Shown here one piece after another: positions 1-64,000 of a stretch of 64,000 nucleotides of DNA. The translations under genes and the position numbers were made by a program. Numbering within the stretch: position 1 is the first letter of the stretch; every line of letters starts with the position of its first letter. Source of the stretch: Lachnospiraceae bacterium MA2020 (GTDB lineage: Bacteria > Bacillota > Clostridia > Lachnospirales > Lachnospiraceae); the NCBI GenBank assembly GCA_000746015.1, contig JQKK01000004.1:1-64000 (forward strand), read 5' to 3'. The notes beneath the pieces are model-generated. The model searched no databases and was not told the DNA's origin. It was given only the letters and a program-made list of their open reading frames with translations.

Positions 1-24
1 GTTACAGTTCAGACATTAGCTTGA
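1..24. repeat. IS66 terminal inverted repeat, left
   Basis: It pairs with 2214-2237: the outer 14 bases are perfect and the next 10 have two mismatches. It lies at the very first base of the window, so the true outer end could extend further left. Confidence 0.85.
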
Positions 25-33
25 GATAATAAG

Positions 34-76
34 ACCGGTAGATTACACTTGATTCATCAAGTTGTTCTACCGGCCT
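34..76 (-). terminator. Hairpin at the 3' end of the IS66 transposase gene
   Basis: CCGGTAGA and its complement TCTACCGG enclose a second inner stem (ACTTGA/TCAAGT), forming a long hairpin that overlaps the transposase stop codon. The U-tract is weak on both strands. It may end the transposase transcript or block transcription entering from outside. Confidence 0.55.
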
Positions 77-1763
77 TTTGTCTGTCGAAGATCTTCGATA
101 CGCTGTCATATACACTGGATTCTGAATCCTGTCTTAATGATAGAAGCATGCTCATGCTTTGACAAAGGTAATCAATGCTCTCATTTGATCTGAAACTCAT
201 GACTTGATGTTGCTTGCGTTTGTAGGCACGCAAAAGACGCTCCGCCATGTTATTATTGTGCGGAACTCTTATATCATGTAAAAACAGCAGATGGCTGGAC
301 CTATACTTCTTCATGCGTTTGTATAAGTTATAGCCGTCTCTATAGTATTTACTAGGTGGAATGTATTCGTATTCTTCTCGGGCTTCTTCCAGGATACTGT
401 CATATCTTTCTTCAAATGCCATGACAGTTTTTTCATCAAAGCCTTCGGTTTCATCAATACCGTTCCGATAATGAACCATCTCCCTCAGAAGCTTATACAT
501 CTTCTTATTCCATTTTCGATCAGGCTCGTTCTGTATGCTGTCTTTACAGTATCTCAGGATATGAGCGATACATTCCTGATGGCCACTTCCATAATTATAA
601 AAGGTGGTGTCATGGTCATGAATAAATATCGCTGACTGATTAAGGTCAACAGGAGTACCTTTTATTCCTGCATGACCTTTGCTTTCCCTGAAATAATACT
701 GGGCAGTTCCATCTGGAGAAGCAACAATAAATACAAAACAGCTGCTTCCATTGCTCCTGGCATTGGTGTTGTCTGTATGGAGTATAGGCTTCTGCATCAG
801 TGATGCAAAAACCTCTTTCTTTTCCTTATCCGTTTTCATTGAGAATTCTTTGGAGAGACCATTAACCATGCCTTTTGAAATACTCAGTTTTCCATCGGTA
901 AGATTGGATATAAGCTTGATGGTCTTGTCTATGGAAACACAGCACTCATTATTAAGAAGGAATGCGAGTGCTTTGACACTACCACCATAGTTTACGTCAT
1001 TAACGTATCCTTCAGGAAATTGAGCGTGGCGTCTTTCACCCGTTTTTGAATTATAGTAAACTTCAGCAGCGTATTCATTAACCTCTAGCAAGAAACGCAG
1101 ATTTATCATCTGCTTATGGATTACTTTGCCATTTTTCTTGAAGTCTGGATCTTCAAGTACTTCTTCTGGTGGAGGCAGCATAATAACAGGCTCTGATATA
1201 GCCTGCTTTTTCCTGCCATGACCTTTGTGCCCAGGTTGACCACCTGGACGTCTGCCGCTCTTTTCTCTGCTGTTGGATATTTTTTTGTGATGGGGTGACT
1301 GAGAAGATGGCTTGGAAGAATTCTCATAATCTCTGTTGATCTGAGCAGTCAGTTTAAGATTCTTTCCCTTTTCCTCTTCAAGATAAGTTTTAGTTTCATA
1401 TAGCTCGCGCCTTTGTTCTGAAACTTTGTTTAAGGCAGCGTCTCTCTGCTGCTCAACAAGAATAATACGCTTCTTGAGTGTTCTAATCTCAGCATTTTTA
1501 GCAGCAAGCTCTTTCTGATGCTCCTTATAAACATCTTCAATGGTGTCCCACCATTTATTCCTGACATCAATAGTCTGTGCGTGTGCCTTTGACAGTTCAA
1601 ATTCAAGTTTACGTATTCGGCATTCTTCAGTATGAAGCAGACTCCTATACTGCGCATCCATCTGCAGGTACTTAAATCCATTCTTAAATGCATCGACTTG
1701 AGCCTGAAGATTCTTGACGCGGTACTGTAGAGTTGTAATGAATTCATACTGATAGTTGTTCAT
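57..1763 (-). CDS. IS66-family transposase (TnpC-like, DDE)
   Basis: 568 residues. The first 150 residues form a long coiled coil. A motif typical of the IS66 N-terminus follows (NSSKPSSQS, then RRPGGQPGHKGHG, residues about 149-182). The catalytic core shows the expected acidic residues: HTDNT, then IHDHDTTFYNYG, then the glutamate in NMAERLLRAYK near residue 515. It catalyses cut-and-paste or copy-type transposition of the surrounding element. The start has an AGGT 10 bases upstream and lies 8 bases after the stop of the 98-residue ORF, so the two are co-transcribed. No frameshift or internal stop is present, so it looks functional. Confidence 0.95.
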   Translation of the reverse strand: MNNYQYEFITTLQYRVKNLQAQVDAFKNGFKYLQMDAQYRSLLHTEECRIRKLEFELSKAHAQTIDVRNKWWDTIEDVYKEHQKELAAKNAEIRTLKKRIILVEQQRDAALNKVSEQRRELYETKTYLEEEKGKNLKLTAQINRDYENSSKPSSQSPHHKKISNSREKSGRRPGGQPGHKGHGRKKQAISEPVIMLPPPEEVLEDPDFKKNGKVIHKQMINLRFLLEVNEYAAEVYYNSKTGERRHAQFPEGYVNDVNYGGSVKALAFLLNNECCVSIDKTIKLISNLTDGKLSISKGMVNGLSKEFSMKTDKEKKEVFASLMQKPILHTDNTNARSNGSSCFVFIVASPDGTAQYYFRESKGHAGIKGTPVDLNQSAIFIHDHDTTFYNYGSGHQECIAHILRYCKDSIQNEPDRKWNKKMYKLLREMVHYRNGIDETEGFDEKTVMAFEERYDSILEEAREEYEYIPPSKYYRDGYNLYKRMKKYRSSHLLFLHDIRVPHNNNMAERLLRAYKRKQHQVMSFRSNESIDYLCQSMSMLLSLRQDSESSVYDSVSKIFDRQKAGRTT

Positions 1764-1771
1764 AAAAGTAA

Positions 1772-2068
1772 TTACCTAGCCTTTAACTGTTTTATTTCCT
1801 CTTTTAGAGATTTGATAAGAACTTCTTGAGCTTCATATTTCTTTTGAAGCTTTTCGTACATCTTCTTGTAGTCAGTATCTTTTTCTACGTTATCCTTAGA
1901 TTTTCTGTGTCTTCCATCAGTTGGAACTACTTCACCGGTTTCAGGATCCATCCTGCCAATCAGTGTCCTTTTTGCCCTACTCTGCTTTTTTTCTTTGTCC
2001 CAGTATGCCTTGGATTCATATACATAAGTTATACCTGTTCGCTTATCTAACTGCTTGATTATACCCAT
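1772..2068 (-). CDS. IS66-associated small protein
   Basis: 98 residues. The N-terminal half (GIIKQLDKRTGITYVYES, YWDKEKKQSRAKR, LIGRMDPETGEVVPTDGR) resembles the beta-rich N-terminal module that several Firmicute transposases carry. The C-terminal third is a short coiled coil ending in KQLKAR. The start is well defined by AGGAG six bases upstream of ATG. It sits just upstream of the transposase in the same transcript, and its coiled coil may contact the coiled coil of the transposase. The role in transposition is inferred from position only. Confidence 0.8.
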   Translation of the reverse strand: MGIIKQLDKRTGITYVYESKAYWDKEKKQSRAKRTLIGRMDPETGEVVPTDGRHRKSKDNVEKDTDYKKMYEKLQKKYEAQEVLIKSLKEEIKQLKAR

Positions 2069-2139
2069 CGAGTGCTCCTTTCAAAGAAATATCGTTACGT
2101 TTATATTATACATCATAACGATGTAAAATACAATAGCAA

Positions 2140-2170
2140 AACCCAGAAAAAAGTAGATTTTTTCTGGGTT
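2140..2170. terminator. Bidirectional terminator inside the right end of the IS
   Basis: A 13-bp stem (2140-2152 with 2158-2170) with a five-base loop has six A on its left inner arm and six T on its right inner arm. It lies between the right tip of the element and the start of its first gene, where it would stop outside transcription from entering the transposase genes. Confidence 0.7.
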
Positions 2171-2213
2171 AGTGGCTATTATGATATGCAATTTTAATCG
2201 TTAGGATAGTGAG

Positions 2214-2237
2214 TCAAGATAACGTCTGAACTGTAAC
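2214..2237. repeat. IS66 terminal inverted repeat, right
   Basis: The outer 14 bases, GTCTGAACTGTAAC, are the exact complement of the left tip. The host sequence starts at 2238. Confidence 0.85.
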
Positions 2238-2295
2238 CCTTTGCTATATTAACACTTTGAAAAACAATAATCAAGTTTTATTTACTGTACTGTTT

Positions 2296-2304
2296 TGGTA
2301 TAAT
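2296..2304 (+). promoter_or_regulatory. Extended -10 promoter of the mscS-like gene
   Basis: TGG followed by a perfect TATAAT (2299-2304) lies 37 bases before the ATG. No good -35 is seen, which fits an extended -10 promoter. It lies outside the IS, so the insertion leaves it intact. Confidence 0.65.
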
Positions 2305-2341
2305 GTAGTAGAGCGTTAAAACGTTTAGGGGGATAAAATCT

Positions 2342-3742
2342 ATGGGTTTTTTAAAAGAGTTCTTTTCCAACAGTGTAGTTACGAATACTTTTTTAGCAAT
2401 ACTACTTGGAATCATATGCATTAAGCTGATCGGTTTTGCATTTCGAAAGATAGATCAGGGCAAAAATCAGATTCACGTCATTTTTTTCAGGCGTATAGTC
2501 AAAGGTGTGATTATAATTCTGGCTATTATTTTTGCTTTTACTGGTTTTAAGGGGCTTGATAAAGTCTACGGACTACTATTCAGAAGTTCTATTCTTTTGA
2601 CAGCTGTAATTGGTATCATAGGTAAAGATATACTTCAGGATGTATTTGCCGGTTTGATGATAAGTATCTACCGTCCTTTCAATATAGGTGACAGAGTTAT
2701 ACTTAAAGATCTGGACAAGCCATGCGTTGTGGATGATATGACGATGCGTCACGTAGTTCTCAAGACTATGGACAATATCTGCTATATCATACCTAATAGT
2801 AGTATAAATACGAAGATCATACTGAATACAAGCTACAGGCATGGAAATCTCAGAGGTACATATCTTCAGTTTAGTATAGCTTTTTCGTCTGATGTACGTC
2901 TGGCAATACATCTTATACGTGAGGCTGTAAAAAATTGTCCATATACCGTTCCTAATAATTTTAAGAATAAAGACCTAGATGGGTATGGCGATGTATATCT
3001 TATTGCGATTAATGATAGTTCCTTCCAGCTGGAAACTACTATCTGGACTGAAAATGAAACGGATAATTTCCTTGCCGCAAGTGAAGTGAGGCTTGCTGTT
3101 ATAGAGCTGTTCAGAGCAAATGGCATTGAGATTCCATATCCATACTTAAATCTTATCAAACAAAATGAGCAGAAAGATGTAATAAAGAATTCAGAAAATG
3201 TCGGAAGACGTAATGTAATGATAAAGTCTGATCTTATAAAGATAAATGACTATGCTGCAGACATGGAAAAATGTTTTGAAAAGGTTAAGCAGTATTCCGT
3301 TTATTATATGATAGACAATAATGGATTGCTCAAACTTCAGCTGATAACAGAAGAGCTTTTGAATTTTGCAAAGAAACTCTTTTCGTCTTCACCTTGCGAA
3401 TATTGGCTTTCCGGAAATGCAGAGAATGTTAAGATACACGTTTCTATACAGATAGAGAGTATAAGTAATATTGTAGCTGATGAATTAATGGAACTTTCAA
3501 CCAATAATGATGTTACCATGGATATGTTTAATCATATAAAGTATTCTGTCTATTCAGGGCTCAAGGAATTAGGTAAAAACAAGAAAGGTAAGACTCTTTG
3601 GAATTCAAAAGAAGAAAAGGCAAATATAGATGAACTGGAAAAAATGATACTGATAAACATGACAGATAAGATATACATAATTGCAAAAAATGACAATATC
3701 CATATTGTCGCTCGGAAAAATATGAAAAAGCGGGGCGAGTAG
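2342..3742 (+). CDS. MscS-family mechanosensitive channel with C-terminal extension
   Basis: 466 residues. Three hydrophobic segments are at about 12-33, 53-68 and 80-108. The third is followed by the MscS signature GLMISIYRPFNIGDRVIL and by the beta domain with its IPNSSI motif. The MscS fold ends near residue 270. The last 190 residues are a soluble extension not found in basic MscS. Its stretch LQLITEELLNFAKKL resembles the first helix of HATPase_c_2/RsbW-type domains, but the ATP-lid glycines are not obvious. Expected role: opening under membrane tension to release solutes after osmotic downshock. The start has GGGGG 8 bases upstream. The stop lies inside the hairpin shared with the esterase gene. 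Confidence 0.88.
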   Translation: MGFLKEFFSNSVVTNTFLAILLGIICIKLIGFAFRKIDQGKNQIHVIFFRRIVKGVIIILAIIFAFTGFKGLDKVYGLLFRSSILLTAVIGIIGKDILQDVFAGLMISIYRPFNIGDRVILKDLDKPCVVDDMTMRHVVLKTMDNICYIIPNSSINTKIILNTSYRHGNLRGTYLQFSIAFSSDVRLAIHLIREAVKNCPYTVPNNFKNKDLDGYGDVYLIAINDSSFQLETTIWTENETDNFLAASEVRLAVIELFRANGIEIPYPYLNLIKQNEQKDVIKNSENVGRRNVMIKSDLIKINDYAADMEKCFEKVKQYSVYYMIDNNGLLKLQLITEELLNFAKKLFSSSPCEYWLSGNAENVKIHVSIQIESISNIVADELMELSTNNDVTMDMFNHIKYSVYSGLKELGKNKKGKTLWNSKEEKANIDELEKMILINMTDKIYIIAKNDNIHIVARKNMKKRGE

Positions 3743-3767
3743 GAGGAAAGTTTTTTCCTCCTACTCG
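3736..3767. terminator. Terminator between convergent mscS-like and esterase genes
   Basis: A perfect 14-bp stem (3736-3749 with 3754-3767) with a four-base loop. It contains the TAG stop of the channel gene and lies directly after the esterase stop on the other strand, so it can serve both transcripts. Confidence 0.8.
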
Positions 3768-3768
3768 A

Positions 3769-4695
3769 TTATATATAAAGCTTAAATCTCTTATAAAGCC
3801 AATCTTCACAGTGGTCGATCCAGGTCTTTGCACATGAATCAGTAAGAACATCATAGCCTTCGCGGTTGGCTGTACTCTGGTCACAAAGTGACATGCCATG
3901 ATCTCCGTTTTCATAGATGTGGATTTCAAACGGAACCTTCTTTTCAGCGAGAGCATTAGCATAAATAATGGAATGTTCTACAGGAACAAGTCCGTCTGCA
4001 GCAGTAGACCAGATAAATGTAGGAGGTGTGTCGCTGTCTACAAGCCTTGCAGGACTCATATCGAGCAAAAGTTTCTCATCATCCCAGTTTTCACCAAGAG
4101 TGAGCCTGTTGGAAACAGCGAAAAACTCGGCACCTTCCAAAGAATCTTTTACTTTGTTGTTCATATAGATATAGTCAGTAAGAGGATAGCCAAGTACACA
4201 TGCTGCTGGTCTTAGGAGCTCCTTATCAATGCCGACATAGTCTGTTATGACAGGTTTAGACCAATGGGTAGAGTACATAGCGCAGTTATGGGCACCTGCA
4301 GAAAAGCCGCAGATAGCGATTTTTGAAGTATCAATGAGCCATTTATCAGCGTGATCTGCAATACACTTAAAAGCAAGGCCTATCTCACGCATTTGAGTAG
4401 GGTACATTTTATCGGGATTAATAGCCTGAGTTCCAAAATCTGTTTCCCAGTAAGGCTTGCTGCCATCGTAAGCTACAGAATAGCGCAGTACAAAAGCATT
4501 GTATCCCATTCTTAAGAATGCCAGTGCTACAGGCTCAGCCTCTCTATCGCTGCAGCAAAGATATGCACCGCCTGGGGCAACGATCACTGCAGGTCTTTTT
4601 TCTCCGTTATTGAGCTCGGAGGAGTCATCTAAAACATAGGTTGTAAGTGTTACATCATCACGACCTTCGATCAGTTTGATCTTTTCACACTTCAT
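3769..4695 (-). CDS. Alpha/beta hydrolase, acetyl-esterase/lipase type
   Basis: 308 residues from the ATG at 4695, chosen because AAGGAA lies at proper distance upstream (GAAAGGAATGG); the upstream in-frame ATG at 4752 has none. The oxyanion loop is APGGAYL near residue 38, the nucleophile elbow is GFSAG near 130, the acid is in AADGLVPVEHS and the base is in NGDHGMS. No signal peptide, so it is cytoplasmic. This family removes acetyl or other acyl groups from small esters, often from xylan oligosaccharides. The substrate here is not evident from the neighbours. Confidence 0.85.
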   Translation of the reverse strand: MKCEKIKLIEGRDDVTLTTYVLDDSSELNNGEKRPAVIVAPGGAYLCCSDREAEPVALAFLRMGYNAFVLRYSVAYDGSKPYWETDFGTQAINPDKMYPTQMREIGLAFKCIADHADKWLIDTSKIAICGFSAGAHNCAMYSTHWSKPVITDYVGIDKELLRPAACVLGYPLTDYIYMNNKVKDSLEGAEFFAVSNRLTLGENWDDEKLLLDMSPARLVDSDTPPTFIWSTAADGLVPVEHSIIYANALAEKKVPFEIHIYENGDHGMSLCDQSTANREGYDVLTDSCAKTWIDHCEDWLYKRFKLYI

Positions 4696-4829
4696 GTGAT
4701 TACCATTCCTTTCATCAAGATATTCTAAGTATAAGTTTATCAAAAAATACATTTTTTAATATGGGAAAAAGTATTGATTTTTACACGAGAAAAAGGTCAA
4801 AATATACAAAAAGATGCAACATTTTTCCA

Positions 4830-4858
4830 TTGTAATATAGAAATATAGAGCATAATAT
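4830..4858 (+). promoter_or_regulatory. Promoter of the MATE exporter gene
   Basis: TTGTAA (4830-4835), a 17-base spacer and TATAAT-like TAATAT (4853-4858), 46 bases ahead of the ATG at 4904. Confidence 0.6.
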
Positions 4859-4903
4859 TTAATTTCGAAACATCTTTATTTTTCTTGATGGAAGGGCTTT
4901 TTT

Positions 4904-6253
4904 ATGGCTAAGGACTTAACGAGGGGAAACGTTTTTTCTTCAATTGTGGGATTTTCTGTTCCGATATTTCTTGCAAATGTTTTTCAGCAGCTTTATAACA
5001 TGGCAGACTCTTTTATAGTAGGTAGGTTTGTAGGTAAGACTGCTTTTGCGGCAGTAGGATCTACCGGAAGTATAAATTTTTTGATACTGGGTTTTGTACT
5101 TGGAATGTGTACCGGTGTTACTATCCCTGTTGCACAGAGATTTGGAGCGGGAGATTATAGCGGTATGAGACGCAAGATCACTGATGCAATGTTTGCCTGC
5201 ATAGTTATGGGTATTGTAATTACAGCTCTTTCTGCGGTCATGACAGGAAGTATGCTCAGATGGATGAAAACTCCTGATGATATCTATAGGGATGCTTATA
5301 ACTATATATTTATAATCTTCTTAGGTATTCCGACGTTGCTTATGTATAATCTGCCTGCAAATATATCCAGAGCACTTGGAGATTCCAAGACTCCATTGTA
5401 TTTCCTTCTTTTATCGGCAGGACTCAATGTGGTACTGGATATTATAGGAGTGTGTGTATTACATCTGGGGGTCAGGGGTACTGCGATTGCTACTGTGACA
5501 TCTCAGCTCGTTTCAGGTCTTGCCTGCATCTTCTATATGCGAAAAAAATATGAAAAGTTACTGACTTTTGATAGGGAAGAACTGGAAATAAGACCATATG
5601 GTATATTTACATCTTCAAAGATTGGTATGCCAATGGGGTTTCAATTTTCAATTACAGCAATTGGTACTGTAGTTCTTCAGGCAGCGGTCAATGCTATAGG
5701 ATCTGATTGCGTGGCAGCAATAAACGCTGCAAATAAAATAAACTCGATCGTAACACAGCCTTTTGAGGCGCTCGGAGCAACTATGGCTACTTATGCCGGA
5801 CAAAATCTTGGTGCCGGTGATATCGACAGGGTCAAGAAAGGTGTGAGAGTCAGTATAGTACTCAGCGCAATTTTCGCAGTAGCTATGTTTATAGTTAATA
5901 CCACATTTGGAACGCCTATATCGACGATATTCCTTAAGAAAGCCGATATAAATGCCCAGTTGATCGGGTATATATCGAAGTTTTTGTTTATAAACAGCAC
6001 AGGTTTCTTTTTACTTGGAACTCTTTTGATATTAAGAAACTGTCTGCAGGGACTTGGATTTTCAGTGGCAGCCATGGGAGCAGGCCTTTTTGAAATGGTT
6101 GCAAGAACAGTGATAGCCTTTGCTGCAAAAGGAGAGCAGGCATATCCTATAATCTGTACAGCTAATGTAGCCGCATGGATAATGGCAAATGTGATACTGA
6201 TTCCGCTCTATATATGGGGAGTGAAGAGAATAAAGAAGGTATTGAATACATGA
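4904..6253 (+). CDS. MATE-family efflux protein
   Basis: 449 residues with about 12 hydrophobic segments. It starts with MAKDLTRGNVFSSIVGFSVP and continues FQQLYNMADSFIVGRFVG, the standard MATE opening. The second half repeats the fold (GFQFSITAIGTVVLQAAVNAIGSD). The length is normal for the family. It exports drugs or metabolites in exchange for sodium or protons; the substrate cannot be told. The RBS GGAAGGG lies 7 bases before ATG. It has its own promoter, and a separate promoter follows for the next gene, so it is probably monocistronic. Confidence 0.92.
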   Translation: MAKDLTRGNVFSSIVGFSVPIFLANVFQQLYNMADSFIVGRFVGKTAFAAVGSTGSINFLILGFVLGMCTGVTIPVAQRFGAGDYSGMRRKITDAMFACIVMGIVITALSAVMTGSMLRWMKTPDDIYRDAYNYIFIIFLGIPTLLMYNLPANISRALGDSKTPLYFLLLSAGLNVVLDIIGVCVLHLGVRGTAIATVTSQLVSGLACIFYMRKKYEKLLTFDREELEIRPYGIFTSSKIGMPMGFQFSITAIGTVVLQAAVNAIGSDCVAAINAANKINSIVTQPFEALGATMATYAGQNLGAGDIDRVKKGVRVSIVLSAIFAVAMFIVNTTFGTPISTIFLKKADINAQLIGYISKFLFINSTGFFLLGTLLILRNCLQGLGFSVAAMGAGLFEMVARTVIAFAAKGEQAYPIICTANVAAWIMANVILIPLYIWGVKRIKKVLNT

Positions 6254-6260
6254 TTTTAGA

Positions 6261-6289
6261 TTGTAGCTTAATCGTATTTTTGATATAAT
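6261..6289 (+). promoter_or_regulatory. Sigma-A-type promoter of the HPt gene
   Basis: TTGTAG (6261-6266), exactly 17 bases, then a perfect TATAAT (6284-6289). The start codon follows 40 bases later, after the RBS GGGGGA. Confidence 0.75.
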
Positions 6290-6329
6290 ATGTTGGATAA
6301 AATAGAGTTGCTCTTACGGGGGAAAAAAT

Positions 6330-6677
6330 ATGACAGTGGAAGAGTTTTATGCTGCAATCGGCGGAGATTATGATGCTATTATGCGGAGACTGCCTTCACC
6401 TGACAAGGTACTTCGTTTTGTAAATCTCTTTTTAAAGGATAATAATTTTAATGAGCTAAAGGCAGCTTTGGATGATGGCAATGCGGAAAATGCTTTCAAG
6501 GCTGCGCATAATTTAAAAGGTGTATCTGCCAATCTGGCCTTCAAGGAGCTTACGGCAGCCACATCTGATATAACAGAAGCTCTGAGAAATGGTGATGTTG
6601 ATGCTGCAAAGAGGATTTTGCCATCCGTTGATGAGGATTATGAGCTTATAATCAAGCTGTCAAAAGAACTACAGTAA
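6330..6677 (+). CDS. Stand-alone HPt (histidine phosphotransfer) protein
   Basis: 115 residues, all helical. The phospho-acceptor histidine lies in KAAHNLKGVSANL near residue 56, followed by the typical small residues. The length equals a single HPt domain. Such proteins move phosphate from the receiver domain of a hybrid kinase to a response regulator. The hybrid kinase at 10104-12581 ends in a receiver without an HPt domain and could be its partner; this is inference. The gene is monocistronic, with its own promoter and a strong terminator directly after the stop. Confidence 0.88.
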   Translation: MTVEEFYAAIGGDYDAIMRRLPSPDKVLRFVNLFLKDNNFNELKAALDDGNAENAFKAAHNLKGVSANLAFKELTAATSDITEALRNGDVDAAKRILPSVDEDYELIIKLSKELQ

Positions 6678-6702
6678 AAAAGTGCCCTTTCGGCACTTTT
6701 TT
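6677..6702. terminator. Bidirectional terminator between HPt and chemoreceptor genes
   Basis: AAAAAGTGCC, loop CTTTC, GGCACTTTTTT: a U-tract on the + strand and, through the A-run, on the - strand too. It serves two convergent genes. Confidence 0.9.
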
Positions 6703-6745
6703 ACTGTAGTTCTTTACATTTTATGATTTAAATATCCTTGTAAAT

Positions 6746-8530
6746 TTATTTAGCTTGTTGTCCTCTTACAGCAAATTTAGAAATCTCATAATCAAGCGCC
6801 TGTGCTTTTTCCTGAGCTTTCTTTGAAGATGTTTCAAGATCATATGTTTTGACACGTATATTCATTATGTTTTGCGCTATGCTGTCAAGAGCTATGGCAC
6901 CCTGACCGCTGACGTCGCTTATCTGGCCTATAGAAGCATTTATCGAGTCGATATCCATCTGAAGATTGGCAGACATTTGCTCTATTTCTTCAAGTATTGA
7001 ATCTACGTAGTTTGCATAATCTTCGCTGTCTGAAATGTAATCGTCAGTACTTGCAGAGTCTCCATTTGTAGCATGTTCTACAAGGCGTTTTGCTACAGAA
7101 GCCAGACCTTCGACAGAAGATACAACTTCGGAAGTTATACTTCTTATCTTTGCTACGGACTCAGATGACTGTTCGGAAAGATTTCTTATTTCATCTGCGA
7201 CTACCGAGAATCCACGTCCTGCTTCACCGGCTCGTGCCGCCTCTATGGCCGCATTTAGAGCGAGGAGATTAGTCTGATTCATTATACTCATTATAGTATC
7301 GCTGAGGCCATTGATCTCTTCAACGACCTTTACTCTTTCAAGAGATTCTTCAAGCTCAGTTCTGAGACTCAGATCCATTTCACTACCAGTTACAGGACCG
7401 CTTATCACCTCTTTGCTTTCCTTTGTCAGCCTGTGGTGTATATCAAGTATCTTTTCTGCAGCATCTTTTGCTTTTGTATGAAGTTCAAGAGCGCTTTTTT
7501 CTATTTCTACTGCATATCCAGTAATCTGGTCCATAGAAGATGCTGTTTCGGTAAAGCCTGCAGATAGCTCTTCTGTGTTGGCGGATACGTCATCTATATC
7601 GGTATTCACTGCTGATATACCTGAGTCTACGGCATATGTATTTTCGTCAACAGCTTCAGCCATCTCCTTAACACTTCCGATAAGTTTTCCTACAGATTCT
7701 TTCAAAAATTCAAGCTTTTTTGCAAGTTTACCGAAGTCATCACCACGGTTTAACATGTCTTCTGATATTTCAGTAGTGAAGTCTCCGCCTGCCATGCTCT
7801 CAATATATGAAAAACTCGTTCTGAGAGCTTTGATTATTGATGCTGAAATATTGCTTGCTGTTGCAAATGCAAACAGTATAAGTATGATTGAGAGAACAAC
7901 GGATGTTGTGGTTATGAGAATGATCCTTTTTTTCATGGATGATATTTCTGCGGCAATTTTCTGGTCCACATCATCGATGTAATTACCAGTGCCGATAACC
8001 CAGCCGGTTTTCTCGTTATACAGGCTGTAAGCTCGCTTTGGAAGCGGCTCGGTGTCGCCTTCCTTCGGAAATTTGTAATCGACATAACCGCCGCCGTTTT
8101 TAGCGGCTTTTATGATTGCAGCAACAAATTCAAATCCATCTGCGTCCGGAGCGTGAAGTCGCATAGTACCTTCGGTTTCAGAGCCTAAGAGTACCACGTT
8201 CGTACCATCTTCTCTGTCAATCCAGAAATATCCGTCTTCTCCGAAGCGTATTTCGCGAATAGTGTCTGCTGAGTATTGCATCGCTTCTTCTTTTGTGATA
8301 ATGCCTTTATCTGCAAGAGACATAAAACTGTCAACCAAAGAGGTGGCGCTTTCAACCTGCTCTTTTATTTTTACGTCATAGTCATCTCTGAGTGCTTTTT
8401 CTATTTTTTCGATTGAGATCTTTTCAAGATTATTTATTGACAGGAACATAAGTAACATCATCATGATCATGCCAATAGCGGTTATGGATACTGTCATTAT
8501 CATTTTATACTTGACTTTGATATTATTCAT
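6746..8530 (-). CDS. Methyl-accepting chemotaxis protein with sCache domain
   Basis: 594 residues from the ATG at 8530, which has AGGA 8 bases upstream; the upstream ATG at 8572 lacks an RBS. A membrane segment at about 10-31 is followed by an extracytoplasmic single-Cache domain ([28 protein letters not shown]), a second membrane segment near 210-232 and a HAMP-like stretch. The signalling domain has the conserved hairpin tip, [20 protein letters not shown] followed by [19 protein letters not shown]. It senses a small ligand, often a carboxylate, and controls CheA. No che genes are nearby. It ends at the bidirectional terminator shared with the HPt gene. Confidence 0.93.
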
Positions 8531-8636
8531 AGACTTCATCCTCATAAGAACATAAAATAAATAACTTCTCATCTAAAATTTTAACATAAAACATATGGAA
8601 AAAAGGCACAAAATAGGGTGCATTTCAATGTTTGGC

Positions 8637-8665
8637 TTGCCTAGAATCTTAAATTAGAATAAAAT
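8637..8665 (+). promoter_or_regulatory. Promoter of hflX
   Basis: TTGCCT (8637-8642), a 17-base spacer, TAAAAT (8660-8665), 40 bases upstream of the TTG start. Confidence 0.6.
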
Positions 8666-8705
8666 ATTAAAGACTTTTAGGAAGTGGTTTTGTGAGGAAA
8701 TTAAT

Positions 8706-10004
8706 TTGAATAAAAAAGAATTGTACGCAACAGAAGATAATAGAAAAAGACGGGCTGTTCTCGTCGGAGCAAGGATTGGAAATATAAGTGAGGAAGATTT
8801 TGATATAGGTATGGCAGAGCTCAAAGGTCTTGTTAAGGCATGCAATATTGAGCCCGTCTTTAGGGCAACACAGAATCTTCTTCGTGAGGACTCTGCAACC
8901 TTTATTGGATCAGGTAAGGTTGAAGAAGTTAAAAATCTAGTGCTTGAATGTGAAGCTGATGTTGTAATATTTAACAATCAGCTTTCTCCATCACAGATGG
9001 TCAATCTGTCTAAAGCCTTAGATGTTGAAGTGATCGACAGAACAGGTCTTATCTTAAATATATTTGCAGAGAGGGCTAAGACCAAGGAAGCGAGACTGCA
9101 GGTTGACTATGCACAGCTTAAGTACATGCTGCCTCGACTCGTAGGACTCAGAGCAAACCTTTCAAGGCAGGGAGGTACCGGAGGATCTCTTTCAAATAAG
9201 GGCTCAGGAGAAAAGCAGATAGAGCTAGACAGACGAAAGATCGAGAAGGAGATGGCTTTTCTTCGTAAGGAGCTTGCAGAGGTCGAAAAGACCAGAGAGC
9301 TTCAGAGAGGAAGGAGAACATCTTCGGGTATACCTCTTGTTGCGTTGGTCGGCTATACAAATGCCGGAAAATCAACACTTATGAATAAAATGATCGATAT
9401 GTATGGCACAGATGCATCGCAGAAGGTATTTGTGCAGGATATGCTGTTTGCAACGCTTGATACTACTGTAAGAAAGCTTGAGACAAAAACAGGCAGGTCG
9501 TTTTTGCTTTCTGATACGGTTGGATTTATCAATGATCTCCCAACGGATCTTGTAAATGCGTTCCACTCTACACTTGAGGAGGCTCTGTTTGCAGATCTGA
9601 TCGTGGAAGTCGTTGATTCATCAGATCCAAATCACATCATGCATTCAGAGGTGACTTCAAAGACTCTCAGCCAGCTTGGAGCCGGAGATATACCAAAGAT
9701 AACAGTAATGAATAAGGCAGAAGTTCTTGAAAATATCACAATTCCGAAGGTGAATGACGATAAGATATATATATCTGCCAAGAGCGGCGTGGGTGTCGAG
9801 GAGCTTGTGGCACTCATTGAAAGAAAGCTCAATGCGGCTCTTAAACTGTGTGATCTTTTGATACCTTATGATAGATCGGGAATCGAGAGCCAGATACGAA
9901 GCTCAGCCCAGCTTGTAAATATCGAGTATCAGGAAAACGGCATTGCGATAGAAGCGTATCTTGATGCTGAAAACTACGGAAGATACAAAGAATTTATTGT
10001 ATAA
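8706..10004 (+). CDS. hflX: GTPase HflX
   Basis: 432 residues. The start is TTG, supported by GTGAGGAA 8 bases upstream. The N-terminal HflX domain (FIGSGKVEEV) carries the glycine-rich loop GGTGGSLSNKGSGEKQIE. The G domain has G1 GYTNAGKST near 217-225, G3 DTVGFI and G4 NKAE. It is a ribosome-associated GTPase that splits stalled or stressed ribosomes. It has its own promoter and terminator. Confidence 0.97.
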   Translation: MNKKELYATEDNRKRRAVLVGARIGNISEEDFDIGMAELKGLVKACNIEPVFRATQNLLREDSATFIGSGKVEEVKNLVLECEADVVIFNNQLSPSQMVNLSKALDVEVIDRTGLILNIFAERAKTKEARLQVDYAQLKYMLPRLVGLRANLSRQGGTGGSLSNKGSGEKQIELDRRKIEKEMAFLRKELAEVEKTRELQRGRRTSSGIPLVALVGYTNAGKSTLMNKMIDMYGTDASQKVFVQDMLFATLDTTVRKLETKTGRSFLLSDTVGFINDLPTDLVNAFHSTLEEALFADLIVEVVDSSDPNHIMHSEVTSKTLSQLGAGDIPKITVMNKAEVLENITIPKVNDDKIYISAKSGVGVEELVALIERKLNAALKLCDLLIPYDRSGIESQIRSSAQLVNIEYQENGIAIEAYLDAENYGRYKEFIV

Positions 10005-10008
10005 TGAT

Positions 10009-10054
10009 AAAACCCTTACATTAGCGTTTTTGGCTTGCTAATGTGGGGGTTTTC
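10009..10054 (+). terminator. Terminator of hflX
   Basis: A long stem (10009-10025 with 10037-10053) ending in GGGGGTTTT directly after the hflX stop. Its right arm carries the T-run. Confidence 0.8.
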
Positions 10055-10103
10055 GCATAAAATGGATTATATGATTACTTTCTTTTTTATTGCGAGGTGC
10101 GAT

Positions 10104-12581
10104 ATGAAAAAAAGTGGAATAAGTATAACTGCCAAATCGGTTTTTTTTATATGCGGAGTTCTTTTATTAGCCAATTTTATTTTGGGATCTGTCTTGTTAT
10201 CGTGCTCAAAATCCCTTATTAAAACTCTTATAAATGATAGGATGCTTGATATAGTAAATACTTCGGCTGACATGCTTGATGGAGACGCTCTAGCAGGTAT
10301 TAATGAGGAAAGTGAAGGTACGCCGGAGTTTAACAAGATATTTAATACACTCAAGGTCTTTCAGGATAATATAAACCTTGAGTTTATTTATACTGTTCGC
10401 GATATGGGCGATGGTACATTTATATTTACGGTCGATCCTGCCGAAAAAGATGCAGCAGAGTATGGTCAGTTGGTTAAAGTGACAGAAGCGCTTAAAACTG
10501 CTGCGGGAGGTGTTCCGGCAACGGATACTATAGCATATAATGACGATTGGGGGAAGTTTTACAGTGCCTATAGTCCTGTTTTTGATTCTAAGGGAAATGT
10601 CAGCGGAGTTGTATGTGTAGATTTTGGTGCGTCATGGTATGACGATCAGGTCGGCCAGTATACAGTTGCAATCGTGGTTTTCAGCATATTTTCACTGATG
10701 ATAGGAGCTGCTGTAGTTTTTTTGATCACTTCAGGATGGCATAAGCGTCTTCGTGTATTAAACAAGGAGATGGTTGAGCTGACTCGTGATGTTGATGAGC
10801 TGATACAGGAGATGGATGCAAGTACCGGAAGTAGTCCGGAAGATACAGTTAGCTACAGTGAAGATACGACCAGATCTATAGACGAGGTCAATGAGATTGG
10901 TGCTAAGATCCGCAGTATGCGCAACAGCCTTCGTGAGCATATCGATAATATGCAGACACATGCAAACGGAATGATAACGGCGATGGCATCTGATTACAGG
11001 AGTGTATATTATATCGATCTGGACAAAAATGAAGGTATCTGTTACAGAGCACATGAGCATATTGATGGAGGTATTAATGAGGGGGAGAGATTCTGCTTTT
11101 CAGAAGTATTTACGAGATATGCGGAAAAATATGTGGTTGAAAATGATCGTGAAGAATTTTTACGTATCATAACACCTGATAATATAAGGGGCGAGCTGGA
11201 AAAAGAATCTATAGTGGCACATCGTTATATCGTAAATAGAAACGGTAAGGAAAGCTATGAAATGTTCCGTATGGCAGGGGTACGCCATCCGGAAGATAGA
11301 GATGATCACTATATTCATGCTATTGGTGTGGGTTTCACTGATGTTGATAAGGAAACGAGAGATAATATGCGGCAGCAACAGGCACTTAGTGATGCACTGG
11401 CTGTAGCTGAGGATGCGAGCCAGGCAAAAACAGCGTTTCTTAGTCGTATGAGTCATGAGATACGTACGCCTATGAATGCTATCATAGGTCTTGACAGTCT
11501 TGCGTTGAGTGATCCTGAGATTTCTGAGAAGACAAGAGATTATCTGACGAAAATTGGCAGTGCGGCGCAGCATCTTCTTGGCCTTATCAATGATATTTTG
11601 GATATGTCACGCATCGAGTCCGGCAAGGTAGTGCTTCAAAATGAAGAGTTTTCGATGAGTAATCTGCTTGAACAGATCAATACTATGATGGACAGTCATT
11701 GCCGCGATAAGGCAATAAAGTATGAATGTCACGTAGAAGGCGATATAGGAGACTATTATATTGGTGATGCGATGAAGCTTAAGCAGGTGATCATCAATAT
11801 ACTTGGAAATTCTGTAAAATTTACAGAGAGTGGCGGAAATGTTGATCTGTATGTTAAGAGGACGACAAGATTTGACGGCAAATCAACGCTCAGATTTATC
11901 ATGTCTGATACCGGTATAGGTATGGATAAAGAGTTTCTGCCCAAAATATTTGATGCATACAGCCAGGAAAAGACTTCCATGCATAATAAATACGGCAGTA
12001 CGGGACTTGGCATGGCTATAACCAAAAATCTCGTTGATATAATGAATGGAAATATCAGCGTGGACAGCGAAAAAGGAAAAGGAACCGCCTTTGTTGTAAC
12101 AGTAACACTTATTGAAAGTGAGCATCTGGCAGAGGAAAAAGACAAGGGTATCGATTATAGTGAATATGTAGGCAGTGAAAGCGGCGAAAAAGTTACTTTG
12201 GAAGGCAGACGTATACTGCTTGCAGAGGATATGGAGATCAATGCTGAGATAATGAGGGAGCTGCTTGATATCCGTGATATAGAGACTGACCATGCGGAAA
12301 ATGGAAAGATAGCAGTGGATAAGTTTGCTTCACATCCTGAAGGATGGTATGATGCAATACTTATGGATATGCAGATGCCGGAAATGAATGGACTTGAAGC
12401 AACAATGGAGATAAGGGCTATGAAAAGGCCGGATGCAAAGAAGATACCTATAATAGCATTGACGGCAAATGCCTTTGATGAAGACGTCCAGCGAAGTCTG
12501 CAGGCAGGTTTGAATGCGCATTTAAGCAAGCCTGTAGAGCCTGATATTCTTTTTTCAACATTAGAAAATCTGATACAGTGA
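10104..12581 (+). CDS. Hybrid sensor histidine kinase/response regulator
   Basis: 825 residues from the ATG at 10104, which has GCGAGG 8 bases upstream; the upstream in-frame ATG at 10035 lies in the hflX terminator. Order: membrane segment (about 12-33), extracytoplasmic sensor similar to a Cache fold (FIYTVRDMGDGTFIF, VSGVVCVDFGASW), second membrane segment (about 190-213), a PAS-like region, HisKA with the phospho-histidine near 451 (MSHEIRTPMNAIIG), HATPase_c (DTGIGMDKEF, GSTGLGMAI) and a C-terminal receiver with aspartate near 755 (LMDMQMPEMNG). No HPt or output domain follows, so phosphate must leave through a separate HPt protein such as the one at 6330. Confidence 0.93.
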   Translation: MKKSGISITAKSVFFICGVLLLANFILGSVLLSCSKSLIKTLINDRMLDIVNTSADMLDGDALAGINEESEGTPEFNKIFNTLKVFQDNINLEFIYTVRDMGDGTFIFTVDPAEKDAAEYGQLVKVTEALKTAAGGVPATDTIAYNDDWGKFYSAYSPVFDSKGNVSGVVCVDFGASWYDDQVGQYTVAIVVFSIFSLMIGAAVVFLITSGWHKRLRVLNKEMVELTRDVDELIQEMDASTGSSPEDTVSYSEDTTRSIDEVNEIGAKIRSMRNSLREHIDNMQTHANGMITAMASDYRSVYYIDLDKNEGICYRAHEHIDGGINEGERFCFSEVFTRYAEKYVVENDREEFLRIITPDNIRGELEKESIVAHRYIVNRNGKESYEMFRMAGVRHPEDRDDHYIHAIGVGFTDVDKETRDNMRQQQALSDALAVAEDASQAKTAFLSRMSHEIRTPMNAIIGLDSLALSDPEISEKTRDYLTKIGSAAQHLLGLINDILDMSRIESGKVVLQNEEFSMSNLLEQINTMMDSHCRDKAIKYECHVEGDIGDYYIGDAMKLKQVIINILGNSVKFTESGGNVDLYVKRTTRFDGKSTLRFIMSDTGIGMDKEFLPKIFDAYSQEKTSMHNKYGSTGLGMAITKNLVDIMNGNISVDSEKGKGTAFVVTVTLIESEHLAEEKDKGIDYSEYVGSESGEKVTLEGRRILLAEDMEINAEIMRELLDIRDIETDHAENGKIAVDKFASHPEGWYDAILMDMQMPEMNGLEATMEIRAMKRPDAKKIPIIALTANAFDEDVQRSLQAGLNAHLSKPVEPDILFSTLENLIQ

Positions 12582-12602
12582 ATGTTTTGACACTGCATTT
12601 TT
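12577..12602 (+). terminator. Weak terminator after the hybrid kinase gene
   Basis: CAGTG and CACTG pair around the stop codon and are followed by CATTTTTT. The stem is short, so termination may be partial. Confidence 0.5.
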
Positions 12603-12697
12603 TATATGATATCATAAATCGTTGTGCTGTATCTGTTTAGATAAACAGACACTTTTGTACATAATAATTAAATGATACCTTAAGGAAATAATGCTTC
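12582..12697 (+). promoter_or_regulatory. Leader region of the exopolysaccharide cluster
   Basis: This 116-bp gap separates the hybrid kinase from the first glycosyltransferase. It contains a perfect palindrome CTGTTTAGATAAACAG (12633-12648) and another around ATGATATCAT. These look like regulator binding sites, but no clear -35/-10 pair stands out. The RBS for the next gene is TAAGGA at 12681-12686. Confidence 0.4.
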
Positions 12698-13840
12698 ATG
12701 CGCAATTTAAGAAATAAAGAAAAACTTAATATAGTACATTTTGGTCAGAAAAACTGCATGATAGCAATAGGTGGAGTAGAGGTAGTGGTTGCAGAGATAG
12801 CTACCAGACAGGCAGCTATGGGGCATCATGTTACCTGTATCAACCGTGATATGGACTATGGGGATATCAAGGCACCAAAGCCTAAAAAGTGGAAGGGTAT
12901 CCGCATGAAGTATGTGCCTACAATACCTATAAAGGGCCTTGCTGCAGTTACTTCGGCCTTTTTTGCAACCTTAAGCTGCGCTTTTGGAAACTATGATGTT
13001 GTGCATATACATACTGAAGGGGTCTCTGCATTTTGCTGGCTTTTGAAGCTTTGCGGCAAGAAGGTTATCTGTCACAATCACGGCATAGACTGGATGAGAG
13101 AAAAGTGGAGCGGAAGCTATGGCTCTCTTTTTATTCACTACGGTGAGAAAATGGCTGCTAAATACGCAGATGAGTTAATAGTACTCAGTAGTGATGTTAA
13201 GCAGTATTTTAGTGATGTGTATGGCAGAGAGACTGTCTATATTCCAAACGCAGTTGACAGGTACGATTACGAAGAGCCAAACTTGATAAAGAAAAAATTT
13301 GGTCTTGAGAAAGACAGTTATATTCTTTTTCTGGCAAGACTTGTGCCGGAAAAGAGAGTTAAGCTGCTTATAGAGGCATTTAGAGGTGTTAATACTGACA
13401 AGAAGCTTGTGATAGCAGGAGATACTTCTGATACCGAAAACTACTATAAGAAAATCAAGAAGGCTGCAAATGGTGACAAAAGAATTGTATTTACCGGGTT
13501 TGCAGATGACAGTCTTAAAGCAGAGTTATACAGCAATTCCTATGTTTATGTCCTGCCATCAGATCTTGAAGGTATGCCTATGTGCCTTTTGGAAGCAATG
13601 AGCTATGGCAATTGCTGTCTTACATCGGATATAAGCGAGTGTACAGAAGTAATAGGTGATAAAGGGCTGAGCTTCACGAGAGGTATACTTGAGGATCTCA
13701 GAGCCAAGCTTCAGATGCTCTGTGATGATCCTGATATGGTAGCAGGCTACAAGTCAGAGGCTGCTGATTATATATGCAGCAGATATAAGTGGCAGGATGT
13801 CGTTAAAAAGATTATGGAGCTCTATAGGAAACAGCCATGA
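12698..13840 (+). CDS. Glycosyltransferase family 4
   Basis: 380 residues with a GT-B fold. The N-terminal half has the donor-independent opening (IAIGGVEVVVAEIATRQAAMGH) and the C-terminal half the nucleotide-sugar site (ILFLARLVPEKRVKLLIEAF, then PSDLEGMPMCLLEAMSYG, where the E-x7-E motif lies). Cytoplasmic. It adds one sugar during repeat-unit assembly on the lipid carrier; donor and acceptor are unknown. It is the first gene of the polysaccharide operon, and its stop overlaps the next start by ATGA. Confidence 0.9.
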   Translation: MRNLRNKEKLNIVHFGQKNCMIAIGGVEVVVAEIATRQAAMGHHVTCINRDMDYGDIKAPKPKKWKGIRMKYVPTIPIKGLAAVTSAFFATLSCAFGNYDVVHIHTEGVSAFCWLLKLCGKKVICHNHGIDWMREKWSGSYGSLFIHYGEKMAAKYADELIVLSSDVKQYFSDVYGRETVYIPNAVDRYDYEEPNLIKKKFGLEKDSYILFLARLVPEKRVKLLIEAFRGVNTDKKLVIAGDTSDTENYYKKIKKAANGDKRIVFTGFADDSLKAELYSNSYVYVLPSDLEGMPMCLLEAMSYGNCCLTSDISECTEVIGDKGLSFTRGILEDLRAKLQMLCDDPDMVAGYKSEAADYICSRYKWQDVVKKIMELYRKQP

Positions 13841-15045
13841 AGATATTGATGATAAATAAATTTCTGCATCACAATGGCGGATCAGAAACATATATCCTGA
13901 ATCTTGGACGGGCTCTTAGTAAAAAAGGCCATGAGGTCGAGTATTTTGGCATGGAGCACAAGGGCAGGGAAGTTGGTAATTCAGTTGAAGCATATACCTC
14001 TGATATGGACTTTCATAGCAATAGTGTTTTTTCCATGCTGAGCTATCCTGTGAAGACTATATATTCATGGGAAGCAAGAAAGCAGATCAGAAGGGTACTT
14101 GATGATTTTAAGCCGGATGTATGTCATATCAATAATTTTAATTACCAGCTTACGCCTTCTATAATAGTAGAGATTGTTAAATGGAGAAGTGAATCAAAGA
14201 AGAGCTGCAGGCTCATTTTTACGGCTCATGATTATCAGCTTATTTGTCCGAATCACCTTTGTAACAATCCAAATACAAGCGAAAATTGTGAGAAATGTCT
14301 GGGAGGACATTTCTTTAATTGTGTCTCGGGAAAATGTATTCACGGCTCAACTGCTAAATCAGTTGTCGGAGCTTTAGAGGCAGTATATTGGAACAGACGC
14401 GATATATACAGTTATTTTGATAAAATAATCTGCTGTTCTGATTTCCTTAAAACGAAGATGGACAGTAATCCGACATTTGCCGGTAAGACTATAGCAATGC
14501 ATAATTTTATCGATGATGTCGAGCGCATACAGACCAAGAAGAGAGATTATGTCCTTTATTTTGGACGGTATTCTGCTGAGAAGGGCATAGGTACATTGCT
14601 TGAGGTATGTAAAAGACTTCCTGATGTCAGGTTTATATTTGCAGGTAAGGGACCTCTCGAGAGTGAGGTAGAGAGCGTATCAAATGTAAAAAATGTAGGA
14701 TTTCAGACAGCCGAGTCGCTAGAAAAACTTATACGTGAGGCCAGATTTTCTGTATATCCGTCAGAATGGTATGAAAACTGCCCATATTCCGTGATGGAAA
14801 GTCAGATGTATGGTACACCGGTTGTTGGAGCTGACATTGGCGGCATTCCGGAGCTTATAAGAGATGGCTATACGGGAGAGCTCTTTGAAAGCGGAAATGT
14901 CGAAGAACTTACAGCTACGATAAAGAAGCTGTGGGATGACAGGGCTTTGACGGATAAATATACAGAGCTTTGTCTTAAAACGGTGAGATTTGATACACCT
15001 GAGGAGTATGTAGACAAGATAATAAATATCTATGGTAACTGTTAA
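13837..15045 (+). CDS. Glycosyltransferase family 4 with cysteine-rich insert
   Basis: 402 residues with a GT-B fold. It starts MKILMINKFLHHNGGSETYI and has the C-terminal signature YFGRYSAEKGIGTLLEVC and the E-x7-E region YPSEWYENCPYSVMESQMYG. Between them sits a Cys-rich stretch of about residues 130-165 (ICPNHLCNN, CEKCLGGHF, CVSGKC), a known variant of this family that may bind a metal. The start overlaps the preceding stop by four bases, so the two are translationally coupled. Likely the second sugar transfer in the same repeat unit. Confidence 0.9.
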   Translation: MKILMINKFLHHNGGSETYILNLGRALSKKGHEVEYFGMEHKGREVGNSVEAYTSDMDFHSNSVFSMLSYPVKTIYSWEARKQIRRVLDDFKPDVCHINNFNYQLTPSIIVEIVKWRSESKKSCRLIFTAHDYQLICPNHLCNNPNTSENCEKCLGGHFFNCVSGKCIHGSTAKSVVGALEAVYWNRRDIYSYFDKIICCSDFLKTKMDSNPTFAGKTIAMHNFIDDVERIQTKKRDYVLYFGRYSAEKGIGTLLEVCKRLPDVRFIFAGKGPLESEVESVSNVKNVGFQTAESLEKLIREARFSVYPSEWYENCPYSVMESQMYGTPVVGADIGGIPELIRDGYTGELFESGNVEELTATIKKLWDDRALTDKYTELCLKTVRFDTPEEYVDKIINIYGNC

Positions 15046-15066
15046 TAAGATCGTGGCTTGAGTGAA

Positions 15067-16113
15067 ATGATATATTATATAGCAGAGAAAAAAGATAAAA
15101 ATAACAATTCTACGGAAAAGGCTCCGTACGATATAGAGGTAGTTTGTAAAAAACTGGGTTACAAAGAGCTTGTTTTTAGTCCGAAGAATACTGAAGGGAC
15201 TGTGAAAAAACTAAGCAATATTATAGAATGTGCTTTTGACTGGATCTGTACTTTGTTAAAGCTTAAGGCGGGAGATATTTTAATATATCAGTATCCTATG
15301 GCGTGTATGCCGTTGTCTGTAAAAGCCATACCTCTGTTAAAAAAGAAGGGAGTTAAGCTTATAGCCCTGATACATGATCTGAATTCAGTGAGGTATGCTT
15401 TAGGTGGATATTCTGCAAAAAAGCTTGATTTTTATAAAAGATGCGATATGAAGCTTAAAGAGTTTGATGTTGTGATATGTCATAATGATTCCATGAAAAA
15501 GCTTTTGCATAAGAGTGGAATGGTGGAGGATTTGCAGAAGATAGTCACACTTGAGGTTTTTGATTACTTGTATTCTGGTGATCTGAAAGACAGGAAACGT
15601 GATAATACTGTAGCAATAGCGGGAAACCTAAGCTCGTCAAAAGCAAGATATATTTATGAACCTAAGGATATCAGGCTTAACCTTTTTGGCATTAATTGTG
15701 AAAAAAATCTTTCAGATAATATAAGGTATTTTGGATCATATGACGCAAATGATCTTCCGGGTGCGATGGAAGGGGACTTTGGGCTTGTATGGGATGGAGA
15801 TGAAGCGGATACCTGTTCCGGATCATATGGAGAATATCTGAGATACAATAATCCGCATAAGTTATCACTTTATGTCGCGTCTAATATGCCTGTTATCATC
15901 TGGAGACAGGCTGCCTGTGCTGTTCTTGTAGAAAAATATAAAATAGGTTTTTCTGTAGATTCTTTGAATGAGATAAGTGAAGTTATAGGTAATATGACAG
16001 ATTCTGAGTATCAGACTATCAAGGAAAATGTTATAAAATTTGGAGATAAGCTTAGGAGCGGATATCACACAGAGAAAGCAATCAAGGCAGGACTTGAGTT
16101 GCTCGGAGTGTGA
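15067..16113 (+). CDS. Glycosyltransferase, galactofuranosyltransferase-like
   Basis: 348 residues from the ATG at 15067; a TTG at 15058 in the same frame is possible and neither start has a strong RBS. The sequence has the features of the beta-1,6-galactofuranosyltransferase-like GT-B family seen in lactic acid bacterial polysaccharide loci: YYIAEKKDKNNNSTEKAPYDIE at the start, ALIHDLNSVRY, VICHNDSMKKLL, and near the end FGLVWDGDE and YNNPHKLSLYVASNMPVI. Whether the donor is UDP-galactofuranose is not shown; no UDP-galactopyranose mutase lies in the window. It is co-transcribed, and its stop overlaps the next gene. Confidence 0.75.
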   Translation: MIYYIAEKKDKNNNSTEKAPYDIEVVCKKLGYKELVFSPKNTEGTVKKLSNIIECAFDWICTLLKLKAGDILIYQYPMACMPLSVKAIPLLKKKGVKLIALIHDLNSVRYALGGYSAKKLDFYKRCDMKLKEFDVVICHNDSMKKLLHKSGMVEDLQKIVTLEVFDYLYSGDLKDRKRDNTVAIAGNLSSSKARYIYEPKDIRLNLFGINCEKNLSDNIRYFGSYDANDLPGAMEGDFGLVWDGDEADTCSGSYGEYLRYNNPHKLSLYVASNMPVIIWRQAACAVLVEKYKIGFSVDSLNEISEVIGNMTDSEYQTIKENVIKFGDKLRSGYHTEKAIKAGLELLGV

Positions 16114-19100
16114 TGTTTTTATTAGGAATAATGCCAAAAAATAAATCTATAAAAATAAATTTCATTATGAATGTCATCCTGACTATGTCATCGATGATCT
16201 TTCCTTTGATTACTTTCCCGTATGTGTCTAGAATTCTTACTCCTATTGGTACGGGAAAGGTTTCTTTTTCATATTCTCTTATTAGTTATTTTTTAATGAT
16301 AGCGCAGTTGGGCATTCCGACCTACGGAATACGAGTTTGTGCTGGAGTACGTGATGATAAGGAAAAGCTGACGCGCTCAGTACATGAACTGTTAAGTATA
16401 AGCCTTATAATGACATTTTTTTCGTATCTTGTTTTTGCACTGGTGCTGATCTTCGTGCCAAGGTTACAAGAGGACAGATGCCTGTATATCGTAATGAGCC
16501 TGAGCATAATACTGGATTCACTTGGTATGGAATGGCTGTATAAGGCACTTGAACAATATACATATATTGCTGTCCGCTCGGTATTCTTCAAATTTATAGC
16601 ATTGGTAGCAATATTCTTATTTATACATAACAGATCTGACTATGTTATATATGGAGCTATCTTCATTTTTGCCGCTTCAGCTTCGAATATCGTAAATTTG
16701 ATATCAGTACATAAATACATAGGATTTAAGCCGGTTGGAGGTTACAATTTAAAAAAACACATCAAGTCAGTACTTATATTTTTTTCACTTGCATGTGCGG
16801 CGACAATCTATACAAACTTAGATTCTGTAATGCTTGGATTTATGAAAACTGATGCTGATGTGGGATATTATAATGCTGCCATAAAGGTTAAAAATGTCCT
16901 GGTTAGTATAGTTACATCATTAGGTGTAGTTCTATTGCCGAGAGCTTCTTACTACGTTGAACATGGTGAAATTGCGGCTTTCAGGCGGATATATGTTAAG
17001 GCAATAAATTTTGTTATGATCGCTGCGGTACCATTATTTGTCTATGGCACACAGTTTGCGAGAGAATGTGTGTTATTTTTATCTGGTAATGCGTATACCC
17101 CTTCGATCTTTCCTATGCAGATCATAATGCCTACAGTACTTTTTATAGGTATGACTAACATTTTAGGAATACAGATATTAGTACCGCTTGGAAAGGAAAA
17201 AGAAGTACTATATAGTGAGATTGCAGGAGCTGTTGTAGATGTGGTATTGAATTTTATTTTAATTCCACAGATGGGAGCTGCAGGAGCTGCAATAGGAACG
17301 CTTGCAGCCGAATTGGTAGTGCTGTTAGTACAATATTTTTCGTTGAAAGATGAAGTAACAGGTGCTCTGAAAGAGATAGGATATCATAAGCTGTTATGTG
17401 CAGTTTTTGTAGCGTATGCGGCAGGCTGCTTTGTAAAAAAGCTGAATTACGGAATTACAGCAACGATTTTTTTATCAGGAATAGTTTTCTTTGGTACATA
17501 CATTTTTGTAATGTTACTTACGAAGGAGAAGCTTATGCTAGAATTATTCAATACTGTGGTTGATAAATTTAAGATTATAACAGAAAAGGCAGTATCAGCG
17601 GTGGATAATAGGGTAACTGACGGTGTCAGAAGAGCTTCTGAAATGTTTTTTCTTGTGGTAATGGTCCTGTATCTTGCATTTTCAGAGTTCAAGATAACGA
17701 TGTTTGATCTGCCATTTCCGGATAATTCATATACTCTTATGATGTTTCCAATGCTGCTGGCTGTGGTCTTGCAGTGGATAACACATATCAGAAAGCTTAA
17801 TAAGGTGATATTAGGCGGAATGATAATAATGCTGTATGGCATTGTATATGTAACAAATATTACGGAATATAATGGTTATGGTCACATGATACTATTAGCC
17901 ATGATGACAGCAGGTTGTATAGGAATTCAATATGAAAAGATTCTTAAAGTCAGTGTGATGACGGTAGTATCTGTACTTCTCATAACTTTCATGGCGGCAT
18001 CCATTGGGGCTGCGCAGAATCTTGTGTATTATGCAGGTGGATGGAGACTGTCGCTCAGAGGTTCACTTGGTATATGGTATCCGACTGACTGTGCAGCGAT
18101 AATTCTGTTTATAATGATGATGGCCTGGGTAGCATTTAAGAAAATACCAGATATCATAATGCTTATTTGTAGTGTTGCAGGTCTGTTTTTTATAAAAAAT
18201 TATTGCGATGGTAAGTGCTCCGTAATATGTATCATATTATTCGCATTTGTGATAACATATAAGATTTTTGAAGAAAAATTTATAGAAAATAAGCAGTCTT
18301 TTAGATGGTTTAAGCAGGTTGTGAATTTTCTTGTTCTTATTTCAGTCCCTCTTGGAGCTGCAGTGATGTATGCATTATCAATACTTTATGGCAAAGGCAA
18401 TGCAATTGCGTATAAGATTGATAAGCACATTGACAATAGAGTCAGGTTAAGCTGGGACGCTATTGATGAATATGGTATTAAGCCTTTTGGAACTAATTTC
18501 GAAATGAACGGTGCCGGAATGGCTCTTGTAAATGATCAGGGAAAGTATAATTACCTTGACAGTTCTTATATCAATATCCTTGTCAGATATGGATATGTGC
18601 TGGCAGCAGTAGTCCTTGCAATGTGGATTTATATGATCTATAGGGCAATAAAGCTTAATGACAGACGCATGCTTCTCGTAATGGCAGTAGTGGCTGTACA
18701 TTCATTTGAGGAGCAGCATTTTGTTGAATCAATTTATAATCCACTGATCGCAATGTGTCTTTGTGAATTTGTGAGCAGTGGAGAAAAGTCATTGCGATTG
18801 AATGATTTAAGAAAATTGAAGGGAAAGGCCGGTTATCTAGCCGGCATAGTTACAGCGGCATTGGTAGTACTTGGCCTCCCTAAGATTTTCACTGTGCTTA
18901 GGACAGTTATAGATATATTTGGCACTAAGAGCAACACATTTATGACAATGGCTGCTTTTGTTATCATAGTATCAACTTTTGCGGCAGTGATACTTATGGT
19001 ATATAGTATTTCTGCTATCGGACAGGCAAAAATCGAAAAAGCAAAGATAAGCCGCAAAGCCATGACCTCTTTTGTGATGGGTGCAGCTATTTCGCTCATT

Positions 19101-21800
19101 TTAAGTGCGATGAGTTTTATTGTTATAAAGTCGGGAAAAGAACTCTATGCTAAACAGGTCGAAGCTGATAAAACTGCAATTGATATCATCATGAACAATA
19201 AGACACATAAGGTTTATGTAAATGAATATCCGCAGGTTTACATTGATGCTTATAAGGGCTTTTCTGAGACAATCTGGTCAGAAGACGACATGGCAAGATA
19301 TCATAGAGCTACAGTTCTGATCAGCAAGGATCATGATTCGACATGTTTTTTGAACCGAGGATATTTGTATACACAGATTTCTGACTATACAGGAGTCTAT
19401 ACAAATGATGATGCTGTTATAAAAGCTCTTGAAGATAGTGGTTATCATGTTACCGGGTTCTATAGCAGTATTAAGAATATAGATATTGATGAAGAAGGAA
19501 ATATCGAGCCAACAATGCTGTTTGGCAGCAAGTATGTAATGACTGTAGGACTTAGTCTTGAGGGCAATAGTGCTGATACGGGCGGCAGAGTAGGAACTGT
19601 TAATTTTAAGGCGTATGAGACTGATACAGTTATAGCCTCAAGAGATATCATGCTTTCAGATTTTGATGAGAGTGGAAATGCTTCTGTAGATATTACTCTT
19701 AATGCTGGAAATGGTGTGCCGGAGCTTAAATATGAAATTAAGCCGATTGAAGGAAATATCATAAGGATGACTTCATGCAGCTATAAGAAGAGGCCGGATA
19801 TTGATAAGCACAGTTTCTACAATGAAATATATCAGGTGGTAAGAAGTGAGTATTATGATGCTGATGGAAACAGAATAACTGCAGGTAGCGGCGAGTCAGC
19901 ATGTGAATACGAGTATGATAAAAAGCGAAATACGACAGTTATCAGGTATTATGGAATTGATGATAAACCTTTGATCATAAGCGCTGGATATGCTGAAATA
20001 CATAGAGAATATAATGATCTCAGATTTGTTATAAAAGAGAGTTATTATGGTACTGATGGAAAGCCTATCGCGCTTGGCGACGGACACGCATCAGATTCCA
20101 GAGTTGTTGATGTTAAGGGCAATATTATTGATCAGAAATATTATGATATCGAGGGAAATCCGGTAATGCTCACAAGTGGTTATGCAGAGCTTAAGCGTGA
20201 GTATGATGGTAAAAAAAGGATAACCAGAGAAGAATATCGTGATATTAATGGTGAGCTTATTAATCTTACAAACGGATATGCTGCTATTGAAAAAGACTAC
20301 GATGATAATGACAATGTAATAGCGCAGCGTTATTTTGGAAGTGATGATAAGCATGCAATGACGATATGGGGCTATGCAGAGATTCACAGGGTATATGATG
20401 ATCTCAATAGGATCATAGAAGAAAGCTATTTTAATGCAGATGGTGATCCGGTAATAACTACTTCAGGCTATGCAGAGATTCATAGGGAATATGATGCTAT
20501 GAACAGGATAGTTGCCGAGAGTTACTACGGAACAGATGGCAACCCTATCGCACTTACAGCAGGGCAGGCTTCTGAAAAACGTGTATATAATCAGAACGGA
20601 AATCTTATTGCACAAAAGTACTATGGCACTGATGGACAGCCAAGACTCATGACATGGGGTTATGCAGAGATACATAAGGCATATAATGGTAAAAATCAGG
20701 TCATCAGAGAGGAATATTTTGGAACAGATGGCAATCCGATAGAGCTTTCAAACGGACAGGCTGCTGTTGAGACAGAATATGATGACAGCGGTACGCCAAA
20801 TGTGTTAAGATACTATGGCGCTGATGGAAACTTAAAGATTACAAATAGCGGTTATGCAGAGATCAGAAGAGAATACAATGATCTGAGGCAGCTTGTAGCT
20901 GAGAGCTATTACGGAACAGACGAGCAGCCGGTAGCACTTGCATCAGGACAGGCTTCTGACAATCGCGGATATGATGGCGCAGGAAACATGACCTATCAGA
21001 AATTCTTTGATGTCAGCGGTAATGCTGTAGTGATCACTAATGGATACGCTGAGATCCATAGAGAGTTTAATGCTAAAAAGCAGGTAGTTGCCGAAAGTTA
21101 CTTTGGTACAGATGGAAATCCGATAGCATTGGGAAGCGGGCAGGCATCTGATACAAGAGAGCTTGATGACAGAGGAAACTGCATTGTACAGAAGTACTTT
21201 GATGTTAGCGGTAATTCTGTTATCATCACAAGTGGTTTTGCAGAAATCCATCGTGTATTTAACGATAAAAATCAGGTTACACGCGAAGAATATTATGGTA
21301 CTGATGGGGCATTGATGGCTGTTCCTACAGGACAGGCTTCAGTTGACAGGGAAAATGATGCTGTTGGAAATGTCCTCACTTATAAGTACTATGATGTAAG
21401 CGGAAATATGGTTATGACTACATGGGGATATGCAGAGCTTCATCGCACCTATAATGATAAAAGGCAGATCACAGGTGAGAGTTACTATGGCACTGACGGC
21501 AATCTGATAGCGTTGGGAAGCGGACAGGCGTCCGATACGAGAGAGCTCGATGAGAGGGGAAACTGTGTGGTTCAGAAGTACTATGGGGTTTCCGGAAATC
21601 TGATACTCAGAACTGATGGCTTTGCAGAGATACGTAGGGTATTTAATGCACAGAATAAAGTGACAAATGAGCAGTATTTTGGCCTGAATGGAGAGCCGGT
21701 AGAAAACAGCAGCGGCTTTGCTTCTAAAGACATAGAGTATGATGATAAAGGAAATTACGTAAGTGAGAAACACTATAATCTGAGTGGAGAATTGGTTTAA
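16113..21800 (+). CDS. Wzx flippase - Wzy polymerase - repeat-domain fusion
   Basis: 1895 residues from the ATG at 16113 (GGAG four bases upstream of the TGATG overlap). Part 1 (about 1-490) is a polysaccharide-transport flippase: it begins NFIMNVILTMSSMIFPLITF, has about 12-14 membrane segments and the late motif GAAGAAIGTLAAELVV. Part 2 (about 500-905) is a second set of roughly 10 membrane segments with O-antigen polymerase/ligase traits, including RLSWDAIDEYGIKPFGTNF followed by NYLDSSYINILVRYGYVLA. Part 3: two or three more membrane segments to about 1005, then an outside region with a beta-rich domain (about 1085-1220) and 20 repeats of 32 residues to the end. There is no frameshift or internal stop. 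It would flip, polymerise and perhaps bind the same glycan. Confidence 0.85.
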   Translation: MFLLGIMPKNKSIKINFIMNVILTMSSMIFPLITFPYVSRILTPIGTGKVSFSYSLISYFLMIAQLGIPTYGIRVCAGVRDDKEKLTRSVHELLSISLIMTFFSYLVFALVLIFVPRLQEDRCLYIVMSLSIILDSLGMEWLYKALEQYTYIAVRSVFFKFIALVAIFLFIHNRSDYVIYGAIFIFAASASNIVNLISVHKYIGFKPVGGYNLKKHIKSVLIFFSLACAATIYTNLDSVMLGFMKTDADVGYYNAAIKVKNVLVSIVTSLGVVLLPRASYYVEHGEIAAFRRIYVKAINFVMIAAVPLFVYGTQFARECVLFLSGNAYTPSIFPMQIIMPTVLFIGMTNILGIQILVPLGKEKEVLYSEIAGAVVDVVLNFILIPQMGAAGAAIGTLAAELVVLLVQYFSLKDEVTGALKEIGYHKLLCAVFVAYAAGCFVKKLNYGITATIFLSGIVFFGTYIFVMLLTKEKLMLELFNTVVDKFKIITEKAVSAVDNRVTDGVRRASEMFFLVVMVLYLAFSEFKITMFDLPFPDNSYTLMMFPMLLAVVLQWITHIRKLNKVILGGMIIMLYGIVYVTNITEYNGYGHMILLAMMTAGCIGIQYEKILKVSVMTVVSVLLITFMAASIGAAQNLVYYAGGWRLSLRGSLGIWYPTDCAAIILFIMMMAWVAFKKIPDIIMLICSVAGLFFIKNYCDGKCSVICIILFAFVITYKIFEEKFIENKQSFRWFKQVVNFLVLISVPLGAAVMYALSILYGKGNAIAYKIDKHIDNRVRLSWDAIDEYGIKPFGTNFEMNGAGMALVNDQGKYNYLDSSYINILVRYGYVLAAVVLAMWIYMIYRAIKLNDRRMLLVMAVVAVHSFEEQHFVESIYNPLIAMCLCEFVSSGEKSLRLNDLRKLKGKAGYLAGIVTAALVVLGLPKIFTVLRTVIDIFGTKSNTFMTMAAFVIIVSTFAAVILMVYSISAIGQAKIEKAKISRKAMTSFVMGAAISLILSAMSFIVIKSGKELYAKQVEADKTAIDIIMNNKTHKVYVNEYPQVYIDAYKGFSETIWSEDDMARYHRATVLISKDHDSTCFLNRGYLYTQISDYTGVYTNDDAVIKALEDSGYHVTGFYSSIKNIDIDEEGNIEPTMLFGSKYVMTVGLSLEGNSADTGGRVGTVNFKAYETDTVIASRDIMLSDFDESGNASVDITLNAGNGVPELKYEIKPIEGNIIRMTSCSYKKRPDIDKHSFYNEIYQVVRSEYYDADGNRITAGSGESACEYEYDKKRNTTVIRYYGIDDKPLIISAGYAEIHREYNDLRFVIKESYYGTDGKPIALGDGHASDSRVVDVKGNIIDQKYYDIEGNPVMLTSGYAELKREYDGKKRITREEYRDINGELINLTNGYAAIEKDYDDNDNVIAQRYFGSDDKHAMTIWGYAEIHRVYDDLNRIIEESYFNADGDPVITTSGYAEIHREYDAMNRIVAESYYGTDGNPIALTAGQASEKRVYNQNGNLIAQKYYGTDGQPRLMTWGYAEIHKAYNGKNQVIREEYFGTDGNPIELSNGQAAVETEYDDSGTPNVLRYYGADGNLKITNSGYAEIRREYNDLRQLVAESYYGTDEQPVALASGQASDNRGYDGAGNMTYQKFFDVSGNAVVITNGYAEIHREFNAKKQVVAESYFGTDGNPIALGSGQASDTRELDDRGNCIVQKYFDVSGNSVIITSGFAEIHRVFNDKNQVTREEYYGTDGALMAVPTGQASVDRENDAVGNVLTYKYYDVSGNMVMTTWGYAELHRTYNDKRQITGESYYGTDGNLIALGSGQASDTRELDERGNCVVQKYYGVSGNLILRTDGFAEIRRVFNAQNKVTNEQYFGLNGEPVENSSGFASKDIEYDDKGNYVSEKHYNLSGELV
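19890..21797 (+). repeat. Twenty 32-residue (96-bp) tandem repeats
   Basis: The C-terminal 636 residues divide exactly into 19 units of 32 and a last one of 28. Two alternating subtypes appear. Type A begins GYAEIHREYND and contains ESYYGTDGNPIAL. Type B begins GQASDTRELDDRGN and contains QKYFDVSGN. Together they give a 192-bp higher-order period. Units have diverged in DNA but keep the G-x-A start and the YxxxG turn. They resemble RHS/YD-type beta-hairpin repeats, though without the consensus YDxxGRL spacing. Confidence 0.92.
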
Positions 21801-21817
21801 ATAAACGGAGCTATGTG

Positions 21818-22993
21818 ATGAAAGATAATAAAAAGTTGAATGGTACGGTAATCGTAACTTACAGATGTAATGCAAGATGCTCTATGTGCAACAGGTACAA
21901 GGCGCCTTCCAAGCCGGAAGAGGAGATAAGCATTGAGACTATCAAGAAGCTTCCGAGAATGTATTTTACAAATATAACAGGTGGAGAGCCGTTTATCAGA
22001 AATGATATAAAGGAGATCGTAAGAGAACTTTATAAGAAATCTGACAGAATAGTTATCTCTACAAATGGCTTTTTTACAGACAGAATAGTTGATCTGGCTA
22101 AGGAGTTTCCACAGGTTGGAATAAGAATATCGATCGAGGGACTTGAAGCAACAAATAATGAGATCAGAGGACTTGAAAATGGCTATCAGAGAGGCTATCA
22201 GACTCTTAAAAAGCTTCGTGAGATGGGCATGAAGGACGTTGGATTTGGTATGACTGTTCAGGATAGAAATGCACCGGATCTTGTGCCTTTATATGATATT
22301 TCAGACGAGATGGGCATGGAGTTTGCAACAGCTTCACTTCATAATAGTTTCTATTTTGTAGAGGCAAAAAATATCATAAAGAATCGTCCTATGGTTGCAG
22401 CTAATTTTGAACATCTTATAAATAAGCTTCTCAGGAGCAACAGTCCTAAGAAATGGTTTAGGGCATATTTTAACCATGGACTTATCAATTATATATATGG
22501 ACAGCCAAGACTTTTGCCATGTGATATGAGTTTTGATACATTTTTTATTGATCCATATGGTGATGTTATGCCATGCAACGGTACAAAAGATAAAGAGGTA
22601 ATGGGAAACCTTAATGAACAGTCATGGGATGAGCTATGGAATAGTCCGGAAGCTGAGAAGGTCAGAAACAAGGTGCGCCATTGCGACAGACAGTGCTGGA
22701 TGATAGGCTCTGCATCACCTGCTATGCACAAGTATATCTGGAAGCCGATGATGTGGGTACTTGTTCATAAGTTTAAGGCACTGTTTACAAAGACACCTTA
22801 TTCTATGTATGAAAATAAGATCTGTCGCGATTTAAGAGAAGGCAGAGTCACAAAGGAAGAACTTGATAAGTGCAGCACATGTGATATGTGCGCAGTTGTT
22901 AATAATGGACTCAGCGAAGCAAGTCAGGAGCAGCTTAAATACAGGACTGGCGAAGAAATAGTAGCTGAGGATATCAATAATCAGCTTAAATGA
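21818..22993 (+). CDS. Radical SAM/SPASM-type protein
   Basis: 391 residues from the ATG at 21818, with GGAG 7 bases upstream (a GTG directly before it is in frame). The radical SAM cysteines are in YRCNARCSMCNRY near 17-24, followed by the GGEPF motif. A C-terminal SPASM-like set of cysteines is spread over LLPCDMSFDTFFIDPYGDVM, PCNGT, HCDRQCW and CSTCDMC, enough for one or two extra Fe-S clusters. It starts 14 bases after the fusion gene in the polysaccharide cluster. Substrate unknown: a sugar nucleotide, the lipid-linked glycan or the neighbouring repeat protein are all possible. Confidence 0.88.
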   Translation: MKDNKKLNGTVIVTYRCNARCSMCNRYKAPSKPEEEISIETIKKLPRMYFTNITGGEPFIRNDIKEIVRELYKKSDRIVISTNGFFTDRIVDLAKEFPQVGIRISIEGLEATNNEIRGLENGYQRGYQTLKKLREMGMKDVGFGMTVQDRNAPDLVPLYDISDEMGMEFATASLHNSFYFVEAKNIIKNRPMVAANFEHLINKLLRSNSPKKWFRAYFNHGLINYIYGQPRLLPCDMSFDTFFIDPYGDVMPCNGTKDKEVMGNLNEQSWDELWNSPEAEKVRNKVRHCDRQCWMIGSASPAMHKYIWKPMMWVLVHKFKALFTKTPYSMYENKICRDLREGRVTKEELDKCSTCDMCAVVNNGLSEASQEQLKYRTGEEIVAEDINNQLK

Positions 22994-23015
22994 TGTAGCA
23001 ATTTTCAAAAACCCA

Positions 23016-23024
23016 TGTTATAAT
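23016..23024 (+). promoter_or_regulatory. Extended -10 promoter before the Wzz-like gene
   Basis: TGT followed by a perfect TATAAT (23019-23024), 46 bases before the ATG. It may add transcription within the polysaccharide cluster. Confidence 0.55.
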
Positions 23025-23069
23025 CATTTGGTATGTTTTGCAAAAAATAATAGTTAGGAGATTTTGTTT

Positions 23070-24533
23070 ATGTACGAAGAAGAATACGAAGAGACCCTGA
23101 GTCTTACAGACATAGCTGCGTATATCTTACATCATTGGAAGCCTATAATGATCTTGGGCATAGTATTTATGATCGTAGTAGGAGGTCTGCTTTCATTTAA
23201 GGATTATGCTACTATCCAGACTAAATACGGTGATGAAACATATTCATCAATGATACAGGATCTCACTGAGTCACAGGTCAGCAATGCTCAGCAGTTCTAT
23301 AAGAGATATCAGACATATAAGCAGCGTATTGCTGATAACCAGTTCTATCTCGATAACAGCTTGAAGATGAAAATCGATCCAAACAAGGTATCTGTATATA
23401 CTGTTCAGTATCTTGTAAGTTCAGATTATCAGGGCATCATTAATTCATTTACATCAGCAGCACTTGACCTTGATGATTATGAAGAGATGGCAAAAATCAT
23501 GGACGGAAGTGTTGATGCCAGATACATGAACGAGCTTGTATACCTCAGTGGTGATGTACAGCAGGAAGCATTTGACATTGATACAGATAAAGTTGGAGAT
23601 GTTATTAATGGTAATATCTCAAATACTTACAAGGGTGTACTCAATGTAAATATTACTTCAAATGGACGTGACACCTGTGAGAAGCTTGCAGAAGTTGCTG
23701 ACAGAGCAATACAGGCATATTACGATAAGCTTAAGGCAACCGGAGTAAATGCAGAGATCAAGCAGCTTACAACTTCATATTCAGAGAAGGTTGATATGAC
23801 ACTTGCTGAGTTCCAGAGAACACAGAGTGACCAGGGTGCTGATCTTGTTCAGGGCTTCTATAAGTTTGAGACAGATGCTAAGGACTCTCTTGACGAGGAT
23901 GAGTTTGCAGTATTTGAGTACCTTATTCAGAAGGAAGAGCAGGTTACTGATAAGATTCATTGGAAGAGATGGGGCGTTGTAGGTCTTGCCGGCGGTCTTT
24001 TCCTTGGATTTGTAATATATCTTATATCATACCTTGCTATTCCTGGTGTTAAGACATCTGACGAAATTGAGCATATAACAGATGAAAAAGAGCTTGGATC
24101 AGTTATTCAGCCTGCAAAGTACAATTTTGCTGTTGGAAAGATATTCCATATCTGGGCTAACAAGATTAGATTCAGAGGCTTTAATCAGCTTAATGATGAT
24201 GAGTCTATAGCTATTCTTTCTGAGAGAATTACAAGTAATTGCAGCTCAAAAGATGCTAAGAGTGTATTCCTTTTGGCTGATGCTGATGATGAGTATACAC
24301 AGCAGGTAGTAGAAAAGAGTGTTCATGCACTTGAAGGTAAGGGATTCAAGGTGAACTTTGGTAATCCGGATTCTTCAGTTGAGGCACTCAGAGCACTTAA
24401 AGATTCAGATGTAGCAGTACATGCTATCACTATCATGAGAAGCCTTTCAAATTCAGTACGTGCAAATAAGGCAATCTGCGAAGAGAATCAGATTCCTGTA
24501 GTTGGTAACGTTATTATTTATCCACAGGGCTAA
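23070..24533 (+). CDS. Wzz-like polysaccharide chain-length determinant
   Basis: 487 residues from the ATG at 23070, which has TTAGGAG 9 bases upstream. Membrane segment 1 is near 25-45 (IMILGIVFMIVVGGLL). A long extracytoplasmic region of about 260 residues with a coiled-coil part follows, then segment 2 near 300-322 (VVGLAGGLFLGFVIYLISYL). This is the Wzz/co-polymerase layout. The last 130 residues look like the Rossmann core of a BY-kinase (SVFLLADADDEYTQQVVEKS) but lack a Walker A lysine motif and a tyrosine-rich tail. It would set polymer length together with the Wzy part of the upstream fusion. A strong terminator follows. Confidence 0.85.
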   Translation: MYEEEYEETLSLTDIAAYILHHWKPIMILGIVFMIVVGGLLSFKDYATIQTKYGDETYSSMIQDLTESQVSNAQQFYKRYQTYKQRIADNQFYLDNSLKMKIDPNKVSVYTVQYLVSSDYQGIINSFTSAALDLDDYEEMAKIMDGSVDARYMNELVYLSGDVQQEAFDIDTDKVGDVINGNISNTYKGVLNVNITSNGRDTCEKLAEVADRAIQAYYDKLKATGVNAEIKQLTTSYSEKVDMTLAEFQRTQSDQGADLVQGFYKFETDAKDSLDEDEFAVFEYLIQKEEQVTDKIHWKRWGVVGLAGGLFLGFVIYLISYLAIPGVKTSDEIEHITDEKELGSVIQPAKYNFAVGKIFHIWANKIRFRGFNQLNDDESIAILSERITSNCSSKDAKSVFLLADADDEYTQQVVEKSVHALEGKGFKVNFGNPDSSVEALRALKDSDVAVHAITIMRSLSNSVRANKAICEENQIPVVGNVIIYPQG

Positions 24534-24565
24534 TTTTTAGCATTTGAGTATTTATGATATTATGA

Positions 24566-24601
24566 GGTACAGATGTTATATATGCATCTGTACCTTTTTT
24601 G
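24566..24601 (+). terminator. Terminator after the Wzz-like gene
   Basis: GGTACAGATG (24566-24575) pairs perfectly with CATCTGTACC (24585-24594) and six T follow. It divides the polysaccharide cluster into at least two transcripts. Confidence 0.92.
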
Positions 24602-24643
24602 TTCATAATTATTACACCTATTTTTACGTTTATTTTTGTACAT

Positions 24644-24671
24644 TTGACATTGTTTATTTTCTTATTATGAA
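24644..24671 (+). promoter_or_regulatory. Promoter of the downstream polysaccharide genes
   Basis: A perfect -35 TTGACA (24644-24649) is followed after 16 bases by TATGAA. The start codon at 24720 has GGGAG upstream. This restarts transcription after the terminator at 24566-24601. Confidence 0.55.
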
Positions 24672-24719
24672 TTATACTGTAAAAGTATATGTTCAAATTT
24701 TATTAAATGGGAGATACAA

Positions 24720-26270
24720 ATGTTTTCTGGTAGCCGAAAATCACAGCGCAGAGCTTTACTTGTTATTGATTTACTTGCTCAGGTGATTTCTTTTTTTGCA
24801 GCCATTTATATTAGATTTTACGGTACACCCGACTGGGAAAATATGTTTCGTTGGTACAATGGCCTGTATTACATTTTATTGGAATTGGTTATTGCACTTT
24901 ATGTAGTTATATTTTTTGTTAATGATATTAAACATAGACCACTGGTCGAGCAAAATCCGTTTGAAAAGGCTGTGAATGTAATAAAAAACCAGTTGATCAT
25001 GGTGCTGTGTCTTGGATTGCTGCTATATCTTATCAAGCAGGGACTTTGGGCATCACGTGCTGTGGTCGGCCTCATGTTTATATTTGATATAATCATTGAT
25101 ACTGCTTTTCGCTTTATGTATGGCAGATTTCTTTATAAAAATGCCAGAGAAAAGATCGTAAAACGTAAATATATCCTGGTAACGGATAGAAAGTTTGCGG
25201 TATTAGCTGCGCGTCGTATCAATCTTTCAAAGTCACAGTACAGAAAATTTATCGGTATTGTGTATACGGAGGACGAAGTACAGGAAGAACAGGTAGAAGG
25301 TATTACTGTGCTTGGACAGCTTAAGAATCTCAGCCGTATAAAAGAGGAGTATCCATTTGACGAAGTTTTGGTTTATCTGCCAGGCAGAGCAAGACGACAG
25401 ATGGATGAAATGCTGATAAAGAGTTTTGAGCATTTGGGAGTGCCTGTAAACTGGGCTTTCGATTTTATGAATCAGAATGCAGCAGCAGGTCTTATACGTA
25501 AGCTTGGTGAGATAGATGTTATATACTGGTCCGGTATGCTTATAAGAAATGCAGTACTTGGAGTTGAGTTTTGCGTTTCTAATATGTCAGAGGCTGTTCT
25601 TTATATCCGTGATAATATAAAGGAGCTCAGCGGAAAGTATATCTGCCTTTCTAATGTACATACTACAGTTATGGCGCATGAAGATCCTGATTATTGTGAT
25701 GTTCAGAACGGAGCTGCGATCGTCTTTCCGGATGGTGCACCTATTGCCAGAATCCTCAGACATAGAGGTTTTTCAAGAGCGGAAAGGGTGGCAGGACCGG
25801 ATCTGATGCGTGCTATGTTCATATCAGCTATGGATGGTGGTATCTCGATGTATTTTTACGGATCATCAGAAGAAACTATCAGACTTCTTGAGAAGAATAT
25901 CAGATCAACTTATCCAGGTATTGATATAAGGGGATTTGAGTCTCCACCGTTTCGTCAGCTCACGCCTGAGGAAGATAGAGAGGCTATTGAAAGGATCAAT
26001 AATTCCGGGGCAGACATAGTTTGGATTGGTCTTGGGGCACCAAAGCAGGAGAAATGGATGCGAGACCATAAAGATGTTATTAAACCACTAATGATAGGAG
26101 TAGGAGCAGGTTTTGATTTTCATGCAGGTACGATAAAAAGGGCACCTGAATGGATACAGTCAATAGGAATGGAGTGGCTATACAGACTGTTTCAAGACCC
26201 GCGTCGTCTGGTCAGACGATATGTTATAACTAATATCAAGTTTATGTGGTACATGTTTACAAAAAAGTAA
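24720..26270 (+). CDS. Membrane scaffold fused to WecG/TagA/CpsF glycosyltransferase
   Basis: 516 residues. Residues 1-140 have four membrane segments and residues 140-280 a soluble nucleotide-binding-like domain, together the usual N-terminal scaffold of polyprenyl glycosylphosphotransferases. In place of the expected sugar-phosphate transferase domain, residues 280-500 are a GT26 domain: CLSNVHTTVMAHEDPDY, IVFPDGAPIARILRHRG, ERVAGPDLM, ADIVWIGLGAPKQEKWM and GVGAGFDFHAGTIKRAPEW. GT26 enzymes add a sugar such as N-acetylmannosamine(uronate) or a hexose to the lipid-linked primer, so this would be the second sugar step at the membrane. The paralogue next door has the same scaffold with the standard catalytic domain. 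Confidence 0.88.
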   Translation: MFSGSRKSQRRALLVIDLLAQVISFFAAIYIRFYGTPDWENMFRWYNGLYYILLELVIALYVVIFFVNDIKHRPLVEQNPFEKAVNVIKNQLIMVLCLGLLLYLIKQGLWASRAVVGLMFIFDIIIDTAFRFMYGRFLYKNAREKIVKRKYILVTDRKFAVLAARRINLSKSQYRKFIGIVYTEDEVQEEQVEGITVLGQLKNLSRIKEEYPFDEVLVYLPGRARRQMDEMLIKSFEHLGVPVNWAFDFMNQNAAAGLIRKLGEIDVIYWSGMLIRNAVLGVEFCVSNMSEAVLYIRDNIKELSGKYICLSNVHTTVMAHEDPDYCDVQNGAAIVFPDGAPIARILRHRGFSRAERVAGPDLMRAMFISAMDGGISMYFYGSSEETIRLLEKNIRSTYPGIDIRGFESPPFRQLTPEEDREAIERINNSGADIVWIGLGAPKQEKWMRDHKDVIKPLMIGVGAGFDFHAGTIKRAPEWIQSIGMEWLYRLFQDPRRLVRRYVITNIKFMWYMFTKK

Positions 26271-26323
26271 ATGTTTACAAAAAGTAAAAATTTATAAAAA
26301 TAAAGCTATAGGGGAAAAAATTT

Positions 26324-27751
26324 ATGCTTTTTCGTACACGTTCCGTAAGGAGATTTGTATTATTCATAATAGACATTATTACACTTATAGTGTCATTCCT
26401 TTTATCATGGTATATCAGATTTGACAATATACACAGCTGGTTTACACTTGATCAGTATCATGACTTATTTATCATGATACTTTGTACAGTGTTGCTTTGC
26501 TATACGCTGGTATTCCTGTTTTGGGATGGACACAGAATGCCGATCATGAAGCAGGGACCTATATTAAAATTTGTATATGTACTTCAAAATCAGATAATCC
26601 TGCTCGGCATGCTGGTGCTTTTCCTTTACCTTGTTCAGCAGAGTTACAATGTATCACGTTATGTTGTGGGTGTAATGTTTGCCATCAATGTATTCTTAAA
26701 TTATTTTACCAGAAGCATGTATGGTGCATGGATTATCAACGTAGCGGGTGCTGGTATCAATGCTACAAACATCATGCTCATTTCGACAAGCGCAGAGGTT
26801 GAAGCGATCATAGATGAGTTTGAAAAAAATAACGATCAGCTTGTCCATATATCATGTATTACAATACTTGATGAAGATATGGTAGGAAAGAAGATCAAGG
26901 GAATCCCTGTTGTGGGAACTATTGATAATTACAAGAATACACATAGACAGAATGTCTATGACGAAGTATTCATAAGGATCCCTTATGAGTTTGAGATGAA
27001 GCTCAAAAAGATGATCACTGACTTTGAAGATATGGGTGTCACAGTTAACCTGAACGTTGAGATATTTAATATTGATTCACATGTTAAGAAAATAAGACAG
27101 TTTGGTGAGTATCAGGTAGTATCATTTGCAGAAGTTGAGCATGATCCGGCATCTCTCCTTGTGAAAAGGATAGTAGATGTGATCGGTGCAGTGGTTGGCC
27201 TTATTATTTGTGGAATAGCAACAATAATCGTCGGTCCTATAATAGTTATAACTTCACCGGGACCTATCTTCTTCTCACAGACACGAATTGGAATTAACGG
27301 AAGAAGATTTCAGATGTATAAGTTCCGTTCAATGTATGCTGATGCAGAAAAGAGAAAAAAAGAGCTTATGGAGAAAAATGAGATGCAGGGACTCATGTTT
27401 AAGATGGAAAATGATCCTCGTATCACACCAATAGGTAGTTTTATCCGTAAGACTTCTATAGACGAGCTTCCTCAGTTTTGGAATGTACTTAAGGGAGATA
27501 TGTCAATTATAGGTACACGTCCGCCAACGGTAGATGAGTATGAGCAGTATAAGAATTATCATATGAGAAGACTTTCAATAAAACCGGGTATTACAGGAAT
27601 GTGGCAGGTGTCCGGACGTTCAGATATACAGGATTTTGAAGAAGTCGTAAAGCTTGATCTTAAGTATATAGACAACTGGTCACTATTGCTCGATGTAAAG
27701 ATTCTTTTCCAGACAGTATGGACAGTAGTGTTTGGTCGTGGAGCCAAATAA
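26324..27751 (+). CDS. Undecaprenyl-phosphate sugar phosphotransferase (initiating enzyme)
   Basis: 475 residues. Four N-terminal membrane segments and a soluble middle domain closely match the upstream gene (RYVVGVMFAINVFLNYFTRS against RAVVGLMFIFDIIIDTAFRF). The C-terminal 200 residues are the bacterial sugar transferase domain: membrane helix after SLLVKRIVDVIGA, then PGPIFFSQTRIGINGRRFQM, YKFRSM, the DPRITPIGSFIRKTSIDELP core and GTRPP, ending KPGITGMWQVSGRSD. It loads the first sugar phosphate on undecaprenyl phosphate and so starts each repeat unit. Start with GGGG 9 bases before ATG. 53 bases separate it from the preceding gene. Confidence 0.95.
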   Translation: MLFRTRSVRRFVLFIIDIITLIVSFLLSWYIRFDNIHSWFTLDQYHDLFIMILCTVLLCYTLVFLFWDGHRMPIMKQGPILKFVYVLQNQIILLGMLVLFLYLVQQSYNVSRYVVGVMFAINVFLNYFTRSMYGAWIINVAGAGINATNIMLISTSAEVEAIIDEFEKNNDQLVHISCITILDEDMVGKKIKGIPVVGTIDNYKNTHRQNVYDEVFIRIPYEFEMKLKKMITDFEDMGVTVNLNVEIFNIDSHVKKIRQFGEYQVVSFAEVEHDPASLLVKRIVDVIGAVVGLIICGIATIIVGPIIVITSPGPIFFSQTRIGINGRRFQMYKFRSMYADAEKRKKELMEKNEMQGLMFKMENDPRITPIGSFIRKTSIDELPQFWNVLKGDMSIIGTRPPTVDEYEQYKNYHMRRLSIKPGITGMWQVSGRSDIQDFEEVVKLDLKYIDNWSLLLDVKILFQTVWTVVFGRGAK

Positions 27752-27757
27752 TTAGTG

Positions 27758-27786
27758 TTACATTAACTAGACAAAATTGTCATAAT
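27758..27786 (+). promoter_or_regulatory. Possible promoter of gmd-manC
   Basis: TTACAT (27758-27763), a 17-base spacer and CATAAT (27781-27786), 45 bases before the gmd start. Both boxes deviate from consensus. Confidence 0.4.
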
Positions 27787-27830
27787 ATCTTAAAATAATA
27801 TTTTGATGTTTAATTGAAAGGATATTCGTA

Positions 27831-28928
27831 ATGGGAAATAATAAAGTAGCTTTGATAACTGGAGTAACAGGTCAGGATGGTTCATATCTTTCTGAGTTCC
27901 TTTTGGAAAAAGGATATGATGTCCATGGTATTATCCGTCGTTCAAGTGTTGATTTCAGAGAGCGTATAGCTCACCTTGAGGACAATCCACGTTTCCATCT
28001 TCATTATGGTGACCTTAATGATTCACTTAGCCTTATCAAGGTGATCTCACAGTGCAGACCGGATGAAATATATAATCTTGCTGCACAGAGCCATGTTCAG
28101 GTTAGTTTTGATTCTCCGGAGTATACAGAGAATGTTGATGCGGGCGGAGTTTTGAGAGTACTTGAGGCAGTTCGTATTGCAGGACTTGCAGATACATGCC
28201 ACATTTACCAGGCATCTACAAGTGAGCTTTACGGCAAGGTTGAAGAAGTTCCTCAGAATGAAAATACTCCATTCCACCCATATAGCCCATATGCGGTAGC
28301 AAAGCTCTATGGCTACTGGATAGTTCGTGAATATAGAGAAGCATACAATATGTACTGCTGTTCAGGTATCCTTTTTAATCATGAGTCAGAGAGAAGAGGA
28401 GAAACTTTTGTTACAAGAAAGATTTCTCTTGCTGCTGCACGTATCAAGCAGGGTAAGCAGAAGAAACTCTATCTTGGTAATCTTTCATCTCTTAGAGACT
28501 GGGGTTACGCAAAGGACTATGTAGAGTGCATGTGGCTTATTCTTCAGCAGGAGAAGCCTGAAGATTTCGTAATTGCTACAGGTGAGCAGCATAGTGTACG
28601 TGATTTCTGCAAGCTTGCGTTCTACTATGCAGGCATTGAGCTTGAGTTTAAGGGCGAAGGCATAGACGAAAAGGGATATGATAAGGCAACAGGAGAAGTT
28701 CTCGTTGAGGTAAGTCCTGATTTCTATAGACCTACTGATGTTGTAAACCTTTGGGGTGATCCGACTAAGGCAAAGACAAAGCTTAACTGGAATCCTCAGA
28801 AGACCTCTTTCGAAGAGCTTGTAAAGCTTATGGTTGAAAGCGACATGAAGAAGGTTGCAAAAGAGCGTGCTGAAGAATATGTAGATCTCTATAAGGTAGA
28901 GGCTCTCGAGAAGGGATTGGTTAAATAA
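27831..28928 (+). CDS. gmd: GDP-mannose 4,6-dehydratase
   Basis: 365 residues with a Rossmann fold. It starts with the nucleotide motif [10 protein letters not shown], then [25 protein letters not shown], and the catalytic SPYAVAK (Tyr-x3-Lys) with the Ser/Thr partner in ASTSELYG. The length is typical. It converts GDP-mannose to GDP-4-keto-6-deoxymannose. AAAGGA lies 8 bases upstream of ATG. It is followed by manC after 4 bases, giving the substrate-producing enzyme in the same transcript. A 3,5-epimerase/reductase (fucose) or 4-reductase (rhamnose) is not found in the window. Confidence 0.96.
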
Positions 28929-28932
28929 TAGT

Positions 28933-30255
28933 ATGAATATCATATTGCTGTCCGGAGGCTCTGGAAAGAGACTCTGGCCCCTCTCTAACGATGTCAGATC
29001 TAAGCAGTTTATAAAGTTTTTTAAGAAAGAGGATGGATCATATGAGTCAATGGTTCAGAGAATGCTTGCTGGCATTAAACGAGTTGATACTGACTCAAGT
29101 GTGACCATTGCAACATCAAAGACACAGGTTGCATCGATTGTCAACCAGCTTGGTGATGACGTAGGTATATCTGTTGAGCCATGCAGACGTGATACATTTC
29201 CGGCTATTGCTCTTGCTACAGCTTATTTACATGATGTTATGGGTGTTGCGGAGGATGAGAGCGTTGTTGTATGTCCTGTAGATCCTTATGTTGATGATAA
29301 GTATTTTGAGGCGCTTAAAGTACTTGGTGATCTGGCAGCTACTGGCAAGGCGAATCTTTCGCTTTTAGGAATTGAGCCTACATATCCTTCTGAGAAATAT
29401 GGTTATATCATTCCGGAGTCAAAGGATGATGTAAGTCTTGTAAAGACATTCAAGGAGAAACCGGATCAGAAAACTGCTGAAGCATATATTGCTGAAGGAG
29501 CACTCTGGAACGGTGGTGTATTTGCATATAAGCTTTCATATGTTCTTGATCGCGCTCATGAGCTTATTGATTTCAACAATTATTATGATCTTTTCAAAAA
29601 GTATGACACATTAGAGAAGATAAGCTTTGACTATGCAGTTGTTGAGAAAGAGTCAAGTATCGCTGTTCAGCGTTTTGCAGGTGAATGGAAAGATCTTGGT
29701 ACCTGGAATACTCTTACAGAAGCTGTAGAAGATAGTGTCATTGGTAAGGGAATCCTTAGTGATGACTGTCAGAATGTTAATATAGTCAATGAGCAGAATG
29801 TTCCGGTGCTTGCTATGGGACTTAAGGATATAGTTATTTCAGCAAGTGCTCAGGGTATTCTTGTATCGGATAAGCAGGCATCAAGTTATATTAAGCCTTA
29901 TGTAGATGCAATGGATGAAAAGATCATGTTTGCTGAAAAGTCATGGGGCAGCTTCAGGATACTTGATGTTGAAGATGATAATCTTACAATTAAAGTAACC
30001 TTGAGACCTGGACATCACATGAACTATCATAGTCATGCTCATCGTGACGAGGTTTGGACAGTTGTATCAGGTACTGGTCGTGTAATAATTAATGATGCTA
30101 CCAGAAATATCAAGGTGGGTGATGTTGTCACTATGCCGGCAGGCACTAAGCACACCGTGATAGCTGATACAGAGATACAGATCATTGAGGTTCAGACAGG
30201 GCAGGATATAAGCGAAGAGGACAAGAGCTTATACGAATTAGACTTATTTAATTAA
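28933..30255 (+). CDS. manC: Mannose-1-phosphate guanylyltransferase with cupin domain
   Basis: 440 residues. The N-terminal nucleotidyltransferase begins with LLSGGSGKRLWPLSN and contains VVCPVDPYVDD and FKEKPD. The C-terminal 110 residues are the type II phosphomannose isomerase cupin (RPGHHMNYHSHAHRDEVWTV, MPAGTKHTV). The enzyme makes GDP-mannose from mannose-1-phosphate and may also isomerise fructose-6-phosphate. A separate type I isomerase (manA) is at 34554, so the isomerase activity of this one could be minor. The cupin is slightly unusual in sequence but keeps the histidine cluster. A strong terminator follows. Confidence 0.94.
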   Translation: MNIILLSGGSGKRLWPLSNDVRSKQFIKFFKKEDGSYESMVQRMLAGIKRVDTDSSVTIATSKTQVASIVNQLGDDVGISVEPCRRDTFPAIALATAYLHDVMGVAEDESVVVCPVDPYVDDKYFEALKVLGDLAATGKANLSLLGIEPTYPSEKYGYIIPESKDDVSLVKTFKEKPDQKTAEAYIAEGALWNGGVFAYKLSYVLDRAHELIDFNNYYDLFKKYDTLEKISFDYAVVEKESSIAVQRFAGEWKDLGTWNTLTEAVEDSVIGKGILSDDCQNVNIVNEQNVPVLAMGLKDIVISASAQGILVSDKQASSYIKPYVDAMDEKIMFAEKSWGSFRILDVEDDNLTIKVTLRPGHHMNYHSHAHRDEVWTVVSGTGRVIINDATRNIKVGDVVTMPAGTKHTVIADTEIQIIEVQTGQDISEEDKSLYELDLFN

Positions 30256-30270
30256 ATATGATAGTTTTTA

Positions 30271-30304
30271 GGACAGTGCGATCAAACGCACTGTCCTTTT
30301 TTTA
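30271..30304 (+). terminator. Terminator of gmd-manC
   Basis: GGACAGTGCG (30271-30280) pairs perfectly with CGCACTGTCC (30287-30296), with a six-base loop and a run of T. It ends the polysaccharide cluster. Confidence 0.95.
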
Positions 30305-30432
30305 ATACATATAATTGTGTACAACAGAAAATACTTAAAAAAACATAAACAAAGTATAATCAATTCAAATGATGTTATATAATAGTATAAACATATTATA
30401 TATGTATTCGATTCTTATGAGGAGGAATGAAT

Positions 30433-32466
30433 ATGGCAAAAAAAGGTGCCCCGGAGGGTGGCAAGGATAAGAAACTTAAAAAAAGCATAGGTGCAGTATT
30501 ACTTTCTGTATTACTCCCGGTTACGGCAGTTGCAATAGTCTTCATTATTGTATTTTTGACCACGCAGGCAAGAGCTACAATAGAAAAAGTATCTAAGGCT
30601 GATCTTGAAGACGAAACAAATGCCAACGCATATATTTTAAGTGAAGAACTGCTTAAGGTTGTAGATAGGGCAGAAGAGCTTGCATGTACCATAGATAATG
30701 TTGAGTTTAAGGATATGGATGAACTTCAGAAGTATCTTGAACACTCGCAGAATATCGCTAACATGGCGAGTGGTGGTCTGTACGTGGGCTTTGAAGATAA
30801 TACATATACTTTCTCTGATGGACATAGGCAGGATGACAATGGCTGGGTCGCAACAGAAAGAGACTGGTATAAGTCAGGTCTTGGCTTTTCAAAGATGACA
30901 GCTACAGAGCCTTATATTGATGCAACTACAAACAAACTTTGCGTAACTTTCTGTCGTAAGGTAACAACGCCTAGTGGAAAGACAGGTGTTGCAGCGATAG
31001 ATATTTATCTTGATGAGCTTTCTAAATCTGTGACTGAGCTTGCACCTCTTGGTACAGGGCGTTCTGCGGTCTTTACTGATAAGACAATAGTTTCATATTA
31101 TAAGAGTGAGCTTATAGGTCAGACTATGGAGTCATGCGGTGACGATTATGTTACGAGACTTAAGACTTTTGTTGATTCGGGGAGCTCTGATGTTGTAACT
31201 ATTAAAAATAATAACGGCCGGGATAATTATGTGTGCTTTAAGCCAATCCCTGGAACAAATTGGGTTATTTTATCATCAATTTCCAAAGATGATGTGCTTA
31301 AAGATCTTCATAGATTCCAAAATATCAGTTACGTGATCATGCTTGTCACAATTATACTTATAGGTATTATAATCCTGATAGCAATCAAAAAGATCATCAC
31401 TAAGCCAGTTAAGTATCTGTATGAGAATATTACCAAGATATCGGATGGTGACTTTACTACGGAGCTTGAAGCAGGTAAAGGTGATGAGATCGGTCTTATC
31501 CAGGATGGCATGCGTGAATATGTCAAGATCATGAGAAAGACTATCAACGAGATTCAGGATACTGCACAGACACTTCTTGCAGAGTCTGAATCAAGCCAGA
31601 GTGCAGCTAACGAGATGTCAGCGGAAGCCAAAGAGCAGGCTGATAATATGCAGCAGATAAGAGAGGCTATGGACGGCATGACAAGTGCAGTTACGGAGCT
31701 TGCCAATAATGCAACCGAGCTTGCAGGAGCCGTGAGCGATCTGACAGATAAGGGCAATGTGACAAATGGAACAATGGCAGAGCTTATCAAAGCTGCCGAT
31801 TCCGGGCAGAAAGACATGGTTGCTGTCCAGACTAATATGGACAAGATCGTTGTTTCAATGAATGATATGAACAGTGTTGTTGTATCAGTAGGAGAGTCAG
31901 CTCAGAAGATAAACGGCATCATCGATATGATCAATTCTATAGCGGAGCAGACAAACCTTCTTTCTCTTAATGCATCTATCGAGGCAGCACGCGCAGGAGA
32001 GGCCGGCAGAGGTTTCGCAGTAGTAGCAGGAGAGATTGCAAAGCTTGCTACGGACAGTGGTGATGCTACACAGGAAATAGCAGGTATAATTAAGGATATT
32101 ACAGATCAGATAGATGCTCTTTCGGCTAAGTCTAAGAAAAATACAGATGCTATCAATCAGAGCAGTGAAGCTGTGACGACAGCAGGCGGTACCTTTGAGA
32201 GTATTTTTAATGAACTTAACGGTGCCGGTGTGACTATGAGAGAGATGATAAAAATGATGTCAGATGTCGATGGTATAGCTTCGTCGGTCGCTGCAATTTC
32301 TGAACAGCAGTCAGCAAGCTCAGAGCAGGTTACAGCGACAGTAGAGCAGCTTGCGGAGAGTGCCCAGAATATTGCTTCTAAGAGCAGTGATGTAGATCAC
32401 TCTGCAGGAACAGTATCGGAGTCTGCTACTTCTATAAGTGAATCACTTAGTATCTTTAAGATCTAA
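30433..32466 (+). CDS. Methyl-accepting chemotaxis protein with dCache domain
   Basis: 677 residues from the ATG at 30433, six bases after GGAGGA; the ATG at 30427 overlaps that RBS. Membrane segment 1 is near 20-45. A double-Cache sensor domain (about 60-290) shows [25 protein letters not shown] and [20 protein letters not shown]. Segment 2 is near 300-320, then HAMP ([10 protein letters not shown]) and the signalling domain with [20 protein letters not shown] and [19 protein letters not shown]. dCache_1 receptors often bind amino acids, but the key residues were not checked. It has no che genes beside it. Confidence 0.95.
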
Positions 32467-32473
32467 GAAAAGT

Positions 32474-32506
32474 AAAAGCCGCATTACGAGTCGTGATGCG
32501 GCTTTT
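32474..32506 (+). terminator. Terminator of the dCache chemoreceptor gene
   Basis: AAAAGCCGCAT (32474-32484) pairs with ATGCGGCTTTT (32496-32506). The right arm carries the T-run. Confidence 0.85.
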
Positions 32507-32740
32507 AAGCTGGTTTTTAGTGAATTTAAAAAGTGAAACGAGCGGACTGGAGGATCCGCTCGTTTCTTAAGGAGAGTATTTTGTTGGCTTTTGCAAACCA
32601 ACAGAAGGGGAAAATATCTATAAGCTACTTGTAAGCTTAATTGGTGTCGCGAACTTTTTTGTTTCGTTCCGACAAGATTATCTTACCAATGAAATGTGGA
32701 TAACACATGAACGTGAAATAAAATAAAAATAAAAACCGTA

Positions 32741-32785
32741 AAAAATGATTAAACGGCATGGCCCCAAAATCCAGGAACCATGCCG
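32741..32785 (-). terminator. Terminator of mrp
   Basis: CGGCATGG (32754-32761) and CCATGCCG (32778-32785) pair. On the minus strand the stem is followed by TTTAATCATTTTTT. Confidence 0.75.
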
Positions 32786-32852
32786 CTTTGAGCACTTAAT
32801 GATTTCTTAATTATTCTTAAGAAAATATGAAGTATACAGGATGCACGTTTAA

Positions 32853-33680
32853 TTAGGCCATTTCCTTTAATACTGTCATGATGTCATCAAGATAGTCTTT
32901 GTCGAAACTCTCGATAGTGCCGTCATCTGCCATAGCTGCAACATCGGACATGATAGGAAGCTGACCAAGGATCTTAAGACCATACTTATCAGCTGTATCC
33001 TGAAGATGGCTCTTACCAAATATCTCGAGCTTTTTGCCACAGTCAGGACACTCAATATAGCTCATGTTCTCAATGATACCAAGTACAGGTATATTCATCT
33101 GCTCAGCCATCTTTACAGCTTTGCCAACGATCATTGATACAAGATCCTGAGGGCTTGTAACGACAATGATACCATCAACAGGAAGTGACTGGAATGTTGT
33201 GAGAAGAACATCGCCTGTTCCCGGAGGCATATCTACAAACATAAAGTCAACTTCGCCCCATACGACTTCCTGCCAGAACTGCTCAACAACGGAACCAAGG
33301 ATAGGACCTCTCCATGCTACAGGATCAGACTCGTTGTCGAGGATAAGATTAACTGACATTGTCTTGATGCCGGTCTCTGTCTCAACTGGAAGCATTCCGT
33401 CCTCTGTGCCGTAAGCTTTTTCTTTAAGACCAAACATATGAGGAATAGAAGGACCTGTGATATCAGCGTCAAGTATTGCTGTATTGTAACCCATACGGTT
33501 AGCGCTGATTGCGCTGAGGGCTGTTACAAGGGACTTACCAACGCCACCCTTGCCGGAAACAACTCCGATAACCTTCTTTATGTTGCTCTTTGCATTTTGT
33601 GGTTTGATCATGCTCTTTGGATCACGCTGTGAGCATGAGGCACCACAAGTAGAACAATTGCTTGTGCAAGATTCACTCAT
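32853..33680 (-). CDS. mrp: Mrp/NBP35-family Fe-S carrier ATPase
   Basis: 275 residues from the ATG at 33680, with GGAG 9 bases upstream; the ATG five codons earlier has no RBS. The N-terminus has four cysteines (SCTSNCSTCGASCSQ) that can hold a cluster, as in NBP35-type proteins. Then come the deviant Walker A (SGKGGVGKS, near 43-51), DADITGPSIPHMFGL, MPPGTGDV and the C-terminal CPDCGKK pair, where the bridging cluster binds. The length matches the short Mrp form without a DUF59 domain. It carries and transfers Fe-S clusters in the cytoplasm. It is monocistronic, between two convergent or divergent neighbours. Confidence 0.95.
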   Translation of the reverse strand: MSESCTSNCSTCGASCSQRDPKSMIKPQNAKSNIKKVIGVVSGKGGVGKSLVTALSAISANRMGYNTAILDADITGPSIPHMFGLKEKAYGTEDGMLPVETETGIKTMSVNLILDNESDPVAWRGPILGSVVEQFWQEVVWGEVDFMFVDMPPGTGDVLLTTFQSLPVDGIIVVTSPQDLVSMIVGKAVKMAEQMNIPVLGIIENMSYIECPDCGKKLEIFGKSHLQDTADKYGLKILGQLPIMSDVAAMADDGTIESFDKDYLDDIMTVLKEMA

Positions 33681-33868
33681 TTCAAATTTCTCCATTCATT
33701 CTAATAATATGCTGCAAATGTATTAGATTTTATACTACTAACTTTTTGCCCTAACAGTATACCACAAATCAATTATTTATGATATATTATTAAATATATA
33801 AATGATTTTGGGTATTGGGTAAAATGTATTAAATGACTAAGATTTTGTGGGGTTATTAGTCAGGAAGC

Positions 33869-33915
33869 CGTATCTGTGGAAAGTCAAATTTTTACAGATA
33901 CAGGACGTCTTTTTA
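33869..33915 (+). other. Hairpin upstream of the CheC-like gene
   Basis: GTATCTGT (33870-33877) and ACAGATAC (33894-33901) form an 8-bp stem followed by GGACGTCTTTTT, close to the start of the next gene. It could be an attenuator. It does not show the conserved bases of a cyclic-di-GMP riboswitch. The rest of 33681-33932 is AT-rich, with no feature I can name. Confidence 0.4.
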
Positions 33916-33932
33916 ATAGGGGGTATTGGTAG

Positions 33933-34544
33933 ATGATAGTAAACAGTCTTACACCTGAGCAGGTGGACATTCTGGGTGAAGTTGCAAATATCAGTATGGG
34001 CAATTCTGCAACATCTCTTTCGGCAATGTTAAATCATAAAGTTGATATAACCACGCCAAACTTGAGTATCATCAAGCGCAGCGCGGTTCTCGATGATTAT
34101 TCTAAGACTTGTATATTTGTTCAGATACATTATATTAAAGGACTTTCGGGTAATAATGTACTTATTCTTCAGGAAGATGATGTAAAGATCATGACCGATC
34201 TGATGATGGGCGGTCCGGGAAATGTGATGGAAGGAGAGCTTTCGGAGCTTCATCTTTCAGCAGCTGCTGAAGCTATGAATCAGATGATGGGCTCAGCAGC
34301 CACATCACTTTCTTCTTTACTTAATATAGCTACCGATATCAGTACACCTCAGGTTGACACTATTGATGTAGAAAGTGTAAAGATATTTGAAAAAATGTTT
34401 GAAACAGGAAGCGATTTCTTTGTAAAGATCGCTTTCCGTATGACAGTAGGCGATCTGATAGACTCCACAATGGTACAGCTTTACCCTATGAATTTTGCTT
34501 TAGAGATGATTGATAAATTCCGTAAGGCCGGAGGATTGGAGTAA
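33933..34544 (+). CDS. CheC/FliY-type CheY-phosphate phosphatase
   Basis: 203 residues. Both halves hold the CheC/FliY active-site pattern D/S-x3-E-x2-N-x22-P. The first is DILGEVAN (N at 19), with P at position 42. The second is SAAAEAMN, followed 22 residues later by P in ISTPQ. Two intact sites match FliY or CheC rather than CheX. FliY normally continues into a FliN domain, and this protein stops before it. It would remove phosphate from CheY-P in the cytoplasm and so terminate chemotaxis signals from receptors such as those at 6746 and 30433. The RBS GGGGG lies 11 bases upstream. manA follows after 9 bases, an odd partner. Confidence 0.88.
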   Translation: MIVNSLTPEQVDILGEVANISMGNSATSLSAMLNHKVDITTPNLSIIKRSAVLDDYSKTCIFVQIHYIKGLSGNNVLILQEDDVKIMTDLMMGGPGNVMEGELSELHLSAAAEAMNQMMGSAATSLSSLLNIATDISTPQVDTIDVESVKIFEKMFETGSDFFVKIAFRMTVGDLIDSTMVQLYPMNFALEMIDKFRKAGGLE

Positions 34545-34553
34545 CTTTTTAGA

Positions 34554-35495
34554 ATGATATTGTTTTTTAAACCGGTGCTTACCCATAATATTTGGGGTGG
34601 CACAAAGCTGCGGGATATTTGGAAGTATGATATTGATGGTAATGATATCGGAGAATGTTGGGGGATAGCAGCTCATGCTCACGGAGATGTGGTAGTTTCC
34701 GAGGGGAAATATGCAGGAAAGCATTTATCAGAGCTCTGGAGAGATTATCCGGAGCTCTTTTATGCGCAGGGATATCAAAATTCTGACAGATTTCCATTAT
34801 TAGTTAAAATTATCGCAGCTGATAAAGATCTCAGTATCCAGGTTCATCCTGATGATGAATATGCAAGAGAGCATGAGAATGGTTCTTTAGGGAAAACTGA
34901 GTGTTGGTATATACTTGACTGTGAAGAAGATTCAAAGCTTGTTGTCGGGCACAATGCAAAGACAAAAGAAGAGCTTGACAGCATGATAGATGATAAACGA
35001 TGGAATGAGTTTATACGTGAGATACCAATACATAAGGGTGATTTTATAAGTATTCTTCCGGGCACAGTACATGCCATAAAGGGTGGTATTACATTAATTG
35101 AAGTACAGCAGAATAGTGATATCACTTACAGGGTATATGATTATGACAGGCTCAGCAATGGTAAGCCGCGTGATCTTCATATCAGGCAGAGCAAGGATGT
35201 GATAACTGTACCGGCATTGGCGCCCGCGGATTCGCTTATGCATGACGATGACAGTGCTGAAATACTTGAGCTGCTCAAATGCAAGTATTTTGACGTTTGG
35301 CGCATAAAGGTGGATGGTGAATATCGAGGCAGGCAGGACCATCCATTTACACTTATGACGGTTTTTGATGGTGAAGGTACTATCGACGGACATAAAATAC
35401 ATAGGGGAAGTCATTTCCTGCTCACTGCTGATGTAAATGAGTACTGTATAAAGGGAAATCTTAAGATAATAGCATCTGGAGTGCCGGTTAGATAA
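34554..35495 (+). CDS. manA: Mannose-6-phosphate isomerase, class I (short form)
   Basis: 313 residues, the Bacillus-type short length. It opens with FFKPVLTHNIWGGTKLRDIW. Zinc ligands are visible: QVHPDDEYA (His), KTECWYIL (Glu) and LPGTVHAI (His). It interconverts fructose-6-phosphate and mannose-6-phosphate, feeding manC and gmd at 27.8-30.3 kb. It lies 9 bases after the CheC-like gene, so co-transcription is likely. The + strand has no clear terminator of its own; the hairpin downstream has its U-tract on the minus strand for the tRNA. Confidence 0.95.
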   Translation: MILFFKPVLTHNIWGGTKLRDIWKYDIDGNDIGECWGIAAHAHGDVVVSEGKYAGKHLSELWRDYPELFYAQGYQNSDRFPLLVKIIAADKDLSIQVHPDDEYAREHENGSLGKTECWYILDCEEDSKLVVGHNAKTKEELDSMIDDKRWNEFIREIPIHKGDFISILPGTVHAIKGGITLIEVQQNSDITYRVYDYDRLSNGKPRDLHIRQSKDVITVPALAPADSLMHDDDSAEILELLKCKYFDVWRIKVDGEYRGRQDHPFTLMTVFDGEGTIDGHKIHRGSHFLLTADVNEYCIKGNLKIIASGVPVR

Positions 35496-35506
35496 AACGA
35501 GCAGCA

Positions 35507-35549
35507 CGGATAAAAAAAGAAAAGCACCACTGTTATAACAGCGGTGCTT
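35507..35549 (-). terminator. Terminator of the tRNA-Pro gene
   Basis: AAGCACC-x-CTGTT pairs with AACAG-x-GGTGCTT (35522-35549). Read on the minus strand, the stem is followed by TTTTCTTTTTTT, a good U-tract. Confidence 0.85.
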
Positions 35550-35551
35550 GA

Positions 35552-35626
35552 TCGGAGTGACGTGATTCGAACACGCGGCCTCTACCTCCCTAAGATAGCG
35601 CTCTAGCCAAACTGAGCCACACCCCG
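35552..35626 (-). tRNA. tRNA-Pro with anticodon AGG
   Basis: 75 nt on the minus strand. Acceptor CGGGGTG pairs with CACTCCG (one G-U pair), discriminator A. D-stem GCTC/GAGC with loop AGTTTGGCTA. Anticodon stem CTATC/GGTAG, loop TTAGGGA, so positions 34-36 read AGG (35589-35591) and position 37 is G. The variable loop is AGGCC. T-arm GCGTG, TTCGAAT, CACGT. C1-G72, A73, G35 and G36 are the known proline identity set. CCA is not encoded. Bacterial proline tRNAs usually have G, U or C at position 34; A34 would be expected to be deaminated to inosine. Confidence 0.93.
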
Positions 35627-35638
35627 ACAACATATGAT

Positions 35639-35667
35639 ATGATAAATGGTATCACGGCATTTGTCAA
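35639..35667 (-). promoter_or_regulatory. Promoter of the tRNA-Pro gene
   Basis: On the minus strand there is a perfect -35 TTGACA (35662-35667), a 17-base spacer and TATCAT (35639-35644). The tRNA starts 13 bases downstream. Confidence 0.8.
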
Positions 35668-35707
35668 TACAGTTTTATCGACTTTGTAGTTTGATACGAG
35701 GGGGCTT

Positions 35708-37414
35708 ATGCCTAAGATGAATAAAGACAGGCTGTACTTTGTCTCAAGCATTATTGTCTGTACAGCCATAAATGTTCTATTTTCATATATAGTGATTAGT
35801 TGTGGTCTGCCACTGTATCTTGATACTATAGGGATTTTTTTGATGACTTTTTTAGGTGGTTTCTTCCCGGGGATTATTACAGCGGTTACTACAAATCTAT
35901 TGTGCGGATTTTTCAATCCGTACTCTATGTACTATGCTTTTATTGGAGTAATGATGGCATTATGTACATCTATTTTTTCAAAAGACGAAAGATATAAGAA
36001 AAAAGTAAATATTGTCTGGCTGGCTCTGGCATCGGCATTTATAAGTGGTATTATCGGAGTAGTACTGCAGTGGATCCTTATAGGTAAGTCTCAGTTTGAT
36101 TATGTATCAGATATTGCATTGATGCTGGCGGGAAACAATAATTATAAGTTTTTTGGATATTCTCTACTTTTATCTATTCTCATAAATATTGTAGATAAGG
36201 GCTTTAGTATTGCGATAGCTGTCGCATTATTAAGACTTGTACCTGATAAAGTACGGGTGATGATCAAAAATAGTGGATATAAACAGAGGCCGCTTACTAA
36301 AGAAGAACTCGCCGGGATAAATGTTAAAGACGGTGGAACATCTCTCAGGGTAAGAATGACAGTTATGCTCGTAGGTATTGTTCTTGCACTGACTATCATA
36401 CTCAGTATGGTGAGCATTAGAATAGTGTATGAGGATGCTGCCGGGTTTATAGATAGTTCATTTGGAGATTATCATAAATTTATAATAGACTATAGTATTA
36501 AGCTGATGCTTGTTTTCTCAGGCTTTTTTGTATTGATCCTGACGTATGGCCTATGGATATTTGACAATACGCTCCTATATCCTATAGTCAGTCTAAAAAA
36601 AGGTATCGATGACTTTATGGAAGGCATGGATGATCAGGAAAAGCTTGATGAAAGTGTGAGAAGTCTGCAAAAGCTTGATATACGAACTAATGATGAAGTT
36701 GAAAGACTATACAAGCTTGTTTGTGAGATGACTGTGGGAACGACAGAGCAGATGAGAAGCATCAGAATGCTTGCAAGATCAAATGTCAAGATGCAGGCAG
36801 GTCTGATAATCACTATGGCTGATATCGTGGAAAACAGGAATTTTGAAGCGAAATCTCATATACAGAGGATAGCGGCTTATGTGAGACTTATCATGTATGG
36901 GCTGAAACGAAAAGGATATTATGCGGAAAAGCTGACGGACAAGTTTATGAATGACGTCGAGATATCAGCGCCGCTTTATGATATCGGTAAGATCAATGTA
37001 CCGGATGCTATCCTTAAAAAGCCGGGAAAACTTACGGACGATGAATTTGAACAGATCAAGCTTCATACGACTGCTGGTCAGAAAATACTTGAAAATGCCA
37101 TAAGTACTATGGAAGGTGAAAACTACCTTAAGGAAGCGAGAAACATGGTTGCATATCATCATGAAAGATGGGATGGCACAGGCTATCCGGAAGGACTGCA
37201 TGGTCAGGTCATACCTCTTTCAGCAAGGATCATGGCAGTGGCAGATGTGTTTGACGCTCTGACTTCGGAAAGAGTCTATAAAAAAGCATATCCTATAGAA
37301 AAAGCTATAGAAATTATGAATGAGGGTGCAGGAAGTCAGTTTGATCCAAAATGTGTGGAAGTATTTATGGATCAGATCGCAGATGTGAAAAAGATAATGA
37401 AGAAGTACCAGTAG
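35708..37414 (+). CDS. Membrane HD-GYP-like protein with substituted HD motif
   Basis: 568 residues. The first 185 hold about six membrane segments (IGIFLMTFLGGFFPGIITAV) similar to the membrane domain of LytS or ECF S-components. Two more segments follow near 218-240 and 265-285, then a HAMP-like linker and an HD-GYP domain (about 370-560). The domain keeps HIQRIAAY, AYHHERWDGTGYPEGL and the ARIMAVADVFDALT stretch. However, the HD pair itself reads YD (PLYDIGKI, residues 424-425). In HD-GYP phosphodiesterases the HD histidine binds the metal centre, so cyclic-di-GMP hydrolysis may be altered or lost. RBS GAGGGGG. First gene of a four-gene signalling operon. Confidence 0.88.
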   Translation: MPKMNKDRLYFVSSIIVCTAINVLFSYIVISCGLPLYLDTIGIFLMTFLGGFFPGIITAVTTNLLCGFFNPYSMYYAFIGVMMALCTSIFSKDERYKKKVNIVWLALASAFISGIIGVVLQWILIGKSQFDYVSDIALMLAGNNNYKFFGYSLLLSILINIVDKGFSIAIAVALLRLVPDKVRVMIKNSGYKQRPLTKEELAGINVKDGGTSLRVRMTVMLVGIVLALTIILSMVSIRIVYEDAAGFIDSSFGDYHKFIIDYSIKLMLVFSGFFVLILTYGLWIFDNTLLYPIVSLKKGIDDFMEGMDDQEKLDESVRSLQKLDIRTNDEVERLYKLVCEMTVGTTEQMRSIRMLARSNVKMQAGLIITMADIVENRNFEAKSHIQRIAAYVRLIMYGLKRKGYYAEKLTDKFMNDVEISAPLYDIGKINVPDAILKKPGKLTDDEFEQIKLHTTAGQKILENAISTMEGENYLKEARNMVAYHHERWDGTGYPEGLHGQVIPLSARIMAVADVFDALTSERVYKKAYPIEKAIEIMNEGAGSQFDPKCVEVFMDQIADVKKIMKKYQ

Positions 37415-37441
37415 TTTTATAAGTAATGGGGGACACCTGGT

Positions 37442-40400
37442 ATGGAAGGTAAGTTAAGGATAAAAATAAGTATAGCATCTATATTGCTTGTCATAAATGT
37501 AGTTGCAAATACTGTATGTGCTCATGCTCATCAGGAGGAAGAACGTGCTATTGCGGCTCGTATGTCAGGATCTGCATATATGGCGGTTTTATACAATGCA
37601 AGTAATGGACTGCCTACATCTGAGGCAAATTGTGTACTTGGCGCTTCTGATGGTTACGTATGGATCGGCGGATACAGCGGCATCATAAGATATGATGGTA
37701 CGAAATTTGAAAGAATGCCTTCGGAGACAGGGTTGTTAAACGGCAGAGTGTTGTTTGAGGACAGCATCGGCAGGATATGGGTTGGAACTAATGATAATGG
37801 AGTAATAGTTATGGATAGCAATGAATTTAACTATTATTCCAAGGGAGAAGATCTTGCCTCTAACTCAGTACGCTCTTTTGCAGAAGATGCAAATGGAAAT
37901 GTATATATAGGCTCTACCGCAGGAATTTCGTATGTTGATGACAGGATGGAGATCCATCTTGTCGATGACAGCAGGATAAACAATGAGAGGATTTTGCGGC
38001 TTGTTTCCGATAAGAGTGGGAATGTTTTCGGTCAGACAAAAGCCGGAGCCATTTTTTCAATAGAAAATGGGAAAATTACCAGATACTACGAAAGCAGAGA
38101 TCTTAATATAAAAAAGATAACAACGATCCTGGCTGATCCTGATGAAGAGGGAAAAATCTATATAGGTACAGAAGGAGAGTATATATATCACGGAAATTTC
38201 GGTGATAAGGCCGATAAGATGACAGCAATAAAGATCAGCCCTATCAGTAATGTACATTGGATGTCTTGTGAATTTGGCCGGATATGGATCGCATCGGAGT
38301 CACTTGTGGGATATCTCGATGAAGATCATCATATGAGGACGGTTACACATCTCCCAATGAATACTTCTATTGAAATGATGACCTCAGATTATCAGGGGAA
38401 TATGTGGTTTGCATCATCAAGACAGGGTGTAATGAAGATAGTAGCAAACCAGTTTGAGAATTGTACGCGAAATGCCGGGCTTGAAGATCAGGTCATAAAT
38501 TCTGTCCTCATGAAAAGTGGTGAGTTGTATGTGGGAACAGAGAATGGTCTTAAGATTATTGGAAGAAATCACCATAATATCGAGACTAAACTCACCAATT
38601 ATATAGGCAATACCAGAATACGCTGCATTATGGATGACAGATATGGAAATATATGGATCTCAACCTTTTCTGATAAACATGGTCTTATGTGTATCGGTAG
38701 AGACGGAACAATTAAAGAGTATACTGTTCGTTCAGGAATGCCAACTAATGAGATACGTTGTACTTATGAAGCTAAAGACGGCTCTATCATAGTAGGTACA
38801 AATTCCGGAATAGCCGTCATTAAAAATGGTGAGATAGTAAGGACGATAAAAAATTCAGATGGATTGAGTAATCCGGTGATATTGACTATATGCGAGGACG
38901 AAAATGGAGTAATATATGCCGGTTCGGATGGAAATGGTATATATCAGATAGAAGGTAAGGCAGTAAAAAGTCGCTTTGGAGATAAGGAGCTTACAAGTGA
39001 TGTCATACTTAAGATAAAAAAGGATGAAAACAGGGATCTGTACTGGATCATTACATCTAACTCTATTGAGTATATGAAAGATGGGAAAGTAGTAAATGTT
39101 TCATCATTTCCATATAATAATAACTTTGACATTTTTCCTGATGATAATAACAGTCTTTGGGTACTGTCATCACAAGGCGTGTATTGGACTGAGGCAGATG
39201 AAATGATCGAGGACAGAGTCGAAAGATATTGTCTGTATACGCTTTCAAATGGCCTCACAAGCATACCTGTTGCTCATAGCTTTAGCCAGCTTGATAAATA
39301 TGGAAATTTATATATAGCTGGTGACAGTGGTGTATCAAAGATCAATGTCCTAAAGTATTACAATGAAAAGGTATTTGTAAAAACGGATATAAATTATATA
39401 CTGTGCGATGATATTGAAATAACACCAGATGAAAATGGTACTTACGTGCTGCCTGGAGAGTGTGAGCGTATTAGTATAGCACCGGCGGTATTTGATTATT
39501 CCATGTATAATCCTACGGTAAATGTATATTTGGAGGGGGCAGGCGACAAGGGAATAAAAGCAGATAAAGATAAGCTTATACCTCTTGAGTATACCGAGCT
39601 TAGATATGGGGATTATATTCTTCATATTCAGATAATAGACAGATATACAAATGATGTTTTGTCAGATACAACAGCAAAAATCAAAAAGCAGCCGCGTCTT
39701 TTTGAACATATAGTTGTACGCATTCTGCTGGTAGCATTGCTTGCTGCGCTTGTAGGAATCATAGTGTGGCGTGTCATGACAGGCACAATTATACGAAGGC
39801 AGTATGAAGAGATACGAGAGGCAAAAGATGAGGCAGAGAGGGCAAATCTCGCAAAGTCGAGATTCCTTGCCAACATGTCACATGAAATAAGGACACCTAT
39901 AAACACGATATTAGGAATGGATGAGATGATCCTCCGGGAATATGCAGCGGGTGTACCAAAAAATTATTTCCTTTCGATAATGAGCTATGCTACGGATATA
40001 CGCAGCGCGACTGAATCACTTTTAAACCTTATCAATGATCTTCTTGATATTTCAAAGATCGAGTCAGGCAAAATGCATCTTGTAGAGCAGGAGTATGGAG
40101 TAGAGGAGATGCTTCGGTCTGTTATCACTATGATAAGGGTAAGAAGTGAAGCAAAGAAACTGTATTTCAATGTTGATATAGATGGAAATATTCCAAAGAA
40201 ATTATATGGTGATAATGGAAAGATAAAGCAGATAATACTGAATCTTTTAACAAATGCTGTGAAATATACAGATGATGGTGGCTTTACATTAAAGGCTTCA
40301 GTCATTGAAAAGACAGATCTATCGTGCATGCTTCGTTTTTCTGTAAAGGATACAGGCATCGGAGTAAAAAGTGAGGATCTGGACAAGCTGTTTAATGCAT

Positions 40401-41641
40401 ACGAAAGACTCGATGAGGTCAAAAACAGTGGAATTCAGGGTACTGGTCTTGGACTTGATATTTCGAGACAGTTTGCTGAGCTCATGAAGGGAAATCTCTG
40501 GTGTGAAAGTGAGTATGGCAAAGGTAGTGAGTTTATTTTGACTATATCTCAAAAAATAGTTTGTGAAGAGATAATAGGCGTTTTTAATGAAGAAACAGAT
40601 GATATTTCAAGGGGAATGTATATGCCTAAATTTGTTGCGCCTGATGCAGAAATACTTGTAGTCGACGATAATCCTATGAATCTTGCAGTTATAAAGGGAC
40701 TTCTGAAACCGACAAAAGTATTTATAACCACGGCTGAGAGCGGGGAAGAATGTCTTGAAAAGCTAAAAACTGGAAGCTTCAATGTAGTACTGCTTGATCA
40801 TATGATGCCTGGAATGGATGGCATCGAAACACTTGCAAAGATACGCGAGAAGTATCCGGATCTGCCGGTGTATGCGTTGACTGCTAACGGTACTTCCGGA
40901 GATGAATTTTATATATCAAAGGGATTTAATGGCTATCTTGCAAAACCTATTGACTGCGTACAGGTGGAGCAGGCAATCATGCGACATCTGCCGGAGGAGA
41001 TGATGCTGAAACCGGAGGAAGAAGCACCTCAGGAAGCTACTGAATTAAGTGAAGAAATGATGTGGCTATATGAAGTTGAGGGAATATTAGTTGATGATGG
41101 TTTAAAGAATTCTGGTGGCGCTGCATCTTATGCTTTTTCATTAAATCTGTTTTGGGATACTATCGACGATAACTCTCATATAATTGAAACAGCTTATCGC
41201 GATGGAGATATCAGGCTTTATACAGTCAAGGTACATGCTTTGAAAAGCTCTGCACGTATAATAGGTGCTATGGCGCTGGCTGATCTGTGTCAGGAGCTTG
41301 AGGACGCAGGAAACAGAAATGATACTGAGTTTATTGCGGCAAAGACCGGAAAACTTCTTTCAGATTATAGGGGATTTAAGGAAAAGCTTGAAAGGATCAG
41401 CGGTAAAGGACCTGAGTCCGAGTATAAGAGTGACAAACCAATGATCTCAGCAGAAGAGCTTGAGGATGCATATGCAGCACTCAGGGAAATCGTTCCTCAG
41501 ATGGACTATGATTCTGTCGAAATGATACTGGAGCAGCTAAATGACTATAAGCTGCCGCCAGAGGACGATGAAAAGATATCTAAGGTTGGAAAATACCTCA
41601 AGATGCTGGATTGGGAATCAATGGAAGAATTGATAAACTAA
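37442..41641 (+). CDS. Beta-propeller hybrid histidine kinase (receiver plus HPt)
   Basis: 1399 residues. Signal peptide (1-28, ending CAHAH). Residues 45-640 are a two-component regulator propeller with many blades of the form DGYVWIGGYSGIIRYDG, SIGRIWVGTNDNGV and NVYIGSTAGISYV. A Y_Y_Y-like domain is near 665-750, a membrane segment near 758-780, HisKA with histidine near 817 (MSHEIRTPINTIL), HATPase_c (DTGIGVKSEDLDKLF, GTGLGLDI), a receiver (VVDDNPMN; aspartate in LLDHMMPGMDG near 1119) and an HPt domain with histidine near 1265 (VHALKSSARI). This architecture resembles glycan-sensing hybrid kinases, but no DNA-binding output is attached. The RBS GGGGGA lies upstream. It is co-transcribed with the response regulator. 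Confidence 0.94.
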   Translation: MEGKLRIKISIASILLVINVVANTVCAHAHQEEERAIAARMSGSAYMAVLYNASNGLPTSEANCVLGASDGYVWIGGYSGIIRYDGTKFERMPSETGLLNGRVLFEDSIGRIWVGTNDNGVIVMDSNEFNYYSKGEDLASNSVRSFAEDANGNVYIGSTAGISYVDDRMEIHLVDDSRINNERILRLVSDKSGNVFGQTKAGAIFSIENGKITRYYESRDLNIKKITTILADPDEEGKIYIGTEGEYIYHGNFGDKADKMTAIKISPISNVHWMSCEFGRIWIASESLVGYLDEDHHMRTVTHLPMNTSIEMMTSDYQGNMWFASSRQGVMKIVANQFENCTRNAGLEDQVINSVLMKSGELYVGTENGLKIIGRNHHNIETKLTNYIGNTRIRCIMDDRYGNIWISTFSDKHGLMCIGRDGTIKEYTVRSGMPTNEIRCTYEAKDGSIIVGTNSGIAVIKNGEIVRTIKNSDGLSNPVILTICEDENGVIYAGSDGNGIYQIEGKAVKSRFGDKELTSDVILKIKKDENRDLYWIITSNSIEYMKDGKVVNVSSFPYNNNFDIFPDDNNSLWVLSSQGVYWTEADEMIEDRVERYCLYTLSNGLTSIPVAHSFSQLDKYGNLYIAGDSGVSKINVLKYYNEKVFVKTDINYILCDDIEITPDENGTYVLPGECERISIAPAVFDYSMYNPTVNVYLEGAGDKGIKADKDKLIPLEYTELRYGDYILHIQIIDRYTNDVLSDTTAKIKKQPRLFEHIVVRILLVALLAALVGIIVWRVMTGTIIRRQYEEIREAKDEAERANLAKSRFLANMSHEIRTPINTILGMDEMILREYAAGVPKNYFLSIMSYATDIRSATESLLNLINDLLDISKIESGKMHLVEQEYGVEEMLRSVITMIRVRSEAKKLYFNVDIDGNIPKKLYGDNGKIKQIILNLLTNAVKYTDDGGFTLKASVIEKTDLSCMLRFSVKDTGIGVKSEDLDKLFNAYERLDEVKNSGIQGTGLGLDISRQFAELMKGNLWCESEYGKGSEFILTISQKIVCEEIIGVFNEETDDISRGMYMPKFVAPDAEILVVDDNPMNLAVIKGLLKPTKVFITTAESGEECLEKLKTGSFNVVLLDHMMPGMDGIETLAKIREKYPDLPVYALTANGTSGDEFYISKGFNGYLAKPIDCVQVEQAIMRHLPEEMMLKPEEEAPQEATELSEEMMWLYEVEGILVDDGLKNSGGAASYAFSLNLFWDTIDDNSHIIETAYRDGDIRLYTVKVHALKSSARIIGAMALADLCQELEDAGNRNDTEFIAAKTGKLLSDYRGFKEKLERISGKGPESEYKSDKPMISAEELEDAYAALREIVPQMDYDSVEMILEQLNDYKLPPEDDEKISKVGKYLKMLDWESMEELIN

Positions 41642-41677
41642 TTATTTTAGAACGATACTATTGGAGGAGGCGATGAT

Positions 41678-42439
41678 ATGTCAGAGCAGCGTGTAATATT
41701 ATTGGGAGAGAAGCAGACATTTCTGATAAGAGCACTAATAAAGAAGATAAAGGACTCAAATGTAGAGTGTGATTTTGTGACCTGGACTATTGATAATATC
41801 AATAAAAACTGGGATAATACAGCACTGGTCATCCTTTATATGGATGAGGGAGTCAGACCGCATGAGGATGTTGTTCACTTTCTTGTAGACAAAATGGATG
41901 AAACAGGAAATATGATGATGATAGTCGGAGAAAAGGGAGATGCAACTATTGTTAAAAACCATATTCCTTCGGATCTGATATATAAAACATGCTACAGACC
42001 GGTCAATAATGATGAATTTACAGAGACAGTATGCGACTTTATGCAGAAGGTTGAGCTTGGAGAATTCAAGAAAAGCATCCTTGTCGTGGATGATGACACA
42101 AATTATCTTGGAATCGTAAGAGAGTGGCTAAAGGAAGACTACAAGGTTTCAATGGCAAATTCGGGGTTGCAGGCGATCAAATGGCTTGGTAAAAATAAGG
42201 CAGATCTGATACTTTTAGACCATGAAATGCCTGTAACAAGTGGACCTAAGGTGCTTGAGATGCTGAGAAGTGATCCGGAAACGGCGGATATTCCCGTAAT
42301 ATTCCTTACAGGAAAAAGTGACAAAGAAAGCGTAATGTCTGTAATTGCTCTTAAACCAGAGGGATATTTCCTTAAGACAATAAAGAAAGATGAATTGTTG
42401 GAAAACTTAAATGATTTCTTTATAAAAAGAAAGGTATAG
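41678..42439 (+). CDS. Response regulator with degenerate and intact receiver domains
   Basis: 253 residues. The C-terminal half (about 130-253) is a standard receiver: LVVDDDTNYLGIVREWL, phospho-aspartate near 181 (LILLDHEMPV), the switch threonine in FLTGKSDK and a lysine in FLKTIKK. The first 125 residues share the receiver outline (VILLGEKQTFLIRALIKKI, LVILYMDEGVR) but lack the acidic pocket, so this is likely a pseudo-receiver used for binding. No DNA-binding domain. It is a plausible target of the HPt domain of the preceding kinase and regulator of the HD-GYP protein 2 bases downstream. Strong RBS GGAGGAGG. Confidence 0.9.
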   Translation: MSEQRVILLGEKQTFLIRALIKKIKDSNVECDFVTWTIDNINKNWDNTALVILYMDEGVRPHEDVVHFLVDKMDETGNMMMIVGEKGDATIVKNHIPSDLIYKTCYRPVNNDEFTETVCDFMQKVELGEFKKSILVVDDDTNYLGIVREWLKEDYKVSMANSGLQAIKWLGKNKADLILLDHEMPVTSGPKVLEMLRSDPETADIPVIFLTGKSDKESVMSVIALKPEGYFLKTIKKDELLENLNDFFIKRKV

Positions 42440-42441
42440 AG

Positions 42442-44622
42442 ATGTTTGCATTTCTTCGGACGTACCAGCTTGATATAATGCTTGCGCTGTCAAGTATTTG
42501 TCTGATTATTTTCTTTTTTACATTTATAGCAAAGACGATCCCTGTTACCAGAAAGGTGATCCTTATGGTGATGGAGATGAGTGCGGCTATTTGGCTGCTG
42601 GCAGATAGGGCAGCATATGCATCACGTGGTGTGATCGGACCAAAAGGCTACTGGCCTACAAGGATAAGCAATTTTATAGTTTTTACGATGGTCTTGGTCG
42701 TACTCTTTTGTGTCAACAAATACATTCAGGACGTTTTCAAAAATGAAGGCAAAATGGAAGCGATATCTGTTGGACTAAAGATTGCGGATATAATTGGTAT
42801 AATCGCTATATGTATGGTTATAATCTCGCAGTTCACGGGGTTATATTATGTTTTTGATGAGTATAACAATTATCACAGGACAAAATGGTACTTTGTCAGC
42901 TTTATTTTTCCATATACCATATTTTTCATACAGCTTTTTGAGCTTATAAGACTTGGTAAAAAAATAAAGAGTAGAATAGTCATATCCCTTTTGGCTTTTG
43001 ATATTGTATGCATTGTTTCTTCGCTTATACAGTATTTTGTTTACGGCATATCACTGGTTGATATGGCGGCTGTTGCAATGGTGATCGATATATATGTGTT
43101 TGCCTATATTGATATGAATGAGCGTATCGAGCATGCAAACAGGATAGAGATAGATAACTTGCGGGGAGAGCAGGAGAGTATGAGGAGGCTCTTTGAGCAG
43201 ACAGCTAAGGCTTTGGCTACAGCAATCGATGCAAAGGATAAGTATACTCAGGGCCATTCTCTCAGGGTGGCAGAATATGCTAAAGAGATCGCGCATAAGG
43301 CAGGACTGAATGAAAAAGGATGTGATGAGGTATACTACGCAGCGCTTCTGCATGATGTAGGAAAGATCGGTATCGATGATGAAATAATTAAAAAGGATGA
43401 CAGTTTATCAGCTGAAGAATATGAGATAATAAAAAATCATTCGAATATAGGTGGTCAGATACTTTCATCTATCAGAGAGTTTCCGTTTTTAAGCATAGGC
43501 GCAAAGTATCATCATGAAAGATATGATGGAAGCGGATATCCGGAAGGACTGTCAGGTGAAAAAATCCCGGAGATCGCAAGGATAGTGGCTGTTGCAGATA
43601 CTTATGATGCTATGACATCACGCAGGAGCTATCGAGCACCACTTCCGCAGAGTACTGTAAGAGAAGAAATTGTCAAGGGCGGTGGAACTCAGTTTGATTC
43701 CAGATTTTCGGATATTATGGTAGACATGATAGATCATGATACTGAATATGTGATGAAAGAGAAGGAAGAAACTGATGTAGACAGCGTTGACTTAAATCTT
43801 GTAACAATTAAAGAGATGCATTTTGATGAGTATAAAGAGAAAGTATCAGACGGACTTCAGCTTACGAGGAATAAATTAAAGATAAGCTTTAGTGCCCGGG
43901 CGGATGATGAAGAAAATGCAAAGTATTCAATTCCAGCAATAATTCTTTTTGATTCTTATGATGGCTGCGTGCATCAGGATGAAAGAAGTATAAATATTGT
44001 TAATTACTGTGAATATGGAGAAATATGGCTTGATGGTCATGTTATAGATAATGCAACACGCAACATGAAAACAAATGTGACTGTAAAGAATGAGAAGGGT
44101 GAGAATAGCGGCGCTATAAGGTATGACATAGAGGCTGTCAAGTATAGAGATCATGTGAGGATACTGATCGATAATGACTATAAGCAGATCGAAGTGATCG
44201 CAGCTCTTCCGGATGCAGCCAGATTTGTCTATGTTGCGGTAAGCGGAGAGCATTGCAGTATTAAGGATATTGAAGTAGAAGAGAGCTCGGAGACTATCGG
44301 AGAGGACTATATACCAAGGATAGCAGATGAATTGAATTATATAAGCCGTATCGAAGGTGATATCCCAAATGTCCAGATCGACGGGAACAGGACACAGGCG
44401 TCGAGAGCATTTCCGGTTGTTGATGGCATGAGGATCTGCTTTCATACCATGAGTCTTCCGATGGCAAATCTGATATGGCATTGTCCGTATATAGTGCTGT
44501 TTTCATCTGATGATGGTACTATGCAGGGCGATAATTTTAAGGAGTGTGCATGTATAAGGCTTGATGGAGAAGATGCCACGCGGGATGATACGGCAGAAAA
44601 CCAGCTTACAGTGAAGCGCTGA
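42442..44622 (+). CDS. Membrane HD-GYP phosphodiesterase, 3' end cut by in-frame TGA
   Basis: 726 residues. The N-terminus has 7-8 membrane segments (1-225). A short coiled linker leads to a complete HD-GYP domain (about 265-440): GHSLRVAEYAKEIA, LLHDVGKIGIDDEII (HD at 304-305), KYHHERYDGSGYPEGL and RIVAVADTYDAMTSRRSY. All catalytic residues are present, so it should degrade cyclic-di-GMP. Two homologous beta-rich domains follow (about 455-615 and 620-end). The second is cut by TGA at 44620-44622. The same frame stays open to a TAG at 44841, and those 72 codons match the end of the first domain. The truncated form probably misfolds in the last domain only. The gene overlaps no neighbour and lies 2 bases after the response regulator. 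Confidence 0.9.
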   Translation: MFAFLRTYQLDIMLALSSICLIIFFFTFIAKTIPVTRKVILMVMEMSAAIWLLADRAAYASRGVIGPKGYWPTRISNFIVFTMVLVVLFCVNKYIQDVFKNEGKMEAISVGLKIADIIGIIAICMVIISQFTGLYYVFDEYNNYHRTKWYFVSFIFPYTIFFIQLFELIRLGKKIKSRIVISLLAFDIVCIVSSLIQYFVYGISLVDMAAVAMVIDIYVFAYIDMNERIEHANRIEIDNLRGEQESMRRLFEQTAKALATAIDAKDKYTQGHSLRVAEYAKEIAHKAGLNEKGCDEVYYAALLHDVGKIGIDDEIIKKDDSLSAEEYEIIKNHSNIGGQILSSIREFPFLSIGAKYHHERYDGSGYPEGLSGEKIPEIARIVAVADTYDAMTSRRSYRAPLPQSTVREEIVKGGGTQFDSRFSDIMVDMIDHDTEYVMKEKEETDVDSVDLNLVTIKEMHFDEYKEKVSDGLQLTRNKLKISFSARADDEENAKYSIPAIILFDSYDGCVHQDERSINIVNYCEYGEIWLDGHVIDNATRNMKTNVTVKNEKGENSGAIRYDIEAVKYRDHVRILIDNDYKQIEVIAALPDAARFVYVAVSGEHCSIKDIEVEESSETIGEDYIPRIADELNYISRIEGDIPNVQIDGNRTQASRAFPVVDGMRICFHTMSLPMANLIWHCPYIVLFSSDDGTMQGDNFKECACIRLDGEDATRDDTAENQLTVKR

Positions 44623-44841
44623 GACGCATTTGATGGTTGGAATACATGGAAAAGCATAAATAAGAAAGGCTATGAATGTGAGGTGACCTTAACGAGAAAA
44701 CGGGATAAGGTCATAATGACTACCGATAATGCAGGAATATCGATTAAAAATGTGACAGCAATCGCAAATGGGATTAAAGATGTTTATGTGGCGCTGACAG
44801 GAGATGAGTGTGCATTGACGGATATAAGAGTATTACTTTAG
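44623..44841 (+). pseudogene. Detached 3' end of the HD-GYP gene
   Basis: In frame with 42442-44622 and separated only by the TGA stop. The 72 codons translate to DAFDGWNTWKS, then YECEVTLTRKRDKVIM and end VYVALTGDECALTDIRVLL. This aligns with VYVAVSGEHCSIKDIEVEE, the end of the first repeat domain of the same gene. No RBS or start codon supports separate translation. It is a recent nonsense mutation, a sequencing error or a read-through stop. Confidence 0.85.
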
Positions 44842-44863
44842 GGATTATTTTATAATTTTATGA

Positions 44864-44892
44864 TTGACTTTTTTTAATGGAAGGTGTATTAT
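44864..44892 (+). promoter_or_regulatory. Promoter of the tryptophan T-box operon
   Basis: TTGACT (44864-44869), a 17-base spacer and TATTAT (44887-44892). Transcription would begin near 44899, at the 5' edge of the T-box leader. Confidence 0.75.
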
Positions 44893-44898
44893 CACTTT

Positions 44899-45206
44899 AA
44901 ATCATTAAAGAACACAAAACCAGTGACGAAGAGTAGTAGCTATCATATGTCTGTCACAGAGAGCTGCAGAGTGGTGTGACTGCGGTACAGATTTTGACAG
45001 TGAATGGACTTCGGAGGGCGAGCTGAAAGGAAACGAGTAGGTGAGACGGCTGTTCCCCGTTACAGGAAAACACGTATGATGGTACGTGGCTGAGTGGGCA
45101 TCATAGATGTCAATAAGGGTGGTACCGCAGGAGATTTTTGATCATTCAGGCTCTTGTCCCTTTTCAGTAGAAATACTGGATTGTGGATAAGGGTCTTTTT
45201 TGTTTC
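44899..45206 (+). promoter_or_regulatory. Tryptophan-specific T-box leader
   Basis: Stem I starts with GACGAAGAGTAGTAG (kink-turn side) and carries a distal region like GAGTGGTGTGACTGC. The specifier loop reads GTGAATGGACT, placing UGG (Trp) at 45005-45007. The T-box core AAGGGTGGTACCGC is at 45115-45128. A terminator follows at about 45156-45204: CAGTA/TACTG inner stem and CCCTT/AAGGG outer stem, then TTTTTT. Uncharged tRNA-Trp pairing with UGG and with the UGGU bulge would favour the antiterminator and switch on the transporter genes downstream. The UGGU bulge pairs with a discriminator A, or with G by wobble. Confidence 0.95.
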
Positions 45207-45254
45207 CACAATTCAGGCAACTAATCCAATGTGCTTTTGAAAGGAGCCGGAACT

Positions 45255-46313
45255 ATGAAAAAAACAATCGTAACAAAGCTTATCGCAATCGCAGTAACAG
45301 TTTCAATGACAATAGCAATGAGTGGATGTGGAAACACTGCAAGTGAATCATCTGCCAAGTCAGCATCTAACGCAGCATCAACAGCAGCTTCATCAGAGGA
45401 TGCAAAGACAATAGGTGTAGTACAGTTTACTACAGTTCCATCACTTGATAATTGTTATGAAGGCTTTGTAAAGGGACTTGCAGCAGAGGGATATGTTGAA
45501 GGCGAAAATCTTACTATAGATTTCCAAAATGCTAACGCGGATGTATCAATTGCCGATACTGAGGCGCAGACAATGGCACAGAAGAAGTATGATCTTGTTG
45601 GAGCAATTGCAACTCCTGCAGCTATGAGTGCATATGGCGCATGTAAGGCAAATAATATTCCGGTAGTATTTACAGCAGTAAGTGATCCGGTATCAGCTCA
45701 GCTTGTAGAGAGTCTTGAAAAGTCAGGCACGATCTGCGCAGGAAGCTCAGATCAGCTCCCGATAGAGGCACAGCTTCAGCTTATCAGAGCATTTTTGCCG
45801 GAGGCCAAGAAAATCGGTATCCTTTATACAACATCAGAGCCTAACTCTATTACTGATCTTGGTATAATCGAGGAGCTTGCTCCAAAGTATGATTTTGAGA
45901 TTGTTTCACAGGGTGTTACAAATTCAAGCGAAGTTGCAAGCGGAGCAGAGGCACTGGTAGCAAAAGGTGTTGACTGTTTTGACAATTTCACAGATAATAA
46001 CGTAGTAAATAACTTGCCATCAGTACTCCAGGCAGCTACAAAGGCAGGTATACCGGTATTTGGTTCTGAGGAAGGACAGGTATATGACGGATGTCTTGGC
46101 TCTATATCTATCGACTATGTGGCATTAGGTGAGGAGACAGGTAAGATTGCAGGCAAGATCTTAAAGGGCGAGCTTACACCTGAAGAGTCAGCAATATATA
46201 CAGCAAGCGAGGGTACTCCTTTCATCAATACAGATGTTGCTGAGAGCCTCGGACTTGAGATCCCATCTGATTATGCAGACGGTACAATGGTAAAGACAGG
46301 AGAGAATAAGTAA
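45255..46313 (+). CDS. trpX: Tryptophan ABC transporter, substrate-binding lipoprotein
   Basis: 352 residues from the ATG at 45255, with AAGGAG 8 bases upstream; the ATG at 45231 lies before that RBS. Lipoprotein signal with lipobox MSGC, then a Ser/Ala-rich linker of about 30 residues. The mature part is of the COG2984 type: IGVVQFTTVPSLDNCYEGFV, VGAIATPAAMSAYGA, PVVFTAVSDPVSAQLVESL, and VPVFGSEEGQVYDG-like near the end. Family members bind amino acids; the Trp T-box directly upstream points to tryptophan. First gene of the operon, with permease and ATPase following. Confidence 0.92.
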   Translation: MKKTIVTKLIAIAVTVSMTIAMSGCGNTASESSAKSASNAASTAASSEDAKTIGVVQFTTVPSLDNCYEGFVKGLAAEGYVEGENLTIDFQNANADVSIADTEAQTMAQKKYDLVGAIATPAAMSAYGACKANNIPVVFTAVSDPVSAQLVESLEKSGTICAGSSDQLPIEAQLQLIRAFLPEAKKIGILYTTSEPNSITDLGIIEELAPKYDFEIVSQGVTNSSEVASGAEALVAKGVDCFDNFTDNNVVNNLPSVLQAATKAGIPVFGSEEGQVYDGCLGSISIDYVALGEETGKIAGKILKGELTPEESAIYTASEGTPFINTDVAESLGLEIPSDYADGTMVKTGENK

Positions 46314-46315
46314 TA

Positions 46316-47236
46316 ATGGACGTTTTACTTGGGCTTTTGCAGGTAGTACTGCGTGAGGGTTTTATCTACGGTATCATGGCAATGGGTGTATATATCACCT
46401 ATAAAGTATTGAATTTTGCGGATCTGTCGGTTGACGGTTCGTTTCCACTTGGGTGCTGCATGGCTGCAGCACTCATTACTTTGGGAGTTAACCCGTGGGT
46501 TGCATGTCTCGTCTGCTTTGTCGGTGGATGTCTTGCCGGCATGGTGACGGGACTTTTGCATGTCAAGTTAAAGATATCAGATCTGATGAGTGGTATTTTG
46601 GTACAGACAGCGCTTTACAGCGTAAATATGGTCGTGACTTCGAAAAAGGCAGTGCTTTCAATCTTCAATATGCCTACCATTTTTTCAAGTGGAATAGGCG
46701 GTAAGCTCTATAACAGCGCACTTGACCAATGGGCATGGGTGATCATGGCATTTGTGATCATGCTTATTGTGAAGATCATACTTGATCTGTATCTTAAGAC
46801 ACGTTCCGGTCTTCTTTTGAGAGCAGTAGGAAGTAATGAGCGATTTGTGGTATCTCAGGGTAAGAATCCCGGAAATATGAAGATCATTGGACTTATGATA
46901 GGTAATGGCCTTGTTGCTCTTTCAGGCTGTGTACTTGCGCAGCAGAAGGAAAGTGCCGACGCGTCAAGCGGCACGGGTATGGTCGTTATGGCACTGGCAG
47001 CGGTTATCATAGGTGAAGCTGTGTTTGGAAAGTCTAAATTTATGAAAGGCACTACGATGGCTGTATTTGGAATGATCATCTATCGTATCTGTCTTACAGC
47101 TGCTATGCAGCTTGGTCTTGATACTATATACTTAAAGGCACTTATGTCGGCATTGTTTATCATTGCGCTGGTATCAAGCAGATTAAAGGATGAAAGGAGT
47201 GCTAAAAGTGTTATCAGAGCAGCGATCAGCAAGTAA
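46316..47236 (+). CDS. trpY: Tryptophan ABC transporter, permease
   Basis: 306 residues with about 8-9 membrane segments. It has the branched-chain-type permease fold of the COG4120 group: FIYGIMAMGVYITYKVLNFA, DLSVDGSFPLG, GLLHVKLKISDLMSGILVQT and RAVGSNERFVVSQGKNPG (the loop that contacts the ATPase). It starts 2 bases after the binding-protein gene and its 3' end overlaps the ATPase gene. It forms the membrane channel for the substrate delivered by the lipoprotein. Confidence 0.9.
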   Translation: MDVLLGLLQVVLREGFIYGIMAMGVYITYKVLNFADLSVDGSFPLGCCMAAALITLGVNPWVACLVCFVGGCLAGMVTGLLHVKLKISDLMSGILVQTALYSVNMVVTSKKAVLSIFNMPTIFSSGIGGKLYNSALDQWAWVIMAFVIMLIVKIILDLYLKTRSGLLLRAVGSNERFVVSQGKNPGNMKIIGLMIGNGLVALSGCVLAQQKESADASSGTGMVVMALAAVIIGEAVFGKSKFMKGTTMAVFGMIIYRICLTAAMQLGLDTIYLKALMSALFIIALVSSRLKDERSAKSVIRAAISK

Positions 47237-48014
47237 AACAATGGTTGGCTTCGAGCATGTAAACAAGATATTTAATCCGGGCTCTGTAAATGAGGTGACT
47301 CTGTTTCACGATTTTAATCTTGAGCTTGAGCAAGGTAGTTTTGTGAGCGTAGTGGGATCTAATGGATCAGGAAAGACTACCATGTTGAACCTTTTGTGCG
47401 GAAGCTTACCGATAGACAGCGGAAAGATAATAGTTGATGGTCAGGACATTACTAACTTAAAAGAGCATGAGCGCTCAAAATTCATAGGGCGTGTATATCA
47501 GAATCCTGCATTTGGAACCTGTCCGCATCTGACTATATTGGAAAACCTCGCACTTGCCGATAATAAAGGTGGGAGTTTCCTATTGCAAAGAGGCGTAAAT
47601 AAGCGTAGGATTGACTATTATAAGACTATTTTGGAGCAGCTCCATATGGGACTTGAAGATAAGCTTAAGATACCGGTAAAGGCGCTTTCGGGCGGTCAGA
47701 GACAGGCACTCGCGCTTTTGATCGCGACCATGACTCCGCTTAAGCTTCTCATACTTGATGAGCACACAGCAGCATTAGACCCAAAGTCTGCTGAGATCGT
47801 TATGGAGCTTACAAAGAAAGTCGTAGAAGAAAAGCATGTGACTACTCTTATGGTCACACACAACTTAAAGTTTGCCGCTGACTATGGCGACAGATTGTTT
47901 ATGATGCACCGCGGCAATGTTGTATTTGACGTAAGCGGTGAAGATAAGAAATTAATTAGTATTAGAGATCTTACCAATAGATTTGATGAGATCAGCATTG
48001 AGGACGGAAATTGA
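47208..48014 (+). CDS. trpZ: Tryptophan ABC transporter, ATPase
   Basis: 268 residues from the GTG at 47208, which has AAGGAG 8 bases upstream and overlaps the permease gene by 29 bases. An upstream ATG at 47190 is possible but poorly spaced. Walker A GSNGSGKTT near 48, Q-loop VYQNPAFGTCPHLTI, signature LSGGQRQALALLIA, Walker B LLILDEHTAALD and switch histidine TLMVTHNLK. Typical COG1101 ATPase. It drives uptake together with the two preceding genes. Its stop overlaps the start of the methyltransferase. Confidence 0.9.
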   Translation: MLSEQRSASKTMVGFEHVNKIFNPGSVNEVTLFHDFNLELEQGSFVSVVGSNGSGKTTMLNLLCGSLPIDSGKIIVDGQDITNLKEHERSKFIGRVYQNPAFGTCPHLTILENLALADNKGGSFLLQRGVNKRRIDYYKTILEQLHMGLEDKLKIPVKALSGGQRQALALLIATMTPLKLLILDEHTAALDPKSAEIVMELTKKVVEEKHVTTLMVTHNLKFAADYGDRLFMMHRGNVVFDVSGEDKKLISIRDLTNRFDEISIEDGN

Positions 48015-49351
48015 GCAACACAGATTTTAAGAAATTTATAAAAAAAGCAGATTCAAAAAAGAACGATTCAGAAAAAAGATTTACTGATAAGAAAAAGGGC
48101 TTTAAAGGCAGAAAGAGAGAAGACTTCAAGTCTGTAAATGAAAATAAGGCTCCAAAATCCGAGTTTAAGGATTCTAATAAAGAGGAAAAGCGTAAGAAAT
48201 CTAAGTCACGCTGCCCTGTTTTTGCACAGTGTGGAGCATGTACTCATATTGATGTGGATTATGCCGAACAGTTAAAGATAAAGCAGCAGTCAATGATAAA
48301 GCTGCTTGGTAAGTATGCTCATGTTGATGATATCATAGGCATGAAGGATCCATATCATTACAGATGTAAGGTTACATCCATACTTCTGCAGAAGTTTGAT
48401 GGCTCGATAGTTACGGGAAACTATTCTGAGAGAAGTCACAGGATAGTACCGATCGAGAACTGCTATATAGAAGATGCCAAGGCTGACAAGATTATTTCTG
48501 ATGCGGCTAAACTTATGGCAAGCTTCAAGATGAAGGTATTTAATGACCGTAACGGCTATGGAAATATCAGATATATGATGGTGAGGATGGGTAAGCAGAC
48601 AGGACAGATAATGCTGATAATCGTTACCCGTTCGCCTATCATGCCTTCAAAGAACAACTTTGTAAAGGCTCTGATCAAGCAGCATCCGGAGATCACGACA
48701 ATTGTCCAGAATATAAATGAAAGGACAGACTCGATGATACTCGGCAGAAGGGATACTGTCCTTTATGGAAAGGGCTACATCGAGGATAAGCTTTGTGGAA
48801 AGACCTTCCGTATTTCTCCGCAGAGTTTCTATCAGGTAAATCCTGTGCAGACAGAGCATCTGTATCGTAAGGCGATAGAGGTTGCAGGTATAAATAAGAC
48901 TGATACTGTACTTGATGCATATTGTGGAACAGGTACGATAGGAATAGTTGCATCTGATAAGGCAAAAAGAGTTATTGGTGTGGAGCTTAACAGTAATGCG
49001 GTGAGAGATGCCAATGTCAACGCCAAAATCAACAATGTAGAGAATATTGAGTTCTACAATCAGGATGCAGGAGAATTCTTGGAAGAGTTTTATGCAGGCG
49101 GTGAGAAAGCCGACGTTGTGATCATGGATCCGCCAAGAGCAGGCTCAGACACAAAGTTCTTAGGTACTCTTTTGAACCTTATGCCCGAGAGGATAGCATA
49201 TGTTTCATGCAATCCTATAACTCTTGAAAGAGACCTCGACTACCTCACAAAGAGTGGTAAGTATAAGGTAGCAAGCATTACTCCTGTAGATCTCTTTCCG
49301 TTCACCGAAGGGGTAGAAAATGTCTGTCTTTTAGTTAAGACGAACGCTTGA
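48011..49351 (+). CDS. rlmD: 23S rRNA (uracil-C5)-methyltransferase, RlmD/RumA type
   Basis: 446 residues from a TTG overlapping the preceding stop (TTGA), with GAGG 7 bases upstream. The first 65 residues are very lysine-rich and replace the TRAM domain usual in this family. Cysteines CPVFAQCGACTH can hold a 4Fe-4S cluster. Then FRISPQSFYQVNPVQTEHLY, the SAM site VLDAYCGTGTIGI, DPPRAG, and the catalytic cysteine in YVSCNPITLERDLDYL. It methylates a uracil of 23S rRNA. Its place in the Trp T-box operon seems incidental, but expression would follow tryptophan supply unless an internal promoter exists. Confidence 0.9.
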   Translation: MSNTDFKKFIKKADSKKNDSEKRFTDKKKGFKGRKREDFKSVNENKAPKSEFKDSNKEEKRKKSKSRCPVFAQCGACTHIDVDYAEQLKIKQQSMIKLLGKYAHVDDIIGMKDPYHYRCKVTSILLQKFDGSIVTGNYSERSHRIVPIENCYIEDAKADKIISDAAKLMASFKMKVFNDRNGYGNIRYMMVRMGKQTGQIMLIIVTRSPIMPSKNNFVKALIKQHPEITTIVQNINERTDSMILGRRDTVLYGKGYIEDKLCGKTFRISPQSFYQVNPVQTEHLYRKAIEVAGINKTDTVLDAYCGTGTIGIVASDKAKRVIGVELNSNAVRDANVNAKINNVENIEFYNQDAGEFLEEFYAGGEKADVVIMDPPRAGSDTKFLGTLLNLMPERIAYVSCNPITLERDLDYLTKSGKYKVASITPVDLFPFTEGVENVCLLVKTNA

Positions 49352-49377
49352 TGTTTTCTAATATAATAGAATTATAT

Positions 49378-49418
49378 GCTCGTGACTATCTGTGAATATG
49401 GATAGTTGCGAGCTTTTA
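49378..49418 (+). terminator. Terminator of the T-box operon
   Basis: GCTCGTGACTATC (49378-49390) pairs with GATAGTTGCGAGC (49401-49413) with two G-U pairs, followed by TTTT. It ends the transporter-rlmD transcript. Confidence 0.7.
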
Positions 49419-49478
49419 TATTTAACCTTGCATTCGAGAATTTACTTTTACATTTTTCACGCAATGGAAAATTTCTGC

Positions 49479-49509
49479 TTGACCTGGAGTGAGCTCTATG
49501 GTGTAACAT
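49479..49509 (+). promoter_or_regulatory. MerR-type promoter with 19-bp spacer and operator
   Basis: TTGACC (49479-49484) and TAACAT (49504-49509) are 19 bases apart, the long spacer typical of MerR-activated promoters. The dyad TGGAG-4-CTCTA (49485-49489 and 49494-49498) lies between the boxes. The MerR gene starts 55 bases downstream, so autoregulation is likely. Confidence 0.75.
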
Positions 49510-49563
49510 GAATATATCAAGAGCTCTTTGGTTAGGTTTAAGTATAATGGAGGCAGTTGTGTC

Positions 49564-49938
49564 ATGACGATTAAAGAAGTCTGTGAAAAATATAATCTTA
49601 CACCCGATACACTCAGATACTATGAGAGGGTGGGAGTAATTCCGGAAGTTCATAGGACATCCAGCGGAATCAGAGATTACAGGGAAGAAGACATAGGCTG
49701 GGTAGAAAATGCTGTATGTATGAGAGCAGCCGGAGTACCGGTTGAAATGCTGATTGAATATGTAAAGCTATTTCAGATGGGGGATGGGACAATAGATGCG
49801 AGGACGAATCTCTTGAAAGAAGTAAGAGAACAGATCCTTGAAGCGCGTAAGAAATACGATACCGCATTGGAAAAATTGGAATACAAGATAGGACGATATG
49901 AAATAGCACAGAAAACAGGTGTGCTTACATGGGAATAA
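49564..49938 (+). CDS. MerR-family transcriptional regulator
   Basis: 124 residues from the ATG at 49564, with GGAGG 10 bases upstream. The N-terminal winged helix is MTIKEVCEKYNLTPDTLRYY followed by ERVGVIPEVHRTSSGIRDY. Then come the wing (EEDIGWVENAVCMRAAGVPV) and a dimerisation coiled coil (EVREQILEARKKYDTALEKL). It lacks the cysteines of metal- or nitric-oxide-sensing members. The type is close to regulators that control a neighbouring oxidoreductase or transporter. Here the gene after it has been replaced by remnants, so its former target may be lost. It is read from the 19-bp-spacer promoter just upstream. Confidence 0.93.
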   Translation: MTIKEVCEKYNLTPDTLRYYERVGVIPEVHRTSSGIRDYREEDIGWVENAVCMRAAGVPVEMLIEYVKLFQMGDGTIDARTNLLKEVREQILEARKKYDTALEKLEYKIGRYEIAQKTGVLTWE

Positions 49939-50070
49939 AGATTTAAAAAGGCGCAGGCAGGTATTTATACTGATGTCTACGCTTTTTGATATATCTTCAA
50001 TAGTGATATTGGAAGGATAGTTATTTTCAATGAAAATCAATGCTTTCTTAATTCTCAATTCGTCCTTTTG
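49939..50070 (-). pseudogene. AraC-family regulator fragment
   Basis: On the minus strand, about 44 codons read DELRIKKALIFIENNYPSNI, TIEDISKSVDISINTCLRLF, the first helix-turn-helix of an AraC-family DNA-binding domain. Downstream the reading frame enters the antisense of the MerR gene, and upstream it enters the antisense of the MFS remnant. So both the sensor part and the second HTH are missing. A remnant only. Confidence 0.75.
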
Positions 50071-50349
50071 GGCTTTGTCATAATCGGTACAGGAATGGGA
50101 CCGGTATATCCTGCAATCCAGCACATGGCGCCTGAAAATTTTGGTAAAAAATACAGTGCTGCAGTCATTGGCTTGCAAATGGCTTCCGCTTATGTGGGAA
50201 GTACTTTCATGCCATTGGTGTTTGGACACATTCAGCAGGTCATTGGCATATGGATCATGCCAATGTATCTTATAGTTTTTGCAGTACTCAATATAGGAAT
50301 GCTTGAAATGGCATATAAAAAATGTAATAAGGATGGTATTTACGAATGA
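50068..50349 (+). pseudogene. C-terminal remnant of an MFS transporter
   Basis: 93 codons reading GFVIIGTGMGPVYPAIQHMA, then SAAVIGLQMASAYVGSTFMP, LVFGHIQQVIG and a last membrane helix. This matches the last three to four helices of a major-facilitator sugar or drug transporter. The N-terminal two thirds are absent. The left edge at about 50068 abuts the AraC remnant on the other strand, so one deletion or recombination joined them. The stop overlaps the ATG of the next gene (ATGA), showing they were once one operon. Confidence 0.8.
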
Positions 50350-51215
50350 AAGCAGATTATCACATTCATACAGAATTTTCGGATGATTCTGTAGAGCTTA
50401 TGGAAAATCAGATTGAAAGAGGAATAGAACTTGGACTGGATGAATTATGCTTTACAGATCATGTTGATTATGGTATCAAGAGAGATTTTGATGATCCGAG
50501 GGGAATCGAATATCGTGGCGGGGATGGCATTAATTCATCTGAGGAAACACTGAAACCTTTTGCAAATGTAAACTATCCGGAATATTTTTCTAAGATTAAA
50601 AAGATGCAGGAAAAATATGGAACAAGGATAAAAATCAAGTCGGGTCTTGAATCTGGTATTCAGACTCATACCATTCCTGACTATGAGAAGCTTTTTGATA
50701 AGTATTCAGAGGATATTGATTTTATACTTTTAAGTATGCATCAGGTTGGTGATAAAGAATTTTGGACACAGGACTTTCAGCGAGGCAAATCGCAAAAAGA
50801 ATATAATGAAGAGTATTATGATGAAATATATAAGGTGCAGCAGACTTTTAAGAATTATTCTGTACTTGCGCATTTAGACCTGTTATCAAGATATGATCAG
50901 GCCGGAGTTTATCCTTTTGATAAAGTAAAGGATAAAATAGCAGCTATACTTGAGCTTGCAATAAAAGATGACAAGGGTATTGAGATAAACACAAGCTCAT
51001 GGCATTATGGACTTGTAGATACACAGCCTTCAAAGCAGATTCTTAAGCTATACAAAGATCTTGGCGGAAAGATTATTACTTTTGGCTCTGATGCACACAG
51101 TACAAAATATCTTGCAGATCACTTTGAGGATGCAAGAAAGATTATCCGAGATGAGATAGGAATAAGAGAATTTTGTACATTTGAAAGGATGGTTCCAACT
51201 TTTCATTTGATATGA
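50346..51215 (+). CDS. PHP-domain phosphatase, histidinol-phosphatase type
   Basis: 289 residues. PHP motifs are in order: DYHIHTEFSDDS (I), FTDHVDYG (II), KSGLESGIQ (III), LSMHQVGDKEFW, LAHLDLLSRY and FGSDAHST (IV). All metal-binding histidines and acids are present. It resembles HisK/HisJ, which removes phosphate from histidinol-phosphate, but no his genes are near and substrate range in the family varies. It starts inside the stop of the MFS remnant and no clear RBS of its own is visible, so expression may have suffered when the operon was broken. Confidence 0.88.
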   Translation: MKADYHIHTEFSDDSVELMENQIERGIELGLDELCFTDHVDYGIKRDFDDPRGIEYRGGDGINSSEETLKPFANVNYPEYFSKIKKMQEKYGTRIKIKSGLESGIQTHTIPDYEKLFDKYSEDIDFILLSMHQVGDKEFWTQDFQRGKSQKEYNEEYYDEIYKVQQTFKNYSVLAHLDLLSRYDQAGVYPFDKVKDKIAAILELAIKDDKGIEINTSSWHYGLVDTQPSKQILKLYKDLGGKIITFGSDAHSTKYLADHFEDARKIIRDEIGIREFCTFERMVPTFHLI

Positions 51216-51293
51216 AACATTAATGAAGTTGCCAATGTATGATGGATATCTTGATAAATATATGCCGTCAGAGATAATGCGAAAATTGCCTCT

Positions 51294-51323
51294 AAAAAAG
51301 GGTTGCCCAAATGAGCAACCCTT
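51294..51323 (-). terminator. Terminator of the three-unit small RNA
   Basis: A 9-bp perfect stem (51298-51306 with 51315-51323). On the minus strand it is followed by six U; on the plus strand no U-tract follows. Confidence 0.92.
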
Positions 51324-51473
51324 CAACTTCCACTTCAGTGGGAATGCATCCCTCTCGGTAGGACTCACCGCTTTATCAACTGCCACTTTAATGGTCAAAC
51401 CATTCAGTAGGCCTCACTGCTCTTACAACCGCCACTTCGGTAGATTAACTACCCAGTAGGTCCTCACTGCTGT
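51294..51473 (-). ncRNA. Candidate small RNA with three two-hairpin units
   Basis: About 180 nt on the minus strand, from a TATAAT at 51480-51485 to a rho-independent terminator at 51294-51323 (AAGGGTTGC/GCAACCCTT, then six U). Three tandem units (51426-51474, 51377-51425 and 51324-51376; 49, 49 and 53 bp) each hold hairpin 1 (CAGT/ACTG twice, CGGT/ACCG once, loop GAGG-CCU or GAGUCCU), hairpin 2 with wholly different but paired stems (GGTAG/CTACC, AATGGT/ACCATT, GGGA/TCCC), a fixed AAGTGG and a fixed GTTG. Compensatory changes support RNA structure. Not recognised as a known family. Confidence 0.75.
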
Positions 51474-51479
51474 GCAAAT

Positions 51480-51485
51480 ATTATA
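51480..51485 (-). promoter_or_regulatory. -10 box of the three-unit small RNA
   Basis: A perfect TATAAT on the minus strand, 6-8 bases before the first unit. The -35 is poor (GCCTTG at 17-base spacing). Confidence 0.55.
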
Positions 51486-51578
51486 GATTATTTATCAAAA
51501 AACAAGGCGTTATTAAATAAATTGATGTCAGATTGTATTTGTATAGTTTTTTGGAGAGGTTAAACCGCAAAATCCTGG

Positions 51579-51607
51579 TTGAATTTTGTTTGTTAACATT
51601 GTATAAT
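51579..51607 (+). promoter_or_regulatory. Promoter of the antisense RNA antitoxin
   Basis: TTGAAT (51579-51584), a 17-base spacer and a perfect TATAAT (51602-51607). Confidence 0.8.
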
Positions 51608-51613
51608 AGGCTT

Positions 51614-51716
51614 ATCAGGAAGTCGGTAAGGCAGTAGCCACTGCCCAACCTGGCGATTATTATGCATTATAAAAATGACCACTAACCGTCCAAAGTTGAG
51701 GTGGTCATTTTTATTT
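51614..51716 (+). ncRNA. Antisense RNA antitoxin of a type I toxin-antitoxin locus
   Basis: About 100 nt from the TATAAT promoter to the terminator at 51671-51712. It contains the hairpin GGCAGT-AGCC-ACTGCC (51630-51645). Its 3' part is complementary to the 3' end of the toxin mRNA read from the other strand, which uses the same hairpin. No ORF is seen. This convergent, 3'-overlapping layout matches known type I loci of Firmicutes. Confidence 0.75.
51671..51712. terminator. Bidirectional terminator shared by antitoxin RNA and toxin mRNA
   Basis: AAAAATGACCAC (51671-51682) pairs perfectly with GTGGTCATTTTT (51701-51712). It has a T-run on either strand. Confidence 0.92.
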
Positions 51717-51800
51717 GCGTTTAACGCATTTTAAAACCAAAGCAATTAATGCAACAATAAACAAGCAGAACTGTATCAGGTCTGACCAAGTTACATACAT
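51711..51800 (-). CDS. Small holin-like membrane toxin (type I TA)
   Basis: 29 residues, MYVTWSDLIQFC followed by LFIVALIALVLKC and the basic tail VKRK. This is one membrane helix with a short polar head, matching the putative holin-like toxin family of Firmicutes. The start at 51800 has AAGGTGG 9 bases upstream. That RBS lies in a hairpin (CCTTCCT 51813-51819 with AGGAAGG 51829-51835), which would keep translation low. The stop falls in the shared terminator. The toxin would depolarise the membrane when the antisense RNA is absent. Confidence 0.82.
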   Translation of the reverse strand: MYVTWSDLIQFCLFIVALIALVLKCVKRK

Positions 51801-51877
51801 GCATGGGCACCACCTTCCTTTCAGGCTCAGGAAGGGCTGCAACCACCCTACCGGCTTCCAGAGAAGCCGACTATATA
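51801..51877 (-). promoter_or_regulatory. Structured leader of the toxin mRNA
   Basis: Two hairpins: the RBS-sequestering stem at 51813-51835, and CGGCTTC/GAAGCCG (51859-51875) upstream of it. A possible promoter TTTATA-17-TATATA lies just beyond on the minus strand. Confidence 0.6.
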
Positions 51878-51917
51878 AATGTCCCATGAAAGGCTATAAA
51901 CTATACTGGCAATAATA

Positions 51918-51926
51918 TGATATAAT
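51918..51926 (+). promoter_or_regulatory. Extended -10 promoter of the acid phosphatase gene
   Basis: TGA followed by a perfect TATAAT (51921-51926), 49 bases before the ATG, with no clear -35. Confidence 0.6.
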
Positions 51927-51975
51927 TCTATAGTAAACCATAATATTCATACAATTCTTATAGGGGGTAAGTCAT

Positions 51976-53325
51976 ATGAATATTTTTAGGAAGAAAACAC
52001 GCAGGCGTAGTTTAGCACTGATTTCTGTGATGCTGATCATGATGCTGTCCGTAACGGCGTGTGGCAGCAAGAATTCGGCGGTAAGTGAAGTGCAAAAATC
52101 TGAGAACGGTACTTTGACACATGAAGGCTACACATTGGAGCAGGTGATCGTTTTGAGCCGACATAATATCAGATCGCCTTTAAGCGGCGAAGGATCAGTG
52201 CTTGGATCTATTACTCCGCATGAGTGGTTTGAGTGGACTTCTGGCACGAGTGAACTGTCATTGCGCGGTGGAGTGCTGGAAACGGAGATGGGACAATATT
52301 TCCGCAAATGGCTAGAATCTGAGGGGCTTATAACAGAGAATTATCATCCGACCAATAATGAAGTACGCATATATGCTAATTCCAAACAGCGTACAATAGC
52401 GACTGCTCAGTATTTTACGGCAGGAATGCTGCCTACTGCAAACATGAATATTGAATATCATGTAGAGTTTGACAAGATGGATCCCGTTTTTAATCCTCAG
52501 CTTACTTTCAGCAATCAAGACTATGCTGCCGATGCTGAAGCACAGATAAAAGAGCTGTTTTCAGATAAGATCACGGGACTTTCGGATAATTATGATCTGC
52601 TTTCAAAAGTGCTCGATATCGAAAAATCTGAAGGCTATAAAAAGGGCGAGATAGCTGCATTTGATGTAAATGACAGCGCCTTTAGTCTCGAGGAAGGTGC
52701 AGAGCCTGCTGTTTCCGGTTCATTAAAGACAGCGTGCTCGGCAAGTGATGCGCTGATACTACAGTATTATGAAGAAAGCGACAAGAAAAAGGCGGGATTT
52801 GGTCGCGAATTGACGACTAAGCAGTGGGAGGATATATCTGAGATAAAAGATGTGTATGGTGATGTTCTTTTTACTGCACCGCTTGTTGCTGCAAATGTGG
52901 CTAATCCATTGCTTAGAGAAATCAGATCAGAGATGGATATCGAAGGCAGAAAATTTACATTCCTGTGCGGTCATGATTCAAACATAGGAAGTGTTTTGGC
53001 TGCCTTGGAAACAGAAAACTATGAGCTGCCAAATACTATCGAAAAAAAGACACCTATAGGAAGCAAGTTTGTCCTGTCAAAATGGAAAAATTCTCAAAAT
53101 GAAGTATTTTGGTCTGCTGATATTGTATATCAGTCAACCGAGCAGCTGAGAAATATTTCGATGTTAAACGTCAACGATCCTCCTCAGATTTATCATTTGA
53201 CTTTCACTACGATTGAGCAGAATTCTGATGGTCTTTACAGCGATAAAGATATTAGAAGTTTGTTTGATGACAAGATCGATGATTACTATGAGATTTGTGA
53301 TGAATATGACGTTAAGGCAGCATAA
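51976..53325 (+). CDS. Histidine acid phosphatase-like lipoprotein
   Basis: 449 residues. Signal peptide with lipobox VTAC (cysteine near 29), so it is anchored outside the membrane. The phosphatase motif is VIVLSRHNIRSP near 58-68 (RHxxRxP), followed by the arginine-bearing stretch YANSKQRTIATAQYF. The second active-site motif is LCGHDSNIGSV near 336, with the catalytic HD pair. This is the branch-2 histidine phosphatase fold of glucose-1-phosphatases and phytases, so it would release phosphate from sugar phosphates or phytate. RBS GGGGG 8 bases upstream. It stands alone. Confidence 0.9.
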   Translation: MNIFRKKTRRRSLALISVMLIMMLSVTACGSKNSAVSEVQKSENGTLTHEGYTLEQVIVLSRHNIRSPLSGEGSVLGSITPHEWFEWTSGTSELSLRGGVLETEMGQYFRKWLESEGLITENYHPTNNEVRIYANSKQRTIATAQYFTAGMLPTANMNIEYHVEFDKMDPVFNPQLTFSNQDYAADAEAQIKELFSDKITGLSDNYDLLSKVLDIEKSEGYKKGEIAAFDVNDSAFSLEEGAEPAVSGSLKTACSASDALILQYYEESDKKKAGFGRELTTKQWEDISEIKDVYGDVLFTAPLVAANVANPLLREIRSEMDIEGRKFTFLCGHDSNIGSVLAALETENYELPNTIEKKTPIGSKFVLSKWKNSQNEVFWSADIVYQSTEQLRNISMLNVNDPPQIYHLTFTTIEQNSDGLYSDKDIRSLFDDKIDDYYEICDEYDVKAA

Positions 53326-53345
53326 GATAATAGAAGTAAAAAACG

Positions 53346-53564
53346 CGAGCAGCTCACATGAGCTGCTCGTCGTATATTGCGCGCTGGCCGCCTACATATT
53401 TAGGGCGGTGGCGAGCGCATATGATAGGTGCTTCACCTATTTTTCTAAGGCTTATGCGCATAGGGACTACTACACTGTGCATGTGCATACCGATCATTGT
53501 TCCACCGATATCGATGCCAGCGTCGGCTTTTTGGAGTATGGACTCGACGAGTACCGGATCCTCA
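53346..53564. repeat. 219-bp duplicate of the ywlG 3' end, left copy
   Basis: Matches 54815-55033 over 219 bp without gaps. I count 13 differences by eye (about 94 % identity). It includes the hairpin CGAGCAGCTCA/TGAGCTGCTCG. On the minus strand this copy is followed by a TTTTTT tract, so it holds the better terminator. Confidence 0.93.
53354..53564 (-). pseudogene. Displaced 3' fragment of ywlG
   Basis: Encodes the last 69 residues of the UPF0340 protein (EDPVLVESILQKADAGIDIG to YDEQLM), identical in protein to the intact gene at 54823. All 13 DNA differences are therefore synonymous. It has no start codon of its own in proper context and follows directly after the ATPase stop. It appears to be the original chromosomal gene end. 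Confidence 0.85.
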
Positions 53565-54668
53565 CTAGCACCATATTTCAATGAATTTGTCAAATCTAGG
53601 AAGCTTTGGTTCAAGATATCCTCTTTTATTTGCAGAAAAGAAATGTTTGTCAATAAGACGATCTCTATATACGTTATAAGCATCTGGATTTGACATATAC
53701 GCTTTTGTATCCTTTGCTTTTCCTGTTTTACCTTTGTAGAAGCTTCGTATGAATTCCTGCTCCTTATCTGTTAAATCTGGCCAATCGAGATTATACGATT
53801 TGAAAAGAGTCCTTTCGTAGTCTGGGAGCAGATCTTCAAGTGTTTCACTATCTTTTTTGTTGAAGTATAATGAACCAAGTACCTGATAGGCATATGCATA
53901 GCCGAGCGTCATGTCATATAGTTTTTTTGCTTCCATGGTATCCACGCCAAGATACTTTTCGTAGTTACTTACAATGCCGAATTTATCCAACGGTTTTATT
54001 TCTCTAGTGTCTCCACGTCTGAAGAACGATAAGCTTTTAGAAACAACTTCATTATCTTTTCTGGTAGCAAAAAATTCTTCTATGTTTTTTGAAAGACCAC
54101 TTACAACTAAATAAACTCGCCTTCCTCTGTTAAACATGGTTCCCAAAATAGAAAGGAGCTCTACCGTACTTTCTGTCCTGGAAATATCATCTATCATTAT
54201 AAGAACATTGCGATTTTTTTCATTTGCTTTGGATATCATTTTTGCCAGTATTGCTTCTTTGTCATAATAACTGATATTTTCAGTATAAGTTTTTGTTACT
54301 TCTATGCTGCCTTTTCCGGATATGAGCGGGATGCCGCCTTCAGCAGTAGCATTTGTTTTTATGGATGTTTCTGCTTTCTTATCATTAATAAAGTCTTCCT
54401 GACTTAGATATGATATAAGTGCTGAGACACCACTCCCTTCTGCAGCAAGTGGATATACAAGCCAGCTCTTGTCTTTTTCGAGTGCCTGCAATACTTTACT
54501 GTATTCTACAGATTTCCCGGATCCTCTAAGTCCTGTAATCTTGTATACATATTTTGATGATTCATCACTTTTGAAGTTTGCAATAATTTCATCTGCAATA
54601 CCGCAGTCAATATAAGGTTTTCCGGCAACTCCCGGAGTTAAGGTAAATGGATCAATTTTAATAGCCAT
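53565..54668 (-). CDS. AAA-type ATPase inserted at the ywlG 3' end
   Basis: 367 residues. P-loop GLRGSGKS at 46-53, Walker B NVLIMIDDISR near 150, an arginine-containing sensor region (GRRVYLVVSGLSKNIEEFFA) and a C-terminal helical winged-helix-like part. This outline fits the ORC/Cdc6-like and archaeal ATPase families, whose bacterial members have no settled function. No transposase, integrase or partner gene is attached. It starts with AGGA 5 bases before ATG. The stop (53565-53567) abuts the duplicated ywlG segment, and its upstream region has repeated GTAAA motifs. Base use is slightly more AT-rich upstream than in neighbours, consistent with transfer. Confidence 0.82.
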   Translation of the reverse strand: MAIKIDPFTLTPGVAGKPYIDCGIADEIIANFKSDESSKYVYKITGLRGSGKSVEYSKVLQALEKDKSWLVYPLAAEGSGVSALISYLSQEDFINDKKAETSIKTNATAEGGIPLISGKGSIEVTKTYTENISYYDKEAILAKMISKANEKNRNVLIMIDDISRTESTVELLSILGTMFNRGRRVYLVVSGLSKNIEEFFATRKDNEVVSKSLSFFRRGDTREIKPLDKFGIVSNYEKYLGVDTMEAKKLYDMTLGYAYAYQVLGSLYFNKKDSETLEDLLPDYERTLFKSYNLDWPDLTDKEQEFIRSFYKGKTGKAKDTKAYMSNPDAYNVYRDRLIDKHFFSANKRGYLEPKLPRFDKFIEIWC

Positions 54669-54675
54669 AGTTGTC

Positions 54676-54778
54676 CTCTGATTTATTATTTTTTACGCTT
54701 GTTTACGCATTATGTTTAAATTTACTATTATTTACGCTTTTTTACTATATTACATTTAATTTTACGAATTGTCCATTA
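54676..54778 (-). promoter_or_regulatory. GTAAA iterons upstream of the ATPase gene
   Basis: On the minus strand the sequence before the ATPase contains GTAAA at least six times, three of them as GCGTAAA, spaced by about 10-20 bases. The region is strongly AT-rich. It could be an operator array for a regulator or for the ATPase itself. A promoter overlaps it but cannot be pinned down. Confidence 0.6.
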
Positions 54779-54814
54779 TTTTTTCCCTTTTTGCTACTTT
54801 TATTACATATCAAA

Positions 54815-55033
54815 CGAGCAGCTCACATGAGCTGCTCGTCGTATATTGCGCGCTGGCCGCCTACATATTTAGGACGGTGGCGTGCACATATGATTGGTGC
54901 TTCACCAATTTTTCTAAGACTTATACGCATAGGAACTACTACACTGTGCATGTGCATACCGATCATCGTTCCACCGATATCGATGCCTGCATCGGCCTTT
55001 TGTAGTATGGACTCGACGAGTACCGGATCCTCA
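54815..55033. repeat. 219-bp duplicate of the ywlG 3' end, right copy
   Basis: Partner of 53346-53564. The two share sequence from the terminator hairpin to the codons EDP and differ completely beyond. In this copy the hairpin lacks a good U-tract. Confidence 0.93.
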
Positions 55034-55386
55034 AAGCGCTGATAGCATACGGTACCAAAGGCTCCTCCGGCATGGTTTGGCTGAGGAATGGCATTTACCT
55101 GCTCAAATCCATAATATCTCATTGCTTCTCTTTCTACTACAAGAGCACGATTGAGGTGCTCGCAGCACTGTGCCGCTACAAAGATACCTTTTTCTTTAAG
55201 GATAGGAATGATACCATCAAAGACGGCATTAGCCGAGTCAAGATTGGTAGCGGTACCTATCTGATCTCCAAGTATTTCACTTGATGAACAGCCGACAACG
55301 AAAATTGATTTTGGCTCGAGAAGGGCAACTTCAAGTATTTCGGAAACAGCCTGCCTGCTCTGCTGTGTAATAATATTCAAATCCAT
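54823..55386 (-). CDS. ywlG: UPF0340/TIGR01440 family protein
   Basis: 187 residues from the ATG at 55386, with GGAG 7 bases upstream; an ATG at 55449 in frame lies inside the upstream gene. Motifs are VVGCSSSEILGDQIGT, AAQCCEHLNRALVVE, NHAGGAFGTVCYQRF and GTMIGMHMHSVVVPMR, typical of this conserved family of unknown function. It lies 19 bases after the rhodanese-TtcA gene on the same strand, so they form an operon. Its last 70 codons come from the duplicated segment, so the 3' end is probably of foreign origin although the protein is unchanged. Confidence 0.92.
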   Translation of the reverse strand: MDLNIITQQSRQAVSEILEVALLEPKSIFVVGCSSSEILGDQIGTATNLDSANAVFDGIIPILKEKGIFVAAQCCEHLNRALVVEREAMRYYGFEQVNAIPQPNHAGGAFGTVCYQRFEDPVLVESILQKADAGIDIGGTMIGMHMHSVVVPMRISLRKIGEAPIICARHRPKYVGGQRAIYDEQLM

Positions 55387-55405
55387 AGTTATACTCCATT
55401 TTTTA

Positions 55406-56578
55406 TTAAATGTTATCATAATCATCAAGGAAGTGGTGCTTAACACCATCCTGCTTGTATGCTATGACAGTCGCAAGGTTTACATTTTCCACACTTCTGA
55501 AGATATTTGACTCTACATAAGGGTTTGTCTTTTTTAATTCAGCGATAAGTTTTCTTGTCTCAAGACGCTTTGATGCGCTTGTTCCATCATCGGCGCAGCT
55601 GTCGCAGGTTTCTGTGAAATGGCAGGCGCACTGAAGGAAGTGAAGTCCGTTATACTTCTGCCATGCTATGATATCATCCTGCCTGATGAGATAAAGAGGT
55701 CTGATAAGCTCCATTCCTTCGAAGTTTGTCGAGTGAAGCTTTGGCATCATTGTCTGCACCTGGGCACCATAGAGCATTCCCATGAGAATTGTTTCGATAA
55801 CATCGTCATAGTGGTGACCGAGGGCAATCTTGTTGCAGCCAAGCTCCTTTGCCTTAGAGTAAAGATGACCTCTGCGCATTCTTGCACAAAGGTAGCAAGG
55901 GCTGTTTTCGACAGTATCGACAGCATCAAAAATGTCGCTTTCGTAAAAAACTACAGGTATGCCGAGAAGCCTGGCATTGCTCTCGATAAGCTGGCGGTTT
56001 ATTGCGCTGTAGCCGGGATCCATCACAAGAAAAGTCAGATCAAAATTGACCTTTTTATGGTGCTGGATTTCCTGAAACAGCTTCGCCATGAGCATTGAGT
56101 CTTTTCCGCCTGAGATGCAGACACAGATGTGGTCGCCCTCTTTTATAAGCTCGTAGTGCTTGCAAGCCTTTGCAAATGGAGAGAAGAGGGTTTTGTGGAA
56201 TTTTTTTCGGATGCTCTTTTCTATATTTGCAGTCTGCTCTTTAAGTGCAAGCTCATCCTCATCTTTTTGCTGATCCATGAGGAACTTAAGGTAGCTGTTG
56301 TATCCGCCGGTAAGACTTGCCGCATCGAATCCCATGTTAGACAATGCCTCGGCGTATCCGAGTGAGACCTGACCTTTTGTACAATAAAGGACGATCCTTT
56401 TTGTTTTGTCAAGCTGAGATGCAGCCCTTTCAATGTCAGATTCAAAAGTCTCTGGAGTGATGCTTATCGCATCAGGGATCATTCCATATTTAAGACTTCC
56501 TGGATTTCTTGTATCAACTAATATGTATGTGGATTTATCAAGTGTAGTTAATTCTGAGTATGTAATTTCCTGAATCAT
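55406..56578 (-). CDS. Rhodanese fused to a TtcA-like PP-loop protein
   Basis: 390 residues from the ATG at 56578, with GGAG 6 bases upstream. Residues 1-105 are a rhodanese domain with active cysteine in IVLYCTKGQVSLGYA. Residues 125-390 are a TtcA/TilS-type PP-loop ATPase: CVCISGGKDSMLMAKLF, the cysteine pair CYLCARMRRGHLY, GHHYDDVIETILMGMLYGAQ and later CHFTETCDSC. TtcA proteins put sulfur on C32 of some tRNAs using a 4Fe-4S cluster; here the rhodanese half could supply the sulfur. Co-transcribed with ywlG. Confidence 0.88.
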   Translation of the reverse strand: MIQEITYSELTTLDKSTYILVDTRNPGSLKYGMIPDAISITPETFESDIERAASQLDKTKRIVLYCTKGQVSLGYAEALSNMGFDAASLTGGYNSYLKFLMDQQKDEDELALKEQTANIEKSIRKKFHKTLFSPFAKACKHYELIKEGDHICVCISGGKDSMLMAKLFQEIQHHKKVNFDLTFLVMDPGYSAINRQLIESNARLLGIPVVFYESDIFDAVDTVENSPCYLCARMRRGHLYSKAKELGCNKIALGHHYDDVIETILMGMLYGAQVQTMMPKLHSTNFEGMELIRPLYLIRQDDIIAWQKYNGLHFLQCACHFTETCDSCADDGTSASKRLETRKLIAELKKTNPYVESNIFRSVENVNLATVIAYKQDGVKHHFLDDYDNI

Positions 56579-56795
56579 AAAAATCTCCATAAAAATAAGA
56601 AAAAGTAAATCAGACATACTCTAATCTGTATTTACTGTTTTGTCAACTATAGGAGCATGTATATATGAAATAAAATTCTTGTGATCATATTGAACTGGAA
56701 TTTATGCATTCATATCATAAAGAAATACATATTTTAAGCCGATGTAAAGAATGGGAATAATATTGTATTTCAATTGGGATTGAAAGGTGCGGACT

Positions 56796-57281
56796 ATGGT
56801 CAGTGATAAAATAAAACTAAGGAAATATGAAGACGACTTAAATGTGAGTGGCTCTGGTATAATCATGATGGGAGCCTGGAGTGTGATAAGGGTTTTGATA
56901 GAATTATTTTTAGGAACTAAGGATGCTATAACTTTTGAAGCGGACAGTCCCGCAGAAAAAGCAATAGGTATCGCTGCGGTTATTATAATAGTTGCCATAT
57001 TGGCTCTTGTTATAATGAAAGTCCATCTATACATAGGATTGAATGCATCAAGGGCGGCAAAGAGAAGAAAGCATAAAAAGGGATATTTTGTTGCGGCGAT
57101 AATCATACTTATCCTTTCAGTGTTAAGCTTTTATTCTTATAAAGAAAAGATTAGAGATTTGGATAATATTGATACGACCATTGCATCTATGCTGGTCGAT
57201 CTGGTCACAATTTATCTATTATTCAATATTATATTCGCAACAATAAAGATTAAGAAAATTAAGGAAGATAGGAGCGAATAA
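56796..57281 (+). CDS. Small integral membrane protein, unknown function
   Basis: 161 residues from the ATG at 56796, with AAAGGTG about 6 bases upstream (a GTG at 56787 is also in frame). Four hydrophobic segments at about 18-38, 55-77, 97-114 and 130-150, with a basic patch SRAAKRRKHKK between segments 2 and 3. Not recognised. It sits 3 bases before the next gene, so the two are coupled, and the third gene of the cluster also encodes a membrane protein. Confidence 0.8.
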   Translation: MVSDKIKLRKYEDDLNVSGSGIIMMGAWSVIRVLIELFLGTKDAITFEADSPAEKAIGIAAVIIIVAILALVIMKVHLYIGLNASRAAKRRKHKKGYFVAAIIILILSVLSFYSYKEKIRDLDNIDTTIASMLVDLVTIYLLFNIIFATIKIKKIKEDRSE

Positions 57282-57284
57282 AGG

Positions 57285-58430
57285 ATGCAGGAGGATTTTC
57301 ACTACTACGCTACTTATTGTGCAGCATATATTTCGGGTTATTCGCATGACGAAAGCCTTGATATAGCATATAGTGCCCAGTTTGTTGACCAGTGTTCAAG
57401 GACCTTGCTTGCCAAGATAAAAGGACCTTTGGATGCTGCAACGACCCAGCTTCAGCTGGAACTTATGGATGCAAGGACTGATCCTATAGGACTACAGGAT
57501 ATAACAAGGATATGGTCAGCATTCCATTTTTTGCCAAAGGATCTCTATGCAAAGAAGGAGCATTGCAACAGGCATTACTTAAACAAATACAGATTAATAT
57601 GCGGCCCGAATGGCGATCTTGTAGAAAAGACAGTTGAACTGGCAAAGGGTAGACCACTCCAGTCTGTAGGTATTGCTATGCATGTGCTCGCAGACACCTG
57701 GGCTCATTCAAACTTTGCGGGAACACCGTCACTTGTGATAAATAACACAAACTACGAGTTTTATGAGCTTTTCCCTGTCGAAGATGGTTTCCGGGAAAAA
57801 CAGATAAAATTCAGGCATAAGACTTCAGTGCCGGATGACCTTGATAACAGCATCTACACGAACAGTCTTTATCAAAGTAATGAGAATTCTATCATGAATC
57901 TAGGTCATGGCAGGGCGGGACATTTACCTGATTATAGTTTTGTAAGGTACAGATATCTTCCGGCATGGGGCGACTACGAGGAAATAATTAAAGACAACCC
58001 GTCAGATTATCATAAAGCATTTACCCAGATGATCTATGCTATGAAGTATATTCGTGGAGTGAATGATTCTTTTGAAAAGAATACATATGATACGGATGCG
58101 ATAGAGCCGTGGCGTGACAGGATAAAAAATATCATTGAAAAACGACAGCTCCTTGCGTGTGATGACTGGAAGGCTTTTGGAGAAGAACTGTCTGGGCAGG
58201 AGATAGAAGATTTTGTTATAGATAAGTATTTTGATGAATATAAAAAAAGTGGTAAGAAAGAAAAAGACGAAACATTTATAGGCAAGTTCATTCGCGGAGC
58301 AATGGCACACAAAGGCATGGTTATCGATGAAATATCTAAGAGCGGAAATATACTTGCCGGAATTGCAAAACAGTTCTTTTGGGTTAAACTATTAGAGGGT
58401 AAAAAGAATGACGTTGTTTCAAAGGATTAA
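57285..58430 (+). CDS. DUF6765-like, zinc phospholipase C-type fold
   Basis: 381 residues, no signal peptide. It starts MQEDFHYYATYCAAYISGY and has GIAMHVLADTWAHSNFAGTP near 128-147. The H-x3-D-x2-AH pattern is a hallmark of the helical zinc phospholipase C/P1-nuclease fold, and the N-terminal DFHYY would supply further ligands. The middle has DLDNSIYTNSLYQ and GHGRAGHLPDY. Bacterial members annotated as DUF6765 are of unknown role. Flanked by two small membrane proteins in one operon, so a membrane-associated hydrolase is a reasonable guess. Confidence 0.75.
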   Translation: MQEDFHYYATYCAAYISGYSHDESLDIAYSAQFVDQCSRTLLAKIKGPLDAATTQLQLELMDARTDPIGLQDITRIWSAFHFLPKDLYAKKEHCNRHYLNKYRLICGPNGDLVEKTVELAKGRPLQSVGIAMHVLADTWAHSNFAGTPSLVINNTNYEFYELFPVEDGFREKQIKFRHKTSVPDDLDNSIYTNSLYQSNENSIMNLGHGRAGHLPDYSFVRYRYLPAWGDYEEIIKDNPSDYHKAFTQMIYAMKYIRGVNDSFEKNTYDTDAIEPWRDRIKNIIEKRQLLACDDWKAFGEELSGQEIEDFVIDKYFDEYKKSGKKEKDETFIGKFIRGAMAHKGMVIDEISKSGNILAGIAKQFFWVKLLEGKKNDVVSKD

Positions 58431-58944
58431 GAGATTTTTTATTGGATTGATAATGCTTGTGGTTGCAATCGTATTTATCGTAGATCCGAGTGACGAAGCG
58501 TATAAGTTTGTTATAGCCGTTTTATCGCTCGGACTTGCAGCCAAAGGTATCAAGGATATATTTTTTTACTTCACGATGGCGAGGCATATGGTAGGAGGTA
58601 AAACAATACTGATACAGGGAGTGATAGTGCTTGATTTTGCGCTCCTTACAGGATCTCTTTCAGATGTTCCCAAAATCTATATCCTGCTGTATCTGATCGT
58701 GATACATGCCTTTTCAGGTGTGGTAGAAGTGCTGAGAGCTATGGAGGCCAAGCGTGCTGTGGAAGGTCCGTGGAAGATGAAATTCAGCCACGGAGTGATC
58801 AATTTCCTGCTTGCAATATCATGCCTCGTATTTATCAGACAGACGCATACTGCACTTATTATTTACAGTATAGGACTGGCATATTCGGCATTGATGCGGA
58901 TAGGAGGCGCTTTTAGAAGGACAGCGTTTATATTGATAAAGTAA
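58408..58944 (+). CDS. HdeD/DUF308-like membrane protein
   Basis: 178 residues with about six hydrophobic segments, no soluble domain. It begins MTLFQRIKRFFIGLIMLVVA and has LSLGLAAKGIKDIFFYF, the repeated layout of HdeD-type proteins. The gene overlaps the preceding one by 23 bases, an RBS GAGGG lies within that gene, and a terminator follows. Function unknown. Confidence 0.8.
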   Translation: MTLFQRIKRFFIGLIMLVVAIVFIVDPSDEAYKFVIAVLSLGLAAKGIKDIFFYFTMARHMVGGKTILIQGVIVLDFALLTGSLSDVPKIYILLYLIVIHAFSGVVEVLRAMEAKRAVEGPWKMKFSHGVINFLLAISCLVFIRQTHTALIIYSIGLAYSALMRIGGAFRRTAFILIK

Positions 58945-58967
58945 ATTTTATAATTTTATAAATCAAA

Positions 58968-59009
58968 GGCCATAACCATAAATGCTGAGGTTATGGTCTA
59001 TTTTTTTTA
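58968..59009 (+). terminator. Terminator of the membrane/DUF6765 cluster
   Basis: GGCCATAACC (58968-58977) pairs with GGTTATGGTC (58989-58998), followed by TATTTTTTTT. Confidence 0.88.
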
Positions 59010-59130
59010 TTTAGATATAAGCGAAAATTATAGCAAGTTATAGATATATAGTATTATACAATATACGCTTTTCAGTGTTATAGTAAAAAACATCAATTTA
59101 CAAATCAAATGACAAACGAGGTTTTTATAT

Positions 59131-60300
59131 ATGATCAATTATTTGGAACTGGCTGAAAATGAGAAAGATTATATCATAGCTCTCAGGCGGGATTTTCACA
59201 AGCATCCGGAAACAGCTTTTAAGGAGTATAGAACAGCAGAAAGGATTGAAGCAGAGCTGGATAAATTTGCTATTTCTCATAAGCGCATTGGTGAGACGGG
59301 AGTGATCGGAGTACTAAAGGGAGGCATTACATCGGAAAAATCTGTTGCATTGAGAGCTGATATAGATGCACTTTGTATAAAAGAGATCAATGAAGTGGGG
59401 TATGCTTCGGAAAATGAAGGCATAATGCATGCCTGTGGACATGATGCACATACGGCAATGCTGCTTGGAGCGGCAAAGATTCTTGCGGAAAACAGAGAAA
59501 CAATCGAGGGTGAAGTTCGTTTTATATTTCAGCCGGCAGAAGAGATAGGGGCCGGGGCAAAAAGGCTATTAGAGGAAAAAGAGAGAACTCTTGGAAAAGC
59601 AAGCAAAGTATTTGGAATCCACTGTGCGCCGGATTTGCTCAGTGGTACGGTAGGCATTAAAAAGGGGATAAACAACGCAAGCGTTGATCATTTCACAATT
59701 AAAATAAATGGAAATAGCTCACATGTATGTGCGCCGGAAAAAGGAGTGGATGCACTTTATATCGCATCTCAGGTAGTCGTTGCACTGCAAGGCATTGTAA
59801 CAAGACTCACTTCACCGGTCGAGCCCGTGGTGATAGGTGTGGGGAAGCTCAGTGCAGGCACAAGCTACAACATCGTTGCTGGAGAGGCGGTTCTTGAAGG
59901 CACCACGAGAAATATATCGCATGAAAACAGAAAAAAAGTAAATGAGCTTGTAGAAAAAACAGCTATATCAATAGCAGAGCTATATGGTGGCAGTGCCGGA
60001 ATCGAGTGGGAGGATTTTGCATCGCCATTGATAAATCCGTCAGAAGGATGCGATGAAGTCAAAAAAATGGTTGATGATGTATTAGGAGAAGGTCATGTGA
60101 TAGCCGACAGAGAGGTATATATGTCGGGAGATGATTTCTGCGAGTATCAAAAGGAAATCCCTGGAGTATACGCTTATCTCGGAACGGGAAATCCAAAGAA
60201 AAATAATACGCAGAATGCCTATCACTCCAATAATTTTGACATTGATGAAGATGCACTGAGCATAGGAGCCGCACTATACACAGCATTTACTGCGTTATAA
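59131..60300 (+). CDS. M20-family amidohydrolase (N-acyl amino acid type)
   Basis: 389 residues. Metal-binding motifs are in order: ALRADIDAL, HACGHDAHTAML, FQPAEEIGAGA, GIHCAPD and the final AYHSNNFDIDED. The dimerisation lid is at about 185-300. This is the M20D type, which releases amino acids from N-acyl derivatives. The gene precedes metNIQ by 96 bases, so the freed amino acid might be methionine or a relative; that is inference from position. No good -35/-10 is visible in the AT-rich upstream region. Confidence 0.92.
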   Translation: MINYLELAENEKDYIIALRRDFHKHPETAFKEYRTAERIEAELDKFAISHKRIGETGVIGVLKGGITSEKSVALRADIDALCIKEINEVGYASENEGIMHACGHDAHTAMLLGAAKILAENRETIEGEVRFIFQPAEEIGAGAKRLLEEKERTLGKASKVFGIHCAPDLLSGTVGIKKGINNASVDHFTIKINGNSSHVCAPEKGVDALYIASQVVVALQGIVTRLTSPVEPVVIGVGKLSAGTSYNIVAGEAVLEGTTRNISHENRKKVNELVEKTAISIAELYGGSAGIEWEDFASPLINPSEGCDEVKKMVDDVLGEGHVIADREVYMSGDDFCEYQKEIPGVYAYLGTGNPKKNNTQNAYHSNNFDIDEDALSIGAALYTAFTAL

Positions 60301-60396
60301 GAATTAATTATAACAGGCTATACACATCCTGTATTATACAAAAATAATCTCTAGTGATATAGTAGGAATTGCTTTAAGGAAAGGGAGGTTAGTTAG

Positions 60397-61446
60397 TTGA
60401 TTGAGATAGATAATATAGTGAAAACATTCAGTGACGGGAAGGACAGAGAAGTCGAAGCCTTGAAGAATGTGTCACTTACTATAAATGATGGAGATATATA
60501 CGGGATAATAGGTTTTTCTGGAGCCGGAAAATCAACTTTGGTCAGATGTATAAATCTCCTGGGAAGACCGACATCCGGCAGTGTAAGGATAGATGGAAAA
60601 GACATCACTTCACTGGATGCAAAGCATTTAAGAGAAGAAAGAAAAAAGATAGGCATGATATTTCAGCATTTCAATCTTATGCCATCGAGGACAGTCTTTG
60701 GAAATGTAGCATTCCCACTGAAAAAGAGTGGACTTTCGAAGGCAGAGATACAGAAAAAAGTGCGAAAGCTTCTAGAGATGGTTGAATTATCGGATAGAGA
60801 AAATGCATATCCGTCAGAGCTTTCCGGAGGACAGAAGCAGAGAGTTGCGATTGCCAGAGCACTTGCCAATGATCCAAAGATACTTCTTTCTGATGAGGCA
60901 ACAAGCGCACTTGATCCTCAGACTACCGGCTCGATACTGAAACTCTTAAAAAAGCTTAATGAAAAGCTCAATATCACGATAGTGGTGATTACACATGAGA
61001 TGGATGTCATCAAGCAGATATGTAATAAAGTAGCTGTCATGGAGCAGGGCGCAGTGGTAGAGAGCGGAGATGTGTTTGATGTTTTTGCAAATCCAAAGCA
61101 TCCGCTGACAAAAGACTTTATAAAGACTACTTCAAATCTTTACAAGGTAGAGGAAATGCTTAACAGCAATATCGCAGGTGTCGTACCGGAAAAGGGAGAA
61201 GTGCTTGCGAGACTTACATATATTCAAAAAGAGGTATCAGAGCCGTTGATATCATCAGTAACACAGAAGTTTGGAATACTTTTAAATATACTTTTGGCAG
61301 ATGTTGAAATAGTCTCCGGATCTCCTATAGGCGGCACGGTGGTCAAGTTTAACGGAGAGTCGATCAGGATTGACGAGGCTATACAGTACTTAAGAGAAAA
61401 GCAGGTAGGAGTGGAGGTGATAAAAGATGCAAGAAATCCTTACTAA
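60397..61446 (+). CDS. metN: Methionine ABC transporter, ATPase
   Basis: 349 residues starting with TTG, supported by GGGAGG 8 bases upstream. Walker A GFSGAGKST, Q-loop IFQHFNLMPSRTVFGNVAF, signature LSGGQKQRVAIARAL and Walker B ILLSDEATSALDPQ. The last 80 residues form the NIL domain (VLARLTYIQKEVSEPLISSV), which inhibits the pump when methionine is abundant. Overlaps metI by 20 bases. No SAM riboswitch is visible in the 96 bases upstream. Confidence 0.95.
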   Translation: MIEIDNIVKTFSDGKDREVEALKNVSLTINDGDIYGIIGFSGAGKSTLVRCINLLGRPTSGSVRIDGKDITSLDAKHLREERKKIGMIFQHFNLMPSRTVFGNVAFPLKKSGLSKAEIQKKVRKLLEMVELSDRENAYPSELSGGQKQRVAIARALANDPKILLSDEATSALDPQTTGSILKLLKKLNEKLNITIVVITHEMDVIKQICNKVAVMEQGAVVESGDVFDVFANPKHPLTKDFIKTTSNLYKVEEMLNSNIAGVVPEKGEVLARLTYIQKEVSEPLISSVTQKFGILLNILLADVEIVSGSPIGGTVVKFNGESIRIDEAIQYLREKQVGVEVIKDARNPY

Positions 61447-62107
61447 TTTACTTCCAAACCTTACGGATAAATGGTATGACTTTCTGCAGGCAATTGTAGA
61501 TACTCTTGTTATGGAGGCGTGGGCAGGAGGCATAGGTTTTGTCTTTGGATTTACTTTTGGAATAATCCTTACAGTTACAAAGAAGGGTGGAATACTTGAA
61601 AATGCGGTAGTGTTCAAAACACTTGACACTCTTACTAATCTTTTTCGCTCGATACCTTTTATCATCCTTTTGACAGCACTTATGCCACTGTCAAGAGCAC
61701 TTATGGGTACAGCTATATACGTGAGAGGTGCAATTGTACCGCTTGTGTTTGGCTCAGTTCCGTTCTTTACACGTCAGGTGCAGTCAGCGTTGGCACAGAC
61801 ATCGGACGGACTCGTAGAGGCAGCGGAGTCAATGGGACTCGATCCGTTTGATATCATCACGAGAGTATATATTCGTGAAAGTATAGGTCCGCTTGCAAGA
61901 GCTACGACAATTACAGCAATCAGCCTGCTTGGTCTTACAGCAATGGCAGGTGTAGTCGGAGCAGGCGGACTTGGAGATTTTGCAGTCCGTTATGGACATG
62001 ACAGGAATATGAAAGATATTACCTGGGCAACAGTTATAGTGCTAGTGATAGCAGTAAGTATCTTACAGCTTATTGGAGATAGTATTGCTAAGAAAAATAC
62101 ACACTAA
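61427..62107 (+). CDS. metI: Methionine ABC transporter, permease
   Basis: 226 residues, five membrane segments. The EAA loop with conserved glycine reads GLVEAAESMGLDPFDIITRV, followed by GLTAMAGVVGAGGLGDFAVR, which is characteristic of MetI. GGAGGTG lies 7 bases before ATG, inside the end of metN, so translation is coupled. Confidence 0.95.
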   Translation: MQEILTNLLPNLTDKWYDFLQAIVDTLVMEAWAGGIGFVFGFTFGIILTVTKKGGILENAVVFKTLDTLTNLFRSIPFIILLTALMPLSRALMGTAIYVRGAIVPLVFGSVPFFTRQVQSALAQTSDGLVEAAESMGLDPFDIITRVYIRESIGPLARATTITAISLLGLTAMAGVVGAGGLGDFAVRYGHDRNMKDITWATVIVLVIAVSILQLIGDSIAKKNTH

Positions 62108-62139
62108 GTTTTATGAGGAAAAAACGGAGGAAAAATATT

Positions 62140-63141
62140 ATGAAAAAGAATATCATCGCAGCATTTATCGGAACAGCTTTAATTGCATCTTCACTTACAG
62201 GATGCGGCTCTACAGCAAGTGCAGCTAAGAGCACAGAGAGCGCAAGTACATCATCAGAAGCGCAGGGAGCTGCAGCATCTTCTGAGGCAGCTTCAAGTGA
62301 GGCAGCTTCAAGTGAGGTAGCTTCAAGTGAGGTAGCTTCAAGCGAGGCGGCAGGAGAGTATGATTTCACAGCTGATCCAATAGATCTCAAGATTGGTGTT
62401 GTAGGTTCACTTTATGAAGACCTTTGGAAGAATGCAGTAGATACTCTTAAGGGAGAGGGCATCAACCTTGAGATCGTACAGTTTTCTGACTATGTAACAC
62501 CAAATAATGCACTCGCCAATGGCGAGATCGACTTGAATGCATTCCAGCATCAGATTTATCTTAAGTCTGAGATTGACCAGTATGGATATGATCTTACAAA
62601 TATAGGAAATACTTTCATCATCCCACTTAATCTTTATTCTGAAAAGATCAAGTCAGTAGATGAACTGAAGGATGGAGACACTATCGCAGTACCAAACGAT
62701 CCGACAAATGAGGGACGTGCACTCAAGGTTCTTTCAGCTGCAGGAATCATTACACTTAAGGATAATGACAATTTCAATCCAACACTTGATGACATCGAGA
62801 GCTACAAGGTAAATGTAAAGATAGAGGAGCTTGCTGCAAATACTATTCCTTCTACACTTCCTGATGTTACTGCAGCTATCGTAAATGGTAACTATGCTCT
62901 TGATTTTGGCCTTAAGACAGATGAGGCTGTATATAAGGACAGTGTACTTGATCAGGAAGAGTACTGGAACCTTATCGCAGCAAAGACAGCAGATCTTTCA
63001 GACGCAAGACTTGTTGCAGCTTATGAAAAGGTTGTAAAGGCATTCCAGTCTGAGGCAACAGAAAAGGTATTTAACGATGACTTTGGCGGATATTTCATCA
63101 AGGCAGGATGGGATCAGGACAGACTTGCTGATTTCAAATAA
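62140..63141 (+). CDS. metQ: Methionine ABC transporter, substrate-binding lipoprotein
   Basis: 333 residues from the ATG at 62140 (GGAGG 9 bases upstream; the ATG at 62113 precedes that RBS). Lipobox LTGC, cysteine near 22. A low-complexity Ser/Ala/Glu linker (residues 25-70) contains five copies of a 5-residue unit. The NlpA/MetQ fold follows: DLKIGVVGSLYEDLW, FSDYVTPNNALANGEIDLNA, FQHQIYL, GDTIAVPNDPTNEGRAL, and near the end GYFIKAGWD. It delivers methionine or its relatives to MetNI. Confidence 0.95.
   Translation: MKKNIIAAFIGTALIASSLTGCGSTASAAKSTESASTSSEAQGAAASSEAASSEAASSEVASSEVASSEAAGEYDFTADPIDLKIGVVGSLYEDLWKNAVDTLKGEGINLEIVQFSDYVTPNNALANGEIDLNAFQHQIYLKSEIDQYGYDLTNIGNTFIIPLNLYSEKIKSVDELKDGDTIAVPNDPTNEGRALKVLSAAGIITLKDNDNFNPTLDDIESYKVNVKIEELAANTIPSTLPDVTAAIVNGNYALDFGLKTDEAVYKDSVLDQEEYWNLIAAKTADLSDARLVAAYEKVVKAFQSEATEKVFNDDFGGYFIKAGWDQDRLADFK
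62284..62352 (+). repeat. 15-bp tandem repeat inside metQ
   Basis: About 4.5 copies of a 15-bp unit GCTTCAAGTGAGGYA, encoding Ala-Ser-Ser-Glu-Ala/Val, in the linker after the lipobox. Copies are nearly identical, so length variation by slippage is likely and would only change the linker length. Confidence 0.85.
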
Positions 63142-63161
63142 TTATATCAAAGGGGCTTGAC

Positions 63162-64000
63162 ATGAGAGCATTATCAGAGAGGACATCCAGGTTTACAGAT
63201 TCGGTCATCAGAAGGATGACAAGAGTTTCAAATAAGTATGGTGCAGTTAATCTTTCTCAAGGATTTCCGGATTTTGAACCTCCTCGCGAGATTCTTGAGA
63301 GACTAAAAGAAGTCGCAGACGAAGATTATCATCAGTACTCTATCACATGGGGAGCGCAAAATACGAGAGAGGCGCTTGCTGCAAAAGAGTCACGTTTCAT
63401 GGGAATCGATATCGATCCAGAGAAGGAAGTCGTGATAACCTGCGGCGGCACAGAGGCTATGATGGCAGCGGTCATGACAGTCTGCAATCCGGGCGACAAG
63501 GTGGCGATTTTCTCACCATTTTATGAGAATTATGGCGCAGATACTATCCTTTCCGGAGCCCAGCCTATATATGTACCACTCATACCACCGGAGTTTAACT
63601 TTGATGCAAATGTTCTTGAGCAGGCTTTTAAGGATGGGGCAAAGGCATTGATCCTTTGCAATCCATCCAATCCTTCGGGAAAAGTCTTTACCCTTGAAGA
63701 AATGCAGATCATTGCTGATATAGCGATAAAGTATGATGCGTATGTGATCACAGACGAGGTCTATGAGCATATTGTCTATAAGCCTAATAAAATGATATAC
63801 ATGGCATCGCTGCCGGGAATGAGAGAGAGGACTATCAGCACAGGATCTCTTTCAAAGACATATTCCATCACAGGCTGGAGACTTGGATATACGATCGCTC
63901 CGGCAGAAATCACAGACAGGATAAGGAAGGTACATGACTTTTTGACTGTTGGTGCAGCGGCTCCACTACAGGAAGCTGTCGTTACGGGTCTGCGTTTTGG
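63162..64000 (+). CDS. Class I aminotransferase (partial, runs off the window)
   Basis: The first 279 codons of the gene; the 3' end lies beyond base 64000. RBS AGGGG 6 bases before ATG. It reads NLSQGFPDFEPPREILERL, ITCGGTEAMMAAVMTVCNPG, LILCNPSNPSGKVFT, TDEVYEHIVY, and the PLP lysine in GSLSKTYSITGWRLGY. This is the aspartate-aminotransferase-like fold I group, near the kynurenine/methionine aminotransferases (YbdL-like). It is 20 bases downstream of metQ in the same operon, which suggests methionine or its keto acid as substrate. Confidence 0.93.
   Translation, partial: MRALSERTSRFTDSVIRRMTRVSNKYGAVNLSQGFPDFEPPREILERLKEVADEDYHQYSITWGAQNTREALAAKESRFMGIDIDPEKEVVITCGGTEAMMAAVMTVCNPGDKVAIFSPFYENYGADTILSGAQPIYVPLIPPEFNFDANVLEQAFKDGAKALILCNPSNPSGKVFTLEEMQIIADIAIKYDAYVITDEVYEHIVYKPNKMIYMASLPGMRERTISTGSLSKTYSITGWRLGYTIAPAEITDRIRKVHDFLTVGAAAPLQEAVVTGLRF

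What the first reader, a model, noticed from the sequence alone, without database searches (positions are those of the whole stretch)
16113..21800. Flippase, polymerase and an extracellular repeat domain in one polypeptide
The reading frame is unbroken for 1895 codons. It shows a complete Wzx-type flippase, then a second complete set of membrane helices with polymerase/ligase traits, then a large outside region of a beta-rich domain and 20 repeats. Wzx and Wzy are normally separate proteins that work together (established knowledge). A fusion would fix their stoichiometry and place a repeat domain at the exit site of the polymer, possibly holding or guiding the glycan at the surface. I do not know of a described protein with this order.
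Basis: partly seen in the sequence, partly recalled or inferred. Interest (0 to 1): 0.85.

Follow-up and report, generated by a model that had tools for sequence, protein, structure and literature searches.

The report
Fused sugar flippase, polymerase and repeats
A Lachnospiraceae bacterium carries one giant membrane protein in which the pump that flips sugar building blocks across the membrane, the enzyme that seems to join them into a chain, and a long outside repeat domain are fused, which suggests the two steps work hand to hand.

Summary
Window 16110-21800 (+) is one open frame of 1896 codons; the likelier start is ATG 16131 (1889 aa). It contains a complete Wzx-type flippase (PF01943, 90.6 bits), a second membrane domain (about aa 510-897), three more helices, an outside domain, and 20 repeats of exactly 32 aa (last 28). 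The middle domain matches no Pfam, NCBIfam or PDB sequence directly. As a family it matches Wzy_C polymerases/ligases by profile comparison (97.6%, E 4.1e-12; controls 6.9% or less) and keeps the loop Arg and Asp of that clan. The repeats are diverged RHS/YD-type. Lachnospiraceae bacterium MC2017 has the same order (flippase 68%, middle 53%, repeats 53.5% identical), so it is no assembly join. It is rare: 1 of 110 matches to this polymerase family (397 genomes) and 1 of 57 close flippase matches (299 genomes). Relatives keep separate, often neighbouring genes. Most likely a bifunctional flippase-polymerase with an outside beta-repeat arm; polymerase rather than ligase activity and the arm's role are inferred. 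Searches of an open-paper library showed no such fusion.

The parts
16131..21800 (+). Fused gene, likelier start ATG 16131 (frame open from GTG 16110); 1889 aa
16131..17534 (+). Domain 1: Wzx/MOP flippase, aa 8-475 (numbered from GTG 16110), 14 hydropathy helices
   Evidence: PF01943 E 1.5e-25, 90.6 bits (cut-off 28.2); PF13440 33.6 bits (cut-off 23)
17535..17636 (+). Linker, aa 476-509, predicted cytoplasmic
   Evidence: 38% identical to MC2017, charged
17637..18800 (+). Domain 2: Wzy-type polymerase/ligase membrane domain, aa 510-897, about 12 helices (hand-adjusted)
   Evidence: profile match to PF04932 family members; mostly free-standing homologues of about 410 aa
18390..18593 (+). Long outside loop of domain 2, aa 761-828, with Arg777 (R-x23-GxG) and Asp817 (D-S-x9-G)
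18843..19130 (+). Three extra helices, aa 912-1007, which put the C-terminus outside
   Evidence: homologous region without flippase or repeats in G144, G086 and G367
19131..19469 (+). Outside domain, aa 1008-1120 (motif GYLYTQISDYTGVYTND), shared with some relatives' polymerases
   Evidence: 57% identical to MC2017
19470..19814 (+). Beta-rich outside domain, aa 1121-1235, fast-evolving (29% identical to MC2017)
   Evidence: possible, weak jelly-roll/CBM6-like Foldseek matches
19890..21797 (+). 20 RHS/YD-type repeats of 32 aa (last 28), aa 1261-1896
   Evidence: homologous repeats pass PF05593
15058..16113 (+). Upstream glycosyltransferase-like gene (PF13439 19.1 bits, below cut-off); overlaps the frame opened at GTG 16110 by 4 bases; a homologue is fused to a polymerase of this family in G165
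12698..13840 (+). Glycosyltransferase of the cluster
13837..15045 (+). Glycosyltransferase of the cluster
21815..22993 (+). Radical SAM/SPASM protein between the fusion and the co-polymerase
23064..24533 (+). Chain-length (Wzz/PCP-like) protein; no Pfam Wzz hit of its own
   Evidence: phmmer 2.6e-19 to MC2017's gene next to its fusion, which passes PF02706 Wzz
24720..26270 (+). CoA_binding_3 + WecG/TagA glycosyltransferase
26324..27751 (+). Priming sugar-phosphate transferase (Bac_transf)
27831..28928 (+). GDP-mannose 4,6-dehydratase type
28933..30255 (+). Nucleotidyltransferase with mannose-6-P isomerase C-terminal domain

Best explanation
One polypeptide carries out two consecutive steps of Wzx/Wzy-dependent polysaccharide synthesis. 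The N-terminal flippase moves the undecaprenyl-diphosphate-linked repeat unit, made by the cluster's glycosyltransferases, to the outer leaflet. The adjoining Wzy-type domain, with its catalytic loop outside, joins it to the growing chain (Arg777 binding diphosphate, Asp817 activating the acceptor), with the separate Wzz-like protein setting chain length. Fusion fixes a 1:1 ratio and places the flippase exit beside the polymerase. Three further helices carry an outside domain and a 20-unit RHS-type beta-repeat arm, most likely a glycan- or wall-contacting arm at the exit site. Shown: order, completeness of the flippase, homology, conservation in two species, rarity, cluster context. Inferred: enzyme activity, coupling, role of the arm.
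For: Flippase over Pfam cut-off. Middle family (21 sequences) vs 29 Wzy_C proteins, hhalign local mode: 97.6%, E 4.1e-12 over 253 columns; controls reversed Wzy_C 6.9%, EpsG 2.3%, reversed EpsG 2.5%, acyltransferase 0.7%, flippase 0.1%, the other two reversed sets 0.5% or less. Global mode: 99.1%, E 1.4e-17, controls up to 15.9%. The window sequence alone, local: 91.9%, E 7e-7; controls at most 1.3%. Arg777 and Asp817 invariant in 21 of 21, the residues expected for inverting clan GT-C1 (PMC10920833 passages). Same fusion in MC2017. Close flippase and this polymerase family co-occur: 13 of 19 polymerase-positive against 24 of 181 other genomes, Fisher 5e-7. No other PF01943 match lies in the window, no PF04932 match on its contig at E 0.001. 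Repeats; a separate repeat protein sits next to a polymerase of this family in G210.
Against: No direct Pfam or NCBIfam polymerase hit for any of 21 family members at E up to 0.1; no PDB sequence hit. The structure model of the middle part failed (pLDDT 35). MC2017 has a separate weak Wzy_C protein two genes downstream (22.2 bits, below cut-off), so there the fused domain might not be the sole polymerase. A second, free-standing member of the polymerase family lies on the same contig about 200 kb away (C3:223165). The window's own repeats do not reach PF05593, and the repeat model has pTM 0.46.
Confidence: 0.72

Rival explanations
1. The middle domain is a ligase (WaaL-like), not a polymerase: it transfers the flipped unit or finished chain to another acceptor such as wall or protein.
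For: Wzy_C/PF04932 covers both; MC2017 has another Wzy_C-like protein two genes away that could be the polymerase.
Against: In the window's own cluster no second candidate was found at the thresholds used; a Wzz-like co-polymerase follows in both species, directly in MC2017 and one gene later in the window; the loop carries Asp, as in SEDS and several inverting polymerases, where the ligase has His.
Confidence: 0.18
2. The repeat arm has no part in synthesis: it is a spacer or adhesion stalk that happens to be attached.
For: Homologous repeats also occur on TIR proteins, VanZ proteins and other membrane proteins; relatives' polymerases with the outside domain occur without repeats.
Against: In G210 the repeat protein is encoded next to a polymerase of this family inside a polysaccharide cluster, G180's lies in one too, and VanZ has been proposed to act on outside lipid-linked saccharides (PMC12419801, passages).
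Confidence: 0.4
3. The frame is a sequencing or assembly error joining two genes.
For: Relatives have separate flippase and polymerase genes, sometimes adjacent.
Against: The same junction with a recognisable linker, in frame through all four parts, in MC2017 (flippase 68%, linker 38%, middle 53%, repeats 53.5% identical).
Confidence: 0.01

Closest known systems
Wzx flippases (PF01943, MOP superfamily)
   Same: Complete domain over the curated cut-off, 14 hydropathy helices; free-standing relatives up to 63% identical
   Different: Carries a polymerase-type domain and an outside repeat region; 54 of 57 close matches found have frames of 524 aa or less
Wzy_C polymerases and O-antigen ligases (PF04932; CAZy clan GT-C1)
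   Same: Profile match, long outside loop near the C-terminal side with conserved Arg and Asp
   Different: No direct Pfam hit; Asp-Ser in place of the His-Asn of the GN2 motif; fused to a flippase
Polymerases of this family fused to other enzymes in Lachnospiraceae
   Same: Same polymerase family, fused to GT4, GT2, WecG plus GT, priming transferase or a DUF1972-type glycosyltransferase
   Different: None of the 15 other long frames contains a flippase
RHS/YD repeats (PF05593; Rhs effectors, teneurins, Tc B/C complexes)
   Same: Two-strand repeat, local fold match; homologous repeats pass PF05593
   Different: Exactly 32-aa units, no domain after the last repeat, membrane-anchored on a biosynthetic protein

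Membership tests
Wzx flippase (PF01943) | Domain score over curated cut-off, nearly full profile | tested here: met
   90.6 bits vs 28.2, profile 4-271 of 274
Wzx flippase (PF01943) | About 14 transmembrane helices (recalled criterion) | tested here: met
   14 hydropathy peaks in aa 1-470
Wzx flippase (PF01943) | Flipping activity | not testable with these tools
   needs biochemistry
Wzy_C polymerase/ligase (PF04932) | Direct Pfam score over cut-off | tested here: not met
   no hit, 0 of 21 family members
Wzy_C polymerase/ligase (PF04932) | Homology by profile comparison with controls | tested here: met
   local 97.6%, E 4.1e-12, controls 6.9% or less; global 99.1%, controls up to 15.9%
Wzy_C polymerase/ligase (PF04932) | Polymerase activity | not testable with these tools
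   needs biochemistry
GT-C1 clan (inverting polymerases, SEDS, O-ligase) | Long outside loop near the C-terminus with conserved Arg and Asp/Glu (His in ligase) | tested here: met
   R and D invariant in 21 of 21; criterion from PMC10920833 passages
GT-C1 clan (inverting polymerases, SEDS, O-ligase) | GT-C fold | tested here: inconclusive
   two-sequence AF2 model failed, pLDDT 35
Type-B pneumococcal Wzy | GN1 motif RX(11-24)GXG | tested here: met
   R777-x23-GAG in the window; 14 of 21 family members, 28 of 29 Wzy_C, controls 9 of 41, so weakly specific
Type-B pneumococcal Wzy | GN2 motif HNX9GX(2-4)G | tested here: not met
   0 of 21; D-S-x9-G in the window instead
RHS repeats (PF05593) | Direct Pfam score over cut-off | tested here: not met
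   window repeats give no hit; homologous repeats in L153, L155, L100 pass 22 bits for the whole protein
RHS repeats (PF05593) | Beta-hairpin repeat fold | tested here: met
   pLDDT about 90 over most repeats; Foldseek ranks 1-21 are Rhs, teneurin or Tc B/C chains, but query TM-scores are 0.11-0.25, so local match only
RHS polymorphic toxin | Variable toxin domain after the RHS core (recalled criterion) | tested here: not met
   frame ends in the last repeat unit
Wzx/Wzy-dependent cluster | Priming transferase, glycosyltransferases and Wzz-like protein with Wzx and Wzy | tested here: met

The most novel reading that the evidence does not exclude
The fusion is a flip-and-join machine that channels each lipid-linked unit from Wzx directly to Wzy, and the 40-strand RHS-type arm (roughly 19 nm if straight, by standard strand spacing, recalled) forms a partial shell or ruler that holds the nascent glycan and sets its length or its path through the wall.
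Probability: 0.22. Interest if true: 0.85.

Novelty: new variant of a known kind. Interest (0 to 1): 0.62.

Why it matters
Wzx and Wzy are normally separate proteins, so it is hard to test whether a flipped unit is handed directly from one to the other. A natural fusion is evidence that they act side by side and gives a single, stoichiometric protein for structure and in vitro work. The wider pattern found here, with this polymerase family fused to glycosyltransferases, a priming transferase and a flippase in different Lachnospiraceae, points to assembly-line organisation of polysaccharide synthesis, and the RHS-type arm is an unexpected partner for such an enzyme.

Tried and rejected
Direct Pfam/NCBIfam and PDB sequence searches of the middle domain gave nothing useful. 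The AF2 model of aa 486-1285 from two sequences failed (pLDDT 35) and is not used. EpsG-type polymerase as identity of the middle domain: rejected (2.3% local, 0.2% global). Relatives in viral contigs: none in three scans. The one scan of named genomes used only two short peptide patterns and found one relative, MC2017, so it is not exhaustive. Toxin reading of the RHS part: rejected, nothing follows the last repeat. Assembly join: rejected. I had taken the C-terminal half of the 931-aa flippase fusion in G192 (L046) for a Wzz-like protein from its topology, and notes 1 and 2 still call it so; profile comparison with the window's Wzz-like protein does not support this (4.2%) and Pfam finds no Wzz there, so it is left unnamed. 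The 655-aa flippase frame in G339 was not looked into. The G142 match to the outside domain (E 5.1e-4) is a long acidic protein without flippase or polymerase parts and was dropped.

Limits of the counts. In the profile tests 29 of 30 Wzy_C loci were used (one over 700 aa left out), 17 of 20 EpsG loci, 17 of 20 acyltransferase loci and 7 of the 8 flippases of the own genome (the window's own left out). One search was run in global mode by an option I set; one search repeats it in local mode. Searches scored only the best 4 or 5 candidates per genome, so their counts are lower bounds. The repeat anchors were found with a pattern on the first four positions, so conservation there is not independent; positions such as 10, 20 and 25 are. 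The Fisher test assumes that the 200 genomes are all within the 299, which the handles suggest but the listings do not prove; the 20-kb proximity was read by eye. The comparison of cluster genes with MC2017 left out about 1.7 kb of its contig.

Full report
Observation. Window 16110-21800 on the + strand is one open frame of 1896 codons. GTG 16110 overlaps the end of the upstream gene by four bases. ATG 16131, with AGGAAT just upstream, is the likelier start because MC2017 and a free-standing relative begin at the matching position. Residue numbers below count from GTG 16110. Hydropathy gives 26 peaks in residues 1-1006 and none over the cut-off in the following 890.

Flippase. Residues 17-280 match PF01943 with 90.6 bits against a cut-off of 28.2 and nearly the full profile; PF13440 also passes when the domain is scanned alone. 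Of eight PF01943 matches in the genome only this one lies in the window.

Middle domain. It has no direct Pfam or NCBIfam hit, no family member of 21 has a polymerase hit at E up to 0.1, and there is no PDB sequence match. It does belong to a family of mostly free-standing proteins of about 410 aa: 19 of 200 family genomes at E 0.001 with the window sequence as query, 81 of 397 at E 1e-10 with the family profile, the own genome counted in both. That family compared with 29 Lachnospiraceae proteins that match PF04932 (Wzy_C) gives, in hhalign's local mode, 97.6% and E 4.1e-12 over 253 columns; controls: reversed Wzy_C 6.9%, EpsG 2.3%, reversed EpsG 2.5%, acyltransferase 0.7%, reversed 0.2%, flippase 0.1%, reversed 0.5%. 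In global mode it is 99.1% and E 1.4e-17 over 380 columns, with controls 10.1%, 0.2%, 15.9%, 0.6%, 0.1%, 0.1% and 0.1% in the same order. The window sequence alone, local, gives 91.9% and E 7e-7, controls 1.3% or less. These E-values are for single comparisons, and reversed controls reach 4e-4 in global mode, so the margin and not the absolute value is the argument.

Catalytic residues. In the long loop, Arg (window 777) and Asp (817) are invariant in 21 of 21 members. In the Wzy_C alignment the Asp falls on the His of the HN motif. Passages of PMC10920833 say that inverting polymerases of clan GT-C1 have one or two conserved Args and, in all families but GT127, an Asp or Glu aligned with the ligase His. 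Passages of PMC12502699 define GN1, which the window sequence fits, and GN2, which it does not. GN1 is only weakly specific: 14 of 21 family members, 28 of 29 Wzy_C, 9 of 41 controls.

Topology. The hand-adjusted helices give 12 in the middle domain and three more, with K+R enriched inside (0.25 against 0.09). Relatives fit this: GT4-type transferases, which use cytoplasmic sugar donors (established knowledge), are fused directly behind the polymerase in G436, G094, G041 and G403, while the region homologous to the three extra helices and outside domain follows it in G144, G086 and G367.

Outside region. Residues 1008-1120 are 57% identical to MC2017, the beta-rich part 1121-1235 only 29%, the repeats 53.5%. 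There are 20 repeats of exactly 32 aa (the last 28); MC2017 has 21. The AF2 model from two sequences gives about pLDDT 90 over most repeats, two strands per unit, overall pTM 0.46. Foldseek's first 21 matches are Rhs effectors, teneurins and Tc B/C complexes, with query TM-scores of only 0.11-0.25, followed by OspA sheets. Homologous repeats in other genomes pass PF05593 RHS_repeat in L153, L155 and L100, though the window's own do not. CBM6 and TNF-type lectin matches of 122-131 columns (E 1.2e-3 to 5.3e-3, where unrelated proteins score alike) may belong to the beta-rich part; the output gives no ranges, so this is weak.

Not an artefact. The named contig JNJK01000040.1 of Lachnospiraceae bacterium MC2017 holds a 1931-codon frame with all four parts in order. 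The same-genus genome G202 has the identical frame on a contig of the same length and is evidently the same record, so this is one second species, not two. Identity to the window is 68% (flippase), 53% (middle), 38% (linker). A Wzz-like gene follows: directly in MC2017, where it passes PF02706 (26.9 bits, cut-off 25.5), and one gene later in the window, where it has no Wzz hit of its own but matches the MC2017 one. Of nine window cluster genes compared, only this one has a homologue at E 1e-10 in the parts of the MC2017 contig compared.

Rarity. Within the genus 7 of 48 genomes have a middle-domain match at E 0.001; the fusion is in two, G000 and G202. G221 keeps only a shortened remnant, near genes that by eye look like transposases. 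In 397 family genomes, 16 of 110 matches have frames over 600 aa. The other 15 were inspected and none has a flippase. Of 57 close flippase matches in 299 genomes, 54 have frames of 524 aa or less; the exceptions are the window, G192 (931 aa, fused to an unnamed membrane protein) and G339 (655 aa, not examined). Both calls scored at most five candidates per genome, so counts are lower bounds. Unfused, the two families keep company: 13 of 19 polymerase-positive genomes also have the close flippase, against 24 of 181 others (Fisher 5e-7), and by the coordinates, read by eye, they lie within 20 kb in 11 of 18 genomes other than the window's own.

Cluster. Two glycosyltransferases and a third weak one, the fusion, a radical SAM protein, a Wzz-like protein, a WecG/TagA transferase, a priming transferase, a GDP-mannose dehydratase and a mannose-type nucleotidyltransferase follow on one strand. 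The upstream weak transferase is 37% identical over 349 aa to one fused to a polymerase of this family in G165. A second, free-standing member of the polymerase family lies about 200 kb away on the same contig, outside the window; no flippase was found in the 19 kb around it.

Repeats elsewhere. Seven of 299 family genomes have them at E 1e-10: the window; a membrane protein in a polysaccharide locus (G180); two TIR proteins (G176, G247); three VanZ proteins (G330, G339, G129). In the genus, G210 has a repeat protein encoded beside a polymerase of this family. A shared theme for several is the outer face of lipid-linked saccharide metabolism; PMC12419801 (passages) proposes that role for VanZ.

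Against the reading. MC2017 has a separate weak Wzy_C protein two genes downstream, so ligase activity of either protein is possible; the middle structure model failed; no activity is shown.

Literature. Searches for Wzx-Wzy fusions in an open PMC library listed no description of one: with six fusion phrases and one search returned no paper; of the listings I read only passages of PMC12004945 (its one use of 'fused' is a PhoA reporter) and of PMC12419801. A search for a MurJ-FtsW natural fusion gave two listings, not opened. Most subscription papers are not held, so absence from print is not shown.

Noticed in passing
L176, L178, L179, L182, L183, L175, L181, L186, L039: Polymerases of the same family are fused to a priming transferase, GT4, WecG plus GT, GT2 or a DUF1972 glycosyltransferase in different Lachnospiraceae: repeated gene fusion within one pathway.
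   Followed up: partly
L154:6568-10860 and L155:6743-10261: TIR domain followed by long RHS-type repeats in one protein (PF13676; in L155 also PF05593 and ThsB_TIR).
   Followed up: partly
L156:5667-6920, L157:7534-8946, L158:7102-8181: RHS-type repeats joined to a C-terminal VanZ domain.
   Followed up: partly
window 24720-26270: CoA_binding_3 domain joined to a WecG/TagA glycosyltransferase, next to a CoA_binding_3 plus Bac_transf protein.
   Followed up: no
L159:4688-4939 (own contig C19): Short stretch homologous to the repeats elsewhere in the same genome, in a 115-aa frame with a stop inside the match.
   Followed up: no
L038:8311-9057: Shortened remnant of the polymerase domain, with transposase-like genes (by eye) nearby, in a same-genus genome.
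   Followed up: partly
L059:14926-16572: Second, weak Wzy_C protein two genes after the fusion in MC2017.
   Followed up: partly
L046:6262-9054: 931-aa protein: flippase fused to an unidentified membrane domain, next to a polymerase of this family.
   Followed up: partly
window 21815-22993: Radical SAM/SPASM gene inside the polysaccharide cluster, between the fusion and the Wzz-like gene.
   Followed up: no
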